This document shows, piece by piece, positions 1 to 64,000 of a stretch of DNA of 64,000 bases. A program made the position numbers and the translations under genes. Within the stretch, counting starts at the first letter, position 1. Each line of letters opens with the position of its first letter. Origin of the DNA: Leptotrichia massiliensis (GTDB taxonomy: Bacteria > Fusobacteriota > Fusobacteriia > Fusobacteriales > Leptotrichiaceae); contig NZ_FNVZ01000004.1 of assembly GCF_900104625.1 (NCBI RefSeq), forward strand, positions 248,001 to 312,000. Reading direction: 5' to 3'. The notes under the pieces are model-generated. The model saw only the letters and a program-made list of their open reading frames with translations, made no database searches and was not told the DNA's origin.

Positions 1-86
1 AAATATGTTACAATTAAATGCAATAAAGGAAAGTATAATTTAAATATAATAAAAAATATAAATAAAAAAGGAAAAGAGGTTAAAAT

Positions 87-617
87 ATGGAGAAAAAATC
101 AAAAATTACAGCAATGCTATCTGTATTATTAGTTTCTGCTCCGACTACAGCTAAAAAACTTACAACATCAAATTTACGTGATAATGCGATGAGAACTACT
201 GCTGTTGAAGTTGATGGAACAGAAATAGAACAATTAGAGATAGCAAAAGAAGAAAAGGATGCTAATAATAATAACGTTATAGTGCTAGACACAAATCAAT
301 TAAAATTTGATTTTAACAGTGCTACAATTAAAGAAGAATATACTCCAATATTAGAAAAATTAAAAAACTATATAGAAGCTAAGAATGAAAAAATTTCAAT
401 TACTGGATACACTGATTCTAAAGGTACTAAAGAATATAATAAAGAATTATCCCTACGAAGAGCTGAAAGTCTTGAAGAAAAATTAATCGAATTAGGACTA
501 TCTCCTGAAAAGATTATTGAAACAAAAGGAAATGGTGACAACAATCCGATTGCTTCAAATGATACAGAAGAAGGAAGAGCAGCCAATAGACGTATTGAAG
601 TTCAATTTGTTCATTAA
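87..617 (+). CDS. OmpA-family peptidoglycan-binding protein
   Basis: This 176-residue protein probably anchors the outer membrane to peptidoglycan. A hydrophobic N-terminus (about residues 9-22) looks like a signal peptide. No lipobox and no beta-barrel domain are visible. Residues 66-176 form an OmpA C-terminal domain: the opening strand LKFDFNSATI, the diaminopimelate-binding stretch GYTDSKGTKEYN...LSLRRAESL with its conserved Asp and Arg, and the closing NRRIEVQF. The start has AAAGAGG about 8 bases upstream, and a TATAAT lies near position 44-49. The gene stands alone and is followed by a hairpin terminator. The domain is clear; the exact anchoring mode is inferred. Confidence 0.88.
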   Translation: MEKKSKITAMLSVLLVSAPTTAKKLTTSNLRDNAMRTTAVEVDGTEIEQLEIAKEEKDANNNNVIVLDTNQLKFDFNSATIKEEYTPILEKLKNYIEAKNEKISITGYTDSKGTKEYNKELSLRRAESLEEKLIELGLSPEKIIETKGNGDNNPIASNDTEEGRAANRRIEVQFVH

Positions 618-627
618 TAAGATAAGC

Positions 628-661
628 AAAAAAGCCAAATTTAATAGATCTGGCTTTTTTT
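628..661. terminator. Bidirectional terminator between ompA-like gene and cutC
   Basis: The arms AAAAAGCCA and TGGCTTTTTT flank a 13-base loop. The A tract on one side and T tract on the other make it usable from both strands, which suits the two convergent genes. Confidence 0.85.
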
Positions 662-666
662 GTTTA

Positions 667-1425
667 CTATAATTTACTTAAATAATCAGCTACTTCTTTT
701 ACAAGATTTTCGTCTGTTTCTAAAATTTCAAATTCACTAAATTCCTTTAATCCCATATTTACATTTTCTTTTCTATACTCCATACTGCTTTGCTTTATTC
801 TTTTTCCAGAAAAATGGAAATTAGTCGCACCTGTAAAATTTACTATTTCGTCAATATTTTCAATATTTAATCCGGCTCCAACAAGTATTTCAGTTTTATT
901 TTTACTATTTTTAGTTGAAATTTTTACTAATTCTTTCAATAACTTTTTTCCTCTTAGGCAATCTTGTGATTGTCCAGATGTTAATATATTCTGAACTCCC
1001 AATTCTTGTAACTGATAAAATGCCTTTAATGGTTCTCTACACACATCAAAAGCTCTATGGAATGTAATTGGAATATCTTGAGCTACCTCTATAAATTTTT
1101 TCATATTATCCAAATCAATTTCTCCATTTTTAGTCAAAATTCCTACAACTATTCCATCAACTCCCAGTTTTTTAAACATTTTTATTTCATTTTTTATAAT
1201 ATTCACTTCATAATCTGAATACAAAAAATCTCCAAACCGAGGACGTATTAATACGTTTATTGGAATATTCACATTCTTTTTTACTTCTTCAAATAAACTT
1301 TTTGTAGGTGTAGTTCCTCCAATTATTAAATTACTGCATAATTCTAACCTTGTAGCTTTACCTCGTTCAGCATTTATTGCTGATTTCACACTATCTACAC
1401 ATATTTCAAGAGTATATTTTTTCAT
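667..1425 (-). CDS. cutC: CutC family copper homeostasis protein
   Basis: This 252-residue protein is a typical-length CutC TIM barrel, probably cytoplasmic. Family motifs appear in order: LELCSNLIIGGTTPT (residues 27-41), IRPRFGDFLYS, TFHRAFD, ILTSGQ and FHFSGK. CutC has been linked to copper tolerance, but its enzymatic activity is not settled, so the role is taken from the family name. AGGAGAT lies 5-6 bases before the ATG. It is a single gene, convergent with the OmpA-type gene and downstream of lptD, from which it is separated by a terminator. Confidence 0.88.
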   Translation of the reverse strand: MKKYTLEICVDSVKSAINAERGKATRLELCSNLIIGGTTPTKSLFEEVKKNVNIPINVLIRPRFGDFLYSDYEVNIIKNEIKMFKKLGVDGIVVGILTKNGEIDLDNMKKFIEVAQDIPITFHRAFDVCREPLKAFYQLQELGVQNILTSGQSQDCLRGKKLLKELVKISTKNSKNKTEILVGAGLNIENIDEIVNFTGATNFHFSGKRIKQSSMEYRKENVNMGLKEFSEFEILETDENLVKEVADYLSKL

Positions 1426-1468
1426 TTTTTATCTCCTATAATAATTTGATTTTAGAATATTTAAATAC

Positions 1469-1510
1469 GAAAAAACATTAGAAAATATCGGTTTCCTAAT
1501 ATTTCTAATG
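1469..1510 (-). terminator. Terminator downstream of lptD
   Basis: On the minus strand an inverted repeat (CATTAGAA with TTCTAATG, continued by ATAT pairs) is followed directly by TTTTTTCG. It sits about 20 bases after the lptD stop codon. Confidence 0.75.
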
Positions 1511-1531
1511 CTTATTTCAGTATTGTATATT

Positions 1532-4500
1532 TTATAATCCGGCTCCAAATTCAAATCCTTTTCCAGAATATTTAAACTGTGCATTTTTTTCTGGGAATGG
1601 TGTTACTCCAAATTTTAATGAAACTACTGGATAGTATCCTAACTTTTTATTGCTTGGTTTATCCCATTTCATTCCTGCTCCAATTTCCCATTCAATATTT
1701 TCAAATCTATGACTTAAAGTTACCATTCCTAAAGTTAATTTATTAACTTTTGTTGCATACCATGAACTTTCATAAATCTCTGGATCAGAAGATTTTGGTG
1801 CTCCATTTTGTACATATTGAATTTTTCCTCCAACCCACCAAGGCTTATCAGGATCATTTGAAAACATGTATTTTCCTTCAAATTCATGTTTTCTAAAATC
1901 AAATGTACTATTACGAGTTGCATTATTTCTATAAATTCGATCAGGTCGTTCCATTATGAAAGCATATCTAACAAACATCTTTTCCAAATATCCTGCTTCA
2001 ACCTTAAATGTTAAATCATTGATTTTGTCAAATCCTTTCATTCCACTTGGATTAGCTGCATCAGAACCATCTATTTGCATATCCATCCCAATTTGGAAAT
2101 ATTTTTTCCGGCTTCTTAAATTTTGAAGTTTTGAATTAAAATCATTTAGACTAAATTTATTTTGACGATAATTTTCTTCTTCTACATAACTCTTGTATGC
2201 TTCTTCTTCCTCACTGCTCAAAAATAATCTATCGTTACTATCTACCAAAATTTTATCAATTGAATTTTTATTGGCATTACTAATAGAAAATTCTTGAGTA
2301 TTTGAATTCCTTACCATACTTGTATTTTTTATTTGATTCTCAGTTGTATCAATATCAGCTTCTCTATTTTTTTCTTTTTCTTTTTTATCTAAATCAGCTG
2401 CATATCTAGGTTTGGCATTATTTTCATATTTATATAGAAACCCTATTGTTGTGTAATCATTCCCACGAATATATCTATCATCCGAAGTAATAATCGGAGT
2501 ATTATTTAAATCTCTATATACCTTTTTACCAAATCCAAAGTTTATTTTAAAATAATGGTCTGATTCAAATTTCTTATTTTTCATTTTTGAAGTATCATAA
2601 ACAAATCCTAATCTATGATAATTCGTTTTTAATTTTAATGCTGGTAAACCAAAAGTTGCTGTATTTCCATAAATATCGTTTGCTTTATTTACTGAATTAG
2701 TGTATTCAAATCCCCATTCATTAAAGTTTACTCCAAAAGTTCTTTCCTTTAAAGATTCCTTATAAACTTTTTGATTCCAACCAAGACTTGTGTTGTAGGG
2801 AAATAGTTGTTTATTTTTTTCATTAAATCTGTATAAAAAATTATCTCCAGCATCAGATAGATAACCATATTGAACTTCTCTGTTAAAATCTCTTTCAGAT
2901 TTAAAATTCTCAAACTCATACTGCTCATTATTTGAAAAATCAAGACTTACAAACCTTTTATTTGCAATATCAGCCTTAAAATAATTTCTAATATATCTAT
3001 TTTTTAGCCAATTATCTTTAAAATGTCTGTCATCCCTCATTGTCAAGTTATAATTAAATGTTACATTTCCAATTTGATATTTAAAATCATCTCTAAGTCC
3101 CAATGCATTTGTCGGAATTTCTACAATGTCAAAACCATCATACATTGCTCCTCCAGCTGTAGTTTTTTGGAAGGTAACTGTTGCATCGTTTGTAACTTTC
3201 ACATCATATTTATTATTTTTTTTCGATGTATTATCAAAAAGTGTTGTAAATAATCTTGTATCAAGAGTAAAAATTCTCATTGATGGACTTTGTTTTATAC
3301 TTTTTCCACTTGCATCTCTTGCAACTTTATAACCAGTTTGTGAATCTAAATCTTCCACTTTTCGTCCATTTCTAAATTCAGGCACTGGTAAACTGCTGTA
3401 ATCACGATTCTCAAATGCCAAATTATAACCAATAAATGAATTTTTTAGTGGAATATCAATTCTATCATTACCTGTATTGAATCTTTGCGATCTATATTTT
3501 TCATAAAGAATTTTTTTAGGACGGCGAATTATTTCATTATCCTGATATATTTTATAAATCCGACTTTCGTCAGTTGTTGCAGAATTTAAAAATAACGAAT
3601 TATAATTTTCATTATCACGTGTATAATCATACTCATATTCTTTTTTTCTTATATCAACTTGTTTTACTTGTGCACCAAAATAAAGAGTATTTGTCAAATT
3701 TTGATAACCTGTTTTAGGCTGGTATCCAAAAAAATCACTCTCTCTAAATGGATAATAATTTCCAAAAGTTAATCCCCATTCTTTTCTTTTGTCATACGCA
3801 ACATTCTGAACCCAATGAACTGTACTGTCTTCACCTCTATCACGCATACCAAGAAGCTCTCCATATTCATCCTTGTCAGAGTCTAAATAATCCAATTTTA
3901 ATTTAGGTCCTCTAAAATCAATTCCATAGCTTCTCTTTTTTCTATAGGAATTCAAATCTCCTATATATCCTGGATTAATGTCACGAAAATCCTCATTGTC
4001 AATTGTTATTGAAACATTTGAATTTCCATTCGTATACTTTATGCTTTTATATAAATCAACGTCAGTTTTACGTGGATCTAAATTATCTGCTTCTACAATT
4101 TTGTCATTTATCTCTGTCAATGCTTTAAGAGCATGTTTATTCTGTGTCCAGTAATATTTCGCATTAAACTCACCATTTTGTCCAAGTTCCTGATTAATAT
4201 TGAAATCCCAAAATCCAATATGACTATACTTATCAACAAAATCTGTATAATCATCTTTTAACTCATTTCCATTAATAGCATACATTAAATTTGTTGTAAT
4301 ATTTTGATAATTCAAATTCCAGATTCCATAACCTGCGTCATAAAATTGTCTATCTTCCTTAGCTTTTTTAGGAGTATTTTTAACCTTGTGATTCCATTTA
4401 AAATCCCATTCTTTTTTATGATTTCCGATAGGAACAACAACTCTATTTACAAATATATTTCCTGAATTATTCCCCCAGAAAGCATAATCATTTGAAAATT

Positions 4501-5218
4501 TTAAAGCTAACTTTTGCTTTGTACTTAACTCAAAATCTACAAATCCCTGTGCAAGAAGTCCTAAATCATAATCAAACCCCATAATTCCAAAAAGCCCTCT
4601 GTCGCTATCCATCCCAACATACGGAAATAATGTTGCCCGTTGCGAAGCAGGTTTTAGTGAAGTTACATAATATGGTAATTTAAACCAAGTTTTTCCTCCT
4701 GCAAAAAAACCTATGTTTCTTGCAATGGCTTTTCTATTTGGGTAAATTTCCAGCTCATCTGCATTTATTTTGTAGCTTGGATTTTCATAAGGGCTCGTTG
4801 TAAACCAACCATTTTTTATAAAAATCAGCTTATTTCCTTGAGCTAGCGTTTCTTCTCCACCATAACGCAATTTCACATTTGAATCATAACTTTCTGAATT
4901 AAATATTTTTGCTAATTTTGTATCCATATCAAAAATAAGGTTATCAGCTTTTATAATTTGAGAACCTTGAATAAATTCAACATTTCCAGATCCTGAAAGA
5001 ATGTTTTTATTGGCAATCTTTTTTAATTTATCTGCATTTATTGTAAAATCTCCATATTTTACAGTAACATTACCTTCGGTATTTATTTCTTCTGTTTCCA
5101 GATTAATTGTAGATTTTTCTGTTTCCAGCTCTATAACTTCTCCAGCAGCATTTAACTTGCCAAAAAGTATAATATAAAACAGTAAAATAAACAATATTTT
5201 ATATCTCATTCTTTTCAT
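1532..5218 (-). CDS. lptD: LPS-assembly protein LptD (OstA family)
   Basis: This 1228-residue protein is probably the outer-membrane translocon that inserts lipopolysaccharide. Residues 1-25 are a signal peptide (hydrophobic core ILFILLFYIILFG, cleavage near LNA-A). Residues about 28-115 are an LptA/OstA-type periplasmic domain with repeated beta strands (INTEGNVTVKYGDFTINADKL). The remainder is rich in aromatic and charged alternating strands typical of a large beta-barrel and ends FEFGAGL. It is much longer than E. coli LptD (about 780 residues). A charged low-complexity region (about residues 930-1010) adds length. No Cys pairs like those of E. coli LptD are obvious. It is a single transcription unit with its own terminator. 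The assignment rests on the N-terminal domain and overall architecture. Confidence 0.8.
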   Translation of the reverse strand: MKRMRYKILFILLFYIILFGKLNAAGEVIELETEKSTINLETEEINTEGNVTVKYGDFTINADKLKKIANKNILSGSGNVEFIQGSQIIKADNLIFDMDTKLAKIFNSESYDSNVKLRYGGEETLAQGNKLIFIKNGWFTTSPYENPSYKINADELEIYPNRKAIARNIGFFAGGKTWFKLPYYVTSLKPASQRATLFPYVGMDSDRGLFGIMGFDYDLGLLAQGFVDFELSTKQKLALKFSNDYAFWGNNSGNIFVNRVVVPIGNHKKEWDFKWNHKVKNTPKKAKEDRQFYDAGYGIWNLNYQNITTNLMYAINGNELKDDYTDFVDKYSHIGFWDFNINQELGQNGEFNAKYYWTQNKHALKALTEINDKIVEADNLDPRKTDVDLYKSIKYTNGNSNVSITIDNEDFRDINPGYIGDLNSYRKKRSYGIDFRGPKLKLDYLDSDKDEYGELLGMRDRGEDSTVHWVQNVAYDKRKEWGLTFGNYYPFRESDFFGYQPKTGYQNLTNTLYFGAQVKQVDIRKKEYEYDYTRDNENYNSLFLNSATTDESRIYKIYQDNEIIRRPKKILYEKYRSQRFNTGNDRIDIPLKNSFIGYNLAFENRDYSSLPVPEFRNGRKVEDLDSQTGYKVARDASGKSIKQSPSMRIFTLDTRLFTTLFDNTSKKNNKYDVKVTNDATVTFQKTTAGGAMYDGFDIVEIPTNALGLRDDFKYQIGNVTFNYNLTMRDDRHFKDNWLKNRYIRNYFKADIANKRFVSLDFSNNEQYEFENFKSERDFNREVQYGYLSDAGDNFLYRFNEKNKQLFPYNTSLGWNQKVYKESLKERTFGVNFNEWGFEYTNSVNKANDIYGNTATFGLPALKLKTNYHRLGFVYDTSKMKNKKFESDHYFKINFGFGKKVYRDLNNTPIITSDDRYIRGNDYTTIGFLYKYENNAKPRYAADLDKKEKEKNREADIDTTENQIKNTSMVRNSNTQEFSISNANKNSIDKILVDSNDRLFLSSEEEEAYKSYVEEENYRQNKFSLNDFNSKLQNLRSRKKYFQIGMDMQIDGSDAANPSGMKGFDKINDLTFKVEAGYLEKMFVRYAFIMERPDRIYRNNATRNSTFDFRKHEFEGKYMFSNDPDKPWWVGGKIQYVQNGAPKSSDPEIYESSWYATKVNKLTLGMVTLSHRFENIEWEIGAGMKWDKPSNKKLGYYPVVSLKFGVTPFPEKNAQFKYSGKGFEFGAGL

Positions 5219-5319
5219 TTTTTCAACCTTTTATACATTAGATTTTTGCTAAATTATACCATACTTTTATACCTATAACAATTTATTTTACATTTGAAAG
5301 GCTTTAATTAAGTTTTTTA

Positions 5320-5982
5320 CTACAAAACGTATTTTTTCCCAAATAACATCATTTTTTCTATATTTGCGATAACTAATAGTACATTATTTTCTCTTATTAT
5401 AGTATTTGGAAGTGGCATAATATTTAGTTCTTTTTCATCTTTTATCCCGATAATATTCATTTCATATTTATTTCTCAAATTTAATTCTATAAGATTTTTT
5501 CCATCAAAATCCTTTGGTGCTTTTATTTCAAACACTCTATATTTTTCTGAAAATTTAAAATGTTCCGTTATATTGGGCCTTATTACCCCAAGTGCTGTTT
5601 CCTTGGCCATCGTTTCTTCTGGATAAACAACGGAAGTTGCACCAATCTTTTTTAAAATTTTCCCCTGTAATTCATTTTTTGCCTTACAAATGATAGTTTT
5701 TATTCCCATTTCCTTTAAAATTACCGTAACAAATACACTGGACTGGGTATTGTCTCCAATACAGACAAAAGCAGTGTCAAAGTCATCATTTATTACTTTC
5801 CTGATTGAATTTTCGTCTGTCACATCCAATGTAATTGCATCACTTGCGATTTCATCATCAATTACCTTTTGTACACGATCCTCCCTTTGATCTATTGCCA
5901 GTACCATTTTACCATTTTCATATAATGTCTGAGTTACACTTCTACCAAATATTCCAAGCCCAATTACTAAATATCCTGCCAT
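5320..5982 (-). CDS. TrkA/KtrA-type potassium channel gating protein
   Basis: This 220-residue protein is a cytosolic RCK regulator of a K+ uptake channel. An N-terminal Rossmann fold opens with VIGLGIFGRSV (the GxGxxG nucleotide-binding turn), followed by the acidic AIDQRED after strand 2. The last 80 residues are a TrkA-C (RCK_C) domain. The single RCK unit matches KtrA rather than the doubled E. coli TrkA. AAGAGGTG lies just before the ATG. It starts 14 bases after the TrkH-type gene, so the channel and its gate are translated from one message. Confidence 0.9.
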   Translation of the reverse strand: MAGYLVIGLGIFGRSVTQTLYENGKMVLAIDQREDRVQKVIDDEIASDAITLDVTDENSIRKVINDDFDTAFVCIGDNTQSSVFVTVILKEMGIKTIICKAKNELQGKILKKIGATSVVYPEETMAKETALGVIRPNITEHFKFSEKYRVFEIKAPKDFDGKNLIELNLRNKYEMNIIGIKDEKELNIMPLPNTIIRENNVLLVIANIEKMMLFGKKYVL

Positions 5983-5996
5983 TTTTCACCTCTTCC

Positions 5997-7334
5997 TTAT
6001 CCTATCAAAATGTCTTCCTTTGGATAAACATATCTTCCTTTTGGATTTTTCATTCTGGACAAGGCCAATGTTATTGTTAGTGGCCCGACTCGTCCAACAA
6101 ACATCGTAATCATAATTAACAGTTTAGAAATGCTCGATAATTGCGGCGTTAAATCACGTGATAATCCCACCGTTCCAAAAGCAGATACCAGTTCAAATCC
6201 TAATTCTATAACTCTTATATCCTCCAGCCAAATTAATAAAAATAATACTACAGCAACATACATAATTGATATAAAAACAATAACCATAGCTTTATTATAT
6301 ATTTTCCAGCTGATTCTTCTCTTGTTGTATTCCAGATGTTCCTTATTTTTTATAGTTGTAACTATTCCAAAAAGTATCAATCCAGCTGTAGTAGTTTTTA
6401 TTCCACCACCTGTTGAGCCAGGTGAGGCTCCGATAAACATTAATACTACAAACAGAAAAACTGTAGGTTCCCGCAGTTCAGCTATGGAAATTGTATTAAA
6501 TCCAGCCGTTCTTGTTGTTACACTTTGAAAAAAGGCGGCTCCTATCTTTTCAAAAAATGGCAATGTTCCTAATGTTTTATTGTTTGAATATTCTAGGATA
6601 AATGTTATAATTGTCCCAAATATTATTAGAAAAATTGACATTTTTATAGCTATTCTTGTAGTAGTAGTAAGCCTTTTATCTTTTTTTAGAAAATATTGAT
6701 AAATATTAAGAATTGCTGCAAAACCTATTCCACCTAAAAAAATTAAGACAGGAATTACAGTGTTTATTATTATACTGTTTTTAAAATCACTTAAATTATT
6801 TGAAAATAATGCAAACCCGGCATTACAAAATGCGGAAATAGAATGAAATATAGCATAATAAGCCGCTGTCTTATAATCAAATATTTTTATAAATTTTAAA
6901 AATAATATTGCAGCCCCGATAATTTCTATTATAAAAACCGTAGTCAAAACTTTTTTTACAAATTTTTGTATTTCAAATGTTGTATTTGTGTTTATATCTT
7001 CCTGTATCAATTTTTTAGTAAAATATCCAACTTTTTTTGAAATCATTGTTACAACTACTGTTGAGAATGTGATAATTCCAATTCCACCAAGCTGAATTAA
7101 TACCATAATAACTGTTTTGCCAAATAAATTATAAACCTTGCTTACATCATTTACTGTAAGTCCTGTTACACAGACAGCCGATGTCGCTGTAAACATGCCT
7201 TCAAGTAAATTTGTCCTTTGTCCATTTTCTATTGCAATTGGCGAAGAAAGCAAAAAGCCGCCTATTAATATAATTATTATAAATGATACTAAGATTATGG
7301 TATAAGGGGAAATTTTCTTTCGTTTTACTAACAT
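5997..7334 (-). CDS. TrkH/KtrB-type potassium transporter subunit
   Basis: This 445-residue inner-membrane protein is the pore subunit of a K+ uptake system. The four pore-loop repeats of the Trk/Ktr/HKT superfamily can be read: TSAVCVTGLTV, SAFCNAGFALF, TTRTAGFNTI and SAFGTVGLSRDLTP, each with the selectivity-filter glycine. Length and architecture fit KtrB (about 440-450 residues). It lies directly upstream of the RCK gate gene and downstream of the MarR-type gene (44 bases). The Shine-Dalgarno before ATG 7334 is weak (TTAGG). Confidence 0.9.
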   Translation of the reverse strand: MLVKRKKISPYTIILVSFIIIILIGGFLLSSPIAIENGQRTNLLEGMFTATSAVCVTGLTVNDVSKVYNLFGKTVIMVLIQLGGIGIITFSTVVVTMISKKVGYFTKKLIQEDINTNTTFEIQKFVKKVLTTVFIIEIIGAAILFLKFIKIFDYKTAAYYAIFHSISAFCNAGFALFSNNLSDFKNSIIINTVIPVLIFLGGIGFAAILNIYQYFLKKDKRLTTTTRIAIKMSIFLIIFGTIITFILEYSNNKTLGTLPFFEKIGAAFFQSVTTRTAGFNTISIAELREPTVFLFVVLMFIGASPGSTGGGIKTTTAGLILFGIVTTIKNKEHLEYNKRRISWKIYNKAMVIVFISIMYVAVVLFLLIWLEDIRVIELGFELVSAFGTVGLSRDLTPQLSSISKLLIMITMFVGRVGPLTITLALSRMKNPKGRYVYPKEDILIG

Positions 7335-7378
7335 CAGAATCGCCTAACTTTCTGTTTATATAAAATTATTTTTAATTT

Positions 7379-7861
7379 TTAAATGATCCAAAAGTCAAAA
7401 TCTTCACAAACCTGATCATATTTCTTATCTTTTCCTATTTTATCTGCAAACTCTCTTAAATCTTCTCCTGCTTTTCTCAAGTATTCCTCATTTCCCACAA
7501 CTTCTTCGACTTTTTCTGAAATTCCATGCCATGCCTTATAAATCTCAGGCATAATTTTTAAGCCTTCCTCTGTTATTTTTGTAAAGGAGTTTTTTCCAGC
7601 TTTTTCCCTTGCTACATACCCTTTAGAAATTAGCTTATCAACAAATCTCGTAACTGTTGAGGGAGCTATTGCCAAAGTTTCTGATATTTGATTTACAGTC
7701 AATCCTTCTGCTTCTTCTTTTAATATAATCATAAGAAATCCGTGCGTTGGATAAATATCCAGCTTTTCAAATGATTCCTCCGCCATTTTATTAATCATTC
7801 TAAACATTTTTGAAATCGTAAAATAAATACATTTCTGAATTTCCATTTTTCCTTTAGTCAT
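7379..7861 (-). CDS. MarR-family transcriptional regulator
   Basis: This 160-residue protein is a winged-helix DNA-binding regulator. The core reads LTVNQISETLAIAPSTVTRFVDKLISKGYVAREKAGKNSF (residues about 53-92), with the recognition helix around APSTVTRFVDKL and a wing after it. It lies between the AI-2E-type permease gene and the K+ transporter genes on the same strand with short gaps, so it may be co-transcribed with them. Its ligand and targets cannot be told from sequence. The start has GGAAGTG upstream. Confidence 0.85.
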   Translation of the reverse strand: MTKGKMEIQKCIYFTISKMFRMINKMAEESFEKLDIYPTHGFLMIILKEEAEGLTVNQISETLAIAPSTVTRFVDKLISKGYVAREKAGKNSFTKITEEGLKIMPEIYKAWHGISEKVEEVVGNEEYLRKAGEDLREFADKIGKDKKYDQVCEDFDFWII

Positions 7862-7889
7862 ATTTTCACTTCCTTCCTTTCTTCGTTTG

Positions 7890-9080
7890 CTATTTATTCT
7901 TTACTACATATTTTTCCCAGCAGAATAACCACGTAAGTTTGATAATAATGTACACAGGAATAGCGACAAAAGCTCCTCCAATTCCGAACAAAGCTCCTCC
8001 CACAAGAACTACTAGAAGAGTTGTAATTGGATGCATTTCCACTGATTTCCCTGTAAGCCATGGTTTCACAATATTGGCTTCGATTGTTTGGACAATTGTA
8101 ATTAAAACAATTATCAAAATCACAAGTTTAAATGATTTTGTAAAAGCATACAATATCGCTGGAATTAGACCAATAAAAGGTCCTATAAATGGAATAACGT
8201 TTCCAAATCCTATAATTACTGAAAAAAGAAGACTGTAATCCATTTTCAAAAAATAAAAAATCACAAACGATACTACGCCTACTATCATACTGTCCAAAGC
8301 TGTCACAAGAATATATTTCCCAATAGTTTCATCCATATTCTTTATAAGTACTATTAAGTCTTCTCTTCCCATATTTCGTAAAATTCGCTTAACTCCATTT
8401 TCAATGTTATCATAGCTAAAAATTAACATTATTGTAAAAATAGGTGTCATAAATAATAAACTGAATGTGCTGCTCATTAATGAAAAACTTGAACCTAGCA
8501 CTTTTATTATATTTGTTACAATTATATCTTTAGAGTTCATTATAGACGTTCTTAAATCGATGTTATTACTTTCAAGAAATCCAAAAAAATTATTTTGCAG
8601 CTTTTCTTGATTTTTTAGTAAAAAGTCAATAAGGCTTGATACTTGCTTTGTAAATATCGGAACAATTGTTAAAACTATATAAAGAAAAATTATAAAAAAC
8701 ATAGTTAATACAAGTAAAATTGCAAATGTACGGTTTAACTGAATTTTTTTTTTCTTATTTTCATAAGAAATTTTATTAAATAATTCCATTCTTTTTCTTC
8801 GTTCTGAATTGCTTATATTCATTTTTTCCACTTTTTCAAGCTCATCAAGTTTACTGTTCTTAATTCTATCCTTTTCACTTATCATATCAATAAAAGGCAT
8901 AAGGCAGTACACAATTACAAATGAGAGAATAAATGGAAAAATAGTGCTTGTCACAAGTCTTATTGGTTTTGCAAAATTGTCATAAACTCTAAAAAACAAC
9001 AAAATTGTCAAAAGCATCAACACTGCTACAATCAGAATATTTCTTATTTTTAACAGTTTTTCCTCATCATAAAATTTCAT
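7890..9080 (-). CDS. AI-2E family transporter (PerM/YdiK type)
   Basis: This inner-membrane protein of about 396 residues belongs to the AI-2 exporter superfamily. Members have been tied to signal export, Na+/H+ exchange or unknown cargo, so the substrate is open. It has paired N-terminal membrane segments, a charged cytoplasmic stretch (about residues 70-125), and a C-terminal set of helices carrying the family-typical GFGNVIPFIGPFIGLIPA and VVLVGGALFGIGGAFVAIP. The frame is open to a TTG at 9110, but the ATG at 9080 has GGGAG about 9 bases upstream and is preferred. It follows der by under 40 bases. Confidence 0.85.
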   Translation of the reverse strand: MKFYDEEKLLKIRNILIVAVLMLLTILLFFRVYDNFAKPIRLVTSTIFPFILSFVIVYCLMPFIDMISEKDRIKNSKLDELEKVEKMNISNSERRKRMELFNKISYENKKKKIQLNRTFAILLVLTMFFIIFLYIVLTIVPIFTKQVSSLIDFLLKNQEKLQNNFFGFLESNNIDLRTSIMNSKDIIVTNIIKVLGSSFSLMSSTFSLLFMTPIFTIMLIFSYDNIENGVKRILRNMGREDLIVLIKNMDETIGKYILVTALDSMIVGVVSFVIFYFLKMDYSLLFSVIIGFGNVIPFIGPFIGLIPAILYAFTKSFKLVILIIVLITIVQTIEANIVKPWLTGKSVEMHPITTLLVVLVGGALFGIGGAFVAIPVYIIIKLTWLFCWEKYVVKNK

Positions 9081-9118
9081 TTGATTAATCTCCCTTTTTC
9101 TATCTATCAATTTTTTAT

Positions 9119-10444
9119 CTATCCAAAGGTTTTTTCACTTTTCTTGTTAAATACAATATCAATTGGGCATCCTTCAAATCCAAAATATTCCCTTAGCTTA
9201 TTTTCAATATATCTTTGGTAAGAGAAATGTATTAGTTCTGGATTGTTGGCAAAAAATGCGAATTTTGGTGGTGCTTGGCTTACTTGTGTTGCATAATTTA
9301 TTTTCACTGCTCTTCCTTTTCTTGTAGGCACTGGATTTTGTGCTATCATTTCTGCCAAAATCTGATTCAGAAGCCCTGTCGTTATCTTTTTATGATATTC
9401 TTCATTAATAAATTTAGCTTGCTCTAAAATATTCAGTGTTCTCTTTCCTGTCATTGCTGAAATCGTTACAATTGGTGCATAATCTAGAAAGGCCAAATCA
9501 GCTTTTACCAATTCTGTAAATTCCTTCACACTATTATTATTTTTTTCAATTAAATCCCATTTATTTACTGCAATAATAATTGGCTTTCTTTCCTCATAAA
9601 TCATTCCAGCAATCCTTTTATCCTGATCTGTCAAAAGCTCTGTCGCATCGAGCATTAACACACACACATCAGCTCTTTTTATCGCTTTTATAGCACGCAG
9701 TACACTATAATATTCAACATCGTCTTCTACTTTTGACTTTCTACGAATTCCAGCAGTATCAATCAATGTATAATTTTCTCCATCATATCTCAAACTAGAA
9801 TCAATTGTATCTCTTGTTGTTCCAGCAATATCACTCACAATAGAACGTTCTTCATTCAAGAGTTTGTTTACAAGTGAAGATTTTCCTGCATTTGGTCTTC
9901 CAAGAATTGCAATATTAATTCCATTTTCAGTTTGTCTTATCTTTTTATCTTCAAATTTGTTAATTACAGCATCCAGCAAATCCCCAAGATTCGTCTTATG
10001 CTCTCCAGAAATTCCAATAACTTCTTCAAATCCTAGTCCATAAAATTCAAAAATATTTTCCTGATCACGCATATAATTGTCAATCTTATTTACAGCCACA
10101 ACAACTTTTTTATCCTGTCTTCTAAGTACTGTTGCCACATCCTCATCAAGCCCAGTAATCCCAGCTTTTCCGTCCACCAGAAATATAATTACGTCCGCCT
10201 CGTCAATCGCAACCTGTGCCTGCTGCTTAATTTTCCCCATCATAAAGTCTTCTGTACGTGGCTCAAGCCCTCCTGTATCAACTAAAATAAATTCTTTTCC
10301 GCTCCACTCCATCTCACGGTAAAGTCTATCTCTTGTAACTCCTGGCTCATCCTTTACAATCGACAGCCTGTCCCCCACCAGCTTATTAAATAACGTTGAT
10401 TTCCCCACATTAGGTCTACCAACAATCGCTACTGTATGTTTCAT
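9119..10444 (-). CDS. der: Ribosome biogenesis GTPase Der (EngA)
   Basis: This double-GTPase of about 441 residues is needed for 50S ribosomal subunit assembly. Domain 1 has GRPNVGKST, DTGG and NKID; domain 2 has GRPNAGKSS, DTAG and NKWD; a KH-like domain closes the protein (from about residue 350). An ATG at 10456 is in frame, but the GGAGG ribosome site lies inside its first codons and points to ATG 10444. It heads a likely run of same-strand genes (der, AI-2E permease, marR, trkH, trkA). Confidence 0.96.
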   Translation of the reverse strand: MKHTVAIVGRPNVGKSTLFNKLVGDRLSIVKDEPGVTRDRLYREMEWSGKEFILVDTGGLEPRTEDFMMGKIKQQAQVAIDEADVIIFLVDGKAGITGLDEDVATVLRRQDKKVVVAVNKIDNYMRDQENIFEFYGLGFEEVIGISGEHKTNLGDLLDAVINKFEDKKIRQTENGINIAILGRPNAGKSSLVNKLLNEERSIVSDIAGTTRDTIDSSLRYDGENYTLIDTAGIRRKSKVEDDVEYYSVLRAIKAIKRADVCVLMLDATELLTDQDKRIAGMIYEERKPIIIAVNKWDLIEKNNNSVKEFTELVKADLAFLDYAPIVTISAMTGKRTLNILEQAKFINEEYHKKITTGLLNQILAEMIAQNPVPTRKGRAVKINYATQVSQAPPKFAFFANNPELIHFSYQRYIENKLREYFGFEGCPIDIVFNKKSEKTFG

Positions 10445-10673
10445 ATTTTCCTCCATTTTTATTTATTAAATTATCATCACTTTTTCAAACTATCTGTAAT
10501 TATTTATTGCTTGTATTTCAAAATTATGTGATTTATTATTTTACCATACAACATTATAATATATTTTATCACATTTTTTGTATTTTTATTAGTCTTTTTT
10601 AATGATATTATAGAAAAAATGTAAATAAAATAAACACTGAGAGATTATTTCTTCAACCTTTTTGTAAATATTT

Positions 10674-10930
10674 TTAATTTTTATATACATTACTTCCTTT
10701 TCCTATTTCAATTACTAATATTACAAGTTCTTCATTTTTATTTCTGCTATTATTCTAAAATTATCAATTCTATGTCTCCATAAATTTTTAAAATTATTAT
10801 ACAACGATTTTTCAAATGATTTTGGATTTTCAACTGATTCTAATTTTTTTAAATATTTCAATATTCAAAACTTTATGGAATTATCTAATTTTCTGTACTT
10901 TTTATTTATTATACTACATAATAAATACAT
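10674..10930 (-). pseudogene. Decayed RelE/ParE-family toxin gene
   Basis: Translating the minus strand from ATG 10930 gives MY...KKYRKLDNSIKF, then an in-frame TGA. It continues ILKYLKKLESVENPKSF, LYNNFKNLWRHRIDNFR and IIAEI, after which a one-base loss in an A run (near 10736-10740) shifts the frame. The next frame gives NEELVILVIEIGKGSN before TAA at 10674-10676. The block matches the RelE core: a KYLKKLE helix, LWRxRIDxFRIIAEI strands, then a closing strand. The usual antitoxin partner is not recognisable next to it. One stop plus one frameshift make it inactive unless recoded. It explains part of the 620-base gap upstream of der. Confidence 0.75.
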
Positions 10931-11066
10931 TTCTAAATACTTCTTAAAATAAAAACAAACTTTGTAATGAAGAAAATTAATTTTCCATTTCTCTTTTTAT
11001 TCACACAAAAAAACACCCAAACTCCAATTTTCCAGTTTAGGCGTATTTTTAAAAATCTAATCAAAA

Positions 11067-11444
11067 TTATGAAACTATTAGTGGCAACAATACTGCAATA
11101 ATAGCCATTAAAGCAGGAAGTCCCTGCAATAAAAATATTTTTTTGGAAACTGTGACAGAACCATAAACAGATGCACAAATAATACAAATCAGGAAGAAAA
11201 CTGCAATTTGAATTTGAAATTCTCCAGTTTCAGTTAAACTCCATATTAATCCTGAGGCAAGAAAACTGTTGTATAATCCTTGATTTGCCATCATTTTTTT
11301 TACGCGCTCATCTTTTAAGAATTTTAAATCAAGTCCAAAATTTCGTTGTATAGTTTCACTTTCATTGAAATACATTTCAAGAATTAATATGTAGTAATGC
11401 TCAATTGCCACAAATAATATTAATATGAGTGCCAGTATGCTCAA
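11067..11444 (-). CDS. DUF1304-type small membrane protein
   Basis: This 125-residue protein has four hydrophobic segments (about residues 1-20, 55-72, 79-96 and 103-123). The stretch AIEHYYILILEMYF followed by the loop MMANQGLYNSFLASGLIW is characteristic of the DUF1304 (YqjF-like) family, whose function is unknown. Translation appears to start at TTG 11444, with GGGAG nine bases upstream; no ATG lies in the right place. It follows map on the same strand by about 45 bases. Confidence 0.75.
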   Translation of the reverse strand: MSILALILILFVAIEHYYILILEMYFNESETIQRNFGLDLKFLKDERVKKMMANQGLYNSFLASGLIWSLTETGEFQIQIAVFFLICIICASVYGSVTVSKKIFLLQGLPALMAIIAVLLPLIVS

Positions 11445-11490
11445 AATAATTCTCTCCCTTCTTTATATTTTCATGTTCTTTATTTTTAGT

Positions 11491-12264
11491 TTAATCTCTT
11501 ACACTTAAAATTACAGGCTTTCCATCAATAATAGCAAGGCTGTGTTCATATTGGGCTGAACGTTTTCCATCTTTGGTAACTGCAGTCCACATATCCGATA
11601 GAACTTTTACTTTATAAGTACCGACATTTACCATCGGCTCAACTGTAATAACCATTCCATCTTCAATTTTAGCCCCTGTTCCAGCCTTTCCATAATTTGG
11701 AATAATTGGATCTTCGTGCATTTCCTTTCCTACTCCATGCCCTGCAAAATCTCTTACAAGTGAGAATCCAAAACTTTCCACATATTCCTGAATAGCATGC
11801 CCAATATCTCCAATTCTATTTCCGGCACGTGCCACTTCAATCCCAATATCTCTTGCTTTTTCAGTAACTTCCATAAGTTTTTTAGAAGTTTCATCAATTT
11901 CTCCTACAGCATAAGTAATTGCTGCATCGCCAAAATAGCCGTCAAGCACTGTAACTGTGTCAACTGTCAGAATATCCCCTTCCTTCAGTATCTGCTTTTT
12001 ACTTGGAATACCGTGTACGACAACTTCGTTTACAGAAATACAAGTTGCGGCTGGATAAGGAGGGTATGGACGACCTACATCGTAACCCTTAGTTCCTGGA
12101 ATTGCTCCTTGGCTTCTAATGTAGTCTTCAGCGATCTGGTCCAGTTCGTATGTGCTGATTCCAGCTTTTACGTGTTTTGGCAATATATCTTCAAAAAGTC
12201 TTGCGATTATTTCATTAGCTTTTTTTATTTTTTTTATTTCATCCAATGTTTTATAAATTATCAT
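11491..12264 (-). CDS. map: Methionine aminopeptidase, type I
   Basis: This 257-residue cytosolic metallopeptidase removes the N-terminal Met from new proteins. The metal ligands can be placed: Asp in VDTVTVLDGYFGDAA (two Asp), His in GHGVGKEMHEDP, Glu in VEPMV and Glu in YEHSLAI. No SH3-like or zinc-finger N-terminal extension is present, which fits the short type Ia form. The Shine-Dalgarno before ATG 12264 is weak. adk lies about 210 bases upstream on the same strand, a common bacterial pairing. Confidence 0.95.
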   Translation of the reverse strand: MIIYKTLDEIKKIKKANEIIARLFEDILPKHVKAGISTYELDQIAEDYIRSQGAIPGTKGYDVGRPYPPYPAATCISVNEVVVHGIPSKKQILKEGDILTVDTVTVLDGYFGDAAITYAVGEIDETSKKLMEVTEKARDIGIEVARAGNRIGDIGHAIQEYVESFGFSLVRDFAGHGVGKEMHEDPIIPNYGKAGTGAKIEDGMVITVEPMVNVGTYKVKVLSDMWTAVTKDGKRSAQYEHSLAIIDGKPVILSVRD

Positions 12265-12475
12265 TTTTTGTACTTCTTCTTTCTAAATTCTTTTTTTATT
12301 TTTTAGTAGACATATTTAACAGTTCAATACTTTTTTACAAAAAGCCTTGTCCTTTTAAAAATAAAATTTTATTAATCATCAAATAAATTTAGTAATATTA
12401 CTTTAAAATCAAATTCAAGTTCTAAATTTTCTTAATTTTTACCAATTTAACTTTAGATAATTTTGAAAATATTTA

Positions 12476-13105
12476 CTATTTTTCCAAAATATCAATTATA
12501 TCTTTTGTAATTTCTTCCAGTTTTTTTGCACCATCTACGCTGTAAACTTTATTTTGCTTTTTATAAAAGTCCAATACTGGTGCTGTCTGCTCGTTATAAA
12601 CTGCCAAACGTTTTTTTACTGTTTCTTCATTATCGTCTGCCCTTTGTTCCAAATCTTCTGGATTTTCGTCAACTGGCGGATTGTATTTTATGTGATAAAT
12701 TTTACCAGTTTTTTTCGATACCCTTCTTCCTGTGATTCTTTCGATAATTTCTTCATCACTAACTTCAAGTGCGATTACTTTTTCAATTTCTCTGTTTGAT
12801 TTTTCCAAAATTTTGTCAAGTTCTTCAGCTTGAGCCACTGTTCTTGGAAACCCATCCAAAATAAATCCTTTTTTACAGTCTTCTTCCTGAAGTCTTGCTT
12901 CCACAAGTCCATTTACAATGTCATCAGAAACCAATTTCCCTTCATCCATCAATTTTTTTGCTTCCAGTCCTAACGGAGTCTTATTCGCAATTGCGGCTCT
13001 CAAAATATCTCCTGTTGAAATTTGAGGAATTTCATATTTTTGAATTAATTCCTTTGCCTGAGTTCCTTTTCCTGCTCCTGGTGCTCCAAATAACACTATA
13101 TTCAT
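12476..13105 (-). CDS. adk: Adenylate kinase
   Basis: This 209-residue enzyme interconverts ATP + AMP and 2 ADP. The P-loop is GAPGAGKGTQ at residues 7-16; the AMP site includes STGDILR; the arginine-bearing FILDGFPRT follows. The LID region (GRRVSKKTGKIYHIKYNPP) lacks the four-Cys zinc site seen in many Gram-positive enzymes. Length is close to the usual 214. It lies upstream of map on the same strand. A ~210-base AT-rich gap between them (12265-12475) shows no gene. Confidence 0.96.
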   Translation of the reverse strand: MNIVLFGAPGAGKGTQAKELIQKYEIPQISTGDILRAAIANKTPLGLEAKKLMDEGKLVSDDIVNGLVEARLQEEDCKKGFILDGFPRTVAQAEELDKILEKSNREIEKVIALEVSDEEIIERITGRRVSKKTGKIYHIKYNPPVDENPEDLEQRADDNEETVKKRLAVYNEQTAPVLDFYKKQNKVYSVDGAKKLEEITKDIIDILEK

Positions 13106-13235
13106 AATTATTTATCCGATATTTAAAATTAAATACCGCTCCTTTCCAAATTTATTTTTTCACATCTAATTTTAACATTTTAAAAGCCATTTTTCAATTT
13201 TCTTTTTTAAATTTTCAAAAAAATAACAAAAAAGA

Positions 13236-13264
13236 AAAAAAAACTGAATTTAATCAGTTTTTTC
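13236..13264. terminator. Terminator after phosphohexomutase gene
   Basis: The arms AAAACTGA and TCAGTTTT lie between long A and T runs. On the minus strand it ends in a T-rich tract, about 110 bases past the stop at 13379. Confidence 0.7.
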
Positions 13265-13378
13265 TGCTAAAGAATTTTAGCTAATTTAAGTTAGAGTGGG
13301 TAATAAACCCTTCTATATTTTACCACATTTATAAATTTTATCAATACCTTTTTTTAAATTTTTATTTTTTATTTTTTC

Positions 13379-14872
13379 TTAAATTTCCATTTTTTCATAT
13401 TTTTTAAAATAATCCTTCAATTCTTCTAAAATCTCATTCCCCATTCCTTCTTTTTCCGTTTCTATATTAACGCACAAAAGTGGTTCATGCAGTGACAATC
13501 TGATTAAAAACCAGCTTTTTTGACCGGCATTTATTCTTACACCTTCGTAGTTAGGCATTTCTAGGCTCCAACCTTCTTTTTTTTCAGCATATTCCCTAAA
13601 GTTTTCCACGATTTTTTCTCCACGAGCTCGAAAATCTTTATCTTTTATAGGAATTCTTATTTCTATTTCCTCAGTAGGCTCAGACAGCTCATTTAGAACA
13701 TCTGTAAATTCAATGCCTTTTTCCCTGCTCTCTACAAGCTGAATCAGAAGCCTTGCAGCCATGTATGCACCGTCATCAAGAAAATAGTTTTCTTTAAATG
13801 CTGCATGTCCAGACGTTTCTATCGCAAGAGGAGAATACTTCCCTTCGTTATTCAGTCTTATAGATTCATTTATTACGTTCTTATATCCTCGCTGGAATCT
13901 GTGATGAATCCCGCCACGGTTTTCTATAAACTCTTTTAGCCCTGCCGATGTAACCGAATCTGTTACAATTATTCCGCCAGAATGCTCTTTTAACAATATT
14001 TCACTAAGCAATGCAATAAGATTATTTCTGTTAATTTCACGTCCATTTTTATCTATAAAGGCACTTCTATCTCCATCTGCATCAAATATTATTCCAAAAT
14101 CTGCATTATTATCAAGAACTGCTTTTTTTATTGATTCTATCGCTTCTTTTGCTTCAGGATTTGGAATATGATTTGGAAAGTTACCATCAGGATTTAAAAA
14201 TTGGCTTCCAGCAGTATCTCCACCTAAAACTTCTATTACCTTTTCAGCAAAAAATCCCGCGGCTCCATTTCCTGCATCTATCACTATCCGTAAGTTTTTT
14301 AGAGGCTTGTCTCCTTTTCCAATTTTATTTTTTATTAGTTCGCATATATATGAAGCATAGTCATCTGCCAGATTTTTTACAATTTCTACACCTTTTTCTT
14401 CTTTAATCAAATTTTCTTCTTGTTTTTCAGCCATTTCTAGAAATTCATTAACATCACTTTTTTGAAGCCCTCCGTTTTTCGTAAAAAATTTAATTCCGTT
14501 GTAGTAGCTCGGTAAATGGCTGGCAGTTATCATCATTGCGCCATCAGCTTTATAATCCTCAAATATCGTAGCCATAAAAAGCGACGGTGTTATTGACATT
14601 CGGCAGTCATATACATCAATTCCCATTTCCAACAAGGTCTTTCTTATAACTTCTGAAAATTTAGGTCCTGTATGCCTTGCATCGTATCCAACTGCCACTT
14701 TAACCTTTCTGTTTTCAGCCTTTGCGATTTCATCGCATTTTTCAGTTATCCAAAGCCTAAAGCCTTTTGCTATGAACTCAACTTCCTTTTCAGATAAATT
14801 GATGTCTTTGTCCTCATATTTGGAAACTATTCCCCGAATATCAGTCCCGCTTACCATATTTTTTAAATCCAT
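13379..14872 (-). CDS. Phosphomannomutase/phosphoglucomutase-type phosphohexomutase
   Basis: This protein of about 497 residues moves phosphate between C6 and C1 of a hexose. The catalytic loop is TASHLPSYYNGIKF, with the Ser that is phosphorylated; the metal loop is DADGDRS; the sugar loop is ETSGHAAF; the phosphate-binding loop is IRLSLHEP. The order and length fit the PMM/PGM class. ManA, ManC and Gmd in this window would need such a mutase to make GDP-mannose, but glucose-1-phosphate is equally possible. I chose ATG 14872 (AGAGAGG upstream, protein opens with DLKNMVSGTDIRG). ATG 14902 also has a good site (GAGGAG), and the frame is open to 14953. Confidence 0.85.
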   Translation of the reverse strand: MDLKNMVSGTDIRGIVSKYEDKDINLSEKEVEFIAKGFRLWITEKCDEIAKAENRKVKVAVGYDARHTGPKFSEVIRKTLLEMGIDVYDCRMSITPSLFMATIFEDYKADGAMMITASHLPSYYNGIKFFTKNGGLQKSDVNEFLEMAEKQEENLIKEEKGVEIVKNLADDYASYICELIKNKIGKGDKPLKNLRIVIDAGNGAAGFFAEKVIEVLGGDTAGSQFLNPDGNFPNHIPNPEAKEAIESIKKAVLDNNADFGIIFDADGDRSAFIDKNGREINRNNLIALLSEILLKEHSGGIIVTDSVTSAGLKEFIENRGGIHHRFQRGYKNVINESIRLNNEGKYSPLAIETSGHAAFKENYFLDDGAYMAARLLIQLVESREKGIEFTDVLNELSEPTEEIEIRIPIKDKDFRARGEKIVENFREYAEKKEGWSLEMPNYEGVRINAGQKSWFLIRLSLHEPLLCVNIETEKEGMGNEILEELKDYFKKYEKMEI

Positions 14873-14894
14873 AAAAATACCTCTCTTTTTAAGT

Positions 14895-14938
14895 AAAGCC
14901 ATACCTATTCTCCTCATTTTGAAAATTGGTATGGCTTT
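14895..14938. repeat. Perfect 11-bp inverted repeat in mutase leader
   Basis: AAAGCCATACC (14895-14905) and its exact complement GGTATGGCTTT (14928-14938) bracket a 22-base loop. On the minus strand the loop holds the GAGGAG site of the alternative start ATG 14902. No T tract follows on the coding side, so it is not a simple terminator for the transketolase genes. Confidence 0.7.
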
Positions 14939-14961
14939 TCTATTATTGTTCACTTAATTTA

Positions 14962-15891
14962 CTATTTTAAATTATTCAGCACTGTTTCCACAATATCCTT
15001 CGCTCTAAGCCCATAATTCGTAAGCATAGTCTCCCCATCTGCACTTTGTCCAAAAACATCCTGTATTCCATGTTTTACAACTTTTGTTGGATGAACTTCT
15101 GATAAATATTCTGAAACTGCACTTCCAAGTCCCCCAATTACAGAATGTTCTTCACTTGTTACAATAAATTTACATTCTTTTGCCGCTTTTAAAACTGTTT
15201 CTGTGTCTAAAGGCTTTATCGTAGAAACATTTACCACTCTTGCTTTTACTCCTTTTTCTTCTAGTAATTTTGCTGCTTCAAGAGCTTCTGATACCATAAG
15301 ACCAGTTGCTAATATTGCTACATTATTTCCTTCTCTCAAAGTTGCAGCTTTCCCTATTTCAAATTTATAGTTTTCATCAAATAATACTTGTATATTCAGT
15401 CTTCCAAGTCTTACATATACAGGCCCTTCATATTCAGCCACTGCAAAGACCATTTTTTCCGTTTCTACTGCATCTGCTGGCGATAGCACTACCATTCCTG
15501 GAATTGCACGCATTAAAGCCACATCCTCAACTGACTGGTGTGAACCTCCATCTTCTCCTAACGAAACTCCTGCGTGAGTTGGACAAATCTTGACATTTAA
15601 CTGTGGATAAGCCACAGAGTTTCTAACCTGGTCAAAGGCACGTCCCGCCGCAAAATGCGCAAAAGTTGAAGCAAACGGTATTTTCCCAGTCGTTGCAATT
15701 CCTGCCGCTGTTCCAATCATATCAGCTTCTGCAATCCCCACATTTATATGTCTTTCTGGAAACTCTTTTTTAAAATACGCAGTCATTGTTGATTTTGACA
15801 AGTCTGCTTCCAGCACTACCACATCTTTATTTACTTTTCCCAATTTAACTAACGCTTCTCCATAAGCCTGTCTTGTCGATTTCTTTTCCAT
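14962..15891 (-). CDS. Transketolase, C-terminal (pyrimidine-binding plus C) subunit
   Basis: This 309-residue protein is one half of a split transketolase of the pentose-phosphate pathway. The pyrimidine domain carries NVGIAEADMIGTAAGIA, with the Glu that activates thiamine diphosphate, followed by FAHFAAGRAFDQVRN. A transketolase C domain starts near residue 180. GGAGG precedes the ATG, and the gene starts 12 bases after the partner subunit stops. Because the partner gene is truncated here, this subunit may be idle unless another N-terminal subunit exists in the genome. The residual neighbour and family match are clear. Confidence 0.92.
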   Translation of the reverse strand: MEKKSTRQAYGEALVKLGKVNKDVVVLEADLSKSTMTAYFKKEFPERHINVGIAEADMIGTAAGIATTGKIPFASTFAHFAAGRAFDQVRNSVAYPQLNVKICPTHAGVSLGEDGGSHQSVEDVALMRAIPGMVVLSPADAVETEKMVFAVAEYEGPVYVRLGRLNIQVLFDENYKFEIGKAATLREGNNVAILATGLMVSEALEAAKLLEEKGVKARVVNVSTIKPLDTETVLKAAKECKFIVTSEEHSVIGGLGSAVSEYLSEVHPTKVVKHGIQDVFGQSADGETMLTNYGLRAKDIVETVLNNLK

Positions 15892-15903
15892 CTTTTTAAC
15901 CTC

Positions 15904-16247
15904 CTACTGTAATTCCTTCATAGCTTGTTCATACTCTTCATCATTTGGAGCAGCCCCGTGGAATCCAGCGTTATTTTCCATAAACGAAACTCCTTTTCCT
16001 TTTACAGTGTTTGCAACTATTACTGTCAGCTGTCCTTTAACTGTTATTGCTGTGTCAAAAGTATTTATGATTTCTTCATAATTATGTCCGTCAATCTCTA
16101 TTACATTCCATTTGAATGCCTTGAATTTTTCCCCAACTGGAGCGACATCCATTACATCCGAAACTTTTCCGTCAATCTGCAAGTTGTTATAGTCAACTAT
16201 CGCAACTAAATTGTCAAGCTTGTAATGTGCAGCAGTCATAACCGCTT
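15904..16247 (-). pseudogene. Truncated transketolase N-terminal subunit
   Basis: Only about the last 114 codons of the thiamine-diphosphate-binding subunit remain (intact size about 270). The fragment reads [27 protein letters not shown], then the metal-side loop and a normal C-terminus. Reading back, the frame runs straight into the end of the insertion sequence at 16248. The missing half (with the GHS and GDGE motifs) is not found beyond the element, where msrA and its terminator lie. An internal ATG at 16239 could begin a 111-residue product, but that would lack the cofactor site. Confidence 0.9.
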
Positions 16248-16317
16248 TGTATAGATGTCAAACATTTGTTACAAAAATATATTAAAAAAAATATTTCTTT
16301 CCTAATGTATCTTTAAC

Positions 16318-17238
16318 CTAATGATTTTGCTTGTACTCTTTTAATACTTCATTTGGACTCTTAAAGCCTAGTACTTTTCTTGATATGTTGTTGTATCTTG
16401 TATTGTATTTCCTTATTGCCCTTAACAGTTCTTCCTTGCTTTTAAATTTCTTGTCTCCATAGTACTTGCTGTCAAGCCTGTGGCTTCTTTCCACTTTTCC
16501 ATTCTCCCATGGCGAATATGGACGAGTTGTCCCGTACTCTATCCCCTTCTCCTCTAGTTTCACCTCAAACAGTGTTTTCTTATCACTTTCAGAATTTGTG
16601 AACTCTTTCCCGTTGTCTGTCTGAACTTTCTTTATGTCAAATCCCAGCTCTTTTTCCAAGTTCTCTAGAAACTTTGCGGTCTGATAGGTGCTTTTTTCAT
16701 CCACTATTCTTAACACTCTTTTTCTTGTATATTCATCTAATGCCGTTATTTGATAATACTTTTGGTCACGTGTACCAAACTGTATGCATTCTTCCGGAAC
16801 ATATTTTATGTCTATCTGTACTCTTTCCCCAGGGTAATTCGCCTGTTCAACCTTATTTTTTCTTTTATGCGGCTTTTTAGGCTTTTCTTTGGCATTGCCC
16901 TTCATTTTCCTTATTATCCTGCACATTGAATCGTATGTACGGCTGTAGCCTTCCTTTCTTGCTTTGACATAAACTTCTGCCAGCCCTTCATAGCCAAATT
17001 TCCTGTATTTTTTCATAACCAGTTCTATTTCTTCTTGCGTGTGCTGGTTTGGATGGCTTTTAGGTCTTCTGCTTTTTGGCAGAAGAGATTGGACTGTGCC
17101 GTCGTATCTGTATCTCCAACGTTTTATCTGCTGACGTGATGTCTTATACTTCACTGCTGCCTTTGAATTATTATTATGTTTTATTGCATACTCAATTGCC
17201 CGTTGACGAACACGGTATATTTCTGATATACTACTCAT
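16318..17238 (-). CDS. DDE transposase (IS481-like)
   Basis: This 306-residue protein would cut and join the element ends. Residues 1-60 hold a helix-turn-helix (AAVKYKTSRQQIKRWRYRYDG), followed by a basic linker. The RNase-H-like core has the three acidic residues: Asp in VQIDIKYV (about residue 142), Asp in VQTDNGKEF (about 210) and Glu in ENGKVERSHR (about 245). The frame is complete, so the copy may be active. It starts at ATG 17238, preceded by AAGGAG, which partly overlaps one arm of a hairpin (17241-17296). Confidence 0.9.
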   Translation of the reverse strand: MSSISEIYRVRQRAIEYAIKHNNNSKAAVKYKTSRQQIKRWRYRYDGTVQSLLPKSRRPKSHPNQHTQEEIELVMKKYRKFGYEGLAEVYVKARKEGYSRTYDSMCRIIRKMKGNAKEKPKKPHKRKNKVEQANYPGERVQIDIKYVPEECIQFGTRDQKYYQITALDEYTRKRVLRIVDEKSTYQTAKFLENLEKELGFDIKKVQTDNGKEFTNSESDKKTLFEVKLEEKGIEYGTTRPYSPWENGKVERSHRLDSKYYGDKKFKSKEELLRAIRKYNTRYNNISRKVLGFKSPNEVLKEYKQNH

Positions 17239-17240
17239 AT

Positions 17241-17296
17241 GAAAGGTTTCTCCTTAATGTGGTTTTGGTAGGCTTACATTATATCAGAAACCTTTC
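17241..17296 (-). promoter_or_regulatory. Fold-back hairpin over transposase ribosome site
   Basis: GAAAGGTTTCT (17241-17251) and AGAAACCTTTC (17286-17296) are perfectly complementary over 11 bp. On the transposase message the arm next to the ATG includes the last bases of AAGGAG. Such 5' hairpins in other elements (IS10, IS50) mask the ribosome site in transcripts that read in from outside; that role here is inferred. Confidence 0.55.
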
Positions 17297-17357
17297 TTTT
17301 TTTGTATATTCTTGTCACATATGTATTATCTCACAATAATTTTTTTAAAAAATTTAC

Positions 17358-17384
17358 AAAAAAAAGCCGGATAAAACCGACTTA
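17358..17384 (-). terminator. msrA terminator
   Basis: On the minus strand AGTCGG and CCGGCT (one G-T pair) enclose a short loop and are followed by eight T. It lies about 20 bases past the msrA stop and only about 23 bases from the insertion-sequence end. Confidence 0.75.
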
Positions 17385-17405
17385 ATAATGAATTATTATT
17401 TTATA

Positions 17406-17906
17406 TTATTGTTGAAATATTTTTGTTGCATTATCCAAATCAATATGACAATAACCATTTGGATTTTTCTCCAAATAATTTTGATGATAATCCTCAGCCA
17501 TAATATAATGCTTTAATGGTCTTACTTCCACTTGAATTTCTCTTGAATATTTATTTTGTTCACTATCAATTTTTGATTTTATTGTATGAACTTCATCACT
17601 ATCTACATAATAGATCCCTGTCCGATATTGTCGTCCTTCATCAAGCCCCTGTCTATTAATACTTGTAGGATCAATTATTGAAAAATAGTAATCCAAAAGT
17701 TTATCTAATGAAACTATTTCATTATCATATTTTATATGCACTGTTTCAGCGTGATCTGTCATTTTCAAAATATCATAGCTTGTATCAAGAGTTTGCCCAT
17801 TAGCGTAGCCAACGGTTGTTTCAATAACACCAGGAGCCATTTTAAAGAATTTCTCTACGCCCCAAAAACATCCTCCGGCTAGATAAATTTCTCTAATATC
17901 AGTCAT
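17406..17906 (-). CDS. msrA: Peptide methionine-S-sulfoxide reductase MsrA
   Basis: This 166-residue enzyme reduces the S form of methionine sulfoxide in proteins. The catalytic GCFWG is at residues 12-16 in the family context IYLAGGCFWGVEKFF. Conserved TTVGYANG, YDP-like FSIIDPTSINRQG, DEGRQYRTGIYY and AEDYHQNYLEKNP follow. No MsrB domain is fused, and no signal peptide is present, so it is probably cytosolic. AAAGGAGGTG precedes the ATG, and a TATAAT (minus strand, 17949-17944) with a weak -35 lies upstream. The gap 17907-18206 holds this promoter and otherwise nothing recognisable. Confidence 0.95.
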   Translation of the reverse strand: MTDIREIYLAGGCFWGVEKFFKMAPGVIETTVGYANGQTLDTSYDILKMTDHAETVHIKYDNEIVSLDKLLDYYFSIIDPTSINRQGLDEGRQYRTGIYYVDSDEVHTIKSKIDSEQNKYSREIQVEVRPLKHYIMAEDYHQNYLEKNPNGYCHIDLDNATKIFQQ

Positions 17907-18206
17907 AACTCACACCTCCTTTAAATTTTTAAATAACACTAAAATTATACTGTCACCAAAAATTTACTTAAAACAAAATTTAATAGGTAATTATGATTAT
18001 ATTACTTGTATATCAAAACCCCAATTATTCAATATTTTTATAGAAAATATCTACTAATATAATTTATTTTGTAATTATTTTTAGTATAATTTTAAATCAT
18101 ATTATTATAATCTCATTATACAAGTTTATGAATAGAAATTATTTAACAATTTCTTTTAATTAGATTATTTTTTTGTGAGTTTTTTATATACAAAAACTAT
18201 TATTAT

Positions 18207-19142
18207 TCATCTGTGAATAGTATATTTCCGTATTAATTTCCCCTCTTTCAAAAAATTATACAAAATCCCTAAACTTATACTTATTACAATAGTCAGAACC
18301 GATTTGAAAACCATTTCATCACTTATTTTTATTACAAAGTGAAGAACAATTAGATGAATTAAAAATGCAAAATATGTAGAGTTTGCAATTATTTTTATAA
18401 AATTATTTCTGTTGACGAAATTAAATTTACACCAGAATAAAAAAAAGGAAATCGTCATTATGAAAGTTCCAAGTGAATTTTTATCAAAAAAATTGGATAC
18501 ACGGTTATCTGTTGTAATTAAAACATATTTTGTAGAAAAAAAACTTACGAAAAACCCTATAAAATAAATAATTATTATCCAAACAAATGAAAAATCTTTT
18601 ATTTTTTCTTCGTATTTTTTTATAAAATATCCTAAAATATAATAACCAATAAAACCTGTTATTGGAAAATTTGAAAATGGAATTTCGACAAAGTTGAAAT
18701 AACGTAAATAGGGATTTAAAATATTACATAAAAACCATAGAAAAATCACAAAAAATGTTTCTTTTTCAGCATATTTAAGAACCTTTTGAAGCCAAGGTGT
18801 AAGAAAATACAGCCCCAGAATCATATAAATATACCAAAAATGTGGAGCTGCAAATGCTTTCCCCTTTAAAATTGGTACAATCGGAACTTTGAAAAAATAA
18901 ATATAAATCACATTAAAAACAATAAAAAGTGGTAAAATGTTTAAAATTCTCTTTTTAAAAAATAATGCTGTATTTTCTGATTTATACAACAGTAAATATC
19001 CGCTAATCATCACAAAAAGATTAACTCCGATTGAAATAAACGCATATCCTCCCATCCAAACATTTATCCCATACTGTCTGTTCAATGTGTGCAAAAGCAC
19101 AATAAAAATAAATGCAAAAATTCTTATAATATCAATAGCCAT
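18207..19142 (-). CDS. Acyltransferase 3 family membrane protein
   Basis: This 311-residue multi-span membrane protein belongs to the group that transfers acetyl or other acyl groups to surface sugars. It opens with AIDIIRIFAFIFIVLLHTLNRQYG, the typical first helix with the conserved Arg and His. Later come HFWYIYMILGLYFLTPWL and about nine further hydrophobic segments. A few N-terminal residues are missing relative to many members, but AGGAG lies well before ATG 19142. It is downstream of an unknown membrane-protein gene (75-base gap). The acceptor is unknown. Confidence 0.8.
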   Translation of the reverse strand: MAIDIIRIFAFIFIVLLHTLNRQYGINVWMGGYAFISIGVNLFVMISGYLLLYKSENTALFFKKRILNILPLFIVFNVIYIYFFKVPIVPILKGKAFAAPHFWYIYMILGLYFLTPWLQKVLKYAEKETFFVIFLWFLCNILNPYLRYFNFVEIPFSNFPITGFIGYYILGYFIKKYEEKIKDFSFVWIIIIYFIGFFVSFFSTKYVLITTDNRVSNFFDKNSLGTFIMTISFFLFWCKFNFVNRNNFIKIIANSTYFAFLIHLIVLHFVIKISDEMVFKSVLTIVISISLGILYNFLKEGKLIRKYTIHR

Positions 19143-19217
19143 TAATTTTAAAACTCCTAACCTTTGTAATAATCATAAAATTTTGTCTAAAAATAAAAAT
19201 TGTTATAAATAAAACAT

Positions 19218-19928
19218 TTAATCTTGAGGAATAAGTCCCAAAGATTTTTCCATTTCAATTGTTCTGTCAACATCTTTTTTGTAAGTAATACCTAACTTAT
19301 AGTAGTGATTTTCTTTCATTTTCAAAAAACTCCATCCGTAATTTTTTTTCTCAATTACTAGATACTGTCCTTTTTCATTGGATAAAGTTGCCTTTATTTT
19401 GGGCTCTTCTATATTATCTGTCCTCTTGTAATCCCACAAAATCTCAAAATAATTTGTAGAGTCCCAAATCCATTTTTTCACATCTTCTGTATTTTCAAGT
19501 TTTTTTCCATTTACGTAAAGTTCTTTGCTATTTGAAATAATTTTCCTAATTTCTTTTAAATCCCTAACATAACTTGGCAACTGAAATATATTTATGCTAA
19601 TTTCAGTTATCACAATTAGACAAACTGATATACAGCCCATCTTTAAATAAAAAATTTTCTTTTTTAACTTCTCTTTTCGCAAAGTTTCCTCAAAATCTCC
19701 AGTTTCTTCATCTTCTTTTTCATAATCATTTACAACATCCTTTTTTGTTTCCAAATAAAACTTCAAAATTCCAAAAATAATTATTAACCAAATAGATATA
19801 ATATTTTTATTAATTTTCAAAAATCCTATTATAATCGGAATAATCACATACATTAAGCTATTCATCAAAATAAATAGTCGTCTTTTTCTCTTTTCTTTTT
19901 CAATTTTCTGCTCATTGTAAACATACAT
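19218..19928 (-). CDS. Unknown membrane protein
   Basis: I do not recognise this 236-residue protein. It has a charged N-terminus, two membrane segments (about residues 19-58, PIIIGFLKINKNIISIWLIIIFGIL), an acidic loop (KEDEETGDFEET), a third membrane segment (about 93-115) and a C-terminal soluble domain of about 120 residues. That domain has Trp and Tyr residues and beta-strand-like repeats (KIKATLSNEKGQYLVIEKKNYGWSFLKM). The topology suggests the C-terminal domain is outside the membrane. It is upstream of the acyltransferase gene and divergent from the small-RNA module at 20.0 kb. Confidence 0.6.
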   Translation of the reverse strand: MYVYNEQKIEKEKRKRRLFILMNSLMYVIIPIIIGFLKINKNIISIWLIIIFGILKFYLETKKDVVNDYEKEDEETGDFEETLRKEKLKKKIFYLKMGCISVCLIVITEISINIFQLPSYVRDLKEIRKIISNSKELYVNGKKLENTEDVKKWIWDSTNYFEILWDYKRTDNIEEPKIKATLSNEKGQYLVIEKKNYGWSFLKMKENHYYKLGITYKKDVDRTIEMEKSLGLIPQD

Positions 19929-20001
19929 ATTTTTTAACCTCTTAACATTAAAAACCGCCTTTTAAACATTTTACAATATTAACAAAATTTTTTCAAATTA
20001 A

Positions 20002-20030
20002 TTGATAAAAAACTTTTTTTATGGTATAAT
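20002..20030 (+). promoter_or_regulatory. Strong promoter of small RNA
   Basis: TTGATA (20002-20007), a 17-base spacer and TATAAT (20025-20030), with TGG just before the -10 (extended form). A start at G 20037 is expected. No protein frame follows before the terminator at 20101. Confidence 0.8.
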
Positions 20031-20036
20031 TATTTT

Positions 20037-20101
20037 GTAAAAAACAGACATGTGTAAATAAAAAATCGGTTAAACTGCCTTAAAATTTGGGGCAGTTTTT
20101 A
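20037..20101 (+). ncRNA. Small RNA, proposed type I antitoxin
   Basis: A short transcript of about 65 nt is defined by the promoter at 20002-20030 and a hairpin terminator (AAACTGCC with GGCAGTTT, then T). It has no coding frame of note. Its unstructured 5' part is complementary to the leader of the next transcript. CAGAC (20045-20049) pairs with GTCTG (20209-20213). TGTGTAAA (20051-20058) pairs with TTTACACA (20200-20207). TCGGTT (20066-20071) pairs with AACCGA (20085-20090). The blocks are collinear, with one mismatch and one loop between them. This suggests it binds and silences the toxin message. The function is inferred; the complementarity is seen. Confidence 0.65.
20072..20101 (+). terminator. 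Terminator of small RNA
   Basis: AAACTGCC (20072-20079) and GGCAGTTT form an 8-bp stem around a 12-base loop, ending in a T run. Confidence 0.85.
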
Positions 20102-20163
20102 TATAATTATAAAAAAATTTTAAAAAATAATTAAATAAAAAAGTATAATATTTTGTAATAGTA

Positions 20164-20172
20164 TGATATAAT
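20164..20172 (+). promoter_or_regulatory. Extended -10 promoter of peptide mRNA
   Basis: TG-A-TATAAT (20164-20172) is a full extended -10. The -35 region is poor. The expected start is G 20179, seven bases on, as for the neighbouring small RNA. The message would open with the hairpin GAGG...CCTC (20179-20195), a 5'-end stem-loop. Confidence 0.65.
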
Positions 20173-20225
20173 ATTTTTGAGGAAAACCGAACCTCATATT
20201 TTACACAAGTCTGGGGGTGATACCA

Positions 20226-20294
20226 GTGGAGCGTGATATAATTTATATCATAATTCAAATTGTAGTTGCCTACTATTTTTTAAGTAGAGGATAA
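20226..20294 (+). CDS. 22-residue hydrophobic peptide, proposed type I toxin
   Basis: The frame starts at GTG 20226, about six bases after the G-rich site GGGGGTG, and ends at TAA 20292-20294. The peptide has a charged start (ERD), a single hydrophobic span IIYIIIQIVVAYYFL and a basic end (SRG). That layout is typical of membrane-acting type I toxins (Fst/Ldr-like and similar short peptides). It is too short for ordinary gene finders. It lies in its own terminated transcript, preceded by an RNA complementary to its leader. Identity as a toxin is inferred from context and structure, not from homology I can verify. Confidence 0.55.
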   Translation: MERDIIYIIIQIVVAYYFLSRG

Positions 20295-20321
20295 CACCCC
20301 AAAAATGAAAAATATTTTTCC

Positions 20322-20349
20322 CCTGCAGACATTATTTGCAGGTTTTTTT
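20322..20349 (+). terminator. Terminator of toxin-like mRNA
   Basis: CCTGCA (20322-20327) and TGCAGG (20337-20342) are followed by seven T. CAGAC in the 5' arm and loop could also pair with GTCTG at 20209-20213, which may compete with the antitoxin RNA. Confidence 0.88.
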
Positions 20350-20452
20350 GTAAAATTTCTTGATTATGTTATTGTAAAATTTAATTCAAAATGTTATCAT
20401 AAAATAAAGAAATTATTGAAAATTAATTATATAAATAAAGGAGAGATTTTTT

Positions 20453-21430
20453 ATGTTATATCCAATGAAGTTTAAAAAATTTTTTGTGGAAAAAGTGTGG
20501 GGTGGACGTGAATTTGAAACAAAATTAGGAATGAAACTGCCTGAAGGCAAAAAAATTGGAGAATCTTGGGAAGTGTCGGCACATCCGCATGGAATGGGTA
20601 TTGTGGAAAATGGTGCTTTAGCTGGACAAAGACTGGATGATATTTACAAGGAATATAAAGGAGAGCTTACTGGAAAAAAGGTTTATGAAAAATATCCTAA
20701 CAAATTTCCGCTTCTTATAAAATATCTGGACGTAAATGATAGACTTTCTATTCAAGTACATCCAAGTGATGAAGTTGCCTTAAAAAAACACAATGAATTT
20801 GGAAAAAGTGAATCTTGGTATATAATGGAAGCAAGTGATGATGCGACTTTAATTATGGGAATGAAGCCTGGTATTACAAAGGAAAAATTTTTGGAAAAAG
20901 TAGAAAAAAATGATTTTGATGGATTATTTGAAGAAAAAACTGTTAAAAAAGGTGATTTTATTGACATCACACCAGGAACAGTCCATGCCTCATTAAAAGG
21001 AAGCGTACTTTTTGCAGAAGTTCAGCAAAACTCAGATGTAACTTATAGAATTTATGATTTTGACAGAATTGATGAAAATGGGAAAAAAAGAGAACTGCAC
21101 TTACAGGATTCTGCTGATGTAATTGATTTTGGAAAAGAAGTGGAAATTAAAAATACTGATTTTGATGATTCTGAAAATGGGAAAGATATTTTGAGAAAAC
21201 ATATTATAAAAAAAGAATACTACTCAATTGATAAAGTAAAATTCGCTGATTCCTTTGAAGATGTAAATAATGAAAGTATGACAATTTATTCGATACTGGA
21301 AGGAGAAGGAAAAATTACATGGGAAAAAAATGAAGAGCTTGCAATAAAAAAAGGCGAAACAATTTTAATCCCTGTTGGCATCAACACAAAAACTATTGGA
21401 AACTTTGAAATTTTAAGAACTGTAATTTAA
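20453..21430 (+). CDS. manA: Mannose-6-phosphate isomerase, class I
   Basis: This 325-residue cytosolic zinc enzyme interconverts fructose-6-phosphate and mannose-6-phosphate. Seen are the opening KKFFVEKVWGGREF, the zinc-site stretch VHPSDEVALKKHNEFGKSESWY and PGTVHA with a metal-binding His. The short length matches the Bacillus-type enzyme. AAGGAGAG lies 8-9 bases before ATG. It stands alone with its own terminator. With the mutase at 13.4 kb and ManC at 51.7 kb it would feed GDP-mannose synthesis for the polysaccharide locus; sugar catabolism is another use. Confidence 0.93.
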   Translation: MLYPMKFKKFFVEKVWGGREFETKLGMKLPEGKKIGESWEVSAHPHGMGIVENGALAGQRLDDIYKEYKGELTGKKVYEKYPNKFPLLIKYLDVNDRLSIQVHPSDEVALKKHNEFGKSESWYIMEASDDATLIMGMKPGITKEKFLEKVEKNDFDGLFEEKTVKKGDFIDITPGTVHASLKGSVLFAEVQQNSDVTYRIYDFDRIDENGKKRELHLQDSADVIDFGKEVEIKNTDFDDSENGKDILRKHIIKKEYYSIDKVKFADSFEDVNNESMTIYSILEGEGKITWEKNEELAIKKGETILIPVGINTKTIGNFEILRTVI

Positions 21431-21463
21431 ATAAATGTGGGCAATGATTCTAGTTTATTTTTT

Positions 21464-21494
21464 AGGCAAATTAGATGATTTGCCTTGTTTTTTT
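21464..21494 (+). terminator. manA terminator
   Basis: AGGCAAAT (21464-21471) and ATTTGCCT (21478-21485) make a perfect 8-bp stem with a 6-base loop, followed by TGTTTTTTT. Confidence 0.9.
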
Positions 21495-21673
21495 AGTTGG
21501 AATATGATATTCTAATGTTATACTAATATCGTTTTATAATCATATATTGTATAATATATCAAATTTTCGAAAAATGTATTATTTTTAATAAATATATAAA
21601 AAGTTAGATTATTAAATAGACATAACGAAAGATAATTTTATAAAAAATAAAAAAGGAATAGGGATTAAGAACA

Positions 21674-22213
21674 GTGAAAAAAAGGATTTTATTGATTGGA
21701 ATAATGTTTGGAGTTTCATCTTGTGGAATTGTTGGCGGCGTTGGAAGTGTCGTCGGAGGAACTATAAAAGCTGCAGGTGGAATTACTGGAGCGGTTATTG
21801 GGACAACTGGTAAATTGATAGGAGGTATTATTGGTGGAAAAGATGGCGAAATAAAGGCCAAAAATACAAAATACAAATTTGCAAATGCGGAAGTAGAAAT
21901 AACTGGTGGAAAAACTATTGTTACAGGAATTTTGACTCATAATGGAGTAACTAAGAGAAATTTGACAATAGAAATTCCTTGCTTTGATGAAAATGGAGCA
22001 AAAATTGGAGATGCTGTTGACAACATAAGTTCGCTTGGAAAAAATGAAAAATGGGAATTTCAGGCAATTCTTAATACAAATGAAACAAAAACTTGTAAAC
22101 TTAAAGATACATATATTTATGAAGGAAATATAAATACAACTATTGAAAATAAAGATAGTAATACTGAAAATGTTAATAATGAAAACACTAATAATATTGA
22201 AAATGAAAAATAA
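21674..22213 (+). CDS. Glycine-rich lipoprotein with FxLYD-like domain
   Basis: This protein of 179 residues appears to start at GTG 21674. A short signal ends in the lipobox GVSSC, with the lipidated Cys at residue 17. A Gly-rich amphipathic stretch follows (about 18-58: GGVGSVVGGTIKAAGG...). Then comes a beta-rich domain (about 68-140: VTGILTHNGVTKRNL...FDENGAKIGD...KNEKWEFQAIL) resembling FxLYD domains, and an Asn/Glu-rich tail of about 30 residues. It is probably anchored in an outer or inner membrane leaflet. mtnN follows 15 bases later, so they may share a message, but no functional link is evident. Confidence 0.7.
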   Translation: MKKRILLIGIMFGVSSCGIVGGVGSVVGGTIKAAGGITGAVIGTTGKLIGGIIGGKDGEIKAKNTKYKFANAEVEITGGKTIVTGILTHNGVTKRNLTIEIPCFDENGAKIGDAVDNISSLGKNEKWEFQAILNTNETKTCKLKDTYIYEGNINTTIENKDSNTENVNNENTNNIENEK

Positions 22214-22228
22214 AAATTGGAGGAAATA

Positions 22229-22903
22229 ATGATAGGAATCATTGGAGCAGTAATTGAAGAGGCTGAAGCAATAAAAAAGGAAATTAATGATATTAAGGAA
22301 AACACAATAAACGGTATATCGTTTTTTACTGGAAAATTTAATGATAAAGATGTTGTTTTTGTGCAATCTGGAATTGGGAAGGTAAATGCTGCGATTACTG
22401 CAACTTTACTAATTGAAAAATTTGGTGTAAGTGAGGTAATTTTTTCAGGAGTAGCTGGATCGCTGGATGAAAGGCTGAAAGTTGGAGATGTTGTTGTTGG
22501 GCGGGACATTGTTCAACATGATGTTGATGCTACAGCCTTTGGCTATAAAATGGGGCAAATCCCTCAAATGAAGGAATGGGCATTTGAATCAGATAAAAAT
22601 CTAATTGAAAAAACTGGAAATATAACTAATTTTGAGCATCAGATTTTGCTTGGAAGAATTCTGACTGGAGATCAGTTTGTAAGTAAAAAAGATGTGAAAA
22701 TTCAACTTGGAAAAGATTTTGAAGCACTTTGTGTGGATATGGAAAGTGGAGCTGTGGCTCAAGTCTGTACAAGATTAGGTGTAAAATTTTTGATAATCCG
22801 TTCGATTTCAGATTCAATTACAGACGAATCTGATATGGAATATGAAACTTTTGTGAAACTGGCAGCAGAAAATTCTAAAAAAATATTAAAACAAATTATT
22901 TAA
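22229..22903 (+). CDS. mtnN: 5'-methylthioadenosine/S-adenosylhomocysteine nucleosidase
   Basis: This enzyme of about 224 residues splits adenine from MTA and SAH, recycling methyl-donor by-products and yielding S-ribosylhomocysteine. Seen are GIIGAVIEEAEAI at the start, QSGIGKVNAA, FSGVAGSLDERLKVGDVVV, CVDMESGAVAQVC (substrate Glu) and IRSISDSITDES, with the catalytic Asp. The frame is open to TTG 22217, but the GGAGG site lies inside that extension and points to ATG 22229. Its activity connects to the cysteine/sulfur genes elsewhere in the window. Confidence 0.95.
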   Translation: MIGIIGAVIEEAEAIKKEINDIKENTINGISFFTGKFNDKDVVFVQSGIGKVNAAITATLLIEKFGVSEVIFSGVAGSLDERLKVGDVVVGRDIVQHDVDATAFGYKMGQIPQMKEWAFESDKNLIEKTGNITNFEHQILLGRILTGDQFVSKKDVKIQLGKDFEALCVDMESGAVAQVCTRLGVKFLIIRSISDSITDESDMEYETFVKLAAENSKKILKQII

Positions 22904-22988
22904 TGAAATAGTTATAATTATTGGACAATTAGCTAATAAACAAAAGATTTTTCAACAAAAATAAAATAGGGAAAAGAAGGGAGAAAAA

Positions 22989-23840
22989 ATGAGTTTTCGA
23001 TTAAATCCATTTAAAGTAATGAGAGCAGTTGGAATTGTTGCTATTATTACTTATGGCGTGGTACTTGCAACAGGCTACAAGAAATCAAAGGTAACTACGA
23101 CCGAAAGTGTTACAAAGGAAATGAAAGTTCGAAATAAGGACTTTTACAATTCCAAGGACTATAAAAATAATCTAACTTTGCCAAATCAGGTTATTGAAAA
23201 TAATAATGAAACAGTTGAAAAGGAGCTTGAACAGACGAAATCTGCTGAAACAGTAGACTTACAAAACCCTACAGTAAATAACCAGCAGACACAGCCTCAA
23301 AATAATCCAAAGGCAGCTAAGGAAGATAAGAAAAAAGAAGAGCAGAAAAAATTAGAAGCTCAAAAACTGGAACAGAAAAGACAAAAAGAACAGAAAAAAT
23401 TGGCTGAACAAAGACGTCAGGAAGAGGAAAGAGCTGAAGCAAGACACGCTGAACTAAAAAAACAGCAACAAGAAGCAGCAGCTAGAAAAGAACAGGCAGC
23501 AGCACAAGCAAGGGCAGAAGCAGCTAGACAACGTGCAAAAGAAGAGGCAACTAGAAAAGCTAAAGAAGAAGCAACCAAGAAAGCTAGAGAAGATGCTAAG
23601 AATCGTCAAGCTAAAGGTCATAAAAAATACATCCAAGTTGCATCCGTAGCCTCAGAAGCCTCAGCTAGAGAAATAACAAAAAAATTAGGTGGAAATTTTT
23701 ACTACAAAAAAACATCTGTAAATGGTAGAACAGTCTATGTGGTGATGTCAAATATGACTGATAATCCAAATACTTTAAAAACAATGGAAAATCAAGCTAA
23801 AAAAGCTGGTAGCGGGTATATGATACGTTCTACTAATTAA
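22989..23840 (+). CDS. SPOR-domain membrane protein with long coiled coil
   Basis: This 283-residue protein has one membrane segment (about residues 11-29, RAVGIVAIITYGVVLATGY), so most of it faces the periplasm. Next comes a low-complexity region and a highly charged Ala/Glu/Lys/Gln helix (about 95-208), TolA-like. A C-terminal SPOR domain follows (about 210-283: KYIQVASVASEASAREITKKL...VYVVMSNM). SPOR domains bind denuded peptidoglycan at division sites, so a cell-division or envelope role is likely. It precedes the nrnA-type gene by 14-29 bases. Confidence 0.82.
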   Translation: MSFRLNPFKVMRAVGIVAIITYGVVLATGYKKSKVTTTESVTKEMKVRNKDFYNSKDYKNNLTLPNQVIENNNETVEKELEQTKSAETVDLQNPTVNNQQTQPQNNPKAAKEDKKKEEQKKLEAQKLEQKRQKEQKKLAEQRRQEEERAEARHAELKKQQQEAAARKEQAAAQARAEAARQRAKEEATRKAKEEATKKAREDAKNRQAKGHKKYIQVASVASEASAREITKKLGGNFYYKKTSVNGRTVYVVMSNMTDNPNTLKTMENQAKKAGSGYMIRSTN

Positions 23841-23869
23841 AATTTAGAATAGAAGTGAGAATAAAATTT

Positions 23870-24886
23870 ATGAATAAAAATTACAGAGGAAATATTCTTC
23901 CAAAAGAAATCGTAAATGAAATAAAATTGTCTAAAAGCATTATTTTAACAGCACATATTAATCCAGATGGAGATGCTCTTGGCTCACTTTTGGCATTTTA
24001 TTTTATGATAGATGAATATTGTAAAAAAAATAATATGGAAAAAATGATAAAAATCATGGTCGATGATAAATTGCCTAAATATATGAGGCATTTTGAAGAT
24101 ACAGGGCTTATTTGGGATTATGAAAAATTTTGTGAAAAATTTAAGAAAAATTTTCAAAATAATGAAAAATTTGATTTGTTTATAAGTCTGGACTGTGCGA
24201 ATCAGGAAAGATATGAAAGAGCTGTAGAAATCAAAAAATTGAGTAAAAAATCAATAAATATTGATCATCATGTTAGCAATACTGAACATGCGGATTTTAA
24301 CTATGTAGAAGATATTTGCAGTACAGGAGAGCTTTTATATCAGTTTTTGAAAATTTTTGACATTGAACTGACAAAGAAAATTGCTGAATATATGTATCTT
24401 GGAATAATTAATGATACTGGAAATTTTAGACATGATAACGTTACATCGCATACTTTTCTGGTATGTTCCAAATTAATTGAGGCAGGTATGAATAATCACA
24501 AAATTGCTAATATTATTTTTGCAGTAAGTGAAAAACAAGTTGATTTTATTGGTGAAGTTTATAAAAATAAAAAAGTTGATGAAAAATATAAATTTGTCAG
24601 CTATTATCTGACACAAGAAAAAATGAAAGAACTAGGCATTGAAAAGGATGATACAAACAGTACATCAGAAATGCTTTTAAAAATCGAAGGGATGGAGATT
24701 TCACTTTTTGTAAGGGAACAGGAAGACGGTTTATTAAAAGGAAGTTTTCGAGCAAATGATAAGTACAATGTAAATAAGATAGCTTCAATTTTTGGTGGTG
24801 GCGGACACATAAAAGCTGCTGGATTCAAGACAGATTTATCTTTTGAGGAAATTTTGGAAAAAACTTATGAAGTATTGGAAAAATAA
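23870..24886 (+). CDS. DHH/DHHA1 phosphoesterase (NrnA type)
   Basis: This cytosolic protein of about 338 residues degrades short RNA or dephosphorylates pAp. Motifs in order: HINPDGDALGS, SLDCAN, NIDHHVSNTEHADFNYV (the DHH triad), NDTGNFRHDNV, then a DHHA1 domain ending GGGGHIKAAGFK. Oligoribonuclease (Orn) homologs are absent in many low-GC bacteria that use NrnA instead. The frame is open from GTG 23855, but ATG 23870 gives the usual N-terminus. It may share a message with the SPOR gene upstream. Confidence 0.88.
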   Translation: MNKNYRGNILPKEIVNEIKLSKSIILTAHINPDGDALGSLLAFYFMIDEYCKKNNMEKMIKIMVDDKLPKYMRHFEDTGLIWDYEKFCEKFKKNFQNNEKFDLFISLDCANQERYERAVEIKKLSKKSINIDHHVSNTEHADFNYVEDICSTGELLYQFLKIFDIELTKKIAEYMYLGIINDTGNFRHDNVTSHTFLVCSKLIEAGMNNHKIANIIFAVSEKQVDFIGEVYKNKKVDEKYKFVSYYLTQEKMKELGIEKDDTNSTSEMLLKIEGMEISLFVREQEDGLLKGSFRANDKYNVNKIASIFGGGGHIKAAGFKTDLSFEEILEKTYEVLEK

Positions 24887-24941
24887 TTTTATTAATTCGA
24901 TATTAAGAAGGATTGGAATCTGATATGGAAAGGGGAATTTT

Positions 24942-25163
24942 ATGTTTGAAACTTTTAATATGTTCAATTATTTGAAAATGATGGGCCTTTCAAATACTGA
25001 ACTTGCAAATAATTTTCAGTGCATTGAAAAAGCTAACCAGAATATTAATGAAATTTTAGGTAGTAATCCAAACGCTGTTTTACGAAAAATAAAATATGCA
25101 TATTCAGATAAGGAAAAAAAACATTTACAATTTGATATTAAAATAGAGGTAGTGAATAATTAG
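24942..25163 (+). CDS. Unknown small protein (73 aa)
   Basis: I do not recognise this protein. It has 73 residues, no signal peptide and no membrane span. It opens MFETFNMFNYLKMMGLSNTE and ends with a charged beta-like stretch (KKHLQFDIKIEVVNN). AGGGGAAT precedes the ATG. Its stop overlaps the GTG start of the next lipoprotein gene by one base (TAGTG), which points to translational coupling and supports both as real genes. Confidence 0.6.
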   Translation: MFETFNMFNYLKMMGLSNTELANNFQCIEKANQNINEILGSNPNAVLRKIKYAYSDKEKKHLQFDIKIEVVNN

Positions 25164-25465
25164 TGGAAAAGAAAATACAAAAAATAATAATAATTTTATG
25201 CTTTGGAATGATAATAAGTTGTTCATCTGTTGGAAAAAGGGTTGTCCCAAACTCAGCAGTGGTGTCACGAGATGTTGTTATGAATAACAGTATTGAAGAA
25301 GTGAAAAAAAAATTTAGTGAAACAGTAGGAACTCAGCACGTTGGATTATACAAAAAGGGCTTTAGAAACTGGAAAGTTATTTTGTATGGAGCACAGGCGT
25401 ATTATCAGGTAATTGTGACAGAAGATGGTAAAATTGTTTCAAGTGAAAGACTTGAATATAAATAA
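25163..25465 (+). CDS. Small lipoprotein
   Basis: This 100-residue protein has a signal peptide ending in the lipobox MIISC, the lipidated Cys being residue 20. The mature part of about 80 residues has a helix (SIEEVKKKFSETVG) followed by two or three strands (NWKVILYGAQAYYQVIVTEDGKIVSSERL), recalling small SmpA/BamE-like folds, though that match is weak. It starts at GTG 25163, coupled to the gene upstream. A terminator follows at once. Confidence 0.65.
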   Translation: MEKKIQKIIIILCFGMIISCSSVGKRVVPNSAVVSRDVVMNNSIEEVKKKFSETVGTQHVGLYKKGFRNWKVILYGAQAYYQVIVTEDGKIVSSERLEYK

Positions 25466-25470
25466 AATAA

Positions 25471-25507
25471 AAAAGGGAGTTTTTTTCATTCTCCCTAAAT
25501 TTTTTAT
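25471..25507. terminator. Convergent terminator
   Basis: AGGGAG (25474-25479) and CTCCCT (25491-25496) with T runs on both sides. It serves the lipoprotein gene and the TetR-type gene, which converge here. Confidence 0.8.
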
Positions 25508-26409
25508 TCATCATCTTCAGTTTCACTTTTTTGATAATTTTCCAAATCGTCAAAAACATTAATTAAACTGTCTGAATCAAGTTCATAATACATATTATCA
25601 TCAAGACTGCTATTTTCATGTTCTGAAACTTCAATTTCTGTATTTTCCTGATTAGTTTCCTCTATCCCATTATTTAAGAAATCTTGAGAACTTTTAATAT
25701 CAGTTTGTATATTTGACTCATGGTCTTTGAAGTCTATGATTTCACTTTTAATGGAATCTGGAATATATATTTTTTCTGTATCTGATGTTTCTTGACTTTC
25801 TTTATTTGATTCTTCTTCTATTTTTTTATCTTCACCTAGTTTGAAAAGGCTATCAAAGAAAACAAAAAAATCATTAATTGCAAAACTTTCCTTTTCGGTC
25901 TTTAACATAAGAATCGTTCCTTCGAGTAAAGCAATTAAAAGTCTTGCTGTTGTTTCAGGAACAATATCATCGTATTTTTTAGGAAAAGCATATTTTAAAG
26001 TTGTTATAAAAAAAGAAAATCTAAGTTCTATTTTTTTATATGATTTTACAAGTTCTTCACGTATGCTATTATTTAAGTCAGATAGCTCCAATGCCAGATT
26101 TCCAAGTGGACTCCCACCATGAAATTTATTATTTACAATGTTTTCAAAATATTTTTCAAAAAAGTAGTGAAATTTATCAATTGATAAATCATCTACATTA
26201 TTATTGAAGAAATTTATCAGATTTTCAGTATGATATTTGATTACAGAACTAAGTAACTCTTCTTTACTCGAAAAAAATTTGTAAAAAATATCATTTGGCA
26301 TGTCGCATGCTTTAAAAATATCCGTTAATTCTGTATTTTTATAGCCTTTATAATAAAAAAGTTTTGCACTTTGTTGGATTATAAAGTTTTTATTATATTC
26401 TTTAGTCAT
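25504..26409 (-). CDS. TetR-family regulator with acidic C-terminal extension
   Basis: This protein has 301 residues. Residues about 8-55 form a TetR helix-turn-helix (IIQQSAKLFYYKGYKNTELTDIFKACDM...FYKFFSSKEELL). The ligand-binding region follows to about residue 195 (LLIALLEGTILMLKTEKESF), the usual end of the family. An unusual extra stretch of about 100 residues is rich in Glu, Asp, Ser and Asn. The gene is divergent from the MalY-type gene with a ~100-base gap, so it may control that gene and itself. No clear operator palindrome was found. Confidence 0.85.
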   Translation of the reverse strand: MTKEYNKNFIIQQSAKLFYYKGYKNTELTDIFKACDMPNDIFYKFFSSKEELLSSVIKYHTENLINFFNNNVDDLSIDKFHYFFEKYFENIVNNKFHGGSPLGNLALELSDLNNSIREELVKSYKKIELRFSFFITTLKYAFPKKYDDIVPETTARLLIALLEGTILMLKTEKESFAINDFFVFFDSLFKLGEDKKIEEESNKESQETSDTEKIYIPDSIKSEIIDFKDHESNIQTDIKSSQDFLNNGIEETNQENTEIEVSEHENSSLDDNMYYELDSDSLINVFDDLENYQKSETEDDE

Positions 26410-26510
26410 TAAATTTACCTCTTTAAAAGTATTTTGAGTATATTTTATAATTTAATTCGAAGATTGTCAACTAAATTAATTAAAAAACATAAATAAAAGG
26501 ATGTGATTCT

Positions 26511-27713
26511 ATGAAATATAATTTTGATGAAATTATCGACAGAAAAAATAATCATTCTGTTAAATACAATGAATTGACTAGATTTGGATTTGAGCATGGA
26601 AAGGAGCCTAAAGACTTTATTCCATTATGGATTGCAGATATGGATTTTAAAACTGCCCAACCAATTATTGATGCTCTTGAAAAAAAAGTTCAACATGGGG
26701 TTTTTGGGTACGTTTATCGACCTGAAGAATATTTTGAATCTTTTATTAACTGGCAAAAGAAAAGATTTGGCTGGGAACCAAAAAAAGAGCTTTTGAGTTT
26801 TAGTATCGGTGTTGTGCCTACTCTTGGAACATTGATAAAATTATTTTCTGAAGAAGGGGAAACTGTTTTGATTCAACCTCCTGTCTATTCAGAATTTTAT
26901 GATATTAATACTGATAACAAAAGAATTGTTTTAGAAAACAAATTCAAAGAAAAAGATGGTACTTTCACTATCGATTTGGAAGACTTGGAAGAAAAATTAA
27001 AACAACAGCCTAAATTATTCATCTTTTGTAATCCACATAACCCTTTGGGACATGTTTGGACTTATGAGGAATTAAAAACAATCGGAGATTTATGTGTAAA
27101 ATATAATGTGCCTATTATTTCTGATGAAATTCACGCTGATTTAACACTTTGGGGTAATAAACACATTCCAATGGCAAGTGTTTCAGAAGAAATCAGACAA
27201 AACACAATAACTTGTACTGCTACTGGGAAAGCCTTTAATTTAGCTGGTTTACAATGTGCGACAATTGTATTCAATAATATTGAAAACAAAACTAAATTTG
27301 ATAGATTTTGGAAAGATTTAGAGGTTCATAGAAACAATCCTTTCAATTTAGTTGCAACTATTGCTGCTTATACAGAAGGGGAAGAATATTTGACTCAGTT
27401 AATCGATTACTTAGAACAAAATATCCTTTTCTTAAATACTTTTATGAAAGAAAATATTCCGTTAATTAAACCAAATGTTCCACAAGCGACTTATTTAGTT
27501 TGGCTAGATTGCCGCGAATTAATGAAAAAATATAATTTTAATCAAGATGAACTAGAAAAATTTATTTATCAAAAAGCAAAAATAGGATTGAATTCGTGTC
27601 GTGCATTTAATCATGGATCGAGCGGATTTATGCGTATTAACACTGCTTGTCCTAGAAGTGTGTTAGAAAGAGCATTAAAACAATTAGAAACTGCTTGTAA
27701 CGAATTAGTCTGA
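26511..27713 (+). CDS. MalY/PatB-type PLP-dependent C-S beta-lyase
   Basis: This 400-residue enzyme cleaves cystathionine, cystine or cysteine to pyruvate, ammonia and a thiol. Typical features are FIPLWIADMDFKTAQPII, the tetrapyrrole-like GVFGYVYRP, PPVYSEFYD, FCNPHNPLGHVW and ISDEIHADLT. The PLP-lysine is in TATGKAFNLAGLQ, and the C-terminal Arg is in FMRINTACPR. AAAGGATGTG precedes ATG. It is next to a divergent TetR-type regulator and convergent with an amino-acid ABC transporter, which suggests sulfur amino-acid use and H2S production. An aminotransferase role is less likely. Confidence 0.88.
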   Translation: MKYNFDEIIDRKNNHSVKYNELTRFGFEHGKEPKDFIPLWIADMDFKTAQPIIDALEKKVQHGVFGYVYRPEEYFESFINWQKKRFGWEPKKELLSFSIGVVPTLGTLIKLFSEEGETVLIQPPVYSEFYDINTDNKRIVLENKFKEKDGTFTIDLEDLEEKLKQQPKLFIFCNPHNPLGHVWTYEELKTIGDLCVKYNVPIISDEIHADLTLWGNKHIPMASVSEEIRQNTITCTATGKAFNLAGLQCATIVFNNIENKTKFDRFWKDLEVHRNNPFNLVATIAAYTEGEEYLTQLIDYLEQNILFLNTFMKENIPLIKPNVPQATYLVWLDCRELMKKYNFNQDELEKFIYQKAKIGLNSCRAFNHGSSGFMRINTACPRSVLERALKQLETACNELV

Positions 27714-27788
27714 TATTAGAGCTAAATGAATCAATTGTTACAAATGTAAAGAGAAAGCTCATGTCTATTTTTTATATGTAAAAAATGA

Positions 27789-27829
27789 AAACCTCCAAAT
27801 ATTCTTATTTAGAGGCTTTTTTTATAATT
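27789..27829. terminator. Terminator between MalY-type and ABC genes
   Basis: AAAACCTC and GAGGCTTTT pair with one unpaired base, followed by a T run. The genes converge here, and A and T tracts on either side would allow use from both strands. Confidence 0.55.
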
Positions 27830-27840
27830 TTTTTTACTTT

Positions 27841-28599
27841 CTATATTGAGTAAATATCTGTTTCACTTTCCGAATATCTTTTAAGAAAATTTTGCAACCG
27901 TTGATTTTTTGAATTAACAAAAATTTCTTCTGGCTTACCTTCTGCTATAATTGTTCCACCATCAATAAATACTATATAATCTGAAACCTCCCTTGCAAAC
28001 TGCATTTCATGGGTAACAATTATCATTGTCATATTTTCTTTTACCATATCCTTTATAACTTTTAGAACTTCTCCAATAAGTTCAGGATCAAGTGCCGAAG
28101 TTGGCTCATCAAGCAAAATTACCTCTGGACTCATTGCAACCGCCCTTGCGATTCCCACTCTTTGCTGCTGCCCTCCAGAAAGCTGATTTGGGTAAAATTC
28201 GGCTTTATCTTTTAACCCCACTTTTTCAAGCATTTTCAATCCGATTTCTGTTGCTTCGTTCCTATTCATTTTTTTTACAATCAAAAGACCTTCAATTACA
28301 TTTTCCAAAGCAGTTTTGTTTTTGAATAAATTATAATTCTGAAAAACCATTGTCGTATTTTTTCTAAGCATGTTTATATCTTTTTTATTTATTTTACTCA
28401 AGTCAAAAGTTTCATTTCCAAAAGTTATTGTTCCCGATGAAGCTGTTTCAAGAAAATTAAGGCTTCGTAAAAATGTCGATTTTCCCGATCCACTTGGTCC
28501 TATGATGCTTATTACCTGCCCTTTTTCTATTTTAAAGTTTATTCCTTTCAAAACTTCATTTTTTCCAAAAGACAATTTTAGATTTTCAACCTTTACCAT
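27841..28599 (-). CDS. Polar amino-acid ABC transporter ATPase (cystine type)
   Basis: This protein of about 252 residues drives import of a polar amino acid. Walker A is GPSGSGKST, the Q-loop is in TTMVFQNYNLFKN, the signature is LSGGQQQR, Walker B is VILLDEPTSALDP, and the switch His is in IIVTHEMQ. The frame is open to GTG 28611, but AGGTGG precedes ATG 28599. It is the last gene of a four-gene operon with the permease and two binding proteins. Cystine is a guess from the neighbouring beta-lyase and the likeness to TcyC. Confidence 0.92.
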   Translation of the reverse strand: MVKVENLKLSFGKNEVLKGINFKIEKGQVISIIGPSGSGKSTFLRSLNFLETASSGTITFGNETFDLSKINKKDINMLRKNTTMVFQNYNLFKNKTALENVIEGLLIVKKMNRNEATEIGLKMLEKVGLKDKAEFYPNQLSGGQQQRVGIARAVAMSPEVILLDEPTSALDPELIGEVLKVIKDMVKENMTMIIVTHEMQFAREVSDYIVFIDGGTIIAEGKPEEIFVNSKNQRLQNFLKRYSESETDIYSI

Positions 28600-28600
28600 T

Positions 28601-29314
28601 CTACAGTCCACCTACTCTCAATTTCTTTTCCACAATTCCCATGACTTTTTCCACAATTATGCAAACAACCCAGTAAATTCCAGCAACAACAATATATGCC
28701 TCAAAAATATCCAACCCCGAAGCCGATATTATTTTTGCTTTTCCCATCATTTCCACAATTGAAACTGTAAAAGCAAGTGAGGAATCCTTTATCAGACTTA
28801 TAAAAGTATTTCCAAAATTAGGAAAAGTTATTATAATCGCCTGTGGAAGTACAATTCTTCTCATTGCCTGCCATTTTGTCATTCCAATAGACAATGCAGC
28901 TTCAACTTGCCCTTTATCCACCGACTGAATTGCCGCCCTGAACGTTTCCGAGAGATACCCTGACACATTTAAAATAAATGCCACATACACAAACACAATC
29001 GCAGGAATATTAGTCACATCTATATTAAATCCATATTTCAGATGTATATAATCCAATATTTTAGGCAATCCATAATAGGCAAGGTAAATCTGAACTAAAA
29101 GAGGTGTCCCTCTTATAAAGGACACATAAATTGTAGCAAGTCTTGTCAGCACAGGAATTTTATTTATTCTCACAAGTGCGATAAAAAAACTAAGTATCAG
29201 CGAAAATATCATCGTAACAATCGCAATATTCAGAGTCATTGGCAATGCTTTCAGTATTTCTGGAATCGCTCTTACCATAAAGCCCCAGTTTAAAAAAGGT
29301 ACATTATTATTCAT
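28601..29314 (-). CDS. Polar amino-acid ABC transporter permease
   Basis: This 237-residue protein has about five membrane spans. The His/Glu/Gln/Arg/Glu/Lys-type domain opens around TLNIAIVTMIFSLILSFFIALV, with FIRGTPLLVQIYLAYYGLP following. The coupling loop that touches the ATPase is EAALSIGMTKWQAMRRIVLPQA. A single permease gene implies a homodimer. The stop falls just before the start of the ATPase gene, so the two are coupled. AGGAG precedes ATG. Confidence 0.92.
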   Translation of the reverse strand: MNNNVPFLNWGFMVRAIPEILKALPMTLNIAIVTMIFSLILSFFIALVRINKIPVLTRLATIYVSFIRGTPLLVQIYLAYYGLPKILDYIHLKYGFNIDVTNIPAIVFVYVAFILNVSGYLSETFRAAIQSVDKGQVEAALSIGMTKWQAMRRIVLPQAIIITFPNFGNTFISLIKDSSLAFTVSIVEMMGKAKIISASGLDIFEAYIVVAGIYWVVCIIVEKVMGIVEKKLRVGGL

Positions 29315-29335
29315 TACTTTTCTCCTGTTTATAAA

Positions 29336-30127
29336 TTATTTCGTATAATCTCCACCAAACCATTTTTCTGATATTTTGGCAAGCGTTCCATCGGCTTTCA
29401 TTTCAGCTAGTGCTTTATTTACTTTATTTTTCAATTCTTCGCTATCTTTTCTAAATGTGAAATATACAGGCGTTTTCGTTACGGGTTCTCCTACGATTTC
29501 TACAAGATTTCCTCTTTGCTTTGTGAAATATCCTACTGTCAATCTGTCATTTAAAGTAGCATCTGCCTTTCCTTGTGCAATTTCTTCAAGTGCAATTGAA
29601 ACATTTCCGTCAAAATAAGCATAATTTATTTCCTTATTTTTGTCAAAATCAGTCAAAGTCTTGTTATAATTGCTTCCTACTCCTGTCATAACCCTTTTAC
29701 CTTTTAAGTCCTCAAGTGTCTTAATATCAGTTCTTCCTTTTTTAACGATAATTTGAGCGGCTGATACTAAATAATCATCAGAGAAATCATATTTTTTCTC
29801 TCTTTCAGGATTTTTAGCAATCTCATTTGCAATAAAGTCAAATTTTTTCGATTCCAGCCCTAAAAACATGCTATCCCAAGGCGTAGGCACAAATTCTATA
29901 TCTAAATTTGCCCTTTTACCAATTTCTTCAACAACTTCCACATCATATCCAGTTAATTTCCCACTTCCATCAGTAAACGTAAATGGTGCATAAACTCCTT
30001 CTGTTCCAACTTTAACTTTTTGTTTTCCTTCACTACTCCCACTTTTACCATTTTCCTGTTTCCCGCCACAACTGATAAGAAATAGTCCTATCAATAAAAT
30101 TCCTGTTATTTTCAAAATATTTTTCAT
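29336..30127 (-). CDS. Family 3 solute-binding lipoprotein (copy A)
   Basis: This 263-residue protein captures the amino acid for the ABC importer. The signal peptide ends in LFLISCG, with the lipidated Cys at residue 20. The SBP family 3 signature GVYAPFTFTDGSGKLTGYDVEVVEEIG lies at about residues 49-75, and PWDSMFLGLESKKFDFIAN follows. The last 15 or so residues (AKISEKWFGGDYTK) are the same as in the next gene. GGAGG precedes the ATG. It is one of a tandem pair of paralogs. Confidence 0.92.
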   Translation of the reverse strand: MKNILKITGILLIGLFLISCGGKQENGKSGSSEGKQKVKVGTEGVYAPFTFTDGSGKLTGYDVEVVEEIGKRANLDIEFVPTPWDSMFLGLESKKFDFIANEIAKNPEREKKYDFSDDYLVSAAQIIVKKGRTDIKTLEDLKGKRVMTGVGSNYNKTLTDFDKNKEINYAYFDGNVSIALEEIAQGKADATLNDRLTVGYFTKQRGNLVEIVGEPVTKTPVYFTFRKDSEELKNKVNKALAEMKADGTLAKISEKWFGGDYTK

Positions 30128-30187
30128 GATTTTCCTCCCAAAATTTTTATATTTTTTATTTATATTATCGTAAAATTAAATTTTCCA

Positions 30188-30970
30188 CTATTTCGTATAA
30201 TCTCCGCCAAACCATTTTTCTGATATTTTAGCAAGCGTTCCGTCAGCCCTCATTTCAGCAAGTGCTTTGTTCACTTCATTTCTTAATTCTTCGCTATCTT
30301 TTCTAAATAGGAAAAATGTCGGAGTTGTACTCAAAGGCTCCCCTACCAGCTGAACTTTATCCCCTTGCTGTTTTTTATAATAACTTACCACAAGTCTGTC
30401 GCTCAATGTTGCATCCGCCTTTCCTTGTGCTATTTCTACCAATGTCAATGTAATTCCGCCGTCAAAATAATTAAGATCTATTTTTTTAGCAGCTGTTTTA
30501 TTATATTCCTCAACAGTTTTTGAATAATTGCTTCCAACTGCTGAAATTACTCTTTTACCTTCCAGATCCTTCAAAGTCTTTATATTATTCTCTCCCTCTT
30601 TTACAATAATCTGAGCAGCTGAAACTAAATATTTATCAGAAAAAATATATTTTTCTTCTCTTTCCTTAGTTTTTTCAATTTCATTGGCAATAATATCATA
30701 TCTTTTTGACTCTAGCCCTAGAAATATGCTATCCCAAGGAACAGTTGTAAATTCAATATCTGCGTTTATTCTTTTTCCGACTTCCTGAATAACCTCAACA
30801 TCATATCCTGTCAATTTCCCGCTGCTTTCATCCTTAAACGAAAATGGTGCATAAACTCCATCTGTCCCTACTTTTATAACCCTTTTTTTCCCAGCATTCG
30901 CTTTATTTCCGCAAGATACCGCTAAAATCAGCACTAATAAGACTCCTAGCAATAATTTAATTTTTTTCAT
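30188..30970 (-). CDS. Family 3 solute-binding lipoprotein (copy B)
   Basis: This 260-residue paralog of the gene just downstream comes first in the operon. The lipobox is ILAVSCG (Cys 20). The ligand-binding signature reads GVYAPFSFKDESSGKLTGYD, then PWDSIFLGLESKRYDIIAN. The two copies share long blocks (for example GKADATL, RLVVSY against RLTVGY, and an identical C-terminus) but differ around VGEPLSTTPTFFLF, so they may bind different ligands or differ in affinity. GGAGG precedes ATG 30970. A structured leader lies upstream. Confidence 0.92.
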   Translation of the reverse strand: MKKIKLLLGVLLVLILAVSCGNKANAGKKRVIKVGTDGVYAPFSFKDESSGKLTGYDVEVIQEVGKRINADIEFTTVPWDSIFLGLESKRYDIIANEIEKTKEREEKYIFSDKYLVSAAQIIVKEGENNIKTLKDLEGKRVISAVGSNYSKTVEEYNKTAAKKIDLNYFDGGITLTLVEIAQGKADATLSDRLVVSYYKKQQGDKVQLVGEPLSTTPTFFLFRKDSEELRNEVNKALAEMRADGTLAKISEKWFGGDYTK

Positions 30971-31002
30971 TCTAAGACCTCCAAAAATAAATATTTTTTA
31001 AA

Positions 31003-31085
31003 GAAAAAAGCCGAATAAGATTATTCAGCTTTCTAGGATGCAATCTCATTTTTTAAATTTATTCACTTTAAAATGAGTTTACATC
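31003..31085 (-). promoter_or_regulatory. Structured leader with terminator-like hairpin
   Basis: On the minus strand there are two hairpins before the binding-protein gene. The first pairs GATGTAAACTCATTTT (31085-31070) with AAAATGAGATTGCATC (31052-31037): 16 positions, one mismatch, one G-T pair. The second pairs AGCTGAATAA (31030-31021) with TTATTCGGCT (31018-31009) and ends in six T. The T tract ends only about 35 bases before the ATG, with no clear promoter in between, so it looks like an attenuator or riboswitch-like switch. No known riboswitch consensus or T-box was recognised. Confidence 0.55.
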
Positions 31086-31220
31086 TAAAATTATTTTTCA
31101 ATTAATTTTAAAATAAACTCTACAAATTCATACACATTATCATATATAATTTTTTGTCTTTTTTCATAATACTTTTCATTTTTATGTCTCACTTTCCTGA
31201 TAACATTTGTACATGAAAGT

Positions 31221-31249
31221 ATTATACTATAAAAAAATTTATTTGTAAA
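31221..31249 (-). promoter_or_regulatory. Promoter of amino-acid ABC operon
   Basis: On the minus strand TTTACA (31249-31244), a 17-base spacer and TATAAT (31226-31221). The predicted leader is about 240 bases. Part of it (31192-31091) is a 33-codon frame starting with GTG, without a convincing ribosome site. A 10-codon frame (ATG TAC AAA TGT..., containing one Cys codon) starts right at the transcription start. Confidence 0.65.
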
Positions 31250-31304
31250 GTTTTATTTTTGTATATACATGTATTTTCTTACAAAAAATAAAATAACTTG
31301 TTAA

Positions 31305-31348
31305 TAAAAAAAAACTTTTGAGAAAAACAAATTCTCAGAAGTCTTTTT
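31305..31348 (-). terminator. Terminator at end of polysaccharide locus
   Basis: On the minus strand ACTTCTGAGAA and TTCTCAAAAGT pair over 11 positions with one mismatch, followed by a T run. The stop codon of the last polysaccharide gene is inside the hairpin. Confidence 0.85.
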
Positions 31349-32192
31349 TTGGGTTGTTATTTATTATTTTAGATATTATACTATTATTCCCCCATAAGGC
31401 AGGAGAATCATAAGAACGGTCTGGAAATACACCGTATTCTAATTTTATTTTTAGGTTATTTTCTTTTAAGAATAATTCGACTTTTTCCTTTAAACTTACA
31501 GGTTTACCAGAACAACAATTTATAATTCCAGTTACTTCAGTTTGTAAAGCTGCTTTTGAAATCATTTCAGCTAATATACTTATATTGATGAAATCATATT
31601 TGTTTTTTCCCGTAGTAAACGGAAAAGTCTTAGCACCCTCTTCTTCTTTTTGTAATATTTTAGAAAAAATAGAATTATTATTTCTATCGTCACCCTGTAT
31701 ATAAAATACTCTAAGCCATTTTATAAACAATTCCTTATCACTATCTTCTAATATTTTCAAAGACTGTCTCAAACTATTTTTTGCTATACCGTAAAATGAA
31801 ATAGGATTAGTTGTAGTATCATTATCAACTTCTCCTTCCCAATATCCAATTTCGTGCATAGTTCCTATAACATTTATATTTTTTATACCAAATTCATGTA
31901 TTTTCTTTAAAAATTTATAATGTAATGAAATATCTTCAAGATGAGTAATAGAATTGTGTACAAATCCATTACGCCACGCTAAATGAATACAAGTCCCTAC
32001 ATTTTGCAAATTAGAAAAAAGATAGTCTGTATTTTCAAATATATTGATTTCTATTTTTTTTACTTTCTCACTTATTATTTTATTTAAAGAAATATCAACA
32101 GCTACTACATCGATATTACTATCTAATAAATAATTTATAACATTTCTTCCTATGTAACCATTAGCACCTGTTACTAAAACCTTTTGTTTCAT
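31335..32192 (-). CDS. NAD-dependent sugar epimerase/dehydratase
   Basis: This 285-residue short-chain dehydrogenase of the extended type acts on a nucleotide sugar. The Rossmann motif is TGANGYIG at residues 7-14, and the catalytic Tyr and Lys are in SFYGIAKNSLRQ. The usual upstream Thr/Ser appears in NVIGTMHEIGYW. The substrate is not predictable. It is the last gene of the polysaccharide locus and is followed by a terminator. Confidence 0.8.
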   Translation of the reverse strand: MKQKVLVTGANGYIGRNVINYLLDSNIDVVAVDISLNKIISEKVKKIEINIFENTDYLFSNLQNVGTCIHLAWRNGFVHNSITHLEDISLHYKFLKKIHEFGIKNINVIGTMHEIGYWEGEVDNDTTTNPISFYGIAKNSLRQSLKILEDSDKELFIKWLRVFYIQGDDRNNNSIFSKILQKEEEGAKTFPFTTGKNKYDFINISILAEMISKAALQTEVTGIINCCSGKPVSLKEKVELFLKENNLKIKLEYGVFPDRSYDSPALWGNNSIISKIINNNPKKDF

Positions 32193-32225
32193 TTATTCTC
32201 CTAATTGAATATTTACCAAACTAGA

Positions 32226-33065
32226 TTATTTTTTATATTTTTTCATGCATTCTTTATTTCTTGTTTTTCTTTCCTTATCAAAAAACCAGCCCCATTTATT
32301 AAAATAATTTATAGCTGAATTTATATGTGCCATCATCATTTTTCGTGTTTTATAAGATGCTTTTCCATGTTCATGAACTATTGTTACTTCAGGATAAAAT
32401 ATAACTTTATATTTTTGACCAATTCTTCTGCATAAATCATAGTCTTCCATATACATAAAATATCTAGTATCAAACATTCCAACAGTTTTCAAAACATCTG
32501 TTCTTATGAACATAAAACATCCAGATAAAATTGGAACTTCCATTATTGTATTATAATCACACCATCTCATTTCATAATCATAATCCATTTTATCTACAAC
32601 CGATTTTATTGGACAAAATCTTCTAAATATTAAATTTAAAGGTGTGGGTAATAGTCTGCAAGATTTGTTTACCTCTCCATTAGATTCATATATTTTAGGC
32701 CCTATCTGCCCAATATCAGAATTTTTTCTCATATAATCAACTATTTTCTCAATTGTATTTTCTTCAAAAATTATATCAGCATTTAATATTAAATGAAATT
32801 CTGCTTTTTCTTTGCAATTTTTACCCATTAATTTTTCTAATATAACATTATGTCCTGATCCAAATCCATTATTTGAATTATTAAAAATATATTCGATTCG
32901 ATCATCTGAAAGTTTGTTTATAAAATTTCTCAAACTATCCTCTTCAGAATTATCTGAAATCCATAATTTAAATTTCAATTTTGTTTTTTGAAAACAACTT
33001 ATGATTTGAGCTAATTCTTTTTGATCAGTATTATAAGTAACTATACAAGCTGTAAAGTCATACAT
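32226..33065 (-). CDS. GT2 glycosyltransferase (rhamnosyltransferase-like)
   Basis: This 279-residue GT-A enzyme adds a sugar to the growing glycan on the cytoplasmic face. It opens FTACIVTYN, has the metal-binding acidic site in LILNADIIF, and the acceptor-side motif YMEDYDLCRRIGQKY common in WbbL/RfbF-like rhamnosyltransferases. With GDP-D-rhamnose genes nearby a rhamnosyl donor is plausible, though not proven. It belongs to the locus between an acyltransferase and an epimerase gene. Confidence 0.85.
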   Translation of the reverse strand: MYDFTACIVTYNTDQKELAQIISCFQKTKLKFKLWISDNSEEDSLRNFINKLSDDRIEYIFNNSNNGFGSGHNVILEKLMGKNCKEKAEFHLILNADIIFEENTIEKIVDYMRKNSDIGQIGPKIYESNGEVNKSCRLLPTPLNLIFRRFCPIKSVVDKMDYDYEMRWCDYNTIMEVPILSGCFMFIRTDVLKTVGMFDTRYFMYMEDYDLCRRIGQKYKVIFYPEVTIVHEHGKASYKTRKMMMAHINSAINYFNKWGWFFDKERKTRNKECMKKYKK

Positions 33066-33146
33066 ACGAAATCCTCCACTTTTTTTACTTAGTAAGATTA
33101 TAACATCTTAAGTTTAATCAAACAAGTCAAATATTTTAAAAAAATT

Positions 33147-33752
33147 TTATATTTTTTCCCATTTTTTTGTTTCAAAATTATATTTTTTTATTACTTTTGC
33201 AGGATTTCCAACAGCAATACAATTTTCTGGGATATTTTTAGAAACAACAGAATTTGCACCAATTATAGAATTTTTTCCAATAGTTACTCCCGATAAAACT
33301 GCAACATTTTCTCCCAACCAAGCATTTTGACAAATTTTTACTGGTTTTGTAAAAATTTTTCTCTCTTTTACAATTTCATCAGGACATGAATGTTCAGGGT
33401 TCTTTAACGAAGAATAATTTCCATGATTCAAATCAGAAACATAAACTTTACTAGCAATTAATACGTTATCTTCTATAATAACTGACTCTGCACAAGATAA
33501 GTGAACATAGTCATTAATTTGAACATTATTTCCAATAATTAATTGAGGATTTTTTCCATCTGAAATTCTATTATTAAAATTATAAGCCTCTATTCGACAT
33601 CCAACACCAGTAGTAAAATTTTTTCCATATTTTATATACTTTTTTCCCCTTATATCGAATGGGAAACGAATTAGTCTAGCTTTTGGAAAAAATATTTTTG
33701 TTTTAATCAAATTAATTCCCAATTTCCACAACTCATAAAATGATTTTTCCAT
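33147..33752 (-). CDS. Left-handed beta-helix O-acyltransferase
   Basis: This 201-residue protein has hexapeptide repeats (IGNNVQINDYVHLSCAESVIIEDNVLIASKVYVSD, and later WLGENVAVLSGVTIGKNSIIGANSVVSKNIPENCIAVG). It resembles the maltose/galactoside acetyltransferase group (WcaF, LacA type). The His loop is DLNHGNY. It probably acetylates a sugar of the polysaccharide before or after assembly. The gene sits between two glycosyltransferase genes of the locus. Confidence 0.83.
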   Translation of the reverse strand: MEKSFYELWKLGINLIKTKIFFPKARLIRFPFDIRGKKYIKYGKNFTTGVGCRIEAYNFNNRISDGKNPQLIIGNNVQINDYVHLSCAESVIIEDNVLIASKVYVSDLNHGNYSSLKNPEHSCPDEIVKERKIFTKPVKICQNAWLGENVAVLSGVTIGKNSIIGANSVVSKNIPENCIAVGNPAKVIKKYNFETKKWEKI

Positions 33753-33777
33753 GTTTTACCTTTCTATATTTATTTGA

Positions 33778-34893
33778 TTACATTTTTTCATAAACTTTTT
33801 CGAGAACTTCTACAGAATTTTTCCACTGATATTTTTTAGCCTGTTCATATCCTTTTAGTATCATTTCTTCTCTATAATTACTGTCATTCCGTATTTTTTT
33901 ATATGCTTCAAAAATTTCATCTTCACTTAAAGGATCAACTAAAATTGCGGCATCTCCTGCAACTTCAGGTAAAGACGACACATTGGAAGTGACCACAGGC
34001 ACTCCTGCCGCCATAGCTTCCAGAACTGGCATTCCAAACCCTTCATACAATGAAGGGAATGCAAAAAACTGTGCAAGTTTATAAATAGGTATTTTATCCT
34101 CTTCATCAATATATCCTGTAATTATAATATCTGTCCCCATTGACTCTATTAATTTCATAATATTCTCATATTTCCATCCTTTGTTTCCTACAATTACAAG
34201 TTTTAAATCATCTTTAACTTCTTTTTTATAGTTTTTAAAAGCTTTGACAATTCTTTCGATATTTTTTCGTGGTTCTATTGTTCCTAAATATAAAATGTAA
34301 TTTTGAGGTAAATCGTATTTTTTTCTGACATTTTCAAGTTCTATATCAGTATAATTATATGAATATTTCTGTAAGTCAATCCCTGGTGTTACAATCTGTA
34401 TTTTTTTCTCATCTACATTAAAGTGTTTAATAATGTCCGATTTTGCACTTTCTGAAATAGTTATAATCAAATCTGATCTCTCAGCAGCATATTTATATTC
34501 ACTAATAGCTTTCATATCACCCATAGTTTCTGGAGCTGAAAAAAATACAGTATCATAAATTGTAATTATTACCTTACCTTTTATATTTTTTGGAATAGTA
34601 AAATTAAAAAAATGATATATATCTGACTTTGTTCCCAACAAAAAATTATGACTTATTTTTAACTTTTGAGTTAAAATATCATAAACTTTGTATGGAATAA
34701 ATTTATTTTGTTTTATTTTAACATCATAATTTATTTGCTCTTTTACATTATGTCTATTCATAAAATTTATAAATTCAGCTGTATAGTCATTTTTATTATT
34801 TTGAACCAATCCTTTTACAATGTTAAAAATATACCATCCTACTCCTGTTTTTTTCCCGACAGCCCATTGTAATTCTAACGATATTTTTTTCAT
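33778..34893 (-). CDS. GT4 glycosyltransferase
   Basis: This GT-B fold enzyme has about 371 residues. The C-terminal half carries [18 protein letters not shown], then the donor-site [43 protein letters not shown], with the E-x7-E pair. This form is common in mannosyl- and rhamnosyltransferases (WbdA/WbpY-like). The frame is open to 34926, but ATG 34893 fits the family start (KKISLELQW) and avoids overlap with the preceding gene. Confidence 0.88.
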
Positions 34894-34919
34894 TTTATTC
34901 CCAACTTTCTTTTTAAATT

Positions 34920-35957
34920 TTAACAAAATTTATCATACATTTGTCTATATTTTTTTAATATTTTATCATAAGAAAAGTTTTCTTCATAATATTTTTTAAA
35001 ATTATAACCTGGAATTGCTTCATAATACTTTTCTATTTTACTTTCTAAATCTTCAACATTATTTTTTACTAAAAAATCCTTATTTATTATAATTTCCGGA
35101 ATAGCACAGACATCTGAAGCAAAAACCGGTTTATTATAAAGATATCCTTCTATTATTGGTAATCCAAACCCTTCACCATATTTTGCTAAAACTGTCACCA
35201 AATCAGTGCTTTCATAATATTTTCCAACTTCTTCATCTGGAACATATCCCAGCAATTCGATATTTTCCAGGCGATTCTGTTTTATTTCTTCCCTGTATTT
35301 TTCTAATAACGGCCCTTTACCGGCTATTTTAATATCATAATTTCTTTTTGCTAATTCTATTAATAAATCAATATCTGCTCTCTCTTCAATGCTTCGGACA
35401 GTAAAAATTTTAATTTTATCTGTTTTCCAGTTATCTTCTGGTATATCTTTTTTAATAACCTGTTCAAAAGGAGTCGTATTATATATAATTTTAAAATTTT
35501 TTCCTTCATATAAAGATTTTTCTTTTGAAAATTTTGAAATAAAATGTACTAGTTTCGATTTTTTATAAACTTTCTTCTCGATATATTTAAATAAATTTTG
35601 TAATTTATGATTTACTGCATTAGATTGGTAATAAAGTCCATCATGTACTGTGAAAATATCTGTTTTTTTTAAAAGAAAAAAGCTCATAAGATAATTATGA
35701 GAATGTATAATATATTTTTTATTTTTAAACTTTCTATTTATTAATTTATTCAAACTGATAAATCTGAATTTATTTTTCTTTATTCCAATGCAATTTATTC
35801 CATTCCAGTTAAATTCGACATTTTCATCATCAAAAAAAATATAATATTTTTCTATATTTTCTCCTAAGGATTGAGCCTGAAATAAAATCACATTTTCGAC
35901 TCCTCTTTTAAATTTCAAAGGATTATTAAATCCGAAATATATCACACATTTCCTCAT
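34920..35957 (-). CDS. GT4 glycosyltransferase
   Basis: This 345-residue GT-B enzyme has an N-terminal acceptor domain starting CVIYFGFNNPLKFKRGVENV and a C-terminal nucleotide-sugar domain with TVRSIEERADIDLLIELAKR and AKYGEGFGLPIIEGYLYNKPVFASDVCAIPEI, including the E-x7-E signature. The donor is unknown. It lies between two other GT-B genes of the locus, with short gaps. Confidence 0.85.
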   Translation of the reverse strand: MRKCVIYFGFNNPLKFKRGVENVILFQAQSLGENIEKYYIFFDDENVEFNWNGINCIGIKKNKFRFISLNKLINRKFKNKKYIIHSHNYLMSFFLLKKTDIFTVHDGLYYQSNAVNHKLQNLFKYIEKKVYKKSKLVHFISKFSKEKSLYEGKNFKIIYNTTPFEQVIKKDIPEDNWKTDKIKIFTVRSIEERADIDLLIELAKRNYDIKIAGKGPLLEKYREEIKQNRLENIELLGYVPDEEVGKYYESTDLVTVLAKYGEGFGLPIIEGYLYNKPVFASDVCAIPEIIINKDFLVKNNVEDLESKIEKYYEAIPGYNFKKYYEENFSYDKILKKYRQMYDKFC

Positions 35958-36001
35958 TTTTATTTTTTATCCTTTCAAAAATTATTTATATTTTTTCTGT
36001 A

Positions 36002-37105
36002 TTACTTTTTTAAAACTATCTCAAAAAGTTTTTTCCAGTTATTACAGTAAGGCTGTTCTATATTTTTACAGATATTCCCATCAAAATTAATATTTTTTTC
36101 TGTAATAACTGATTCCATTTTTGCAGCTAGTTCTTCAGCTGAATCAGGATTAAAGAAAAAAACATTTTGATAATTTCCCAATGTTTCATGTGCATAGGGC
36201 AAATCAGCCAAAATCAGCTTTTTCTTGAACTCTTTTGCCTCAGTAATCGGTAATCCCCACGTCTCAATTTTAGAAGGAAATATAACTGTTTCTATCTTAT
36301 TGTAATACTTCATTAAATTTTCTCTTGACTGAAGTCCAATAAATTTAATACATTCCAGTTTACTATATTTTTCAGTTATTTCTTTTGAATAAATATTTTC
36401 ACTGCCATCTATTGTCAAATAAGCCTTGAAATTTTTAATATTTTTACTCTCCAGAATTTCAGCAGCTTTACAAATCACCTCAAAATTTTTAAAAACTCTT
36501 GGAAAGCTGGGATAAATGAAACTATTTTTTTCTACTTCCAGATCTGTGTCTAGCTTTAAATCTTCCAGATTAACCTCAGGATGTGCAACAATAACATTTT
36601 CTATTCCAAAAGCTTTCTTAAATTCTTTTCTTATCCAGTCCTGCTGAACAATAACATAATTATTTTTCTTTATATTTATTTTATAAATGTATTTATAAAA
36701 TTTTGAAAAAAGAAATAATTTAAATGATTTTTTTCTTTCTTCTTTTGTCATTTTATAAAACATCATCGGATTGTGACAGTAAACAACTCTTTTATCAGCT
36801 GTTACATTCGGTGTCATGTCATGTAATGAAAGCCATAAATAAGGCTTCAATTTTTCCGAAAGTTTCTTAAAATAAAAATACTCATAATACATTCTTTTTA
36901 AGTAACTTTTTTTAGAGTCTTTAAATTCTATAAATTCTATTTTTGATTCATACTCTGAAAATAAATTTCTGTCGTGAACTAATGCTATTATTCTATATTC
37001 TTCCAGGAAGTTTTCTTCAAGATATTTTAAGCATTCTTTGTAAATTGTTAAGGGTCCGCCTTCACTGAAATTGATAGCGGAAATTATTATTGTTTTTTTA
37101 TCCAT
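36002..37105 (-). CDS. GT-B family glycosyltransferase
   Basis: This 367-residue protein has the C-terminal donor site in FPSKIETWGLPITEAKEFKKKLILADLPYAHETLG and an N-terminal segment starting TIIISAINFSEGGPLTIYKECL. It resembles WbdH/WbpX-like transferases. The 150-base AT-rich gap upstream (37106-37255) may hold an internal promoter, but none is clear. The sugar and linkage cannot be deduced. Confidence 0.82.
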   Translation of the reverse strand: MDKKTIIISAINFSEGGPLTIYKECLKYLEENFLEEYRIIALVHDRNLFSEYESKIEFIEFKDSKKSYLKRMYYEYFYFKKLSEKLKPYLWLSLHDMTPNVTADKRVVYCHNPMMFYKMTKEERKKSFKLFLFSKFYKYIYKINIKKNNYVIVQQDWIRKEFKKAFGIENVIVAHPEVNLEDLKLDTDLEVEKNSFIYPSFPRVFKNFEVICKAAEILESKNIKNFKAYLTIDGSENIYSKEITEKYSKLECIKFIGLQSRENLMKYYNKIETVIFPSKIETWGLPITEAKEFKKKLILADLPYAHETLGNYQNVFFFNPDSAEELAAKMESVITEKNINFDGNICKNIEQPYCNNWKKLFEIVLKK

Positions 37106-37255
37106 GTTTTAATTCTCACTTTTATTATTTAAAATTATTTGTGTTTCTTCTATCAAAGCTGTCTCATTTTATTTTAATAGTAAATTGCTCTCCCTTCAGA
37201 TAATCTGAAATATAATACATTTTTCATAAATTTGATATTTTAGTTATATTCTTTA

Positions 37256-37990
37256 TTACATAAATTCTTTAAGATTATAATTTTGTACTTCTTTATATTC
37301 TTCAGGTGTTCCAAAAGATATATGTAAATCTGTCAAAAAATATTTTATTTTCATATTTTCTTTAATCATAATATTATATACTCCACTAATGAAATATTCA
37401 TTATAATTACAATCATCCAAATATTTTTGTGCAGATTTTTTAAATATATTTTTATTTTTAAAATAATATGCTCCACAAATCGCTTTATTGCTTATAACTT
37501 TTTTTTCCATTGTTTTAGTGACATTTCCTAAATCATTTATCTCAATATAGCTGAATCTTGGATCATTAGATGTAAATGTTAAAATTGCTCCATCAGCATC
37601 ATCCTTACTTTTTAAAATAAAATCATAAAAAGTTTCACACAAAAAACTGTGATCACAATCATTAAATAAAACTGGATTTTCATTATTAATCAATTCTATT
37701 CCTCTAAGACATGTTAAGACTGCTCCATTTAAAACTTGATCAATAATTTTCAACTTAGCATTTGGATAATATTTTAAAATTTCCCTATCTATTTTATATT
37801 TCTCAACATGCTCTTTTAACACAATAAAGATAAGGTCGTCAATTTTAGCAAACTTTACAATTGACTGAGTCGCCCAAAAAAAGAAAGGTTTCCCATTCAA
37901 TTCAATTAAAGGTTTAGGAATCTCAATCCCTTCTTTTTTAAATCTTGTTCCCCCACCAGCCATGGGCATTATTAAATTTATATTTCCCAT
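37256..37990 (-). CDS. Nucleotidyltransferase for a polysaccharide substituent
   Basis: This 244-residue protein has the sugar-nucleotidyltransferase start MPMAGGGTRFKKEGIEIPKPLIELNGKPFFFWA, with G-G-G-x-R and the PKPL turn. It also has a metal-site Asp in VLFNDCDHSFLC. It is shorter than NDP-hexose pyrophosphorylases, like cytidylyl- or uridylyltransferases for small alcohol phosphates and sugar phosphates. It is followed (in transcription it is preceded) by a HAD protein and a kinase-like protein. The trio suggests activation of a small phosphorylated group; the identity is unknown. Confidence 0.75.
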   Translation of the reverse strand: MGNINLIMPMAGGGTRFKKEGIEIPKPLIELNGKPFFFWATQSIVKFAKIDDLIFIVLKEHVEKYKIDREILKYYPNAKLKIIDQVLNGAVLTCLRGIELINNENPVLFNDCDHSFLCETFYDFILKSKDDADGAILTFTSNDPRFSYIEINDLGNVTKTMEKKVISNKAICGAYYFKNKNIFKKSAQKYLDDCNYNEYFISGVYNIMIKENMKIKYFLTDLHISFGTPEEYKEVQNYNLKEFM

Positions 37991-38015
37991 AAATAACTCC
38001 TGATAATATATTTTT

Positions 38016-38414
38016 TTAATCTATTCTTTCTCTTGCGTTATCTAACATTTTATTCAATTCTTCTTCATTATATTTCAAAAATTCATCAGGTCTTATTGCT
38101 CTATCATCAATGTAAAAACCACCTTTTCCTGGCCATGGTTTTCCAAAAATTATTTCATCATAAGGAATATCCCATTTATCTAGCCAGTCCATTGTCATTC
38201 TTGACGTATGAACATTGATTAATCCTAAATTTCCTCCATGAGTTCTCATTTGTCTTGCTGTAAATATTAATATTTTAAATCCTTCTTTTTTGTATTCTTT
38301 TAATTTTTTTACAATATTATCATAAGGTTTCAAATCTTCATATCTTTCATCTGCTTTTTTTATAGGACAAATTGTTCCATCTAAATCTACCACTAAAGTG
38401 CCTTTATTTTTCAT
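38016..38414 (-). CDS. HAD-family capsule phosphatase-like protein
   Basis: This 132-residue compact HAD protein has the nucleophile motif VVDLDGTICP at residues 8-17, a second motif ILIFTARQMRTHGGN and the late acidic motif FYIDDRAIRPDEF. No large cap domain is present. Similar short proteins occur next to nucleotidyltransferases in capsule loci and are annotated as capsule-biosynthesis phosphatases. Its start overlaps the end of the upstream kinase-like gene by 11 bases, so the two are coupled. Confidence 0.8.
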   Translation of the reverse strand: MKNKGTLVVDLDGTICPIKKADERYEDLKPYDNIVKKLKEYKKEGFKILIFTARQMRTHGGNLGLINVHTSRMTMDWLDKWDIPYDEIIFGKPWPGKGGFYIDDRAIRPDEFLKYNEEELNKMLDNARERID

Positions 38415-39876
38415 ATTTATTCAACTCCTTCATCATATTTATAGCATTCAGTATAAAAGCAAAAACTTTACTTGGTATATCAATATGTAATGGAAGCATT
38501 GATAAGAATAAAGAAGTCTCACATACTCTTATTACTTCCATATCATATCCATACTCTTTTACTTTTTTAATAAACATATCCTGTAATAATTTTAAATTAG
38601 CACTCTCAATTTTTAAGTCCATTTTTAAATTATTATTCAATTCTATTGTAAATAAACCATTATTCATAAAATCATAATTTCCCAATATTGAATGAGATAA
38701 TTTTGCTAAATCATAATATTCATTAGTATACATTTCATCTTCACTTACTGCCCCTTTTGGATCTATTAATTTTAGCATTTCAGATGATTTATCATACAAA
38801 GTATTTGAGAAACAGGGGTCTCCATGTCCAATAACTTCAATATATTTAAATTTTTTATTAAAAATTTCATTATAATATTTTTTATATTCTGCAAATATTT
38901 CATCTATCGAGTTATAATCAGTTGAAAATTTTATAAATAGGTCTATTTCTCCATAAATTTCCATTTCTTTTAATTTTTGTATTCGTTCTTCAACTTTTTT
39001 ATAATACAGCTCATTAAAAACTTTATTAAATTTTTCCTTTGATATATCTCTTTTTTCTCTTCTTATTATAAATTCAAATATTTTATTTAAATAATTTTCA
39101 AAACTCTCTTCATTAAATGAATTATGAATCCATTGTAATGCAACATCAGGAATATTTAGTCTTTCCATTGTATACGAAGCTCTTTCTTCATTTTCTTTAT
39201 AATCATATGGCATTACCATCCATTTTTGCATATGATGTGGAAGCATATAATAAAAATCATGCTCCTTTTTCATCTTTGTTTTGTCAACAGAACTCTTTGT
39301 TATTGTATATTTATCACTTGATAAAGAATTAAAATACCGTGCTTCAAAACTTCCTGAAAAAAAGAGTAAAAAATCTCTTAATTCTGACAAATTTATTTTA
39401 AAATCATTTGGTAAAATTTCATCTGTATCCAAAAAAAATTGATTTTTATTATTATCTAATATTCTTTTTGTTAGATATTCAGAATAACTTTGTATATTTG
39501 GAAATACTATTATACTAGAGTTATATTTATTATCTACCATTGTCTGATTAATATACTTGCATTTTTCTAAAAATATAAAAAATTTTTCTTCATTTACTAC
39601 GACATTACTTGATAAAAAATGAATGTATATTTTTTCTGAATCTTCTTTATCTTCAAATAATAAATTTTCTTTTAAATTTTCAATTTCTGTCCAGTTTTTT
39701 AAATATTCAAATCTAATCTGAACATTATGAAATTTCTCCAAAGTTTGTTTCAATCTTTCTATAAATTTAACTTTTTTGTAAATAATCTCACTATATCTTT
39801 TGTTTCCTATAATTCCAGAAATTATTCTTGAGGGTTTTTCTATATCATCATAAACAAAACATATTTTTTTTTCCAT
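38404..39876 (-). CDS. Kinase-like protein (APH/choline-kinase fold) of polysaccharide locus
   Basis: This 490-residue protein has a C-terminal region with EVIGHGDPCFSNTLYDKSSEMLKLIDPKGAV (about residues 345-375). This matches the Brenner catalytic H-G-D-x-x-x-x-N and the metal-binding D-P-K of aminoglycoside/choline kinases. The N-terminal 200 residues are not recognised, though they include a short dehydrogenase-like or glycosyltransferase-like pattern. With the HAD and nucleotidyltransferase genes downstream it may phosphorylate a small alcohol or sugar to be activated and attached to the glycan. This pathway is inferred. Confidence 0.65.
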   Translation of the reverse strand: MEKKICFVYDDIEKPSRIISGIIGNKRYSEIIYKKVKFIERLKQTLEKFHNVQIRFEYLKNWTEIENLKENLLFEDKEDSEKIYIHFLSSNVVVNEEKFFIFLEKCKYINQTMVDNKYNSSIIVFPNIQSYSEYLTKRILDNNKNQFFLDTDEILPNDFKINLSELRDFLLFFSGSFEARYFNSLSSDKYTITKSSVDKTKMKKEHDFYYMLPHHMQKWMVMPYDYKENEERASYTMERLNIPDVALQWIHNSFNEESFENYLNKIFEFIIRREKRDISKEKFNKVFNELYYKKVEERIQKLKEMEIYGEIDLFIKFSTDYNSIDEIFAEYKKYYNEIFNKKFKYIEVIGHGDPCFSNTLYDKSSEMLKLIDPKGAVSEDEMYTNEYYDLAKLSHSILGNYDFMNNGLFTIELNNNLKMDLKIESANLKLLQDMFIKKVKEYGYDMEVIRVCETSLFLSMLPLHIDIPSKVFAFILNAINMMKELNKYEK

Positions 39877-39891
39877 TTTTTCTCCCCTTTT

Positions 39892-40764
39892 TTATTTTTT
39901 ACTAAAATATCTGATATTTATTCTAAATATAACAGAAGAAATCCCTATAACAAATATGATATAAGATATTTTTATTATTTCTACTGAATCAAATAATTTA
40001 AAGGTCAATATCTCAGGAATCATTAAAAAATTAAATTCAAAATTAAAAGCTCTAGCAAATAAATCATAAGATGATATTTCAAATATCCAAACTAATATAC
40101 TTATAAAAAATAATATTGGAATTCTCCCTTTTAACAAATATTTTGCATAATTATATAGTTCATTTATTTGTTCAATAACTTTTAAAATATAAATTCCTTT
40201 TCTGGTTTCACTTTTTGTTAAAATTATTCTATTTGTATACAGATATGTATATCTAAAACAAAGATAACAAAAAACAGAAAAAAATAAAAACGAAGATAAA
40301 TAGAAAAGTAATTTATAGCTTACAAATTGTTTTAATCCTATTCCAGATATTAAAATAAATGTTAATATTAAAGTATCAAAAAATCTATCTATCCAGGTTC
40401 CAATAAAACCCTTTCCAGAATTATCAAGCATATACGATATTTCCAAAATTTTAAATAAATCTCCTAATTTAAAAGGTATAAAATAATTTACGTATGTATA
40501 TGAAAGATAAACATTTATTAGTTCTTTTAAATTTCTTTTTTCTTCGATATAAATTATAAAAAATCTAATAAATCTAAAAATATGTGATACTATATATAAT
40601 AAAATAAATAATATCAAGTATTTTAAATTATATTCAAAATTATTGCCATATTTTGTAACATTATTTATAAAAAATATTGTTGCTATACATATAAATATTA
40701 AAAATATGTAATTCAAAATAGTTTTTCTTAAATTTATTCTTTTTAAACTTTTCAATATCATCAT
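39892..40764 (-). CDS. Flippase-like integral membrane protein (UPF0104/LPG synthase TM family)
   Basis: This 290-residue protein has about 7-8 membrane spans. The pattern YVNYFIPFKLGDLFKILEISYMLDNSGKGFIGTWIDRFFDTLILTFIL is typical of the lysylphosphatidylglycerol-synthetase transmembrane region family, members of which sit beside GT2 genes in glycolipid loci. Its stop overlaps the start of the GT2 gene by four bases. The role in lipid or lipid-sugar movement is inferred. Confidence 0.75.
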   Translation of the reverse strand: MMILKSLKRINLRKTILNYIFLIFICIATIFFINNVTKYGNNFEYNLKYLILFILLYIVSHIFRFIRFFIIYIEEKRNLKELINVYLSYTYVNYFIPFKLGDLFKILEISYMLDNSGKGFIGTWIDRFFDTLILTFILISGIGLKQFVSYKLLFYLSSFLFFSVFCYLCFRYTYLYTNRIILTKSETRKGIYILKVIEQINELYNYAKYLLKGRIPILFFISILVWIFEISSYDLFARAFNFEFNFLMIPEILTFKLFDSVEIIKISYIIFVIGISSVIFRINIRYFSKK

Positions 40765-41465
40765 CTTATACCTTTTTTCTTTAATTCTATACTATATTTT
40801 ATTATTCTTTTTATTAATTTCCATTTAGATAATAATCCAGTATTCCAACTCGAAACTCCATTAATTCTATTTGGAAAAAGTACATTTATTCTTTTAAAAT
40901 CTAATTTTTGCTTTTTTCCCATATATAATACGTATAAATCAAACGAAAAATCTTTTGGAGGTTCTATCCATGTCCTATAAAATTTTCTTGAAAATACATT
41001 CGGTTGTCCATTTATATCCCAAAGAAATTCTCTAAGATAAATTGTTTCAAAAATTGACATGCCTATTGTAAAAAAATTTTCAACAAAAGACCTTTTTTTT
41101 CTTTTTCCTTTCACATACATATTTTTATTCCAATTATTTTTTTCCAATATTTTATAAGCTCTTATAATATCTTGAGGATCTGTCTGCATATCTGCATGCA
41201 TCCACCCTAAAAAATCCCCCTTTGCTTCTTTTAAACCTTGAAGAATACCATAACCATATCCTTTATTTATAGGAACTAGCACAGTTCTTGCAAATAAATA
41301 TTTAGGAAGTAATCTTTTTAAAACTTCGTCTGAATTATCAGTGGAACCGTTATTAACTAATATTATTTCTATATCTTCGTTTTCCAAAATACTATCAAAT
41401 TTATCAAGAATTATCGGTATATTCTCTTCTTCATTATAACATGGTATAACTATAGACATTTTCAT
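40761..41465 (-). CDS. GT2 polyprenyl-phosphate-type glycosyltransferase
   Basis: This 234-residue enzyme resembles DPM1/GtrB catalytic domains. It opens SIVIPCYNEEENIPIILDKF, followed by NNGSTDNSDEV, NKGYGYGILQGLKEAKGDFLGWMHADMQTDP (metal site) and later NGQPNVFSRKFY. GtrB proteins usually carry two C-terminal membrane spans; these are missing here, so the enzyme is catalytic-only. It probably loads a sugar onto undecaprenyl phosphate. Neighbours are a flippase-like protein and GtrA. Confidence 0.87.
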   Translation of the reverse strand: MKMSIVIPCYNEEENIPIILDKFDSILENEDIEIILVNNGSTDNSDEVLKRLLPKYLFARTVLVPINKGYGYGILQGLKEAKGDFLGWMHADMQTDPQDIIRAYKILEKNNWNKNMYVKGKRKKRSFVENFFTIGMSIFETIYLREFLWDINGQPNVFSRKFYRTWIEPPKDFSFDLYVLYMGKKQKLDFKRINVLFPNRINGVSSWNTGLLSKWKLIKRIIKYSIELKKKGIR

Positions 41466-41517
41466 TATTATTATTCTCCTTTTATGGACTTAATTCAGAA
41501 ATATAGCAATTTACAAC

Positions 41518-41898
41518 TTATTTTTTAAAAATCAAAAATTTTGAAGTTATATAATTTAATATTATTCCTATTATATTGGAAATTATTTTTAACAATTTAT
41601 CATCCTGTTTAAAAATTTCAACACCTATAACCATAATTCCGACATCTAAAACCCCTGTTATATATCTTGTAAAAGCAAAAAATAAAAATTCTTTTAAGAT
41701 TTTGTTTTTCAATTTTTCTTTTTTTTCAAAAACAAAGTTTCTATTTGCAAAGAAAGAAAATATCAAGGCTAAAATCCATGCAATTATACTTGACAAAATA
41801 TAATTCAGATTCGAAACACTTCTTAAAATAAAATAAATAAAGATATTCAAAAAAGTAGTTAATGCTCCAATTATACCGTATTTAAAAATTTCTATCAT
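41518..41898 (-). CDS. GtrA-family membrane protein
   Basis: This 126-residue protein has four membrane spans and the family-typical opening FKYGIIGALTTFLNIFIYFIL, then ANRNFVF and FFAFTRYITGVLDVGIMVIGVE. The GtrA family is proposed to flip undecaprenyl-phosphate-linked sugars. The gene is upstream of the GT2 gene and downstream of the large membrane-protein gene. Confidence 0.88.
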   Translation of the reverse strand: MIEIFKYGIIGALTTFLNIFIYFILRSVSNLNYILSSIIAWILALIFSFFANRNFVFEKKEKLKNKILKEFLFFAFTRYITGVLDVGIMVIGVEIFKQDDKLLKIISNIIGIILNYITSKFLIFKK

Positions 41899-41938
41899 TT
41901 ATTCCTCTATATTTCCTTTCTAAAATTTTATTCTTCTT

Positions 41939-44251
41939 TTACGGTGTTCCTATTACAATTTCAGGAACTATATATGCTTTCTTATTATTTTCATTTATAA
42001 ATTGAATTTTTGATATTTCTTTATTTGGAAAATCGTTTTTAAACCCGATATAACTTCTTTCCTTATCATTAAGCTGTAATAGTTCTAATACTTTATTTCC
42101 TTGTATATCATATCCTATAAGTTTTATTTTATCAAAATTATAATTTCTTACTCTTTTTGTATACAGATATTCTAATTTAAGCGGTTTCGGTAATACCATT
42201 TCTGTTATTTCCTCTTTTGAATTTAAATCATCTAAATAGTATTTTTCACCTAAAAAATATGTGTATTCTATTTTCCCAGTTTCCTTTCCAATATAATAAC
42301 CTTTTTGGTTTTCCATTATAAAAAATGGATAAATCGGAAGAGTCCAGCTATTGGTTTTATAAAACTTTGAATATTTTTTCCAATCCGAATGAACTTCATC
42401 ATATCTAAAAACATTATTATTTATTATTGGAGAATACCTTAATATGATAAATATTATTAAAATATTATATAAAATTTTTATATTATTTTTGCTTTCTCCC
42501 ATATTTCTTTTTACAATAAAAGGAATTAATACTAGTATAAGAAGCATTGGTATCCTTGTTAATAGTGCATGTCTGGTATTTATTGCTCCAAATGCCGTTG
42601 ACCACAAATTTGAACCGCTCCATACCTTAGATATGACATTCAAATATGAATTAATGAAAATCAGGGACAGTAGACTCAACAGTATAATACTTTCTCTATT
42701 TTTATTTTTAATACTGATATATACTAAAATTCCTGCTATTATTATAAAAATTATTAAATATACCATATTTAAATTAAGAATATTTTGATTTTGTTCTGTC
42801 CCAAAGTTAAATATATTTATAAATTGTTGTACAATTTGATGTGTTCCTATATTTATTATTTCCATAATCTTTATTTTCCCTATTGGTCTAAACCAGACTG
42901 TGGTATGCCTTCCAACTATTCTATATGCCGGTTCATTATCAAATCTTATCCAATTTTTTGTATGTCTATATGTATAAACTAACTGAATCATTGTTGATAA
43001 TGCTATAGAAACTAGAAAAATTTTATCTCTTATTTTCAATTTTTTCCATAACAATATTAAAATTCCCATTGCTACAGGTAATAATGTAATATAATGTAAT
43101 TTTGAAATACATAATAATACTGTTAATATCACTAATAATATATAATTTTTTTTCTTTAATTCATTAAAGTCTATCAGACTTATATAAAAAATCATTATTA
43201 TATTCATATATGCAAATGCTATAAATGTATGAGTTTCTGCATATGGAAATATATTAAAAACCGCAAACAGTATACTTACTGTAAATCTAAAAAATATATT
43301 CCCATATTTTCTAAATCTATGTAATACAAAAATGGAAGAGCCAAAACTTATAATTAAAATAGCTACATTTGACATTAAAAAAATTGTCCATCTGGCATTA
43401 AATCCTAATTTTGCTATTAAAATTGCTATTAACCTATGAAATAGAGGAAAATAGCCACCTTCCATTCTAAAAATATTTCCTGTAATTCCTTTACGGGCAT
43501 AATAAAAAAAATCATAAAATTCTTCTGCATAAGGTTCTGCTTTAAATGATAGTACCGGAGCTTTTATATTTATTAAAAAAAACGCTATTAATGCTGTTAC
43601 TATGTATATTTTAATATTATTTTTTTTCTGTTTTTTTATCAATTTTAAAAAATAAAAATAACTCGATATTGCTAAAAATAAAAATATAATCTGTCCTATT
43701 ACTATAGTATTTATTTCATAAAACTCTACTCTCTGAACTAATGATTTTTCTGTTTTTTCTCCATTTTGAAGTAATTCTCCATACATAATATCTTCTGTTT
43801 TATGCATAGATACTGAATTTCCTGTTTCTCCATCAATTCCTTCTATTTTTAAGGTAGCTTCTCCCTTTTTAAATTGAAAAAACTTAAGATTGAAAAAATG
43901 AAAATCATTATCTTTTATTTTGGACATATCTATTATTTCTACTTTTTTCTTACTTCCTTGTGTTAATTCAACTTTTATTTTTCCTTTATTACTTCTTCCA
44001 TATGTTGTAAATAAGACCCCATATCTTGTTATATACCCTGGAATATAAACTTTTTGTTCAAAAACTGTTCCTTTTGATAATTCCTTCGACAATTCCCAGT
44101 TGTATAATTTAGAAGCTTCTTCTTTTTGTGATTCATTTTTTATTGCCACTATTGACGGAATAACTATCCCAACAAGTAAAAAAAACATCCAAATAATTAG
44201 AGATTTTGAAAATTTTATTTTTTGTTTTTTTATATTATAAAAATTCTTCAC
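41939..44251 (-). CDS. Large membrane protein, probable lipid-linked-sugar glycosyltransferase
   Basis: This protein of 770 residues has an N-terminal membrane anchor (about residues 18-37) and a soluble beta-rich domain (to about 180) that probably sits in the periplasm. About 10 membrane spans follow, then a C-terminal soluble domain of about 130 residues. The layout resembles GT-C transferases and GtrC-type proteins. With GtrA and the GT2 enzyme it would form a side-branch glycosylation set. No GT-C DxD motif could be fixed with confidence (FKAEPYAEEFYDFFYY is a candidate loop). Confidence 0.65.
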   Translation of the reverse strand: MKNFYNIKKQKIKFSKSLIIWMFFLLVGIVIPSIVAIKNESQKEEASKLYNWELSKELSKGTVFEQKVYIPGYITRYGVLFTTYGRSNKGKIKVELTQGSKKKVEIIDMSKIKDNDFHFFNLKFFQFKKGEATLKIEGIDGETGNSVSMHKTEDIMYGELLQNGEKTEKSLVQRVEFYEINTIVIGQIIFLFLAISSYFYFLKLIKKQKKNNIKIYIVTALIAFFLINIKAPVLSFKAEPYAEEFYDFFYYARKGITGNIFRMEGGYFPLFHRLIAILIAKLGFNARWTIFLMSNVAILIISFGSSIFVLHRFRKYGNIFFRFTVSILFAVFNIFPYAETHTFIAFAYMNIIMIFYISLIDFNELKKKNYILLVILTVLLCISKLHYITLLPVAMGILILLWKKLKIRDKIFLVSIALSTMIQLVYTYRHTKNWIRFDNEPAYRIVGRHTTVWFRPIGKIKIMEIINIGTHQIVQQFINIFNFGTEQNQNILNLNMVYLIIFIIIAGILVYISIKNKNRESIILLSLLSLIFINSYLNVISKVWSGSNLWSTAFGAINTRHALLTRIPMLLILVLIPFIVKRNMGESKNNIKILYNILIIFIILRYSPIINNNVFRYDEVHSDWKKYSKFYKTNSWTLPIYPFFIMENQKGYYIGKETGKIEYTYFLGEKYYLDDLNSKEEITEMVLPKPLKLEYLYTKRVRNYNFDKIKLIGYDIQGNKVLELLQLNDKERSYIGFKNDFPNKEISKIQFINENNKKAYIVPEIVIGTP

Positions 44252-44284
44252 TTACTATTCACCCTTCAAATTAAAATAATTTAT

Positions 44285-45025
44285 TTAGTTTTCTGTAGTA
44301 TGTTCTATATATTCTTTCAATACTTCATTGGGAATTCCACTTCTTTTTATTTTACCTGATTCTATCCAGATTACTTTATTACATAACTTTTCCATTGTAT
44401 GTAAATCATGGGATACTATAACTATAGTAATTCCACTATCCTTTAATTCCTGCATTTTCCTAAAACATTTTGCTTGAAAATTGGCATCTCCAACTGATAA
44501 TATCTCGTCTATTAAAAGTATCTCCGCTTCTACATTAATTGCAACTGAAAAAGCTAGCCTCATATACATTCCGGAAGAATATGTCCTAATTGGACTATCT
44601 ATAAATTCTTCTAATTCTGAAAATTTAATGATTGTATCTAACTTAGAATCAATCTCCTTTTTGGTTAATCCATATATAGAAGCATTTATATAAATATTTT
44701 CTCTACCGGTCATATCTGGATGAAATCCTGCTCCAAGTTCTATTAAACTGGATACTTTTCCATTTATTTTTATATTTCCTGAATCTGGATATATAATTTT
44801 TGTAATTAATTTTAATAGAGTACTTTTTCCAGAACCATTTTTTCCAACTATACCTAAAATATCTCCTTTTTCTATATCAAAAGATATTCCTCTAAGAATA
44901 TTATTTTTAACATATGCATTTCTACTCTTAAAAAATAATATTCTTTCTTTTAATGTAAATCCTTTATCCTTATAAATCTTAAAACTCTTTTCTACATTCT
45001 CTACACTTATAGCTATTTCCTTCAT
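44285..45025 (-). CDS. Polysaccharide ABC exporter ATPase (Wzt/TagH/KpsT type)
   Basis: This 246-residue ATPase has Walker A GKNGSGKSTLL, signature YSSGMYMRLAFSV, Walker B ILLIDEILSVGDANFQ and switch His IVSHDLHTM. It ends soon after, so the C-terminal carbohydrate-binding domain found in O9a-type Wzt is missing. The length fits KpsT/TagH-like proteins or Wzt of the coupling-free kind. The start overlaps the permease stop by one base (TAATG). It powers export of a polyprenyl-linked glycan across the inner membrane. Confidence 0.92.
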   Translation of the reverse strand: MKEIAISVENVEKSFKIYKDKGFTLKERILFFKSRNAYVKNNILRGISFDIEKGDILGIVGKNGSGKSTLLKLITKIIYPDSGNIKINGKVSSLIELGAGFHPDMTGRENIYINASIYGLTKKEIDSKLDTIIKFSELEEFIDSPIRTYSSGMYMRLAFSVAINVEAEILLIDEILSVGDANFQAKCFRKMQELKDSGITIVIVSHDLHTMEKLCNKVIWIESGKIKRSGIPNEVLKEYIEHTTEN

Positions 45026-45798
45026 TATAGTTCCTCCGCAAAGCTTTTTTGCAATTTTTCAAACACAAAATATCCAACAAATATCATAATTACACTATAT
45101 AATACAGCACTTCCAAAAAATGAAAAATCTGGTATTTTTTTATAATACAATATTTCTCTATAAAATATTATAATACTTGTCATCGGATTCATTAAAAATA
45201 TTCCTCTATATTCTGAAGGAACCATATCCATTGAATAAACAATTGGTGTTGCATAAAACCAGGCCATTATAACTATATTCAAAATATACTCCAAATCTCT
45301 AAAGAATACATCTAATGCAGCAAATATAAAGGTAATACCTAATACCATTATATATTGTAAAATCATGATAACTGGTAACAATAAAACATACCAGCTTAAT
45401 CCAACTTCACTAAAAGATACTGTTAGGATAACTACTATCATTGTGTAAACCATATTCATAAATGCTGCATTTACAGTAGCTATTGGCAATACTATTCGAG
45501 GAAAATAAATTTTTTTTACTAAATCCTTATTAGCTACTATACTAACAGATCCCGCTTGAATACATGTTGTAAAAAAAATCCATGGAACAAGTCCTACAAA
45601 TAGATAAATATGAAAATTTTTTATATTAGATTTTAAAATAACAGAAAATACAATTGTATAAATTATCAATTGTAGTAACGGATTTAAAAATGTCCAGAAG
45701 AAACCTAAAATAGATCCTTTATATCTTACTTTGAGCTCTTTATTAACTAAACTATAAATCATCTGCCTATAATTATATATTTCTTTCAATATTTTCAT
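45025..45798 (-). CDS. Polysaccharide ABC exporter permease (Wzm/TagG type)
   Basis: This 257-residue ABC-2 type membrane protein opens with YNYRQMIYSLVNKELKVRYKGSILGFFWTFLNPLLQLIIYTIVF, the family signature, and has six membrane spans. It forms the channel with the ATPase encoded next. The pair indicates an ABC-dependent pathway rather than Wzx/Wzy; no Wzy or Wzz was found in the window. Confidence 0.93.
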   Translation of the reverse strand: MKILKEIYNYRQMIYSLVNKELKVRYKGSILGFFWTFLNPLLQLIIYTIVFSVILKSNIKNFHIYLFVGLVPWIFFTTCIQAGSVSIVANKDLVKKIYFPRIVLPIATVNAAFMNMVYTMIVVILTVSFSEVGLSWYVLLLPVIMILQYIMVLGITFIFAALDVFFRDLEYILNIVIMAWFYATPIVYSMDMVPSEYRGIFLMNPMTSIIIFYREILYYKKIPDFSFFGSAVLYSVIMIFVGYFVFEKLQKSFAEEL

Positions 45799-45814
45799 TT
45801 TTTCTCCTTAATCA

Positions 45815-46864
45815 TTACTTTATTCTCTTTTTTAATTTTAGAAAAATAGAATCTTTATTAATATATTTATTTAATAAATATGAAAATAGTACACTTATAC
45901 ACATAGCCATTAATATTATTTTTAATTCAGGAAAAGAACCTATTGAAAAATAAAATCTTTGAACTAAAAAGACTAATACTATTTGATGAATTAAATAAAA
46001 TTCCATACTAATTTTCCCTAATTTTTTTAATAAAGAATTATTTAAAATTTTTGAAATAAAACCTTTATCAAAACTAAAAACTAAAATTAAAAAGGAGATT
46101 GGAAATATATAGTATATATCCCATCTATAAATTAATGGAATTTTACTAATTCCGATATACATAAAAATAAGTAACATTAGTATACTAATAAATTCTAAAA
46201 TAGTTGCTTTTTTTCTTGTTATATATTGTTGTATTCTTAAATAAATTTCATAAAGCAATACACCACTAAAAAAATCTATAAAACGAAAAACAGGATTTAC
46301 ATAATAAAACCATGTTCCTAATTCTTCTGTTATGTTAAACTTTATAATTATTGTTATTATAGATAGCATGAATATTGCATAACTCCATAACAATTTTCTT
46401 AGAGGAAGTTTTAGAAAATATAGAAATATAATATAGAAAAAAAATAAATTTGAAATACACCATGCCACACCATTAAACTTAAAAGCAAAACCATCTAAAG
46501 GAACAAAACTCTGTACTAAAAATAGAAATGGAATTACTGATGATAGAACATCCTGTAATGATATTTTATAAATAATTATTGACAATAGCATCGTAATCAT
46601 ATATATAGGATAAATTTTTTTTACTCTTTTTATCAAAAACTCTTCCTTTAAAACTTTATTTGTTATTATCTTACTTTTATACCCATATGAACAAACAAAG
46701 CCAGATAAAATAAAGAAAAACTGAACACCTATAAAAGCTTCAAAAATCCAATTTTCCAAAAAAAGTTTATCATTATATAATTTGAATACATCAAAATGAT
46801 GAATAAATATCAAAAATATAAATATAAATCTTAAAGAATTTATTGCGTTCAATTCTTTTTTCAA
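45815..46864 (-). CDS. Acyltransferase 3 family membrane protein
   Basis: This 349-residue protein has about ten membrane spans. The first helix INSLRFIFIFLIFIHHFDVF carries the conserved Arg and the His pair, and FFILSGFVCSYGYKSK follows. It probably acetylates the polysaccharide. It lies between the double glycosyltransferase and the exporter genes. Confidence 0.87.
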   Translation of the reverse strand: MKKELNAINSLRFIFIFLIFIHHFDVFKLYNDKLFLENWIFEAFIGVQFFFILSGFVCSYGYKSKIITNKVLKEEFLIKRVKKIYPIYMITMLLSIIIYKISLQDVLSSVIPFLFLVQSFVPLDGFAFKFNGVAWCISNLFFFYIIFLYFLKLPLRKLLWSYAIFMLSIITIIIKFNITEELGTWFYYVNPVFRFIDFFSGVLLYEIYLRIQQYITRKKATILEFISILMLLIFMYIGISKIPLIYRWDIYYIFPISFLILVFSFDKGFISKILNNSLLKKLGKISMEFYLIHQIVLVFLVQRFYFSIGSFPELKIILMAMCISVLFSYLLNKYINKDSIFLKLKKRIK

Positions 46865-46899
46865 AAATTACACCTTCCTTCTAAATAATTATTTTTTAA

Positions 46900-49656
46900 T
46901 TAATAGAAATTTTTCAATTCCTTTGCTACATTTTTAGCACATTCTTCCCATGTAATAGACTTCCAATTTTCTTCTATATTTCTATTTTTTTCTTCTAATT
47001 TATCTAAATTTTTATAATAATATAATATTTTCTCTGCCCATTCTTTTGCATTATAAGGGTTTGCATAATCAATAAAATCTCCACCTATCTCTTTAAGAGG
47101 TGCAACATCTGAAGCAATACAAAACTTCCCATAATTTAAACTTTCTGGCAAAGTCAGACTCCATCCTTCATATAAACTAGCTAACACTGTAAATAAACTA
47201 TTTTTATATAAGATTTCTAATTCTATGTCATTTGGAGTTATTATAATTATTTTATTTTTTATTCTTTCGTCTCTTTCTAATCTCTCTAGCAGTTCTTCAG
47301 TTTTCCATCCAGGATATCCGCAGAAAATCATTTGAGGTAAGTCTTCAGCCATTTTCATTAATTCCAAATACGCCTGATATAGTATATCATGATTTTTTCT
47401 GGCTTCTATAGAACCAACTGCCATAATATAAGATTTATCAATATTATACTTTTCAAATACTTTTTCTCTTAATTTTTTATCATCTAAATTCAATTTTACT
47501 GTAACATCACTTCCAAATTTTACCGGTATCCCTTCTCTTTCTGGAAGACTGTTGTCCTTAGCATATTTTAATCCATCTAACATAGCTGTTTTTCCGCCAT
47601 AAAATACTGCATCACTAAGTTTGTAAGTTCTATCTAAAAATACTTTGTAAAATATCTTAGTTTCTTCCTTATGTGTTTGCGGAACAATAGTTGGAGTAAA
47701 ATCATAAATCAATTGGAAAAATTTAAATTGATTTTTCTTTTTAGATTCTTCTATTACATCATAAACATGTTCATTATATCCTACTCCTACTGAAAAAAAT
47801 ATGTCTTTTTCCTTAAAGGGAAGTAAATAGCTTGTTTTCTTTATTTGTATTCCTTTTTTTTCTTTTATTTTATTTATATGCTTTACCATCATTTTTTGAA
47901 TTTTTGAAGGAAATAAACTAACCATCAGCCATATTGCTTCTCCGAATTTTTCGTTTCGTGATAACATTTTTTTCTTTTCATAAATTGCTGATGATTTTTG
48001 AGTTGTTAACCATTTAATCTGATGACTCAATTCCTTAAAACCTTCTTCTATAGATTTACTGGAAAATAATTGATTTATTGAGTATTTATCTAAAATTATG
48101 TACTTATCATCCAATAGTACAATGTACTCTATATTATTTATTTCACTGATTAAATTTTTAGCTAATTGTAACTGCGTTCTTAATATTCCGCTTACATTAG
48201 ATTTTGAAAAAATTGAATGCCATATCAAAGTCAAGTCATAATAAATTTTTCCATTATATTTTAAATTTTCATCAGCTATTTGCAATAAATATTCATTTAC
48301 TTTTTGACCGCAATCTTTCCAAGTTATTGATTTCCAATTTTTTTCTATTTTTTCAGAATAGGATTTTAATATCTCATTATTCTCATTATAATACAATATT
48401 TTATTCATCCACTCTACTGAATCCATTGTTTCAACATAATCTGACAATTCACCTGCTATTTCTCTTAGAGGTGCAACATCTGAACATAAACAAAATTTAC
48501 CATAACTTAAAGACTCAGGTAATGTCAGGCTCCATCCTTCATAAACAGTTGGTAATATAGTAAATTTACAATTTCTATAGATAACATCTAATTCTTCATC
48601 TGAAGGTGTTATTAATGTTATTTTTTTAGATAGCTCTGTATCATTTTCTATAAACTCTCCTGTCAGTCCAGTTGGATGACCTCCAACAATTACCAGTTGC
48701 GGTATTTTTTCTTCAGGCAATGATTGTAACATTAGTTTGTACGCCCTATATATTGTCATATAATTTTTTTTCGGATCTATTGAACCTACTGCTAAAATAT
48801 AATCATCCGATATACTATATTTCTTTAAAACATCTTCTTTTGAACAACTACCAGTACTTCTTATTATGTTAGAACCAAATTTTACAGGAAAACCTTTTTT
48901 TATTGGTAATTTATTTTCTTTAAAGAACTCTTCCGCATCTTTTTTAGCAGTTTCTCCGCCATAAAAAATGTAATCACAGTTTGTGGAAATCCATGTCAGG
49001 TATTTTGAAAAGATTTTTTGACCGTCATAAAGATGTTTTAAGCCTTTTTTTACTAATACTAAATCATAAACTAAATAAATTAACTTTATATTCTGCAATG
49101 ATGATTTTAATCTTGAGTATTGATATTCTTTATTACTTGTATACCAACCACAAGAAAAAATTATATCACCCTCTTTAAAAGGGTGAGTGAATTCATAATT
49201 GTCTTTTTTATTAATTAATTTATTTCGAAATCCATTATTGAATTTAGAAATTATTTTTAATGGTATATAAATTAAATTTGTAATAATTATTGCTAGTATT
49301 TTTTTTATTCCATGTAATTTAGAATGTATTATTTTTTTTAATATTTTAGCTCGTTCTATTCTAGCTGTTGATGTATTTATTGCTTTTTTTAGACCTTCTG
49401 GCATTTCAAATTCATTACTTTTATTATTTCTATTGAAATGTTTAATATATGCATCTGAAACACTATCTGACTTCCAAAGCCACTCTAATTCTTCCGATTT
49501 TATTTCAGAAAATCCTATTTCTTCACTTACACAAAAACGAATCTCTGGATTTTCTTTTTTTAAATTTTTAGCTATCTCTAGTTCCGCTCTGACAATTCCA
49601 ACACATCCACCATCCCAGATACGCATTGTATTTGTTAAATCCATCCAAATTGACAC
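46900..49656 (-). CDS. Two-domain GT4 glycosyltransferase
   Basis: This 918-residue protein contains two complete GT-B units in tandem. The first has AVGSIDPKKNYMTIYRAYK, then FTILPTVYEGWSLTLPESLSYGKFCLCSDVAPLREIAG. The second has AVGSIEARKNHDILYQAY, then FTVLASLYEGWSLTLPESLNYGKFCIASDVAPLKEIGG. Each unit ends in WKSITW. The likeness shows an internal duplication; both E-x7-E pairs are intact. Bifunctional polymerising transferases (WbdA type) are built this way, so it may make the repeat-unit backbone. Confidence 0.87.
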   Translation of the reverse strand: MSIWMDLTNTMRIWDGGCVGIVRAELEIAKNLKKENPEIRFCVSEEIGFSEIKSEELEWLWKSDSVSDAYIKHFNRNNKSNEFEMPEGLKKAINTSTARIERAKILKKIIHSKLHGIKKILAIIITNLIYIPLKIISKFNNGFRNKLINKKDNYEFTHPFKEGDIIFSCGWYTSNKEYQYSRLKSSLQNIKLIYLVYDLVLVKKGLKHLYDGQKIFSKYLTWISTNCDYIFYGGETAKKDAEEFFKENKLPIKKGFPVKFGSNIIRSTGSCSKEDVLKKYSISDDYILAVGSIDPKKNYMTIYRAYKLMLQSLPEEKIPQLVIVGGHPTGLTGEFIENDTELSKKITLITPSDEELDVIYRNCKFTILPTVYEGWSLTLPESLSYGKFCLCSDVAPLREIAGELSDYVETMDSVEWMNKILYYNENNEILKSYSEKIEKNWKSITWKDCGQKVNEYLLQIADENLKYNGKIYYDLTLIWHSIFSKSNVSGILRTQLQLAKNLISEINNIEYIVLLDDKYIILDKYSINQLFSSKSIEEGFKELSHQIKWLTTQKSSAIYEKKKMLSRNEKFGEAIWLMVSLFPSKIQKMMVKHINKIKEKKGIQIKKTSYLLPFKEKDIFFSVGVGYNEHVYDVIEESKKKNQFKFFQLIYDFTPTIVPQTHKEETKIFYKVFLDRTYKLSDAVFYGGKTAMLDGLKYAKDNSLPEREGIPVKFGSDVTVKLNLDDKKLREKVFEKYNIDKSYIMAVGSIEARKNHDILYQAYLELMKMAEDLPQMIFCGYPGWKTEELLERLERDERIKNKIIIITPNDIELEILYKNSLFTVLASLYEGWSLTLPESLNYGKFCIASDVAPLKEIGGDFIDYANPYNAKEWAEKILYYYKNLDKLEEKNRNIEENWKSITWEECAKNVAKELKNFY

Positions 49657-49692
49657 TTTTTATACTCCTCCTATTTTACTTTATTATAAAAA

Positions 49693-50736
<1,044 letters not shown>

Positions 50737-50742
50737 CTAAAT

Positions 50743-51654
50743 TTATCTATTTTTATAATAATCTAACATTTTTACTAATATATCTTTTACACTTTGAGAT
50801 TTCTTACCATTCATAAATTCCCATAGTCTTGTTGTATCTCCAATCATTCTCCAAACTTCATTTTTTCTAACAAAATCTGACGAAATCTCAATTTCAGGTT
50901 TAAAATCTGTTATTTCCTGAAGTAATTGTATTATCATTTCACCATTTGTTGGAATTCCTGAACAGATATTAAGAATATCAAAATCTAATTTTTTTCTTGA
51001 TATTAATTCCATTATAACTTCTGCACAATATTCAACATCGACATAATCTCTAAAAGATGATATATTTCCAACAGAAAGTTTTTCTTTTCTATCTGCAAAA
51101 TGTTCTACCAACTTAGGAACTAAAAATTTTTCACTTTGACCAACTCCTATAATGTTAAACGGTCTTATTGTTACAATATCTAAATCCTCTTTATACTGTT
51201 TACTTATATATTCTGTAATCATCTTACTATATGAATAATGATTCGCTGGATTATAAGTAAGATTTTCTCCGTATTTATCTACATTTTGATTTCCATAAAC
51301 TCCTGCTGTACTTGCCAAAATTACTCTAGTATTTTTGTCACAATAATTTTGTGCTGATTCTAATAAATTTTCTGTCCCTTGAACATTTACATTATAAATT
51401 TCTCCAGTATTTTTATGAGTAACCAATGCAATTGCTGCTAAATGTACTATAACATTAGGTTTATACGATTTTATAACTTCACCCAAATTTTCTTTATCTA
51501 AAAGAGAAATAACTCTTTGATTTTCTGATGAAACATCTAGAACTTTTTGGGCATCAATAGCTAAAAAGTCTAAATCATTATCTTTAATTTTTTTAAGTAC
51601 ATACTTGCCTATAAATCCAGAGGCTCCTGTTATTAAAATTTTTTTTTCTTTCAT
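50743..51654 (-). CDS. GDP-6-deoxy-D-mannose reductase-like (Rmd)
   Basis: This 303-residue extended SDR protein has ITGASGFIGKYVLKKI (cofactor), NVQGTENLLES, STAGVYGNQNVDKYGE, and YSYSKMITEYI with the Tyr-Lys pair. It also has the RMD-like FNIIGVGQSEKFLVPKLVEHFADRKEKLSVGN, FRDYVDVEYC and ILNICSGIP. Next to gmd the likely product is GDP-D-rhamnose. GDP-L-fucose synthase is less likely because of the sequence pattern and length. The family match is good; the product is inferred. Confidence 0.8.
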   Translation of the reverse strand: MKEKKILITGASGFIGKYVLKKIKDNDLDFLAIDAQKVLDVSSENQRVISLLDKENLGEVIKSYKPNVIVHLAAIALVTHKNTGEIYNVNVQGTENLLESAQNYCDKNTRVILASTAGVYGNQNVDKYGENLTYNPANHYSYSKMITEYISKQYKEDLDIVTIRPFNIIGVGQSEKFLVPKLVEHFADRKEKLSVGNISSFRDYVDVEYCAEVIMELISRKKLDFDILNICSGIPTNGEMIIQLLQEITDFKPEIEISSDFVRKNEVWRMIGDTTRLWEFMNGKKSQSVKDILVKMLDYYKNR

Positions 51655-51687
51655 ATCTCTTCCTTTATTTCTATTAATCTCTAAAAT

Positions 51688-52764
51688 TTATAAATATTCA
51701 TTCCTATTGCAAATTCTTAGATTATTGATAATTTCCTTAACTTCTTGTGAATTGTTTTTATGACAAATCAGTGTTACATCTTCAGTATCTACAATTACTA
51801 TATCCTCTAAACCAATAGTTGCGATAAGTTTTTCATTACCTTGTATTATTGAATTTTTTGTTTTTATACTTATAACATTTCCACTTATAACATTTCCATC
51901 TTGATTTGTCTTATTAATTCTTTCAAGTGAAAGCCAACTTCCTACATCATCCCACCCAAAGTTTCCTGGAATCACATAAATGTTTTTAGCTTTTTCCATT
52001 ATCCCATAATCTATAGATTCTGACGGAAGATTTGGAAATTCTTTTCTTAACACTTCTTCATATTCTTCTGTATTTATTGACTCTCCTATTTTTTGCAGTC
52101 CTTCATAAATTTCTGGCAAATATTCTTTAAAATTTTTCAAAATAGTTGATGCTTTCCATACAAACATTCCACTATTCCATAAATATTGTCCACTTGTTAA
52201 GTATTCTTTAGCTTTTTCTAAATTTGGTTTTTCCACAAAACGTAAAACTTCATAAACGTTTGCACTATCTTTAAAATTTTCACCTTTTGTAAAGTTAATA
52301 TACCCATATCCTGTTTCAGGATAATTTGGAGTAATTCCTATTGTTACCAGATTATCTCCTTTCTCAACTACATTTAATGTCGTTTTTAATGTGTCGATGA
52401 AAATTTCATTAAATTTAATTAAATGATCTGAAGGTAAAATTATCATTTTTGAATTTATATCCTTTTTCGCAATATGCATTGCAGCAAGTCCAATACAAGG
52501 TGCTGTATTTTTAGCAACTGGTTCAATGATTATATTCTCTTTTGGTATATCTGGGATATTCTCTAAAACCAAATTTTTATACATTTCATTTGTTACCACG
52601 TAAACATTTTCAATATCTACTAAACTTTTTACCCTTTCGACTGTATGTTGTATCATAGATTTCCCATCATCTGTTAAAGATAAAAATTGCTTTGGTAAAT
52701 TTATTCGGCTTTTAGGCCAAAACCTTTCACCTTTTCCACCAGCCATTATTACTACTGAAGTCAA
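51688..52764 (-). CDS. manC: Mannose-1-phosphate guanylyltransferase
   Basis: This 358-residue enzyme makes GDP-mannose from GTP and mannose-1-phosphate. Seen are MAGGKGERFWPKSR, FVEKPNLEKAKEYL and WNSGMFVWKASTIL, with PLSP-type residues LPSDHL. It lacks the phosphomannose isomerase domain fused to ManC/AlgA in many bacteria, which matches a separate manA at 20.4 kb. It sits upstream of the reductase and gmd genes in the locus. Confidence 0.95.
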   Translation of the reverse strand: MTSVVIMAGGKGERFWPKSRINLPKQFLSLTDDGKSMIQHTVERVKSLVDIENVYVVTNEMYKNLVLENIPDIPKENIIIEPVAKNTAPCIGLAAMHIAKKDINSKMIILPSDHLIKFNEIFIDTLKTTLNVVEKGDNLVTIGITPNYPETGYGYINFTKGENFKDSANVYEVLRFVEKPNLEKAKEYLTSGQYLWNSGMFVWKASTILKNFKEYLPEIYEGLQKIGESINTEEYEEVLRKEFPNLPSESIDYGIMEKAKNIYVIPGNFGWDDVGSWLSLERINKTNQDGNVISGNVISIKTKNSIIQGNEKLIATIGLEDIVIVDTEDVTLICHKNNSQEVKEIINNLRICNRNEYL

Positions 52765-52841
52765 TGTAGCTCCTCCTTTTTTATTTGAAATTTTATTAGT
52801 GTGTTTTCAGAATTACATAAAACAACAACTATTATTATAAA

Positions 52842-53738
52842 TTATTTTTTTAATAAACTTTCTAAATATTTTTTATAATTACAATTTTTTAACTTATTTA
52901 TTATTTTAACAAGCATTTCTTTGTCTATCCAGCCTTTTGTATAGGCAATTTCTTCAAGACAGGCAATATAAAAGCCTTGTCTATTTTGAATTGCTTCTAC
53001 AAAATTTGAAGCCTCTAACAAACCTTTTGGTGTACCTGTGTCAAACCAACTCATCCCACGTCCGAGAGTTTTTACTTTTAATTTTTCTTCAATCAAATAA
53101 AGTTCATTAATTGATGTTATTTCTAGCTCTTTACGTTTTGATGGCTTTAATGTCTTAGCTTTTTTTATAACTGTATTATCATAAAAATACAGTCCTGGGA
53201 TTGCAAAATTTGATTTAGCTATTTGCGGTTTTTCTTGTAAAGAAATGACATTTCCGTGTTTATCAAATTCAACAACACCATAATCACTGGGATTTTTCAC
53301 TGGATAACCAAATATCATTGCACCATTATTATTTAATTCTGTTTTTTTAGAATTTTCAAAGTAATCAATCGCTTCTTCAAGAATTTTTGAAAATCCATTT
53401 CCATAAAATATGTTATCTCCCAAAATCAATGTAACATTATCACAATCAATAAAGTCTTCTCCTATCAAAAAACATTCCGCAATTCCATTTGGCTCATTTT
53501 GAATTTTATATTCAATATTTATTCCTAATTGCTTTCCATCTCCAAGAAGATTTTCGAATAACAAGATATCTCTTGGTGTGGAAATTATTAAAATATTCTT
53601 TATATTTGCAAGCATAAGTACAGATAAAGGATAATAAATCATAGGCTTATCATAAACTGGCAATATTTGTTTGGAAATAGATTTTGTCAATGGATAAAGT
53701 CTTGTGCCAGAACCTCCAGCTAAAACAATTCCCTTCAT
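52842..53738 (-). CDS. rfbA: Glucose-1-phosphate thymidylyltransferase
   Basis: This protein of about 298 residues makes dTDP-glucose. Seen are KGIVLAGGSGTRLYPLTKSISKQILPVYDKPMIYYPLS, LILGDNIFYG, VVEFD...SLQEKP and SWFDTGTPKGLLEAS, the RmlA family set. The frame is open to 53762, but AAGGAGGAG precedes ATG 53738. The partners rfbB, rfbC and rfbD are not in this window, so the use of dTDP-glucose here is open. Confidence 0.94.
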   Translation of the reverse strand: MKGIVLAGGSGTRLYPLTKSISKQILPVYDKPMIYYPLSVLMLANIKNILIISTPRDILLFENLLGDGKQLGINIEYKIQNEPNGIAECFLIGEDFIDCDNVTLILGDNIFYGNGFSKILEEAIDYFENSKKTELNNNGAMIFGYPVKNPSDYGVVEFDKHGNVISLQEKPQIAKSNFAIPGLYFYDNTVIKKAKTLKPSKRKELEITSINELYLIEEKLKVKTLGRGMSWFDTGTPKGLLEASNFVEAIQNRQGFYIACLEEIAYTKGWIDKEMLVKIINKLKNCNYKKYLESLLKK

Positions 53739-53792
53739 AAGTCTCCTCCTTAAATAAACCATTTAATAAAAAGAATTTTTTCAATTTCAATA

Positions 53793-55088
53793 TTATTTCC
53801 CTTTTCCAAATAAAACAGCCTTAGCCGTTTTTGCAACAATAAGCACATCAAGTATTAAGTCCTGATGTTTTAAATAGTATAAGTCATATTCAAGTTTTCT
53901 CTTTGCATCATCTAAACTTTCGCCGTATGGAAACATTACTTGAGCCCAACCTGTTATTCCAGGTTTTATAAGATGCCTTAGATTGTAGTAGTTTATCTGT
54001 TCTGCGTAATCTTTGGCTAGTATATCCCATTCTGGACGTGGTCCAATAAAACTCATTGTCCCTTTCAAAATATTCCAAAGTTGTGGTAATTCATCGATTC
54101 TTGTTTTTCTAATAAATTTTCCAAATTTTGTAACTCTTGTGTCACAATCCAAAGTATACTTTGAATATTTTTTAGGATCATGCAGTTTCATACTTCTAAA
54201 TTTATAAACTTTGAAAGGTTTCATATTTTCGCCTATTCTTGTTTGTTTAAATATAACTGGCCCTTTAGATTCGCATTTAATAATTATTGCAGTAATTAAT
54301 GCGAGAGGAGAAAGAACGACCATTAAAATTAATGCTAGTATTAAATCCATTCCTCTTTTTATATTTCTTTGCATTTCATTGTTCAAAATATCAAATCCAT
54401 TTGATTGTAAAATCCATTCTTCATTTATTTGATTTATATCAATTTTCTTTTGGATATCTTCATTGAATTCTTCATAATTCATTATTTTTAATCCATTAAT
54501 TTTCAAATCAAAAATACGTTTTGAATATTTTTTAAAATCAGGACTTTTTATATCTTTTACAATTACTAGAATATCCACATTATTTTTTACAATAATTGAT
54601 TCCATTTCATCATATTTTCCAATTAAATATTTTGTTGCTCTAGTTTTATTATTTGAAATATATCCAATATAATTATAGTCAAGGGTATTTATAATATCTT
54701 CTTGGATGTTATTGTCTATATGATTTGACCCAAATATTAATACATTTTGTTTTTTCATATAAATTGAGCATATAATTTTTCTAAAAATTACTTGAAACAC
54801 AAATATTAATCCAAACATATAAAATACATCAAAACGCTTCCAAAAGGCATATAACATTACAGAAAAGATACTATCAATTCCTAAATTTATAAAAACATCT
54901 TTAAGCCTAAAACGTTCTGCATAAAAATCCAGTTGTCCAAATACAAACTTTACAAATATAAATAAAATAAATATAAAATTTGTTAAATATTTTACTACAT
55001 AGTCATATTTATCTAATAAAAGACTATAAATCATATATAAAATAAAAATATATAATATACGTATGCGTATATCTTTATTTAGTTTCAT
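53793..55088 (-). CDS. Initiating polyprenyl glycosylphosphotransferase (WbaP/WcaJ type)
   Basis: This 431-residue protein has four membrane spans, then a CoA-binding-like fold (VLIFGSNHIDNNIQEDI), and the catalytic C-terminal domain. That domain has MDLILALILMVVLSPLALITAIII, FKQTRIGENMKPFKVYKFRSM, RKTRIDELPQLWNILKGTMSFIGPRPE and LRHLIKPGITGWAQ. It moves a sugar phosphate onto undecaprenyl phosphate to start the glycan. As the first gene of the locus it marks the probable operon start; the promoter lies in the gap above. Confidence 0.92.
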   Translation of the reverse strand: MKLNKDIRIRILYIFILYMIYSLLLDKYDYVVKYLTNFIFILFIFVKFVFGQLDFYAERFRLKDVFINLGIDSIFSVMLYAFWKRFDVFYMFGLIFVFQVIFRKIICSIYMKKQNVLIFGSNHIDNNIQEDIINTLDYNYIGYISNNKTRATKYLIGKYDEMESIIVKNNVDILVIVKDIKSPDFKKYSKRIFDLKINGLKIMNYEEFNEDIQKKIDINQINEEWILQSNGFDILNNEMQRNIKRGMDLILALILMVVLSPLALITAIIIKCESKGPVIFKQTRIGENMKPFKVYKFRSMKLHDPKKYSKYTLDCDTRVTKFGKFIRKTRIDELPQLWNILKGTMSFIGPRPEWDILAKDYAEQINYYNLRHLIKPGITGWAQVMFPYGESLDDAKRKLEYDLYYLKHQDLILDVLIVAKTAKAVLFGKGK

Positions 55089-55552
55089 AATTATTCATCC
55101 TCACTTAACAAATCATTTATATAAACTCCATTTAAGAAGCATTCATTGAAGATTTTATCTTAATTTTTTTTACTAAAAGAATAACATTTTCTAAGACAAA
55201 AAATTATAATTTGTATTAAATAATTCCAAATGAGAAAAAAGATGAAAAAATTTATTTGAATTTTTGTGTAAATAGAAGTTTTATTCTCTATTTTTTATAC
55301 ATAATTACAGTATGAGTATAACATATTTTATTAGGAAATTCAAGTACTGGCAATTCAATAAAAATATGGCTTGGAAGTAATTTTAAACATTATAATGGTA
55401 TGTGTTTGTTTTTTATATTTTTTAAAAATTTAATCAATAAGTTATACAACTCTGAAATTTAAATCCAGCAATCTAAATCTTTGAAATTGTTATTTTACTT
55501 AAAATTTGATATACTAAATTTATAAAAATAAAAAATATGGAGGAAAAAAATT
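55089..55552. other. AT-rich intergenic region, start of polysaccharide locus
   Basis: This gap lies between divergent genes. On the minus strand a TATAAT-like -10 near 55215-55220 may drive the polysaccharide genes, but its -35 is poor. A 22-codon frame (55312-55380, plus strand) has no ribosome site and is not called. No JUMPstart-like element was seen. The M3 peptidase gene has a GGAGG site and a probable -10 (TATACT) near 55511. Confidence 0.4.
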
Positions 55553-57247
55553 ATGAATTTTAATGATTACAAATATGAGCATTTGGACTTGGAAAAAATA
55601 AAAGGAGAATTTTCAGAGCTAATAGATAGTTTTGAAAAGGCAGAAAATGTAGAGGGACAAATTGAGGCGTTTGATAAAATTATAAAGCTGAGAAATCATA
55701 TTGAAACTATGCAGACGCTTGTTTCAATTCGGCATAGCATTGATACTAACGATGAGTTTTATAATAAGGAAAATGAGTATATGGATGAAATTAGTCCAAT
55801 TTTGTTTGGATTTACTAATGATTTTTATAGCGTTCTTGTGAATTCAAAATTTAAAAACGAACTTGTTGAGAAATATGGAAAATTATTGTTTGATTTGGCA
55901 GAAAATACATTGAAAGTTTTCTCGAACGAGATTATTCCAGATGCACAGGAAGAAAATAGATTATCCAGCAAATATTCAAAATTGATTGCCAGTGCAAAAA
56001 TTGATTTTGATGGGAAAGAGCTTAATTTATCGCAAATGGTTCCCTATACGCAATCAAAGGACAGAAATGTGAGAATTGAAGCCGCAAAGAAAGTGGCTCA
56101 GTTTTTTTCTGAAAATCAAGAAGAATTTGACAATATTTATGATTCGCTTGTAAAAGTGAGAACTAAAATGGCACAGAAAATGGGATATAAAAATTATGTA
56201 GAATTTGGATATAAACAGCTTTCAAGACTTGAATACGATGCAAAAATGGTGGAAGGTTACAGAAAGCAAGTACTTGAAAACATTGTACCGCTACATACTG
56301 AGCTTCGTAAAAGACAGGAAAAAAGACTGGGAGTGGAAAAACTTAGATTTTATGACGAGGCTATAAAATTTAATTCTGGAAATGCTGATCCACATGGTTC
56401 ACCTGAATGGATTTTAAATCACGGTAAAACAATGTATAAGGAATTGTCGAAGGAAACTGATGAATTTTTTACATTTATGACTGAAAATAATTTGCTTGAC
56501 TTGCTTTCTAAAAAGGGGAAAATGAGTGGTGGATACTGCACTTACATTCCAAAATATAAGGCTCCATTTATTTTTGCCAATTTTAATGGGACTGCACATG
56601 ATATTGATGTTTTGACGCACGAAGCAGGGCATGCTTTTCAAGTTTACCAAAGCCGAGGTTTTGAGGTGCCTGAATATTTATGGCCAACTTACGAAGCTTG
56701 TGAAATTCATTCAATGAGTATGGAATTTTTGACTTGGCCGTGGATGGACTTGTTCTTTCAAAATGATACAGAAAAATATAAATTTATTCATTTGTCAGAA
56801 GCTCTTTTATTCATTCCTTATGGGGTAACAGTCGATGAATTTCAGCACTGGGTTTATGAAAATTCAGAAGTTACTCCACAAGAGCGTCGTGAAAAATGGC
56901 TTGAAATTGAGAAAAAATATTTACCAACTAGAGATTATGGGGAAGCCAATGAATTGAAAAATGGAATTTTTTGGTTTAGACAAGGGCATATTTTCAGCTC
57001 GCCATTTTACTACATCGACTACACTTTAGCCCAAGTCTGTGCTTTCCAATTCTGGATAAAATCAAGGGAAGACAGGGAAAAAGCATGGCAGGATTATTTG
57101 AATCTATGTAAACTTGGAGGAAGTAAATCGTTCTTTGAACTTATGAAATCTGCCAATCTGAAAAATCCGTTTGAGGAAGGAATATTAGCGGCTGTAATTC
57201 CAAAAATTAAAGAATATCTGGATAGTGTCGATGATATGAATTTGTAA
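55553..57247 (+). CDS. M3 family oligoendopeptidase
   Basis: This 564-residue zinc peptidase digests short peptides in the cytosol. The active-site motif is DVLTHEAGHAFQVYQSR (HExxH) with the third ligand Glu in TYEACEIHSMSMEFLTWPW. N-terminal helices (to about 110) form the channel wall. Length matches PepF-type enzymes of low-GC bacteria. GGAGG lies 8-9 bases before the ATG. Confidence 0.9.
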   Translation: MNFNDYKYEHLDLEKIKGEFSELIDSFEKAENVEGQIEAFDKIIKLRNHIETMQTLVSIRHSIDTNDEFYNKENEYMDEISPILFGFTNDFYSVLVNSKFKNELVEKYGKLLFDLAENTLKVFSNEIIPDAQEENRLSSKYSKLIASAKIDFDGKELNLSQMVPYTQSKDRNVRIEAAKKVAQFFSENQEEFDNIYDSLVKVRTKMAQKMGYKNYVEFGYKQLSRLEYDAKMVEGYRKQVLENIVPLHTELRKRQEKRLGVEKLRFYDEAIKFNSGNADPHGSPEWILNHGKTMYKELSKETDEFFTFMTENNLLDLLSKKGKMSGGYCTYIPKYKAPFIFANFNGTAHDIDVLTHEAGHAFQVYQSRGFEVPEYLWPTYEACEIHSMSMEFLTWPWMDLFFQNDTEKYKFIHLSEALLFIPYGVTVDEFQHWVYENSEVTPQERREKWLEIEKKYLPTRDYGEANELKNGIFWFRQGHIFSSPFYYIDYTLAQVCAFQFWIKSREDREKAWQDYLNLCKLGGSKSFFELMKSANLKNPFEEGILAAVIPKIKEYLDSVDDMNL

Positions 57248-57295
57248 TTTAAATCATTATTAAAAATAAAATTTTAAAATATTTCTGTTTTTCTA

Positions 57296-57324
57296 TTGAT
57301 TTAAAAAAAATTTAGTGATATAAT
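57296..57324 (+). promoter_or_regulatory. cysK promoter
   Basis: TTGATT (57296-57301), a 17-base spacer and TATAAT (57319-57324) upstream of cysK. No T-box or CymR-like box could be recognised in the leader. Confidence 0.75.
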
Positions 57325-57380
57325 AATTGTAGATACAAATTTAAAAGAATAATATATTAATTATATGGAGGTAATGTATA

Positions 57381-58298
57381 ATGATTTATGAAAATATCTT
57401 AGACTTAATTGGAAATACACCTGTAGTAAAACTAAAATTTTTAAATGAAGAAAATATTGCTGATATTTATGTGAAACTGGAAAAATATAATATTGGTGGA
57501 AGTGTAAAGGATAGAGCGGCTCTTGGAATGATAGAAGCAGCTGAAAAAGAAGGAAAATTAAAACCAGGAGGAACAATTGTAGAGCCAACGTCTGGAAATA
57601 CTGGAATTGCATTAGCTTTAATCGGAAAAGCAAAAGGATATAAAGTAATCATCATCATGCCTGATTCGATGAGTGTGGAAAGAAGAAGCATCTTGGCAGC
57701 TTACGGAGCTGAGCTAATATTGACTGAAGGGGCAAAAGGAATGAAAGGAGCAATCGCTGAAGCTGAAAAATTAGCGGCTGAAAACGGATACTTCCTACCT
57801 CAGCAATTTGAAAACCCTGCAAATCCTGCTAAACACTATGAAACTACGGCAAAAGAAATTTTGAATGACTTCCCACAAATTGATGCCTTTATTTCAGGAG
57901 TTGGAACAGCTGGAACTTTATCAGGAGTTGGAAAAAGATTGAAAGAAGAAAGACCTGGAGTGCAAGTGTTCGCTGTAGAACCTACAACTTCTGCAGTATT
58001 ATCAGGAGAACAACCTGGAAAACATTCTCAGCAAGGTCTTGGAGCTGGATTCATTCCTGGAAATTATAATCCTGAACTTGTTGATGAAGTTATAAAAATA
58101 ACAAATGAAGAAGCTATTGAGTTTGCAACAAGAGCTTCAAAAGAAAATGGACTATTTATAGGAATCTCTTCTGGAACTGCAATTGCAGCTGCTTACAAGG
58201 TGGCTAAAAAATTAGGAAAAGGAAAAAAAGTTTTAGCAATTTTACCTGATGGTGGTGAAAAATACTTATCAGTTGAAGTATTTAGAAATAATTTATAG
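57381..58298 (+). CDS. cysK: Cysteine synthase A
   Basis: This 305-residue PLP enzyme makes cysteine from O-acetylserine and sulfide. The PLP lysine is in [16 protein letters not shown], the substrate loop is [11 protein letters not shown], the phosphate loop is [14 protein letters not shown], and the C-terminal Ser is in [16 protein letters not shown] precedes ATG. cysE lies next on the same strand but behind a terminator and with its own promoter. Confidence 0.96.
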
Positions 58299-58307
58299 AA
58301 AATAATA

Positions 58308-58360
58308 AGGCAAGAATTCTTTGATATTGCAGATATATCTAAGATTAATTGCCTTTTTTA
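58308..58360 (+). terminator. cysK terminator
   Basis: AGGCAA (58308-58313) and TTGCCT (58349-58354) pair around a long loop that itself can form a small hairpin, followed by T's. Confidence 0.6.
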
Positions 58361-58399
58361 CAATCCTTAAAAAAATTTTATTACATTTGTATAAAAAAG

Positions 58400-58428
58400 T
58401 TGTGTTTAAAATAGTTTTAGTATATAAT
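58400..58428 (+). promoter_or_regulatory. cysE promoter
   Basis: TTGTGT (58400-58405), 17 bases, TATAAT (58423-58428). The predicted transcription start is only about 10 bases before the ribosome site AAGGAG (58443-58448). Confidence 0.7.
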
Positions 58429-58449
58429 AAGATATAATTTTTAAGGAGT

Positions 58450-58998
58450 GTGATTACTATTTTTAAATGGTTACAAAATGAAATAAATAATATCGCAGAA
58501 AAGGATCCAGCAGTAAGATCCAAAATAGAAGTCTTTCTCTACCCATCCTTGCATGCGGTTATTAATCATAGAATTGCACATTTTTTTCAAAATCATAAAT
58601 TATATTTTTTTGCAAGGCTTATTTCACAATTTTCCCGTTTTTTTACAGGAATAGAAATTCATCCTGGAGCAAAGCTGGGAAATAAAATATTTTTTGATCA
58701 TGGAATGGGAATTGTAATCGGAGAAACAGCCGAAATTGGCAATAACTGCGTTATTTATCATGGAGTAACTCTCGGAGGGGTAAGTACCTCAAAAACTAAA
58801 AGACATCCGACATTAAAAGAAAATGTAACAGTTGGAACTGGAGCAAAACTTTTAGGAAATATAATAATTGGTAAAAATGCAAGAATTGGAGCAAATTCAG
58901 TTGTTTTACGAGATGTACCTGACGAGGCTGTCGCTGTAGGCATTCCTGCCAGAATTATCCCAAAAACAGAAGAAGATTACTATATGTGGTATATTTAA
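58450..58998 (+). CDS. cysE: Serine O-acetyltransferase
   Basis: This enzyme of about 182 residues makes O-acetylserine for CysK. A helical N-terminal part includes [28 protein letters not shown]. The left-handed beta-helix follows: [43 protein letters not shown], with the catalytic Asp-His pair. The short form is usual in low-GC bacteria. The start is uncertain. GTG 58450 is only one base past AAGGAG, while a near-cognate ATT at 58459 would have normal spacing and give the common family start (x-FKWL). Confidence 0.93.
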
Positions 58999-59105
58999 TT
59001 TATTTTTGTTATTTTAGAAAATAAGTCCTTTTCTATTAAGTTTTAGGACTTAATTTTAAAAATTTTGAATATAATCTAAAAAACTAATATAAAAATCAAA
59101 AAAAT

Positions 59106-59134
59106 TTGACAATCAAAATAAAATATGATATATT
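59106..59134 (+). promoter_or_regulatory. Flavodoxin promoter
   Basis: TTGACA (59106-59111), 17 bases, TATATT (59129-59134) with TG before the -10. A leader of about 105 bases follows, holding the inverted repeat TGGATA-CATGA-TATCCA near 59201-59217. Confidence 0.8.
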
Positions 59135-59247
59135 TTTTATATGAAAATTGAGTAAAATAATTTATTTCAATTCTTTGATTTAAAAATACAACAAACAGAT
59201 GGATACATGATATCCAAAATAAATAAAACTAATAACGGAGGCTTAAA

Positions 59248-59742
59248 ATGGCAAAAGTAGGAATTTTTTTCGGATCAACAACAGGCGTAACTGAAGATAT
59301 AGCTCATAAAATTGCAGAAAAAATTGATGGAGCAGAAGTTTTCAATATTGATGGGAATGAAGATAAGTTAGAAGACTTTGATGTGCTGCTTTTGGGAGCT
59401 TCTACATGGGGGTTTGGAGACTTGCAAGATGACTGGGCTGCAGTTGTCGATGACTTGGCAAACAAAGATTTCAGTGGTAAAAAAGTAGGATATTTCGGTA
59501 GTGGAGATCAAGGAACATTCTCTGATACATTTATGGATGGAATTGGCATTCTTGATGAAGAAATCCAAAAAACTGGTGCAACAATTATTGGAAAAACTTC
59601 AGTTGAAGGATATGAATTTAATGAATCAAGAGCTGTAAAAAATGGTCAATTTTTGGGACTTGCTTTAGATGAAGTTAATCAGTCTGAATTAACAGATGAA
59701 AGAATTGATGCATGGGTTGAACAAATCAAAAAAGAATTTTAA
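59248..59742 (+). CDS. Flavodoxin
   Basis: This 164-residue FMN protein carries electrons at low potential in the cytosol. The phosphate loop is FFGSTTGVTEDIA at residues 7-19; LLGASTWGFGDLQDDW and FGSGDQGTFSDTFMDG form the isoalloxazine site. The length indicates a long-chain flavodoxin (the extra loop is at about 125-145). It has a strong promoter, a good GGAGG site and its own terminator, as expected for an abundant protein. Confidence 0.94.
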   Translation: MAKVGIFFGSTTGVTEDIAHKIAEKIDGAEVFNIDGNEDKLEDFDVLLLGASTWGFGDLQDDWAAVVDDLANKDFSGKKVGYFGSGDQGTFSDTFMDGIGILDEEIQKTGATIIGKTSVEGYEFNESRAVKNGQFLGLALDEVNQSELTDERIDAWVEQIKKEF

Positions 59743-59872
59743 TAATAAACTATGTCTGTGAATAATAAAAATAATTTCACAAAAGACAAATTAAATATGA
59801 TTTTAGCTATATTTTATATATAACTAAGATAAATCAATTTTCACAAGTTGATTTTCTCTCCAAAAATAAAGA

Positions 59873-59899
59873 AGACGTTCACAAGGACGTCTTTTTTTT
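59873..59899 (+). terminator. Terminator downstream of flavodoxin
   Basis: AGACGT (59873-59878) and ACGTCT (59887-59892) followed by T's. Two weaker hairpins precede it (TGTGAA/TTCACA near 59758-59782 and ATCAA/TTGAT near 59832-59851). Confidence 0.85.
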
Positions 59900-59938
59900 A
59901 TTTGTTATTCTTTTCTTTCTTTAATATAAATTAAAAAC

Positions 59939-60029
59939 TTAATCAAACAGTGGCATCTTAGATTCTAACTTGTTAAAAATATAGACTAAGTCAAAGAAAG
60001 TAACATTACGTTTCAAAGTTATACAATAT
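59939..60029 (-). other. Possible remnant coding segment
   Basis: A 30-codon stretch on the minus strand reads like protein (ITLKRNVTFFDLVYIF, then NKLESKMPLFD) and ends at TAA 59941-59939, but a TAG precedes it and no start is present. It could be the tail of a lost gene. No family was recognised. The rest of the 59900-60168 gap shows only the promoter of the next gene. Confidence 0.25.
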
Positions 60030-60093
60030 CTCTAATAATCAATATTTTAGATTTAATTTTTAAAATTTTTGAATAAAAATCAAAAAAAAATAC

Positions 60094-60121
60094 TTGATTT
60101 TTTTAAATTATATGGTATACT
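60094..60121 (+). promoter_or_regulatory. Promoter of small secreted protein
   Basis: TTGATT (60094-60099), 16 bases, TATACT (60116-60121) with TGG before it. Confidence 0.65.
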
Positions 60122-60168
60122 ATAATAGAAAACAGTATTTAAAAAAATGTAAAAAGGAGCTGATTAGC

Positions 60169-60420
60169 ATGAAAAAATTAATTCTAGTAGGATTTTTAGC
60201 ATTTGGAGCATTAGGATTTTCAAGATATGTAGAGGAGTGTTATGTTACTGGTAAAACAGGGAGATCTGTAACTTGTGAAAGTGCAGAATCAGGAAGAACA
60301 TTCCAATTTACAAGTGGTAGATTATCTTCTGTTTCAAAAGGATATTCTTATAAAATTTATTTTGAAGGTACTGGGTACAGAGGATTGCGTTTAACTAGAG
60401 CAAAACTTCTTGCAGGTTAA
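60169..60420 (+). CDS. Small secreted protein (83 aa)
   Basis: The frame is open from 60094, but the promoter lies in that extension and AGGAG precedes ATG 60169. The signal peptide is KKLILVGFLAFGALGFS. The mature protein (about 66 residues) holds two Cys (in EECYVTG and VTCESAES) that could form a disulfide, and short beta strands (FQFTSGRLSSV, YSYKIYFEGTGYRGLRL). No lipobox is present. I do not recognise the family. It is a single gene with its own terminator. Confidence 0.7.
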   Translation: MKKLILVGFLAFGALGFSRYVEECYVTGKTGRSVTCESAESGRTFQFTSGRLSSVSKGYSYKIYFEGTGYRGLRLTRAKLLAG

Positions 60421-60454
60421 AACTAAAAACCTTTACCAACAATAAAATTATTAG

Positions 60455-60490
60455 AAACTCTAGGTTTATAAAAAACTTAGAGTTTTTTTT
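60455..60490 (+). terminator. Terminator of small secreted protein gene
   Basis: AAACTCTA and TAGAGTTT pair perfectly, followed by T's. Confidence 0.85.
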
Positions 60491-60580
60491 AACAAATAAA
60501 AAAATGTTTTTATATCCAAACACTAGATTTTATTAATTTTTTTTCGATTTTGAAAAAATTTGAAAATATATAAAAAGGTA

Positions 60581-60609
60581 TTGGATTATTATAACTTTTC
60601 TAGTATAAT
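60581..60609 (+). promoter_or_regulatory. Mevalonate gene promoter
   Basis: TTGGAT (60581-60586), 17 bases, TATAAT (60604-60609), upstream of ATG 60647. It would drive both the kinase and the decarboxylase genes. Confidence 0.7.
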
Positions 60610-60646
60610 AAATTTATATAATTTTAGTATAAAAAAGGAAAATTCA

Positions 60647-61537
60647 ATGAAAAAAGGTATCGGAAAATCACACAGTAAAATAATATTAATTGGAGAACAT
60701 TCTGTTGTTTACGGTTATCCTGCCATCGCTATTCCACTAAAAGAAATTGAAATTGAATGTATTGTGGAAGAAGCCAAAAGCAGCTATTTCCCTAATAAGA
60801 CTGATACTATTTCAGTTGCTCTTTTTACTGCGTTAAAATATTTAAAAAAAGAAAATGCAAAAATAAAATATAAAGTAACTTCTCAAATACCGACAAAACG
60901 TGGAATGGGCTCTTCAGCAGCTGTTAGTATTGCCGCCATTCGTGCTGTATTTGATTATTTTGGAGAATATTTGGAAGATACATTGCTGGAAAAGTTGGTT
61001 CACACGGCAGAAATTGTAGCTCATAGTACACCAAGCGGGCTGGATGCCAAAACTTGCCTTAGCAACAAAGCCATAAAATTTATAAAGAACAAGGGATTTT
61101 CATACATTGACTTAAATCTCGATGCATATCTTGTAATTGCAGATACAGGCATTTATGGAAATACTGGCGAAGCAATTCAAAAGGTTAAAAATTTAGGAAG
61201 TAACGCTGACAGTTCTTTAAACAAATTAGGAGAATTGACAGATGAAATGGCTAAAATCTTGACTGAAAATATTGAATCCAAAGAAGAAAAAGTTGATAAA
61301 ATAGGAAAAATTATGACAAAAGCAAATACAGAACTCGGAAACTTGAATATAACCATTGAAAAAACAGACTTATTTGTAAAAACAGCAATCGAAAACGGAG
61401 CAAGTGGGGCAAAAATTTCTGGCGGAGGATTAGGAGGATGTGTAATCGCACTTGCTAAGAATCTGGAAATTGTAGAAAAAATAAAAGATGAATTGTTAAA
61501 ATGTGGAGCAGAGAATATTTGGGTGGAGAAAATTTAA
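60647..61537 (+). CDS. Mevalonate kinase
   Basis: This GHMP kinase of about 296 residues phosphorylates mevalonate in isoprenoid synthesis. Seen are IGEHSVVYGYPAIAIPL at the start, the ATP loop PTKRGMGSSAAVSIA, STPSGLDAKTC with the catalytic Asp, and SGGGLGGCVIAL at the end. The frame is open to 60560, but the promoter falls inside that extension and AAGGAAAA precedes ATG 60647. The mvaD gene follows 21 bases later; phosphomevalonate kinase is not in the window but may follow elsewhere. Confidence 0.93.
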   Translation: MKKGIGKSHSKIILIGEHSVVYGYPAIAIPLKEIEIECIVEEAKSSYFPNKTDTISVALFTALKYLKKENAKIKYKVTSQIPTKRGMGSSAAVSIAAIRAVFDYFGEYLEDTLLEKLVHTAEIVAHSTPSGLDAKTCLSNKAIKFIKNKGFSYIDLNLDAYLVIADTGIYGNTGEAIQKVKNLGSNADSSLNKLGELTDEMAKILTENIESKEEKVDKIGKIMTKANTELGNLNITIEKTDLFVKTAIENGASGAKISGGGLGGCVIALAKNLEIVEKIKDELLKCGAENIWVEKI

Positions 61538-61558
61538 TAAGAAAATAAAGGAGTAAAA

Positions 61559-62542
61559 ATGGTAAAAGTCAAATCTTATGCTAATATTGCGATTGTAAAA
61601 TACTGGGGAAAAAAAGATGCAGCAAAAATGATACCTTCCACAAGCAGCATTTCTCTTACCCTTAACGATATGTTCACAGAAACAGAGATGGAATTTATAA
61701 ATAATGAAGATATTAAAATTGCAGTTGAAAAAGAGATAAAAAGCGAAAATTGTAAAGATAAATATTCAGACATGGCAGATTTATTTTATTTGAATGGAGA
61801 ATTGCAGGATAGTGTACATACAGAAAAGATTAGCAAAGTTGTGGATTTGTTTAGGGAAAATAGAAGTCAGAAGGTAAAAATTTCTACAACCAATAATATG
61901 CCAACAGCTGCGGGACTTTCTTCCAGTTCGAGTGGTTTATCGGCTGTAATAAAGGCTTGTAATGAACTTTTTGGAAAAAACTATACACAATCTGAACTTG
62001 CACAAATTTCAAAATTTGGTTCAGGATCTTCTTCGAGAAGCTTTTTTGGACCTATTGCTGCTTGGGACAAGGATACTGGAGAAATTTATGAGGTAAGGAC
62101 AGATTTGAAACTGGCGATGATTGTGCTTGTGCTGAATGAAAATAAAAAGGAAATTTCAAGCCGAAATGGAATGGAACTTTGTGCAAAAACTTCGACATAT
62201 TTTGACGAGTGGGTAAAACAGTCGGAAATTGACTTTATAAATATGAAAAAATATCTTGCTGAAAATGATTTTGAAAAAGTAGGAACTTTGACAGAAGAGA
62301 ATGCTCTTAGAATGCACAAGACAACTGAAACTGCAAATCCTCCGTTTACATATTTTAATGAAAAAACTTATGAAGCAATGGATTTTGTAAAAAATTTGAG
62401 AAATAATGGGGAGAAATGTTATTTTACAATGGATGCGGGGCCTAATGTGAAGGTACTTTGTCTGGAAGAGGATTTGGAAAAATTAGCAGAAATTTTTGAA
62501 GAAAAGTATAAAATTATTGTGAGCAGGACTGTGAAATTATAA
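61559..62542 (+). CDS. mvaD: Diphosphomevalonate decarboxylase
   Basis: This 327-residue GHMP-fold enzyme makes isopentenyl diphosphate. Seen are SYANIAIVKYWGKKDAAKMIPSTSSISLTL (opening signature), NNMPTAAGLSSSSSGLSA (ATP loop), and GSGSSSRSFFGPIAAW with the catalytic Ser-Arg-Ser. TMDAGPNVKVLC follows near the end. AAGGAG precedes the ATG. It is in one operon with mevalonate kinase. Confidence 0.95.
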   Translation: MVKVKSYANIAIVKYWGKKDAAKMIPSTSSISLTLNDMFTETEMEFINNEDIKIAVEKEIKSENCKDKYSDMADLFYLNGELQDSVHTEKISKVVDLFRENRSQKVKISTTNNMPTAAGLSSSSSGLSAVIKACNELFGKNYTQSELAQISKFGSGSSSRSFFGPIAAWDKDTGEIYEVRTDLKLAMIVLVLNENKKEISSRNGMELCAKTSTYFDEWVKQSEIDFINMKKYLAENDFEKVGTLTEENALRMHKTTETANPPFTYFNEKTYEAMDFVKNLRNNGEKCYFTMDAGPNVKVLCLEEDLEKLAEIFEEKYKIIVSRTVKL

Positions 62543-62598
62543 TTGTGAAAATTATAGTAAAACTGCTTTAAAACAAAACTCAAAAGTTATGACTATTT

Positions 62599-62656
62599 TA
62601 CTCAAACCCTAAATTTATATAATTTTTAGTAGTTTAATTTTAAGTAGGTTTGAGTA
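62599..62656. repeat. 10-bp perfect inverted repeat downstream of mvaD
   Basis: TACTCAAACC (62599-62608) and GGTTTGAGTA (62647-62656) surround a 38-base AT-rich loop. No T tract follows on the plus strand (it reads TAATTTG), so a terminator is doubtful; it may act in RNA processing or as a weak stop. Confidence 0.5.
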
Positions 62657-62762
62657 TAATTTGAAATTGAAAATAAAAAATTATGATAATTCCTAAAATT
62701 GTTTGATTTTATCAGTTTAATATTGAAAGAGTTAAGATATATTTTGGAAAGGATTTTGAATA

Positions 62763-63320
62763 ATGGATAAATCAAGAAAATTTGACATAGTTATAGGCAT
62801 ATTATTTGGAATTATGACAATAATTTTAATTCATTTATTTTTTAGTAATAACATATTTTTTATGTGGGCATTTCAGCGGCATCATAATATACTAAGCTGG
62901 TATATTAGACCACTATTTATTATTCCAATAATCTGGAGTGCATACAAAAAGATGTTTTCAGGAATTTCAATTTCTATTTTTCTTCTATTTACGAGTATGT
63001 TCTGGTTTCCAAAGCCAAATATAACTAATCCTGAAATTGTAAAATTTTTAAATTTTGAAGCAAATTATTTGAAAAGTGGATGGACAATAGATAAAATTGC
63101 CCTGCTTTTTATTGTTATAATTTTTTTGGTTTTTATAATAGTTTCAACTTGGACAAAAAACTGGAAATTACTTTTATTAATTTTAATAGCAACTGCAATT
63201 CTTAAAATATTTAACAGCTATCTTTTAACTGGCAAGAGTGCATTGTCAATGTTAAAGCCTGCAATTGCTGGATTAATTGTCTGTGTGATAGCTGTATTTG
63301 TCTTAAAAAAGAAAAACTAA
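62763..63320 (+). CDS. Unknown polytopic membrane protein
   Basis: This 185-residue protein is not recognised. It has about five membrane spans (near residues 10-30, 42-60, 66-82, 110-127, 133-150 and 160-180, one being weak) with short loops, and a short basic C-terminus (KKKN). AAAGGATTTTG precedes ATG. Its end overlaps the frame of the next gene, pointing to a shared message with the lipoprotein gene. Confidence 0.65.
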   Translation: MDKSRKFDIVIGILFGIMTIILIHLFFSNNIFFMWAFQRHHNILSWYIRPLFIIPIIWSAYKKMFSGISISIFLLFTSMFWFPKPNITNPEIVKFLNFEANYLKSGWTIDKIALLFIVIIFLVFIIVSTWTKNWKLLLLILIATAILKIFNSYLLTGKSALSMLKPAIAGLIVCVIAVFVLKKKN

Positions 63321-63346
63321 TGAAAAAGGGGGAAGAAGAAGCAAAT

Positions 63347-63910
63347 ATGAAAAAAATATTCTCAATTATTGTAGGATTAATCTTAATATCTACAATAACA
63401 AGTTGTCAAAATGATAAAAAAATTATTGAAAATGATTTAAAAAATTTAATAGAATTCACTCGAAACGGAGGTTATAAATCATTAAATAATGATAAAATGG
63501 CTACTATAACATTTGAAGCAATTGATGAAGGATATAAAAAAATGTCCTATAAAATTAATAAAACAAAAAAAGAAAATAAAAATAAAATTATTGTAAATAT
63601 TACTATAAAATATCCTGATTTATCAGAAGCAATAGAAATATTTAAAAAGAAAATATTAGAAGAAAGACAAAGACTTTTGCAATCACCAAACCCTACTGTG
63701 AGGTCAGAAGATGAAGTGATAAAATTGACTACGCAATTTTTAAAAGAATCTGTAAATGAAAAATTGGATGATCCTAATCTAAGATATTTTGAAGAAACTT
63801 TTGATATTGTTTATTTAAAACATAACAATAATTGGGAAATGCAAGAAAGTCCACAATTCAGCAAAGCAATGTTCTTTAATTTGCAGTTTAACTCACTTAC
63901 TCAAAATTAA
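63347..63910 (+). CDS. Unknown lipoprotein
   Basis: This protein has about 187 residues. The signal peptide KKIFSIIVGLILISTITSC ends in a lipobox (TITSC). The mature part is highly charged, starting QNDKKIIENDLKNLIEF, with a beta-like middle (KIIVNITIKYPDL) and no recognised domain. The frame is open to ATG 63320, which overlaps the stop of the gene before, but ATG 63347 with GGGGGAAG upstream gives a proper signal peptide. Confidence 0.65.
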   Translation: MKKIFSIIVGLILISTITSCQNDKKIIENDLKNLIEFTRNGGYKSLNNDKMATITFEAIDEGYKKMSYKINKTKKENKNKIIVNITIKYPDLSEAIEIFKKKILEERQRLLQSPNPTVRSEDEVIKLTTQFLKESVNEKLDDPNLRYFEETFDIVYLKHNNNWEMQESPQFSKAMFFNLQFNSLTQN

Positions 63911-63982
63911 AGGTTTTTAAGGTAAAAACTTAAAATTTTACAATAAAAATAAAAAAATAACATAGAAAAAGGAGGAGAAATT

Positions 63983-64000
63983 GTGGGATATATAAAAATA
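63983..64000 (+). CDS. Start of a gene cut by window end
   Basis: GGAGGAG (63971-63977) is followed by GTG and five codons (GYIKI). The other nearby TTG frame stops at once. The rest of the gene is outside the window, so nothing can be said of its product. Confidence 0.45.

Follow-up and report, generated by a model that had tools for sequence, protein, structure and literature searches.

A three-gene set in Leptotrichia massiliensis

The window, which is the whole 64,000 nucleotide stretch of the L. massiliensis genome that was analysed (contig NZ_FNVZ01000004.1, positions 248,001 to 312,000), includes a segment on the reverse strand (37256–39876) that is filled exactly by three complete open reading frames (ORFs). 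These are contiguous and intact, in agreement with an earlier note on this DNA that had described a linked kinase, HAD and nucleotidyltransferase trio. KIN (38404–39876; 490 aa) is assigned to the KfoE family and is predicted to consist of a nucleotidyltransferase-fold domain and an APH-type kinase domain. HAD (38016–38414; 132 aa), which overlaps KIN by 11 bases, is a small HAD phosphatase related to EcbF/BcbF and is proposed to remove a distal phosphate. NTP (37256–37990; 244 aa) starts 25 bases after HAD and is a divergent nucleotidyltransferase, proposed to couple a sugar phosphate to a nucleotide. The genome carrying these genes is 2.54 Mb.

Four further genes on the same strand lie upstream, giving the order 770-aa membrane protein, GtrA, GT2, LPG_synthase_TM, KIN, HAD, NTP. 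The gene next to KIN encodes an LPG_synthase_TM (PF03706) membrane protein (39892–40764; 290 aa), a proposed lipid flippase, and is preceded by the gene for a GT2 glycosyltransferase with no predicted membrane span (40761–41465; 234 aa), proposed to load a sugar onto polyprenyl phosphate. A GtrA/DPMS-type membrane protein (PF04138; 41518–41898; 126 aa) is a proposed flippase subunit. The 770-aa membrane protein (41939–44251), with ~11 spans and no Pfam match, is a candidate outer-face transferase, associated with the other genes by position only.

Predicted structure of KIN

No Pfam or NCBIfam model matched the window KIN above its cut-off, and the APH model PF01636 was not matched; two relatives, in loci L003 and L007, passed PF01636 (24.2 and 23.4 bits; cut-off 23.2). 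The Pfam choline kinase model gave weak matches to 7 of 61 KINs (best E value 1.4e-4). In an alignment of 61 sequences, residues K194, K201, E205, H351, G352, D353, N358 and D372 were invariant, and these include the HGDxxxxN loop and the later Asp of APH kinases. In the window KIN, the catalytic loop reads HGDPCFSN (residues 351–358; 38803–38826, reverse strand) and the metal-binding motif DPKG (residues 372–375; 38752–38763, reverse strand).

The structure model of KIN (pLDDT 93.8) matched 5byl in Foldseek (E value 4.7e-6). For residues 175–490 (38407–39354, reverse strand), high VIA scores were obtained with glucosamine kinase 6hwl (Z 17.4; rmsd 4.3 over 279 aligned residues), maltokinase 4u94 (Z 17.4; rmsd 4.2 over 272), aminoglycoside kinases (Z 17.3), methylthioribose kinase 2pu8 (Z 16.0), 3dxq of the choline/ethanolamine kinase family (Z 16.0), LicA 4r77 (Z 15.4) and N-acetylhexosamine 1-kinase 4ocv (Z 14.3). 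The kinase fold proposed in the earlier note is thus borne out by structure prediction, in which this domain is of the APH type. As aminoglycoside and choline/ethanolamine kinases score about as well as sugar kinases in these model-based comparisons, the predicted fold alone cannot pick the substrate.

The N-terminal 200 residues had been described as unfamiliar. Residues 1–172 (39361–39876, reverse strand), when folded separately (pLDDT 93.6), gave seven Foldseek matches at E values of 0.001 or less, all to nucleotidyltransferases with LicC 1jyl first, and some GT-A glycosyltransferases appeared further down the list. The best VIA match was IspD (Z 11.4 over 151–161 residues), with AGPase, TarI and GlmU lower, and the predicted fold is that of a nucleotidyltransferase. 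The usual GGxGTR-like signature was not seen on inspection by eye, and the domain was poorly conserved, with no invariant column among 54 sequences. It was therefore read as non-catalytic, and is probably a binding or docking domain.

The window KIN is 24–30% identical to members of a second KIN subfamily (matches spanning at least 298 residues), encoded at loci referred to below as other-type; Cohnella and Paenibacillus KINs, from the best 80 of at least 533 relatives, are 45–46% identical. A profile of five other-type N-domains aligned in register with NTP (E value 0.0049; 7% probability), and the window-type N-domain profile gave no match to NTP. Profile searches of solved structures with the N-domain returned chance-like matches only. 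PF00483 was barely passed by the L093 KIN (21.5 bits; cut-off 21.2) and barely missed by the L003 KIN (21.1). The L005 KIN has no N-domain and may be truncated; a Tn3 transposase gene adjoins it.

HAD and NTP

HAD matched the EcbF-BcbF model TIGR01689 over nearly its whole length (E value 1.3e-43), with a score of 147.9 bits that is below the curated cut-off of 162, and is related to the solved structure 1xpj (E value 3e-37). It shares 47% identity with the HAD of the E. coli K4-type locus L091 and 75% with that of L009. NTP passed PF00483 (34.6 bits; cut-off 21.2), and when the NTP family profile was compared with solved structures, the sole relative at an E value of 1e-10 or less was 4evw, a nucleoside-diphosphate-sugar pyrophosphorylase (E value 1.5e-77). 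The invariant residues are D10, D12, T14, K92, D103 and D104 in HAD (29 sequences) and G12, R16, K26, D113, E162 and K163 in NTP (35 sequences), so that catalytic residues were kept in all three proteins on alignment. The alignments cover chosen subsets of the loci, and the catalytic roles are assumed here from general knowledge of the superfamilies.

The window NTP is the only protein of its genome that the family profile picks up. It is 28% identical to the K4 protein (L091), 29% to that of L009 and 53% to that of L072, whereas the L009 and K4 proteins are 38% identical to each other, and the GQAET motif of the family is GAVLT in the window. Its divergence and the changed motif suggest that the product or the nucleotide may differ.

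Both solved relatives, 1xpj and 4evw, are presumably Vibrio cholerae proteins, 1xpj being VC0232. A V. cholerae core with fructose in it was considered as added evidence and then set aside, as literature searches brought no confirmation and a primer-based search gave 0 of 394 genomes. In the available part of PMC10458087, VC0231 is reported to be involved in adsorption of phage VP3.

Distribution and gene neighbourhood

When bacterial genome contigs were scanned with the KIN alignment, at least 533 stretches encoding relatives were found and the best 80 were kept. These 80 are mostly from Lachnospiraceae and other Firmicutes, with Saccharibacteria also represented, and they are mostly near relatives and hence not independent. 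Together with six others they make up the 86 loci L002–L087, a few of which end at contig ends. By tblastn, both HAD and NTP were found within 3 kb of KIN on the same strand in 57 of the 86, HAD alone in 14, NTP alone in four and neither in 11; in five of the 14 with HAD alone, NTP was located further away in the locus. HAD and NTP are fused into one protein in five loci.

Thirteen genomes were searched further, and 11 were truly without HAD beside KIN on a tblastn recount. HAD was on another contig in eight of these and was not found anywhere in the other three of the 11 searched. NTP was also missing beside KIN in ten of the 11, with a full-length match elsewhere in nine and a fragment only in one. 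In a phylum survey of 98 genomes, KIN was present in two and HAD in exactly the same two.

All three genes were found together in each of the 12 other-type loci (L002–L007 and L088–L093), with NTP frame-broken in L002. Five of these loci were taken from eight plasmid records found by tblastn, L002 came from the phylum, and the six from E. coli were chosen from 30 listed among 120 records with DNA similarity to one trio, most of which match part of HAD. The gene orders were HAD-KIN-NTP, KIN-HAD-NTP and NTP-HAD-KIN. Most of the other-type loci are annotated as capsule or O-antigen loci, including E. coli O78, O20/O137 and kps, in keeping with the polysaccharide context suggested in the earlier note. 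As the trio also co-occurs far outside the L. massiliensis locus, its members are conserved, co-occurring protein families for which chance is excluded, and the trio is a real and widespread gene set.

Genes around KIN were clustered in 85 loci (the window and 84 others with a KIN ORF, drawn from the best 80 of at least 533 plus others). An LPG_synthase_TM cluster was upstream of KIN in 77 of the 85, and GT2 was present in 64, with a further five in the cluster of the window's own GT2. HAD and NTP were each in at least 61 loci, these being minimum counts as the ORF filter hides genes (HAD in L049 and L031, NTP in L007). The next commonest family was found in 30 loci. Firmicutes-type loci resemble the window in having GT2 and LPG_synthase_TM ahead of KIN. 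The unit exceeds the trio, which is accompanied by GT2 and LPG_synthase_TM and often by GtrA.

In C. jejuni IA3902, CJSA_1353–1355, as given in the available source, have trio-like sizes (240, 507 and 132 aa); they were compared by size alone.

KIN and the KfoE protein of the E. coli K4 locus

Locus L091 was recognised as K4-type from a 686-aa GT2, 625 residues of which align with chondroitin synthase 2z86. Its KIN gene is split by IS1, and IS-free copies are present in other strains; the window KIN matches both halves (E values 6e-5 and 6e-20). Primers with two 50-base arms for deletion of kfoE have been published (available part of PMC7429809), and both arms have perfect matches in L091, one where the HAD gene ends (9220–9269, forward strand) and one where NTP starts (11616–11665, reverse strand). 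As they flank the KIN gene, the gene deleted was KIN, and KfoE is the L091 KIN. By sequence, the window KIN thus belongs to the KfoE family, and it is accompanied, as in K4, by HAD and NTP.

Deletion of kfoE was reported to prevent fructosylation of the K4 capsule (available text of PMC7429809), and two further papers also attribute the addition of fructose to kfoE. Loss of the gene by cassette replacement could be polar on NTP.

KfoE has been named a fructosyltransferase (title of Liu 2014; available text of PMC7429809), and it may be asked whether KIN itself transfers fructose while HAD and NTP beside it serve another purpose. The nucleotidyltransferase fold predicted for the N-domain does resemble that of GT-A glycosyltransferases, hence their presence lower in the Foldseek list. 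However, the N-domain best matches nucleotidyltransferases and has no invariant column, it is kinase residues that the family conserves, in a domain of predicted APH kinase fold, and HAD and NTP co-occur with KIN. Direct transfer by KIN is therefore considered unlikely.

A second fructose case may be provided by L090 and L107, which carry NTP-HAD-KIN. The kps type of L090 was found in 37 of 5426 genomes. L107 is from an O15:H18 strain of ST69, which we take to be clonal group A. UMN026, a strain of clonal group A, is O17:K52:H18 (available part of PMC2617782), and K52 is called ‘fructose-containing’ in the title of a work cited in the accessible part of PMC5566550. This evidence is circumstantial, and L090 and L107 are assigned as the probable K52 locus by lineage, not typing.

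WavE was considered as the fructosyltransferase and is kept as a lead: WavE-family genes are present in six of the 12 other-type loci, with a distant one in L092 (E value 7e-6), but K4 KfoD shows no more than a weak alignment with WavE (E value 0.19). In the window region, no WavE-like protein was detected (best WavE-profile E value 0.78) and no protein clustered with KfoD.

The E. coli O78 locus also carries the trio (L089; 40 of 5426 genomes). The published O78 repeat is made up of mannose and GlcNAc only, without fructose, as would be explained if an acid-labile fructose had been lost in preparation. Fructose branches also occur in C. jejuni HS1, which makes them with HS1.08; a table of its 11-gene variable locus in the available part of PMC7901785 shows no trio.

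Proposed pathway

The trio is best explained, with a probability that we place a little above even, as a KfoE-type pathway for nucleotide-sugar activation that handles fructose in K4 and feeds GT2 in the window. Nucleotide-sugar activation as such is the more probable part of this explanation, and fructose as the sugar in L. massiliensis is less probable than the whole. O78 and C. jejuni HS1 speak against the explanation, as do the divergent NTP of the window, the lack of a WavE-like protein in the window region and the three genomes in which no HAD was found. KIN would place a phosphate on the anomeric oxygen of its substrate, either a sugar or a sugar phosphate. HAD would strip the other, distal phosphate, and NTP would link the one left at the anomeric position to a nucleotide. 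As KfoE is tied to fructose, the simplest route in K4 would lead from fructose 6-phosphate to fructose 2,6-bisphosphate, fructose 2-phosphate and NDP-fructose, thus via the C2 phosphate; an order with the phosphatase first and the kinase second is equally possible. The K4 genetics show a need for KIN only, and we infer the roles of HAD and NTP.

In the window, GT2 may load the activated sugar onto polyprenyl phosphate, LPG_synthase_TM and GtrA may flip the lipid-linked sugar, and the 770-aa membrane protein may then add the sugar to a glycan outside. Export of a lipid-linked sugar is suggested by the gene order. We infer all of the reactions and their sequence, which nucleotide is used, how the sugar is exported and that it is fructose in the window.

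The window and Firmicutes-type trio could activate another sugar (a pentose, a heptose or another ketose), with fructose particular to K4-like loci. The two clear KIN subfamilies, the divergence of the window NTP from both sets of relatives and the different partners (GT2, LPG_synthase_TM and GtrA versus WavE or KfoD types) are consistent with this, as is O78 with no known fructose. However, HAD, which probably acts on the sugar itself, keeps 47% identity to the K4 protein and 75% to that of L009, and the catalytic residues of KIN and HAD are the same. A different sugar is doubtful.

In its most specific form, KfoE-type activation would make the trio the route, so far missing, by which fructose is activated for bacterial polysaccharides, passing via fructose 2-phosphate (perhaps 2,6-bisphosphate) to NDP-fructose. 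KfoE would be a kinase and not a transferase, and in the window, Firmicutes and Saccharibacteria a polyprenyl-phosphate fructose would be flipped and its sugar transferred outside. This proposal is tentative and less likely than not. Fructofuranose occurs in bacterial capsules, and no described donor for it and no bacterial NDP-fructose pathway were found in a literature search, as judged by titles and the starts of abstracts. If true, the proposal would re-assign KfoE and identify each of the three enzymes that make the donor, in a pathway shared by several types of E. coli surface polysaccharide: the K4 type, that of the probable K52 locus, O78 and O20/O137. It would also predict that an acid-labile sugar has been missed in O78, and it would provide a means to produce chondroitin with or without fructose.

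Comparison with known systems

A close counterpart is E. coli K4, where a protein of the same family as KIN is accompanied by the same HAD and NTP families. However, K4 is a kps locus for an ABC-exported chondroitin, whereas the window has GT2, LPG_synthase_TM and GtrA, no WavE- or KfoD-like gene and a divergent NTP.

In GDP-heptose synthesis, HddA, GmhB and HddC act in sequence as kinase, HAD phosphatase and nucleotidyltransferase, and HddA is a GHMP kinase. In contrast, KIN has the predicted APH fold, the trio is without a sedoheptulose isomerase, and the HddC (NF049965; 38.2 bits, cut-off 300) and GmhB (weak match of 18.4 bits, cut-off 149.6) models were below their cut-offs. AmgK has the APH fold. 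In Pseudomonas MurNAc recycling, as described in the available sources, a phosphatase, a sugar kinase and a nucleotidyltransferase (MupP-AmgK-MurU) generate an NDP-sugar, a logic that the trio shares. However, NTP scored far under the MurU model (NF045761; 14.8 bits, cut-off 250), HAD is of the EcbF/BcbF type, and KIN has an extra N-domain.

Activation of phosphocholine by LicA and LicC likewise involves an APH-fold kinase and a small nucleotidyltransferase, and to our knowledge this route has no HAD step. The substrate class differs, and KIN has an added N-domain. The earlier note had proposed that the trio phosphorylates, edits and activates with CMP or UMP a small group that is put on the glycan, by analogy with phosphocholine or phosphoramidate systems, which points to a small alcohol or a phosphoramidate. 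LicA and 3dxq are among the structural relatives of the kinase domain, LicC is the first Foldseek match of the N-domain, and a few KINs weakly match the choline kinase model. However, a phosphatase is unexpected in a LicA-LicC-type route, the solved relative of NTP is a sugar-nucleotide pyrophosphorylase, sugar kinases are among the best matches of KIN, and KfoE is needed for fructose (available text of PMC7429809). A small-alcohol or phosphoramidate group is thus very improbable, and the part of that proposal that is kept is a nucleotide-activated donor for a polysaccharide, the chemistry shifting to a sugar, probably fructose.

WavE-family genes were found recurrently near the trio of genes for the KfoE-family kinase-like protein (KIN), small HAD phosphatase (HAD) and nucleotidyltransferase (NTP), in loci L002, L003, L005, L007, L089 and L093, and a distant one was present in L092. 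The WavE-family proteins encoded near the trio are candidate fructosyltransferases. The E. coli O78 O-antigen gene cluster (L089; coordinates 9001 to 11728) includes the complete trio and a WavE gene. As the published O78 repeat has no obvious need for either, their presence suggests that an acid-labile residue has been overlooked in the O78 polysaccharide.

In some E. coli K4-type loci, kfoE, the KIN gene, is split by IS1 (L091; coordinates 9270 to 11615), so that the gene for fructosylation has been lost naturally there, and other strains carry kfoE copies free of the IS.

In sequence comparisons, the window NTP (coordinates 37256 to 37990) was an outlier among the NTPs of trio loci, and only the L072 NTP, sharing 53% identity and the changed motif, resembled it among those compared, a pattern that looks like replacement of the usual NTP in the window. 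Elsewhere (L026, L047, L059, L061 and L064), HAD and NTP are fused in a single protein of 375–388 aa.

Genes for a sugar transferase, ManC-like protein, GDP-mannose dehydratase, reductase-like protein and ABC exporter were located at window coordinates 44285 to 55088, suggesting an ABC transporter-exported glycan that includes a GDP-mannose-derived deoxysugar, perhaps D-rhamnose. A 918-aa protein with two GT4-type stretches (coordinates 46900 to 49656) is likely a bifunctional glycosyltransferase.

A five-gene module, GT2-LPG_synthase_TM-KIN-HAD-NTP, was found on contigs L016, L019 and L035, titled Candidatus Saccharibacteria.
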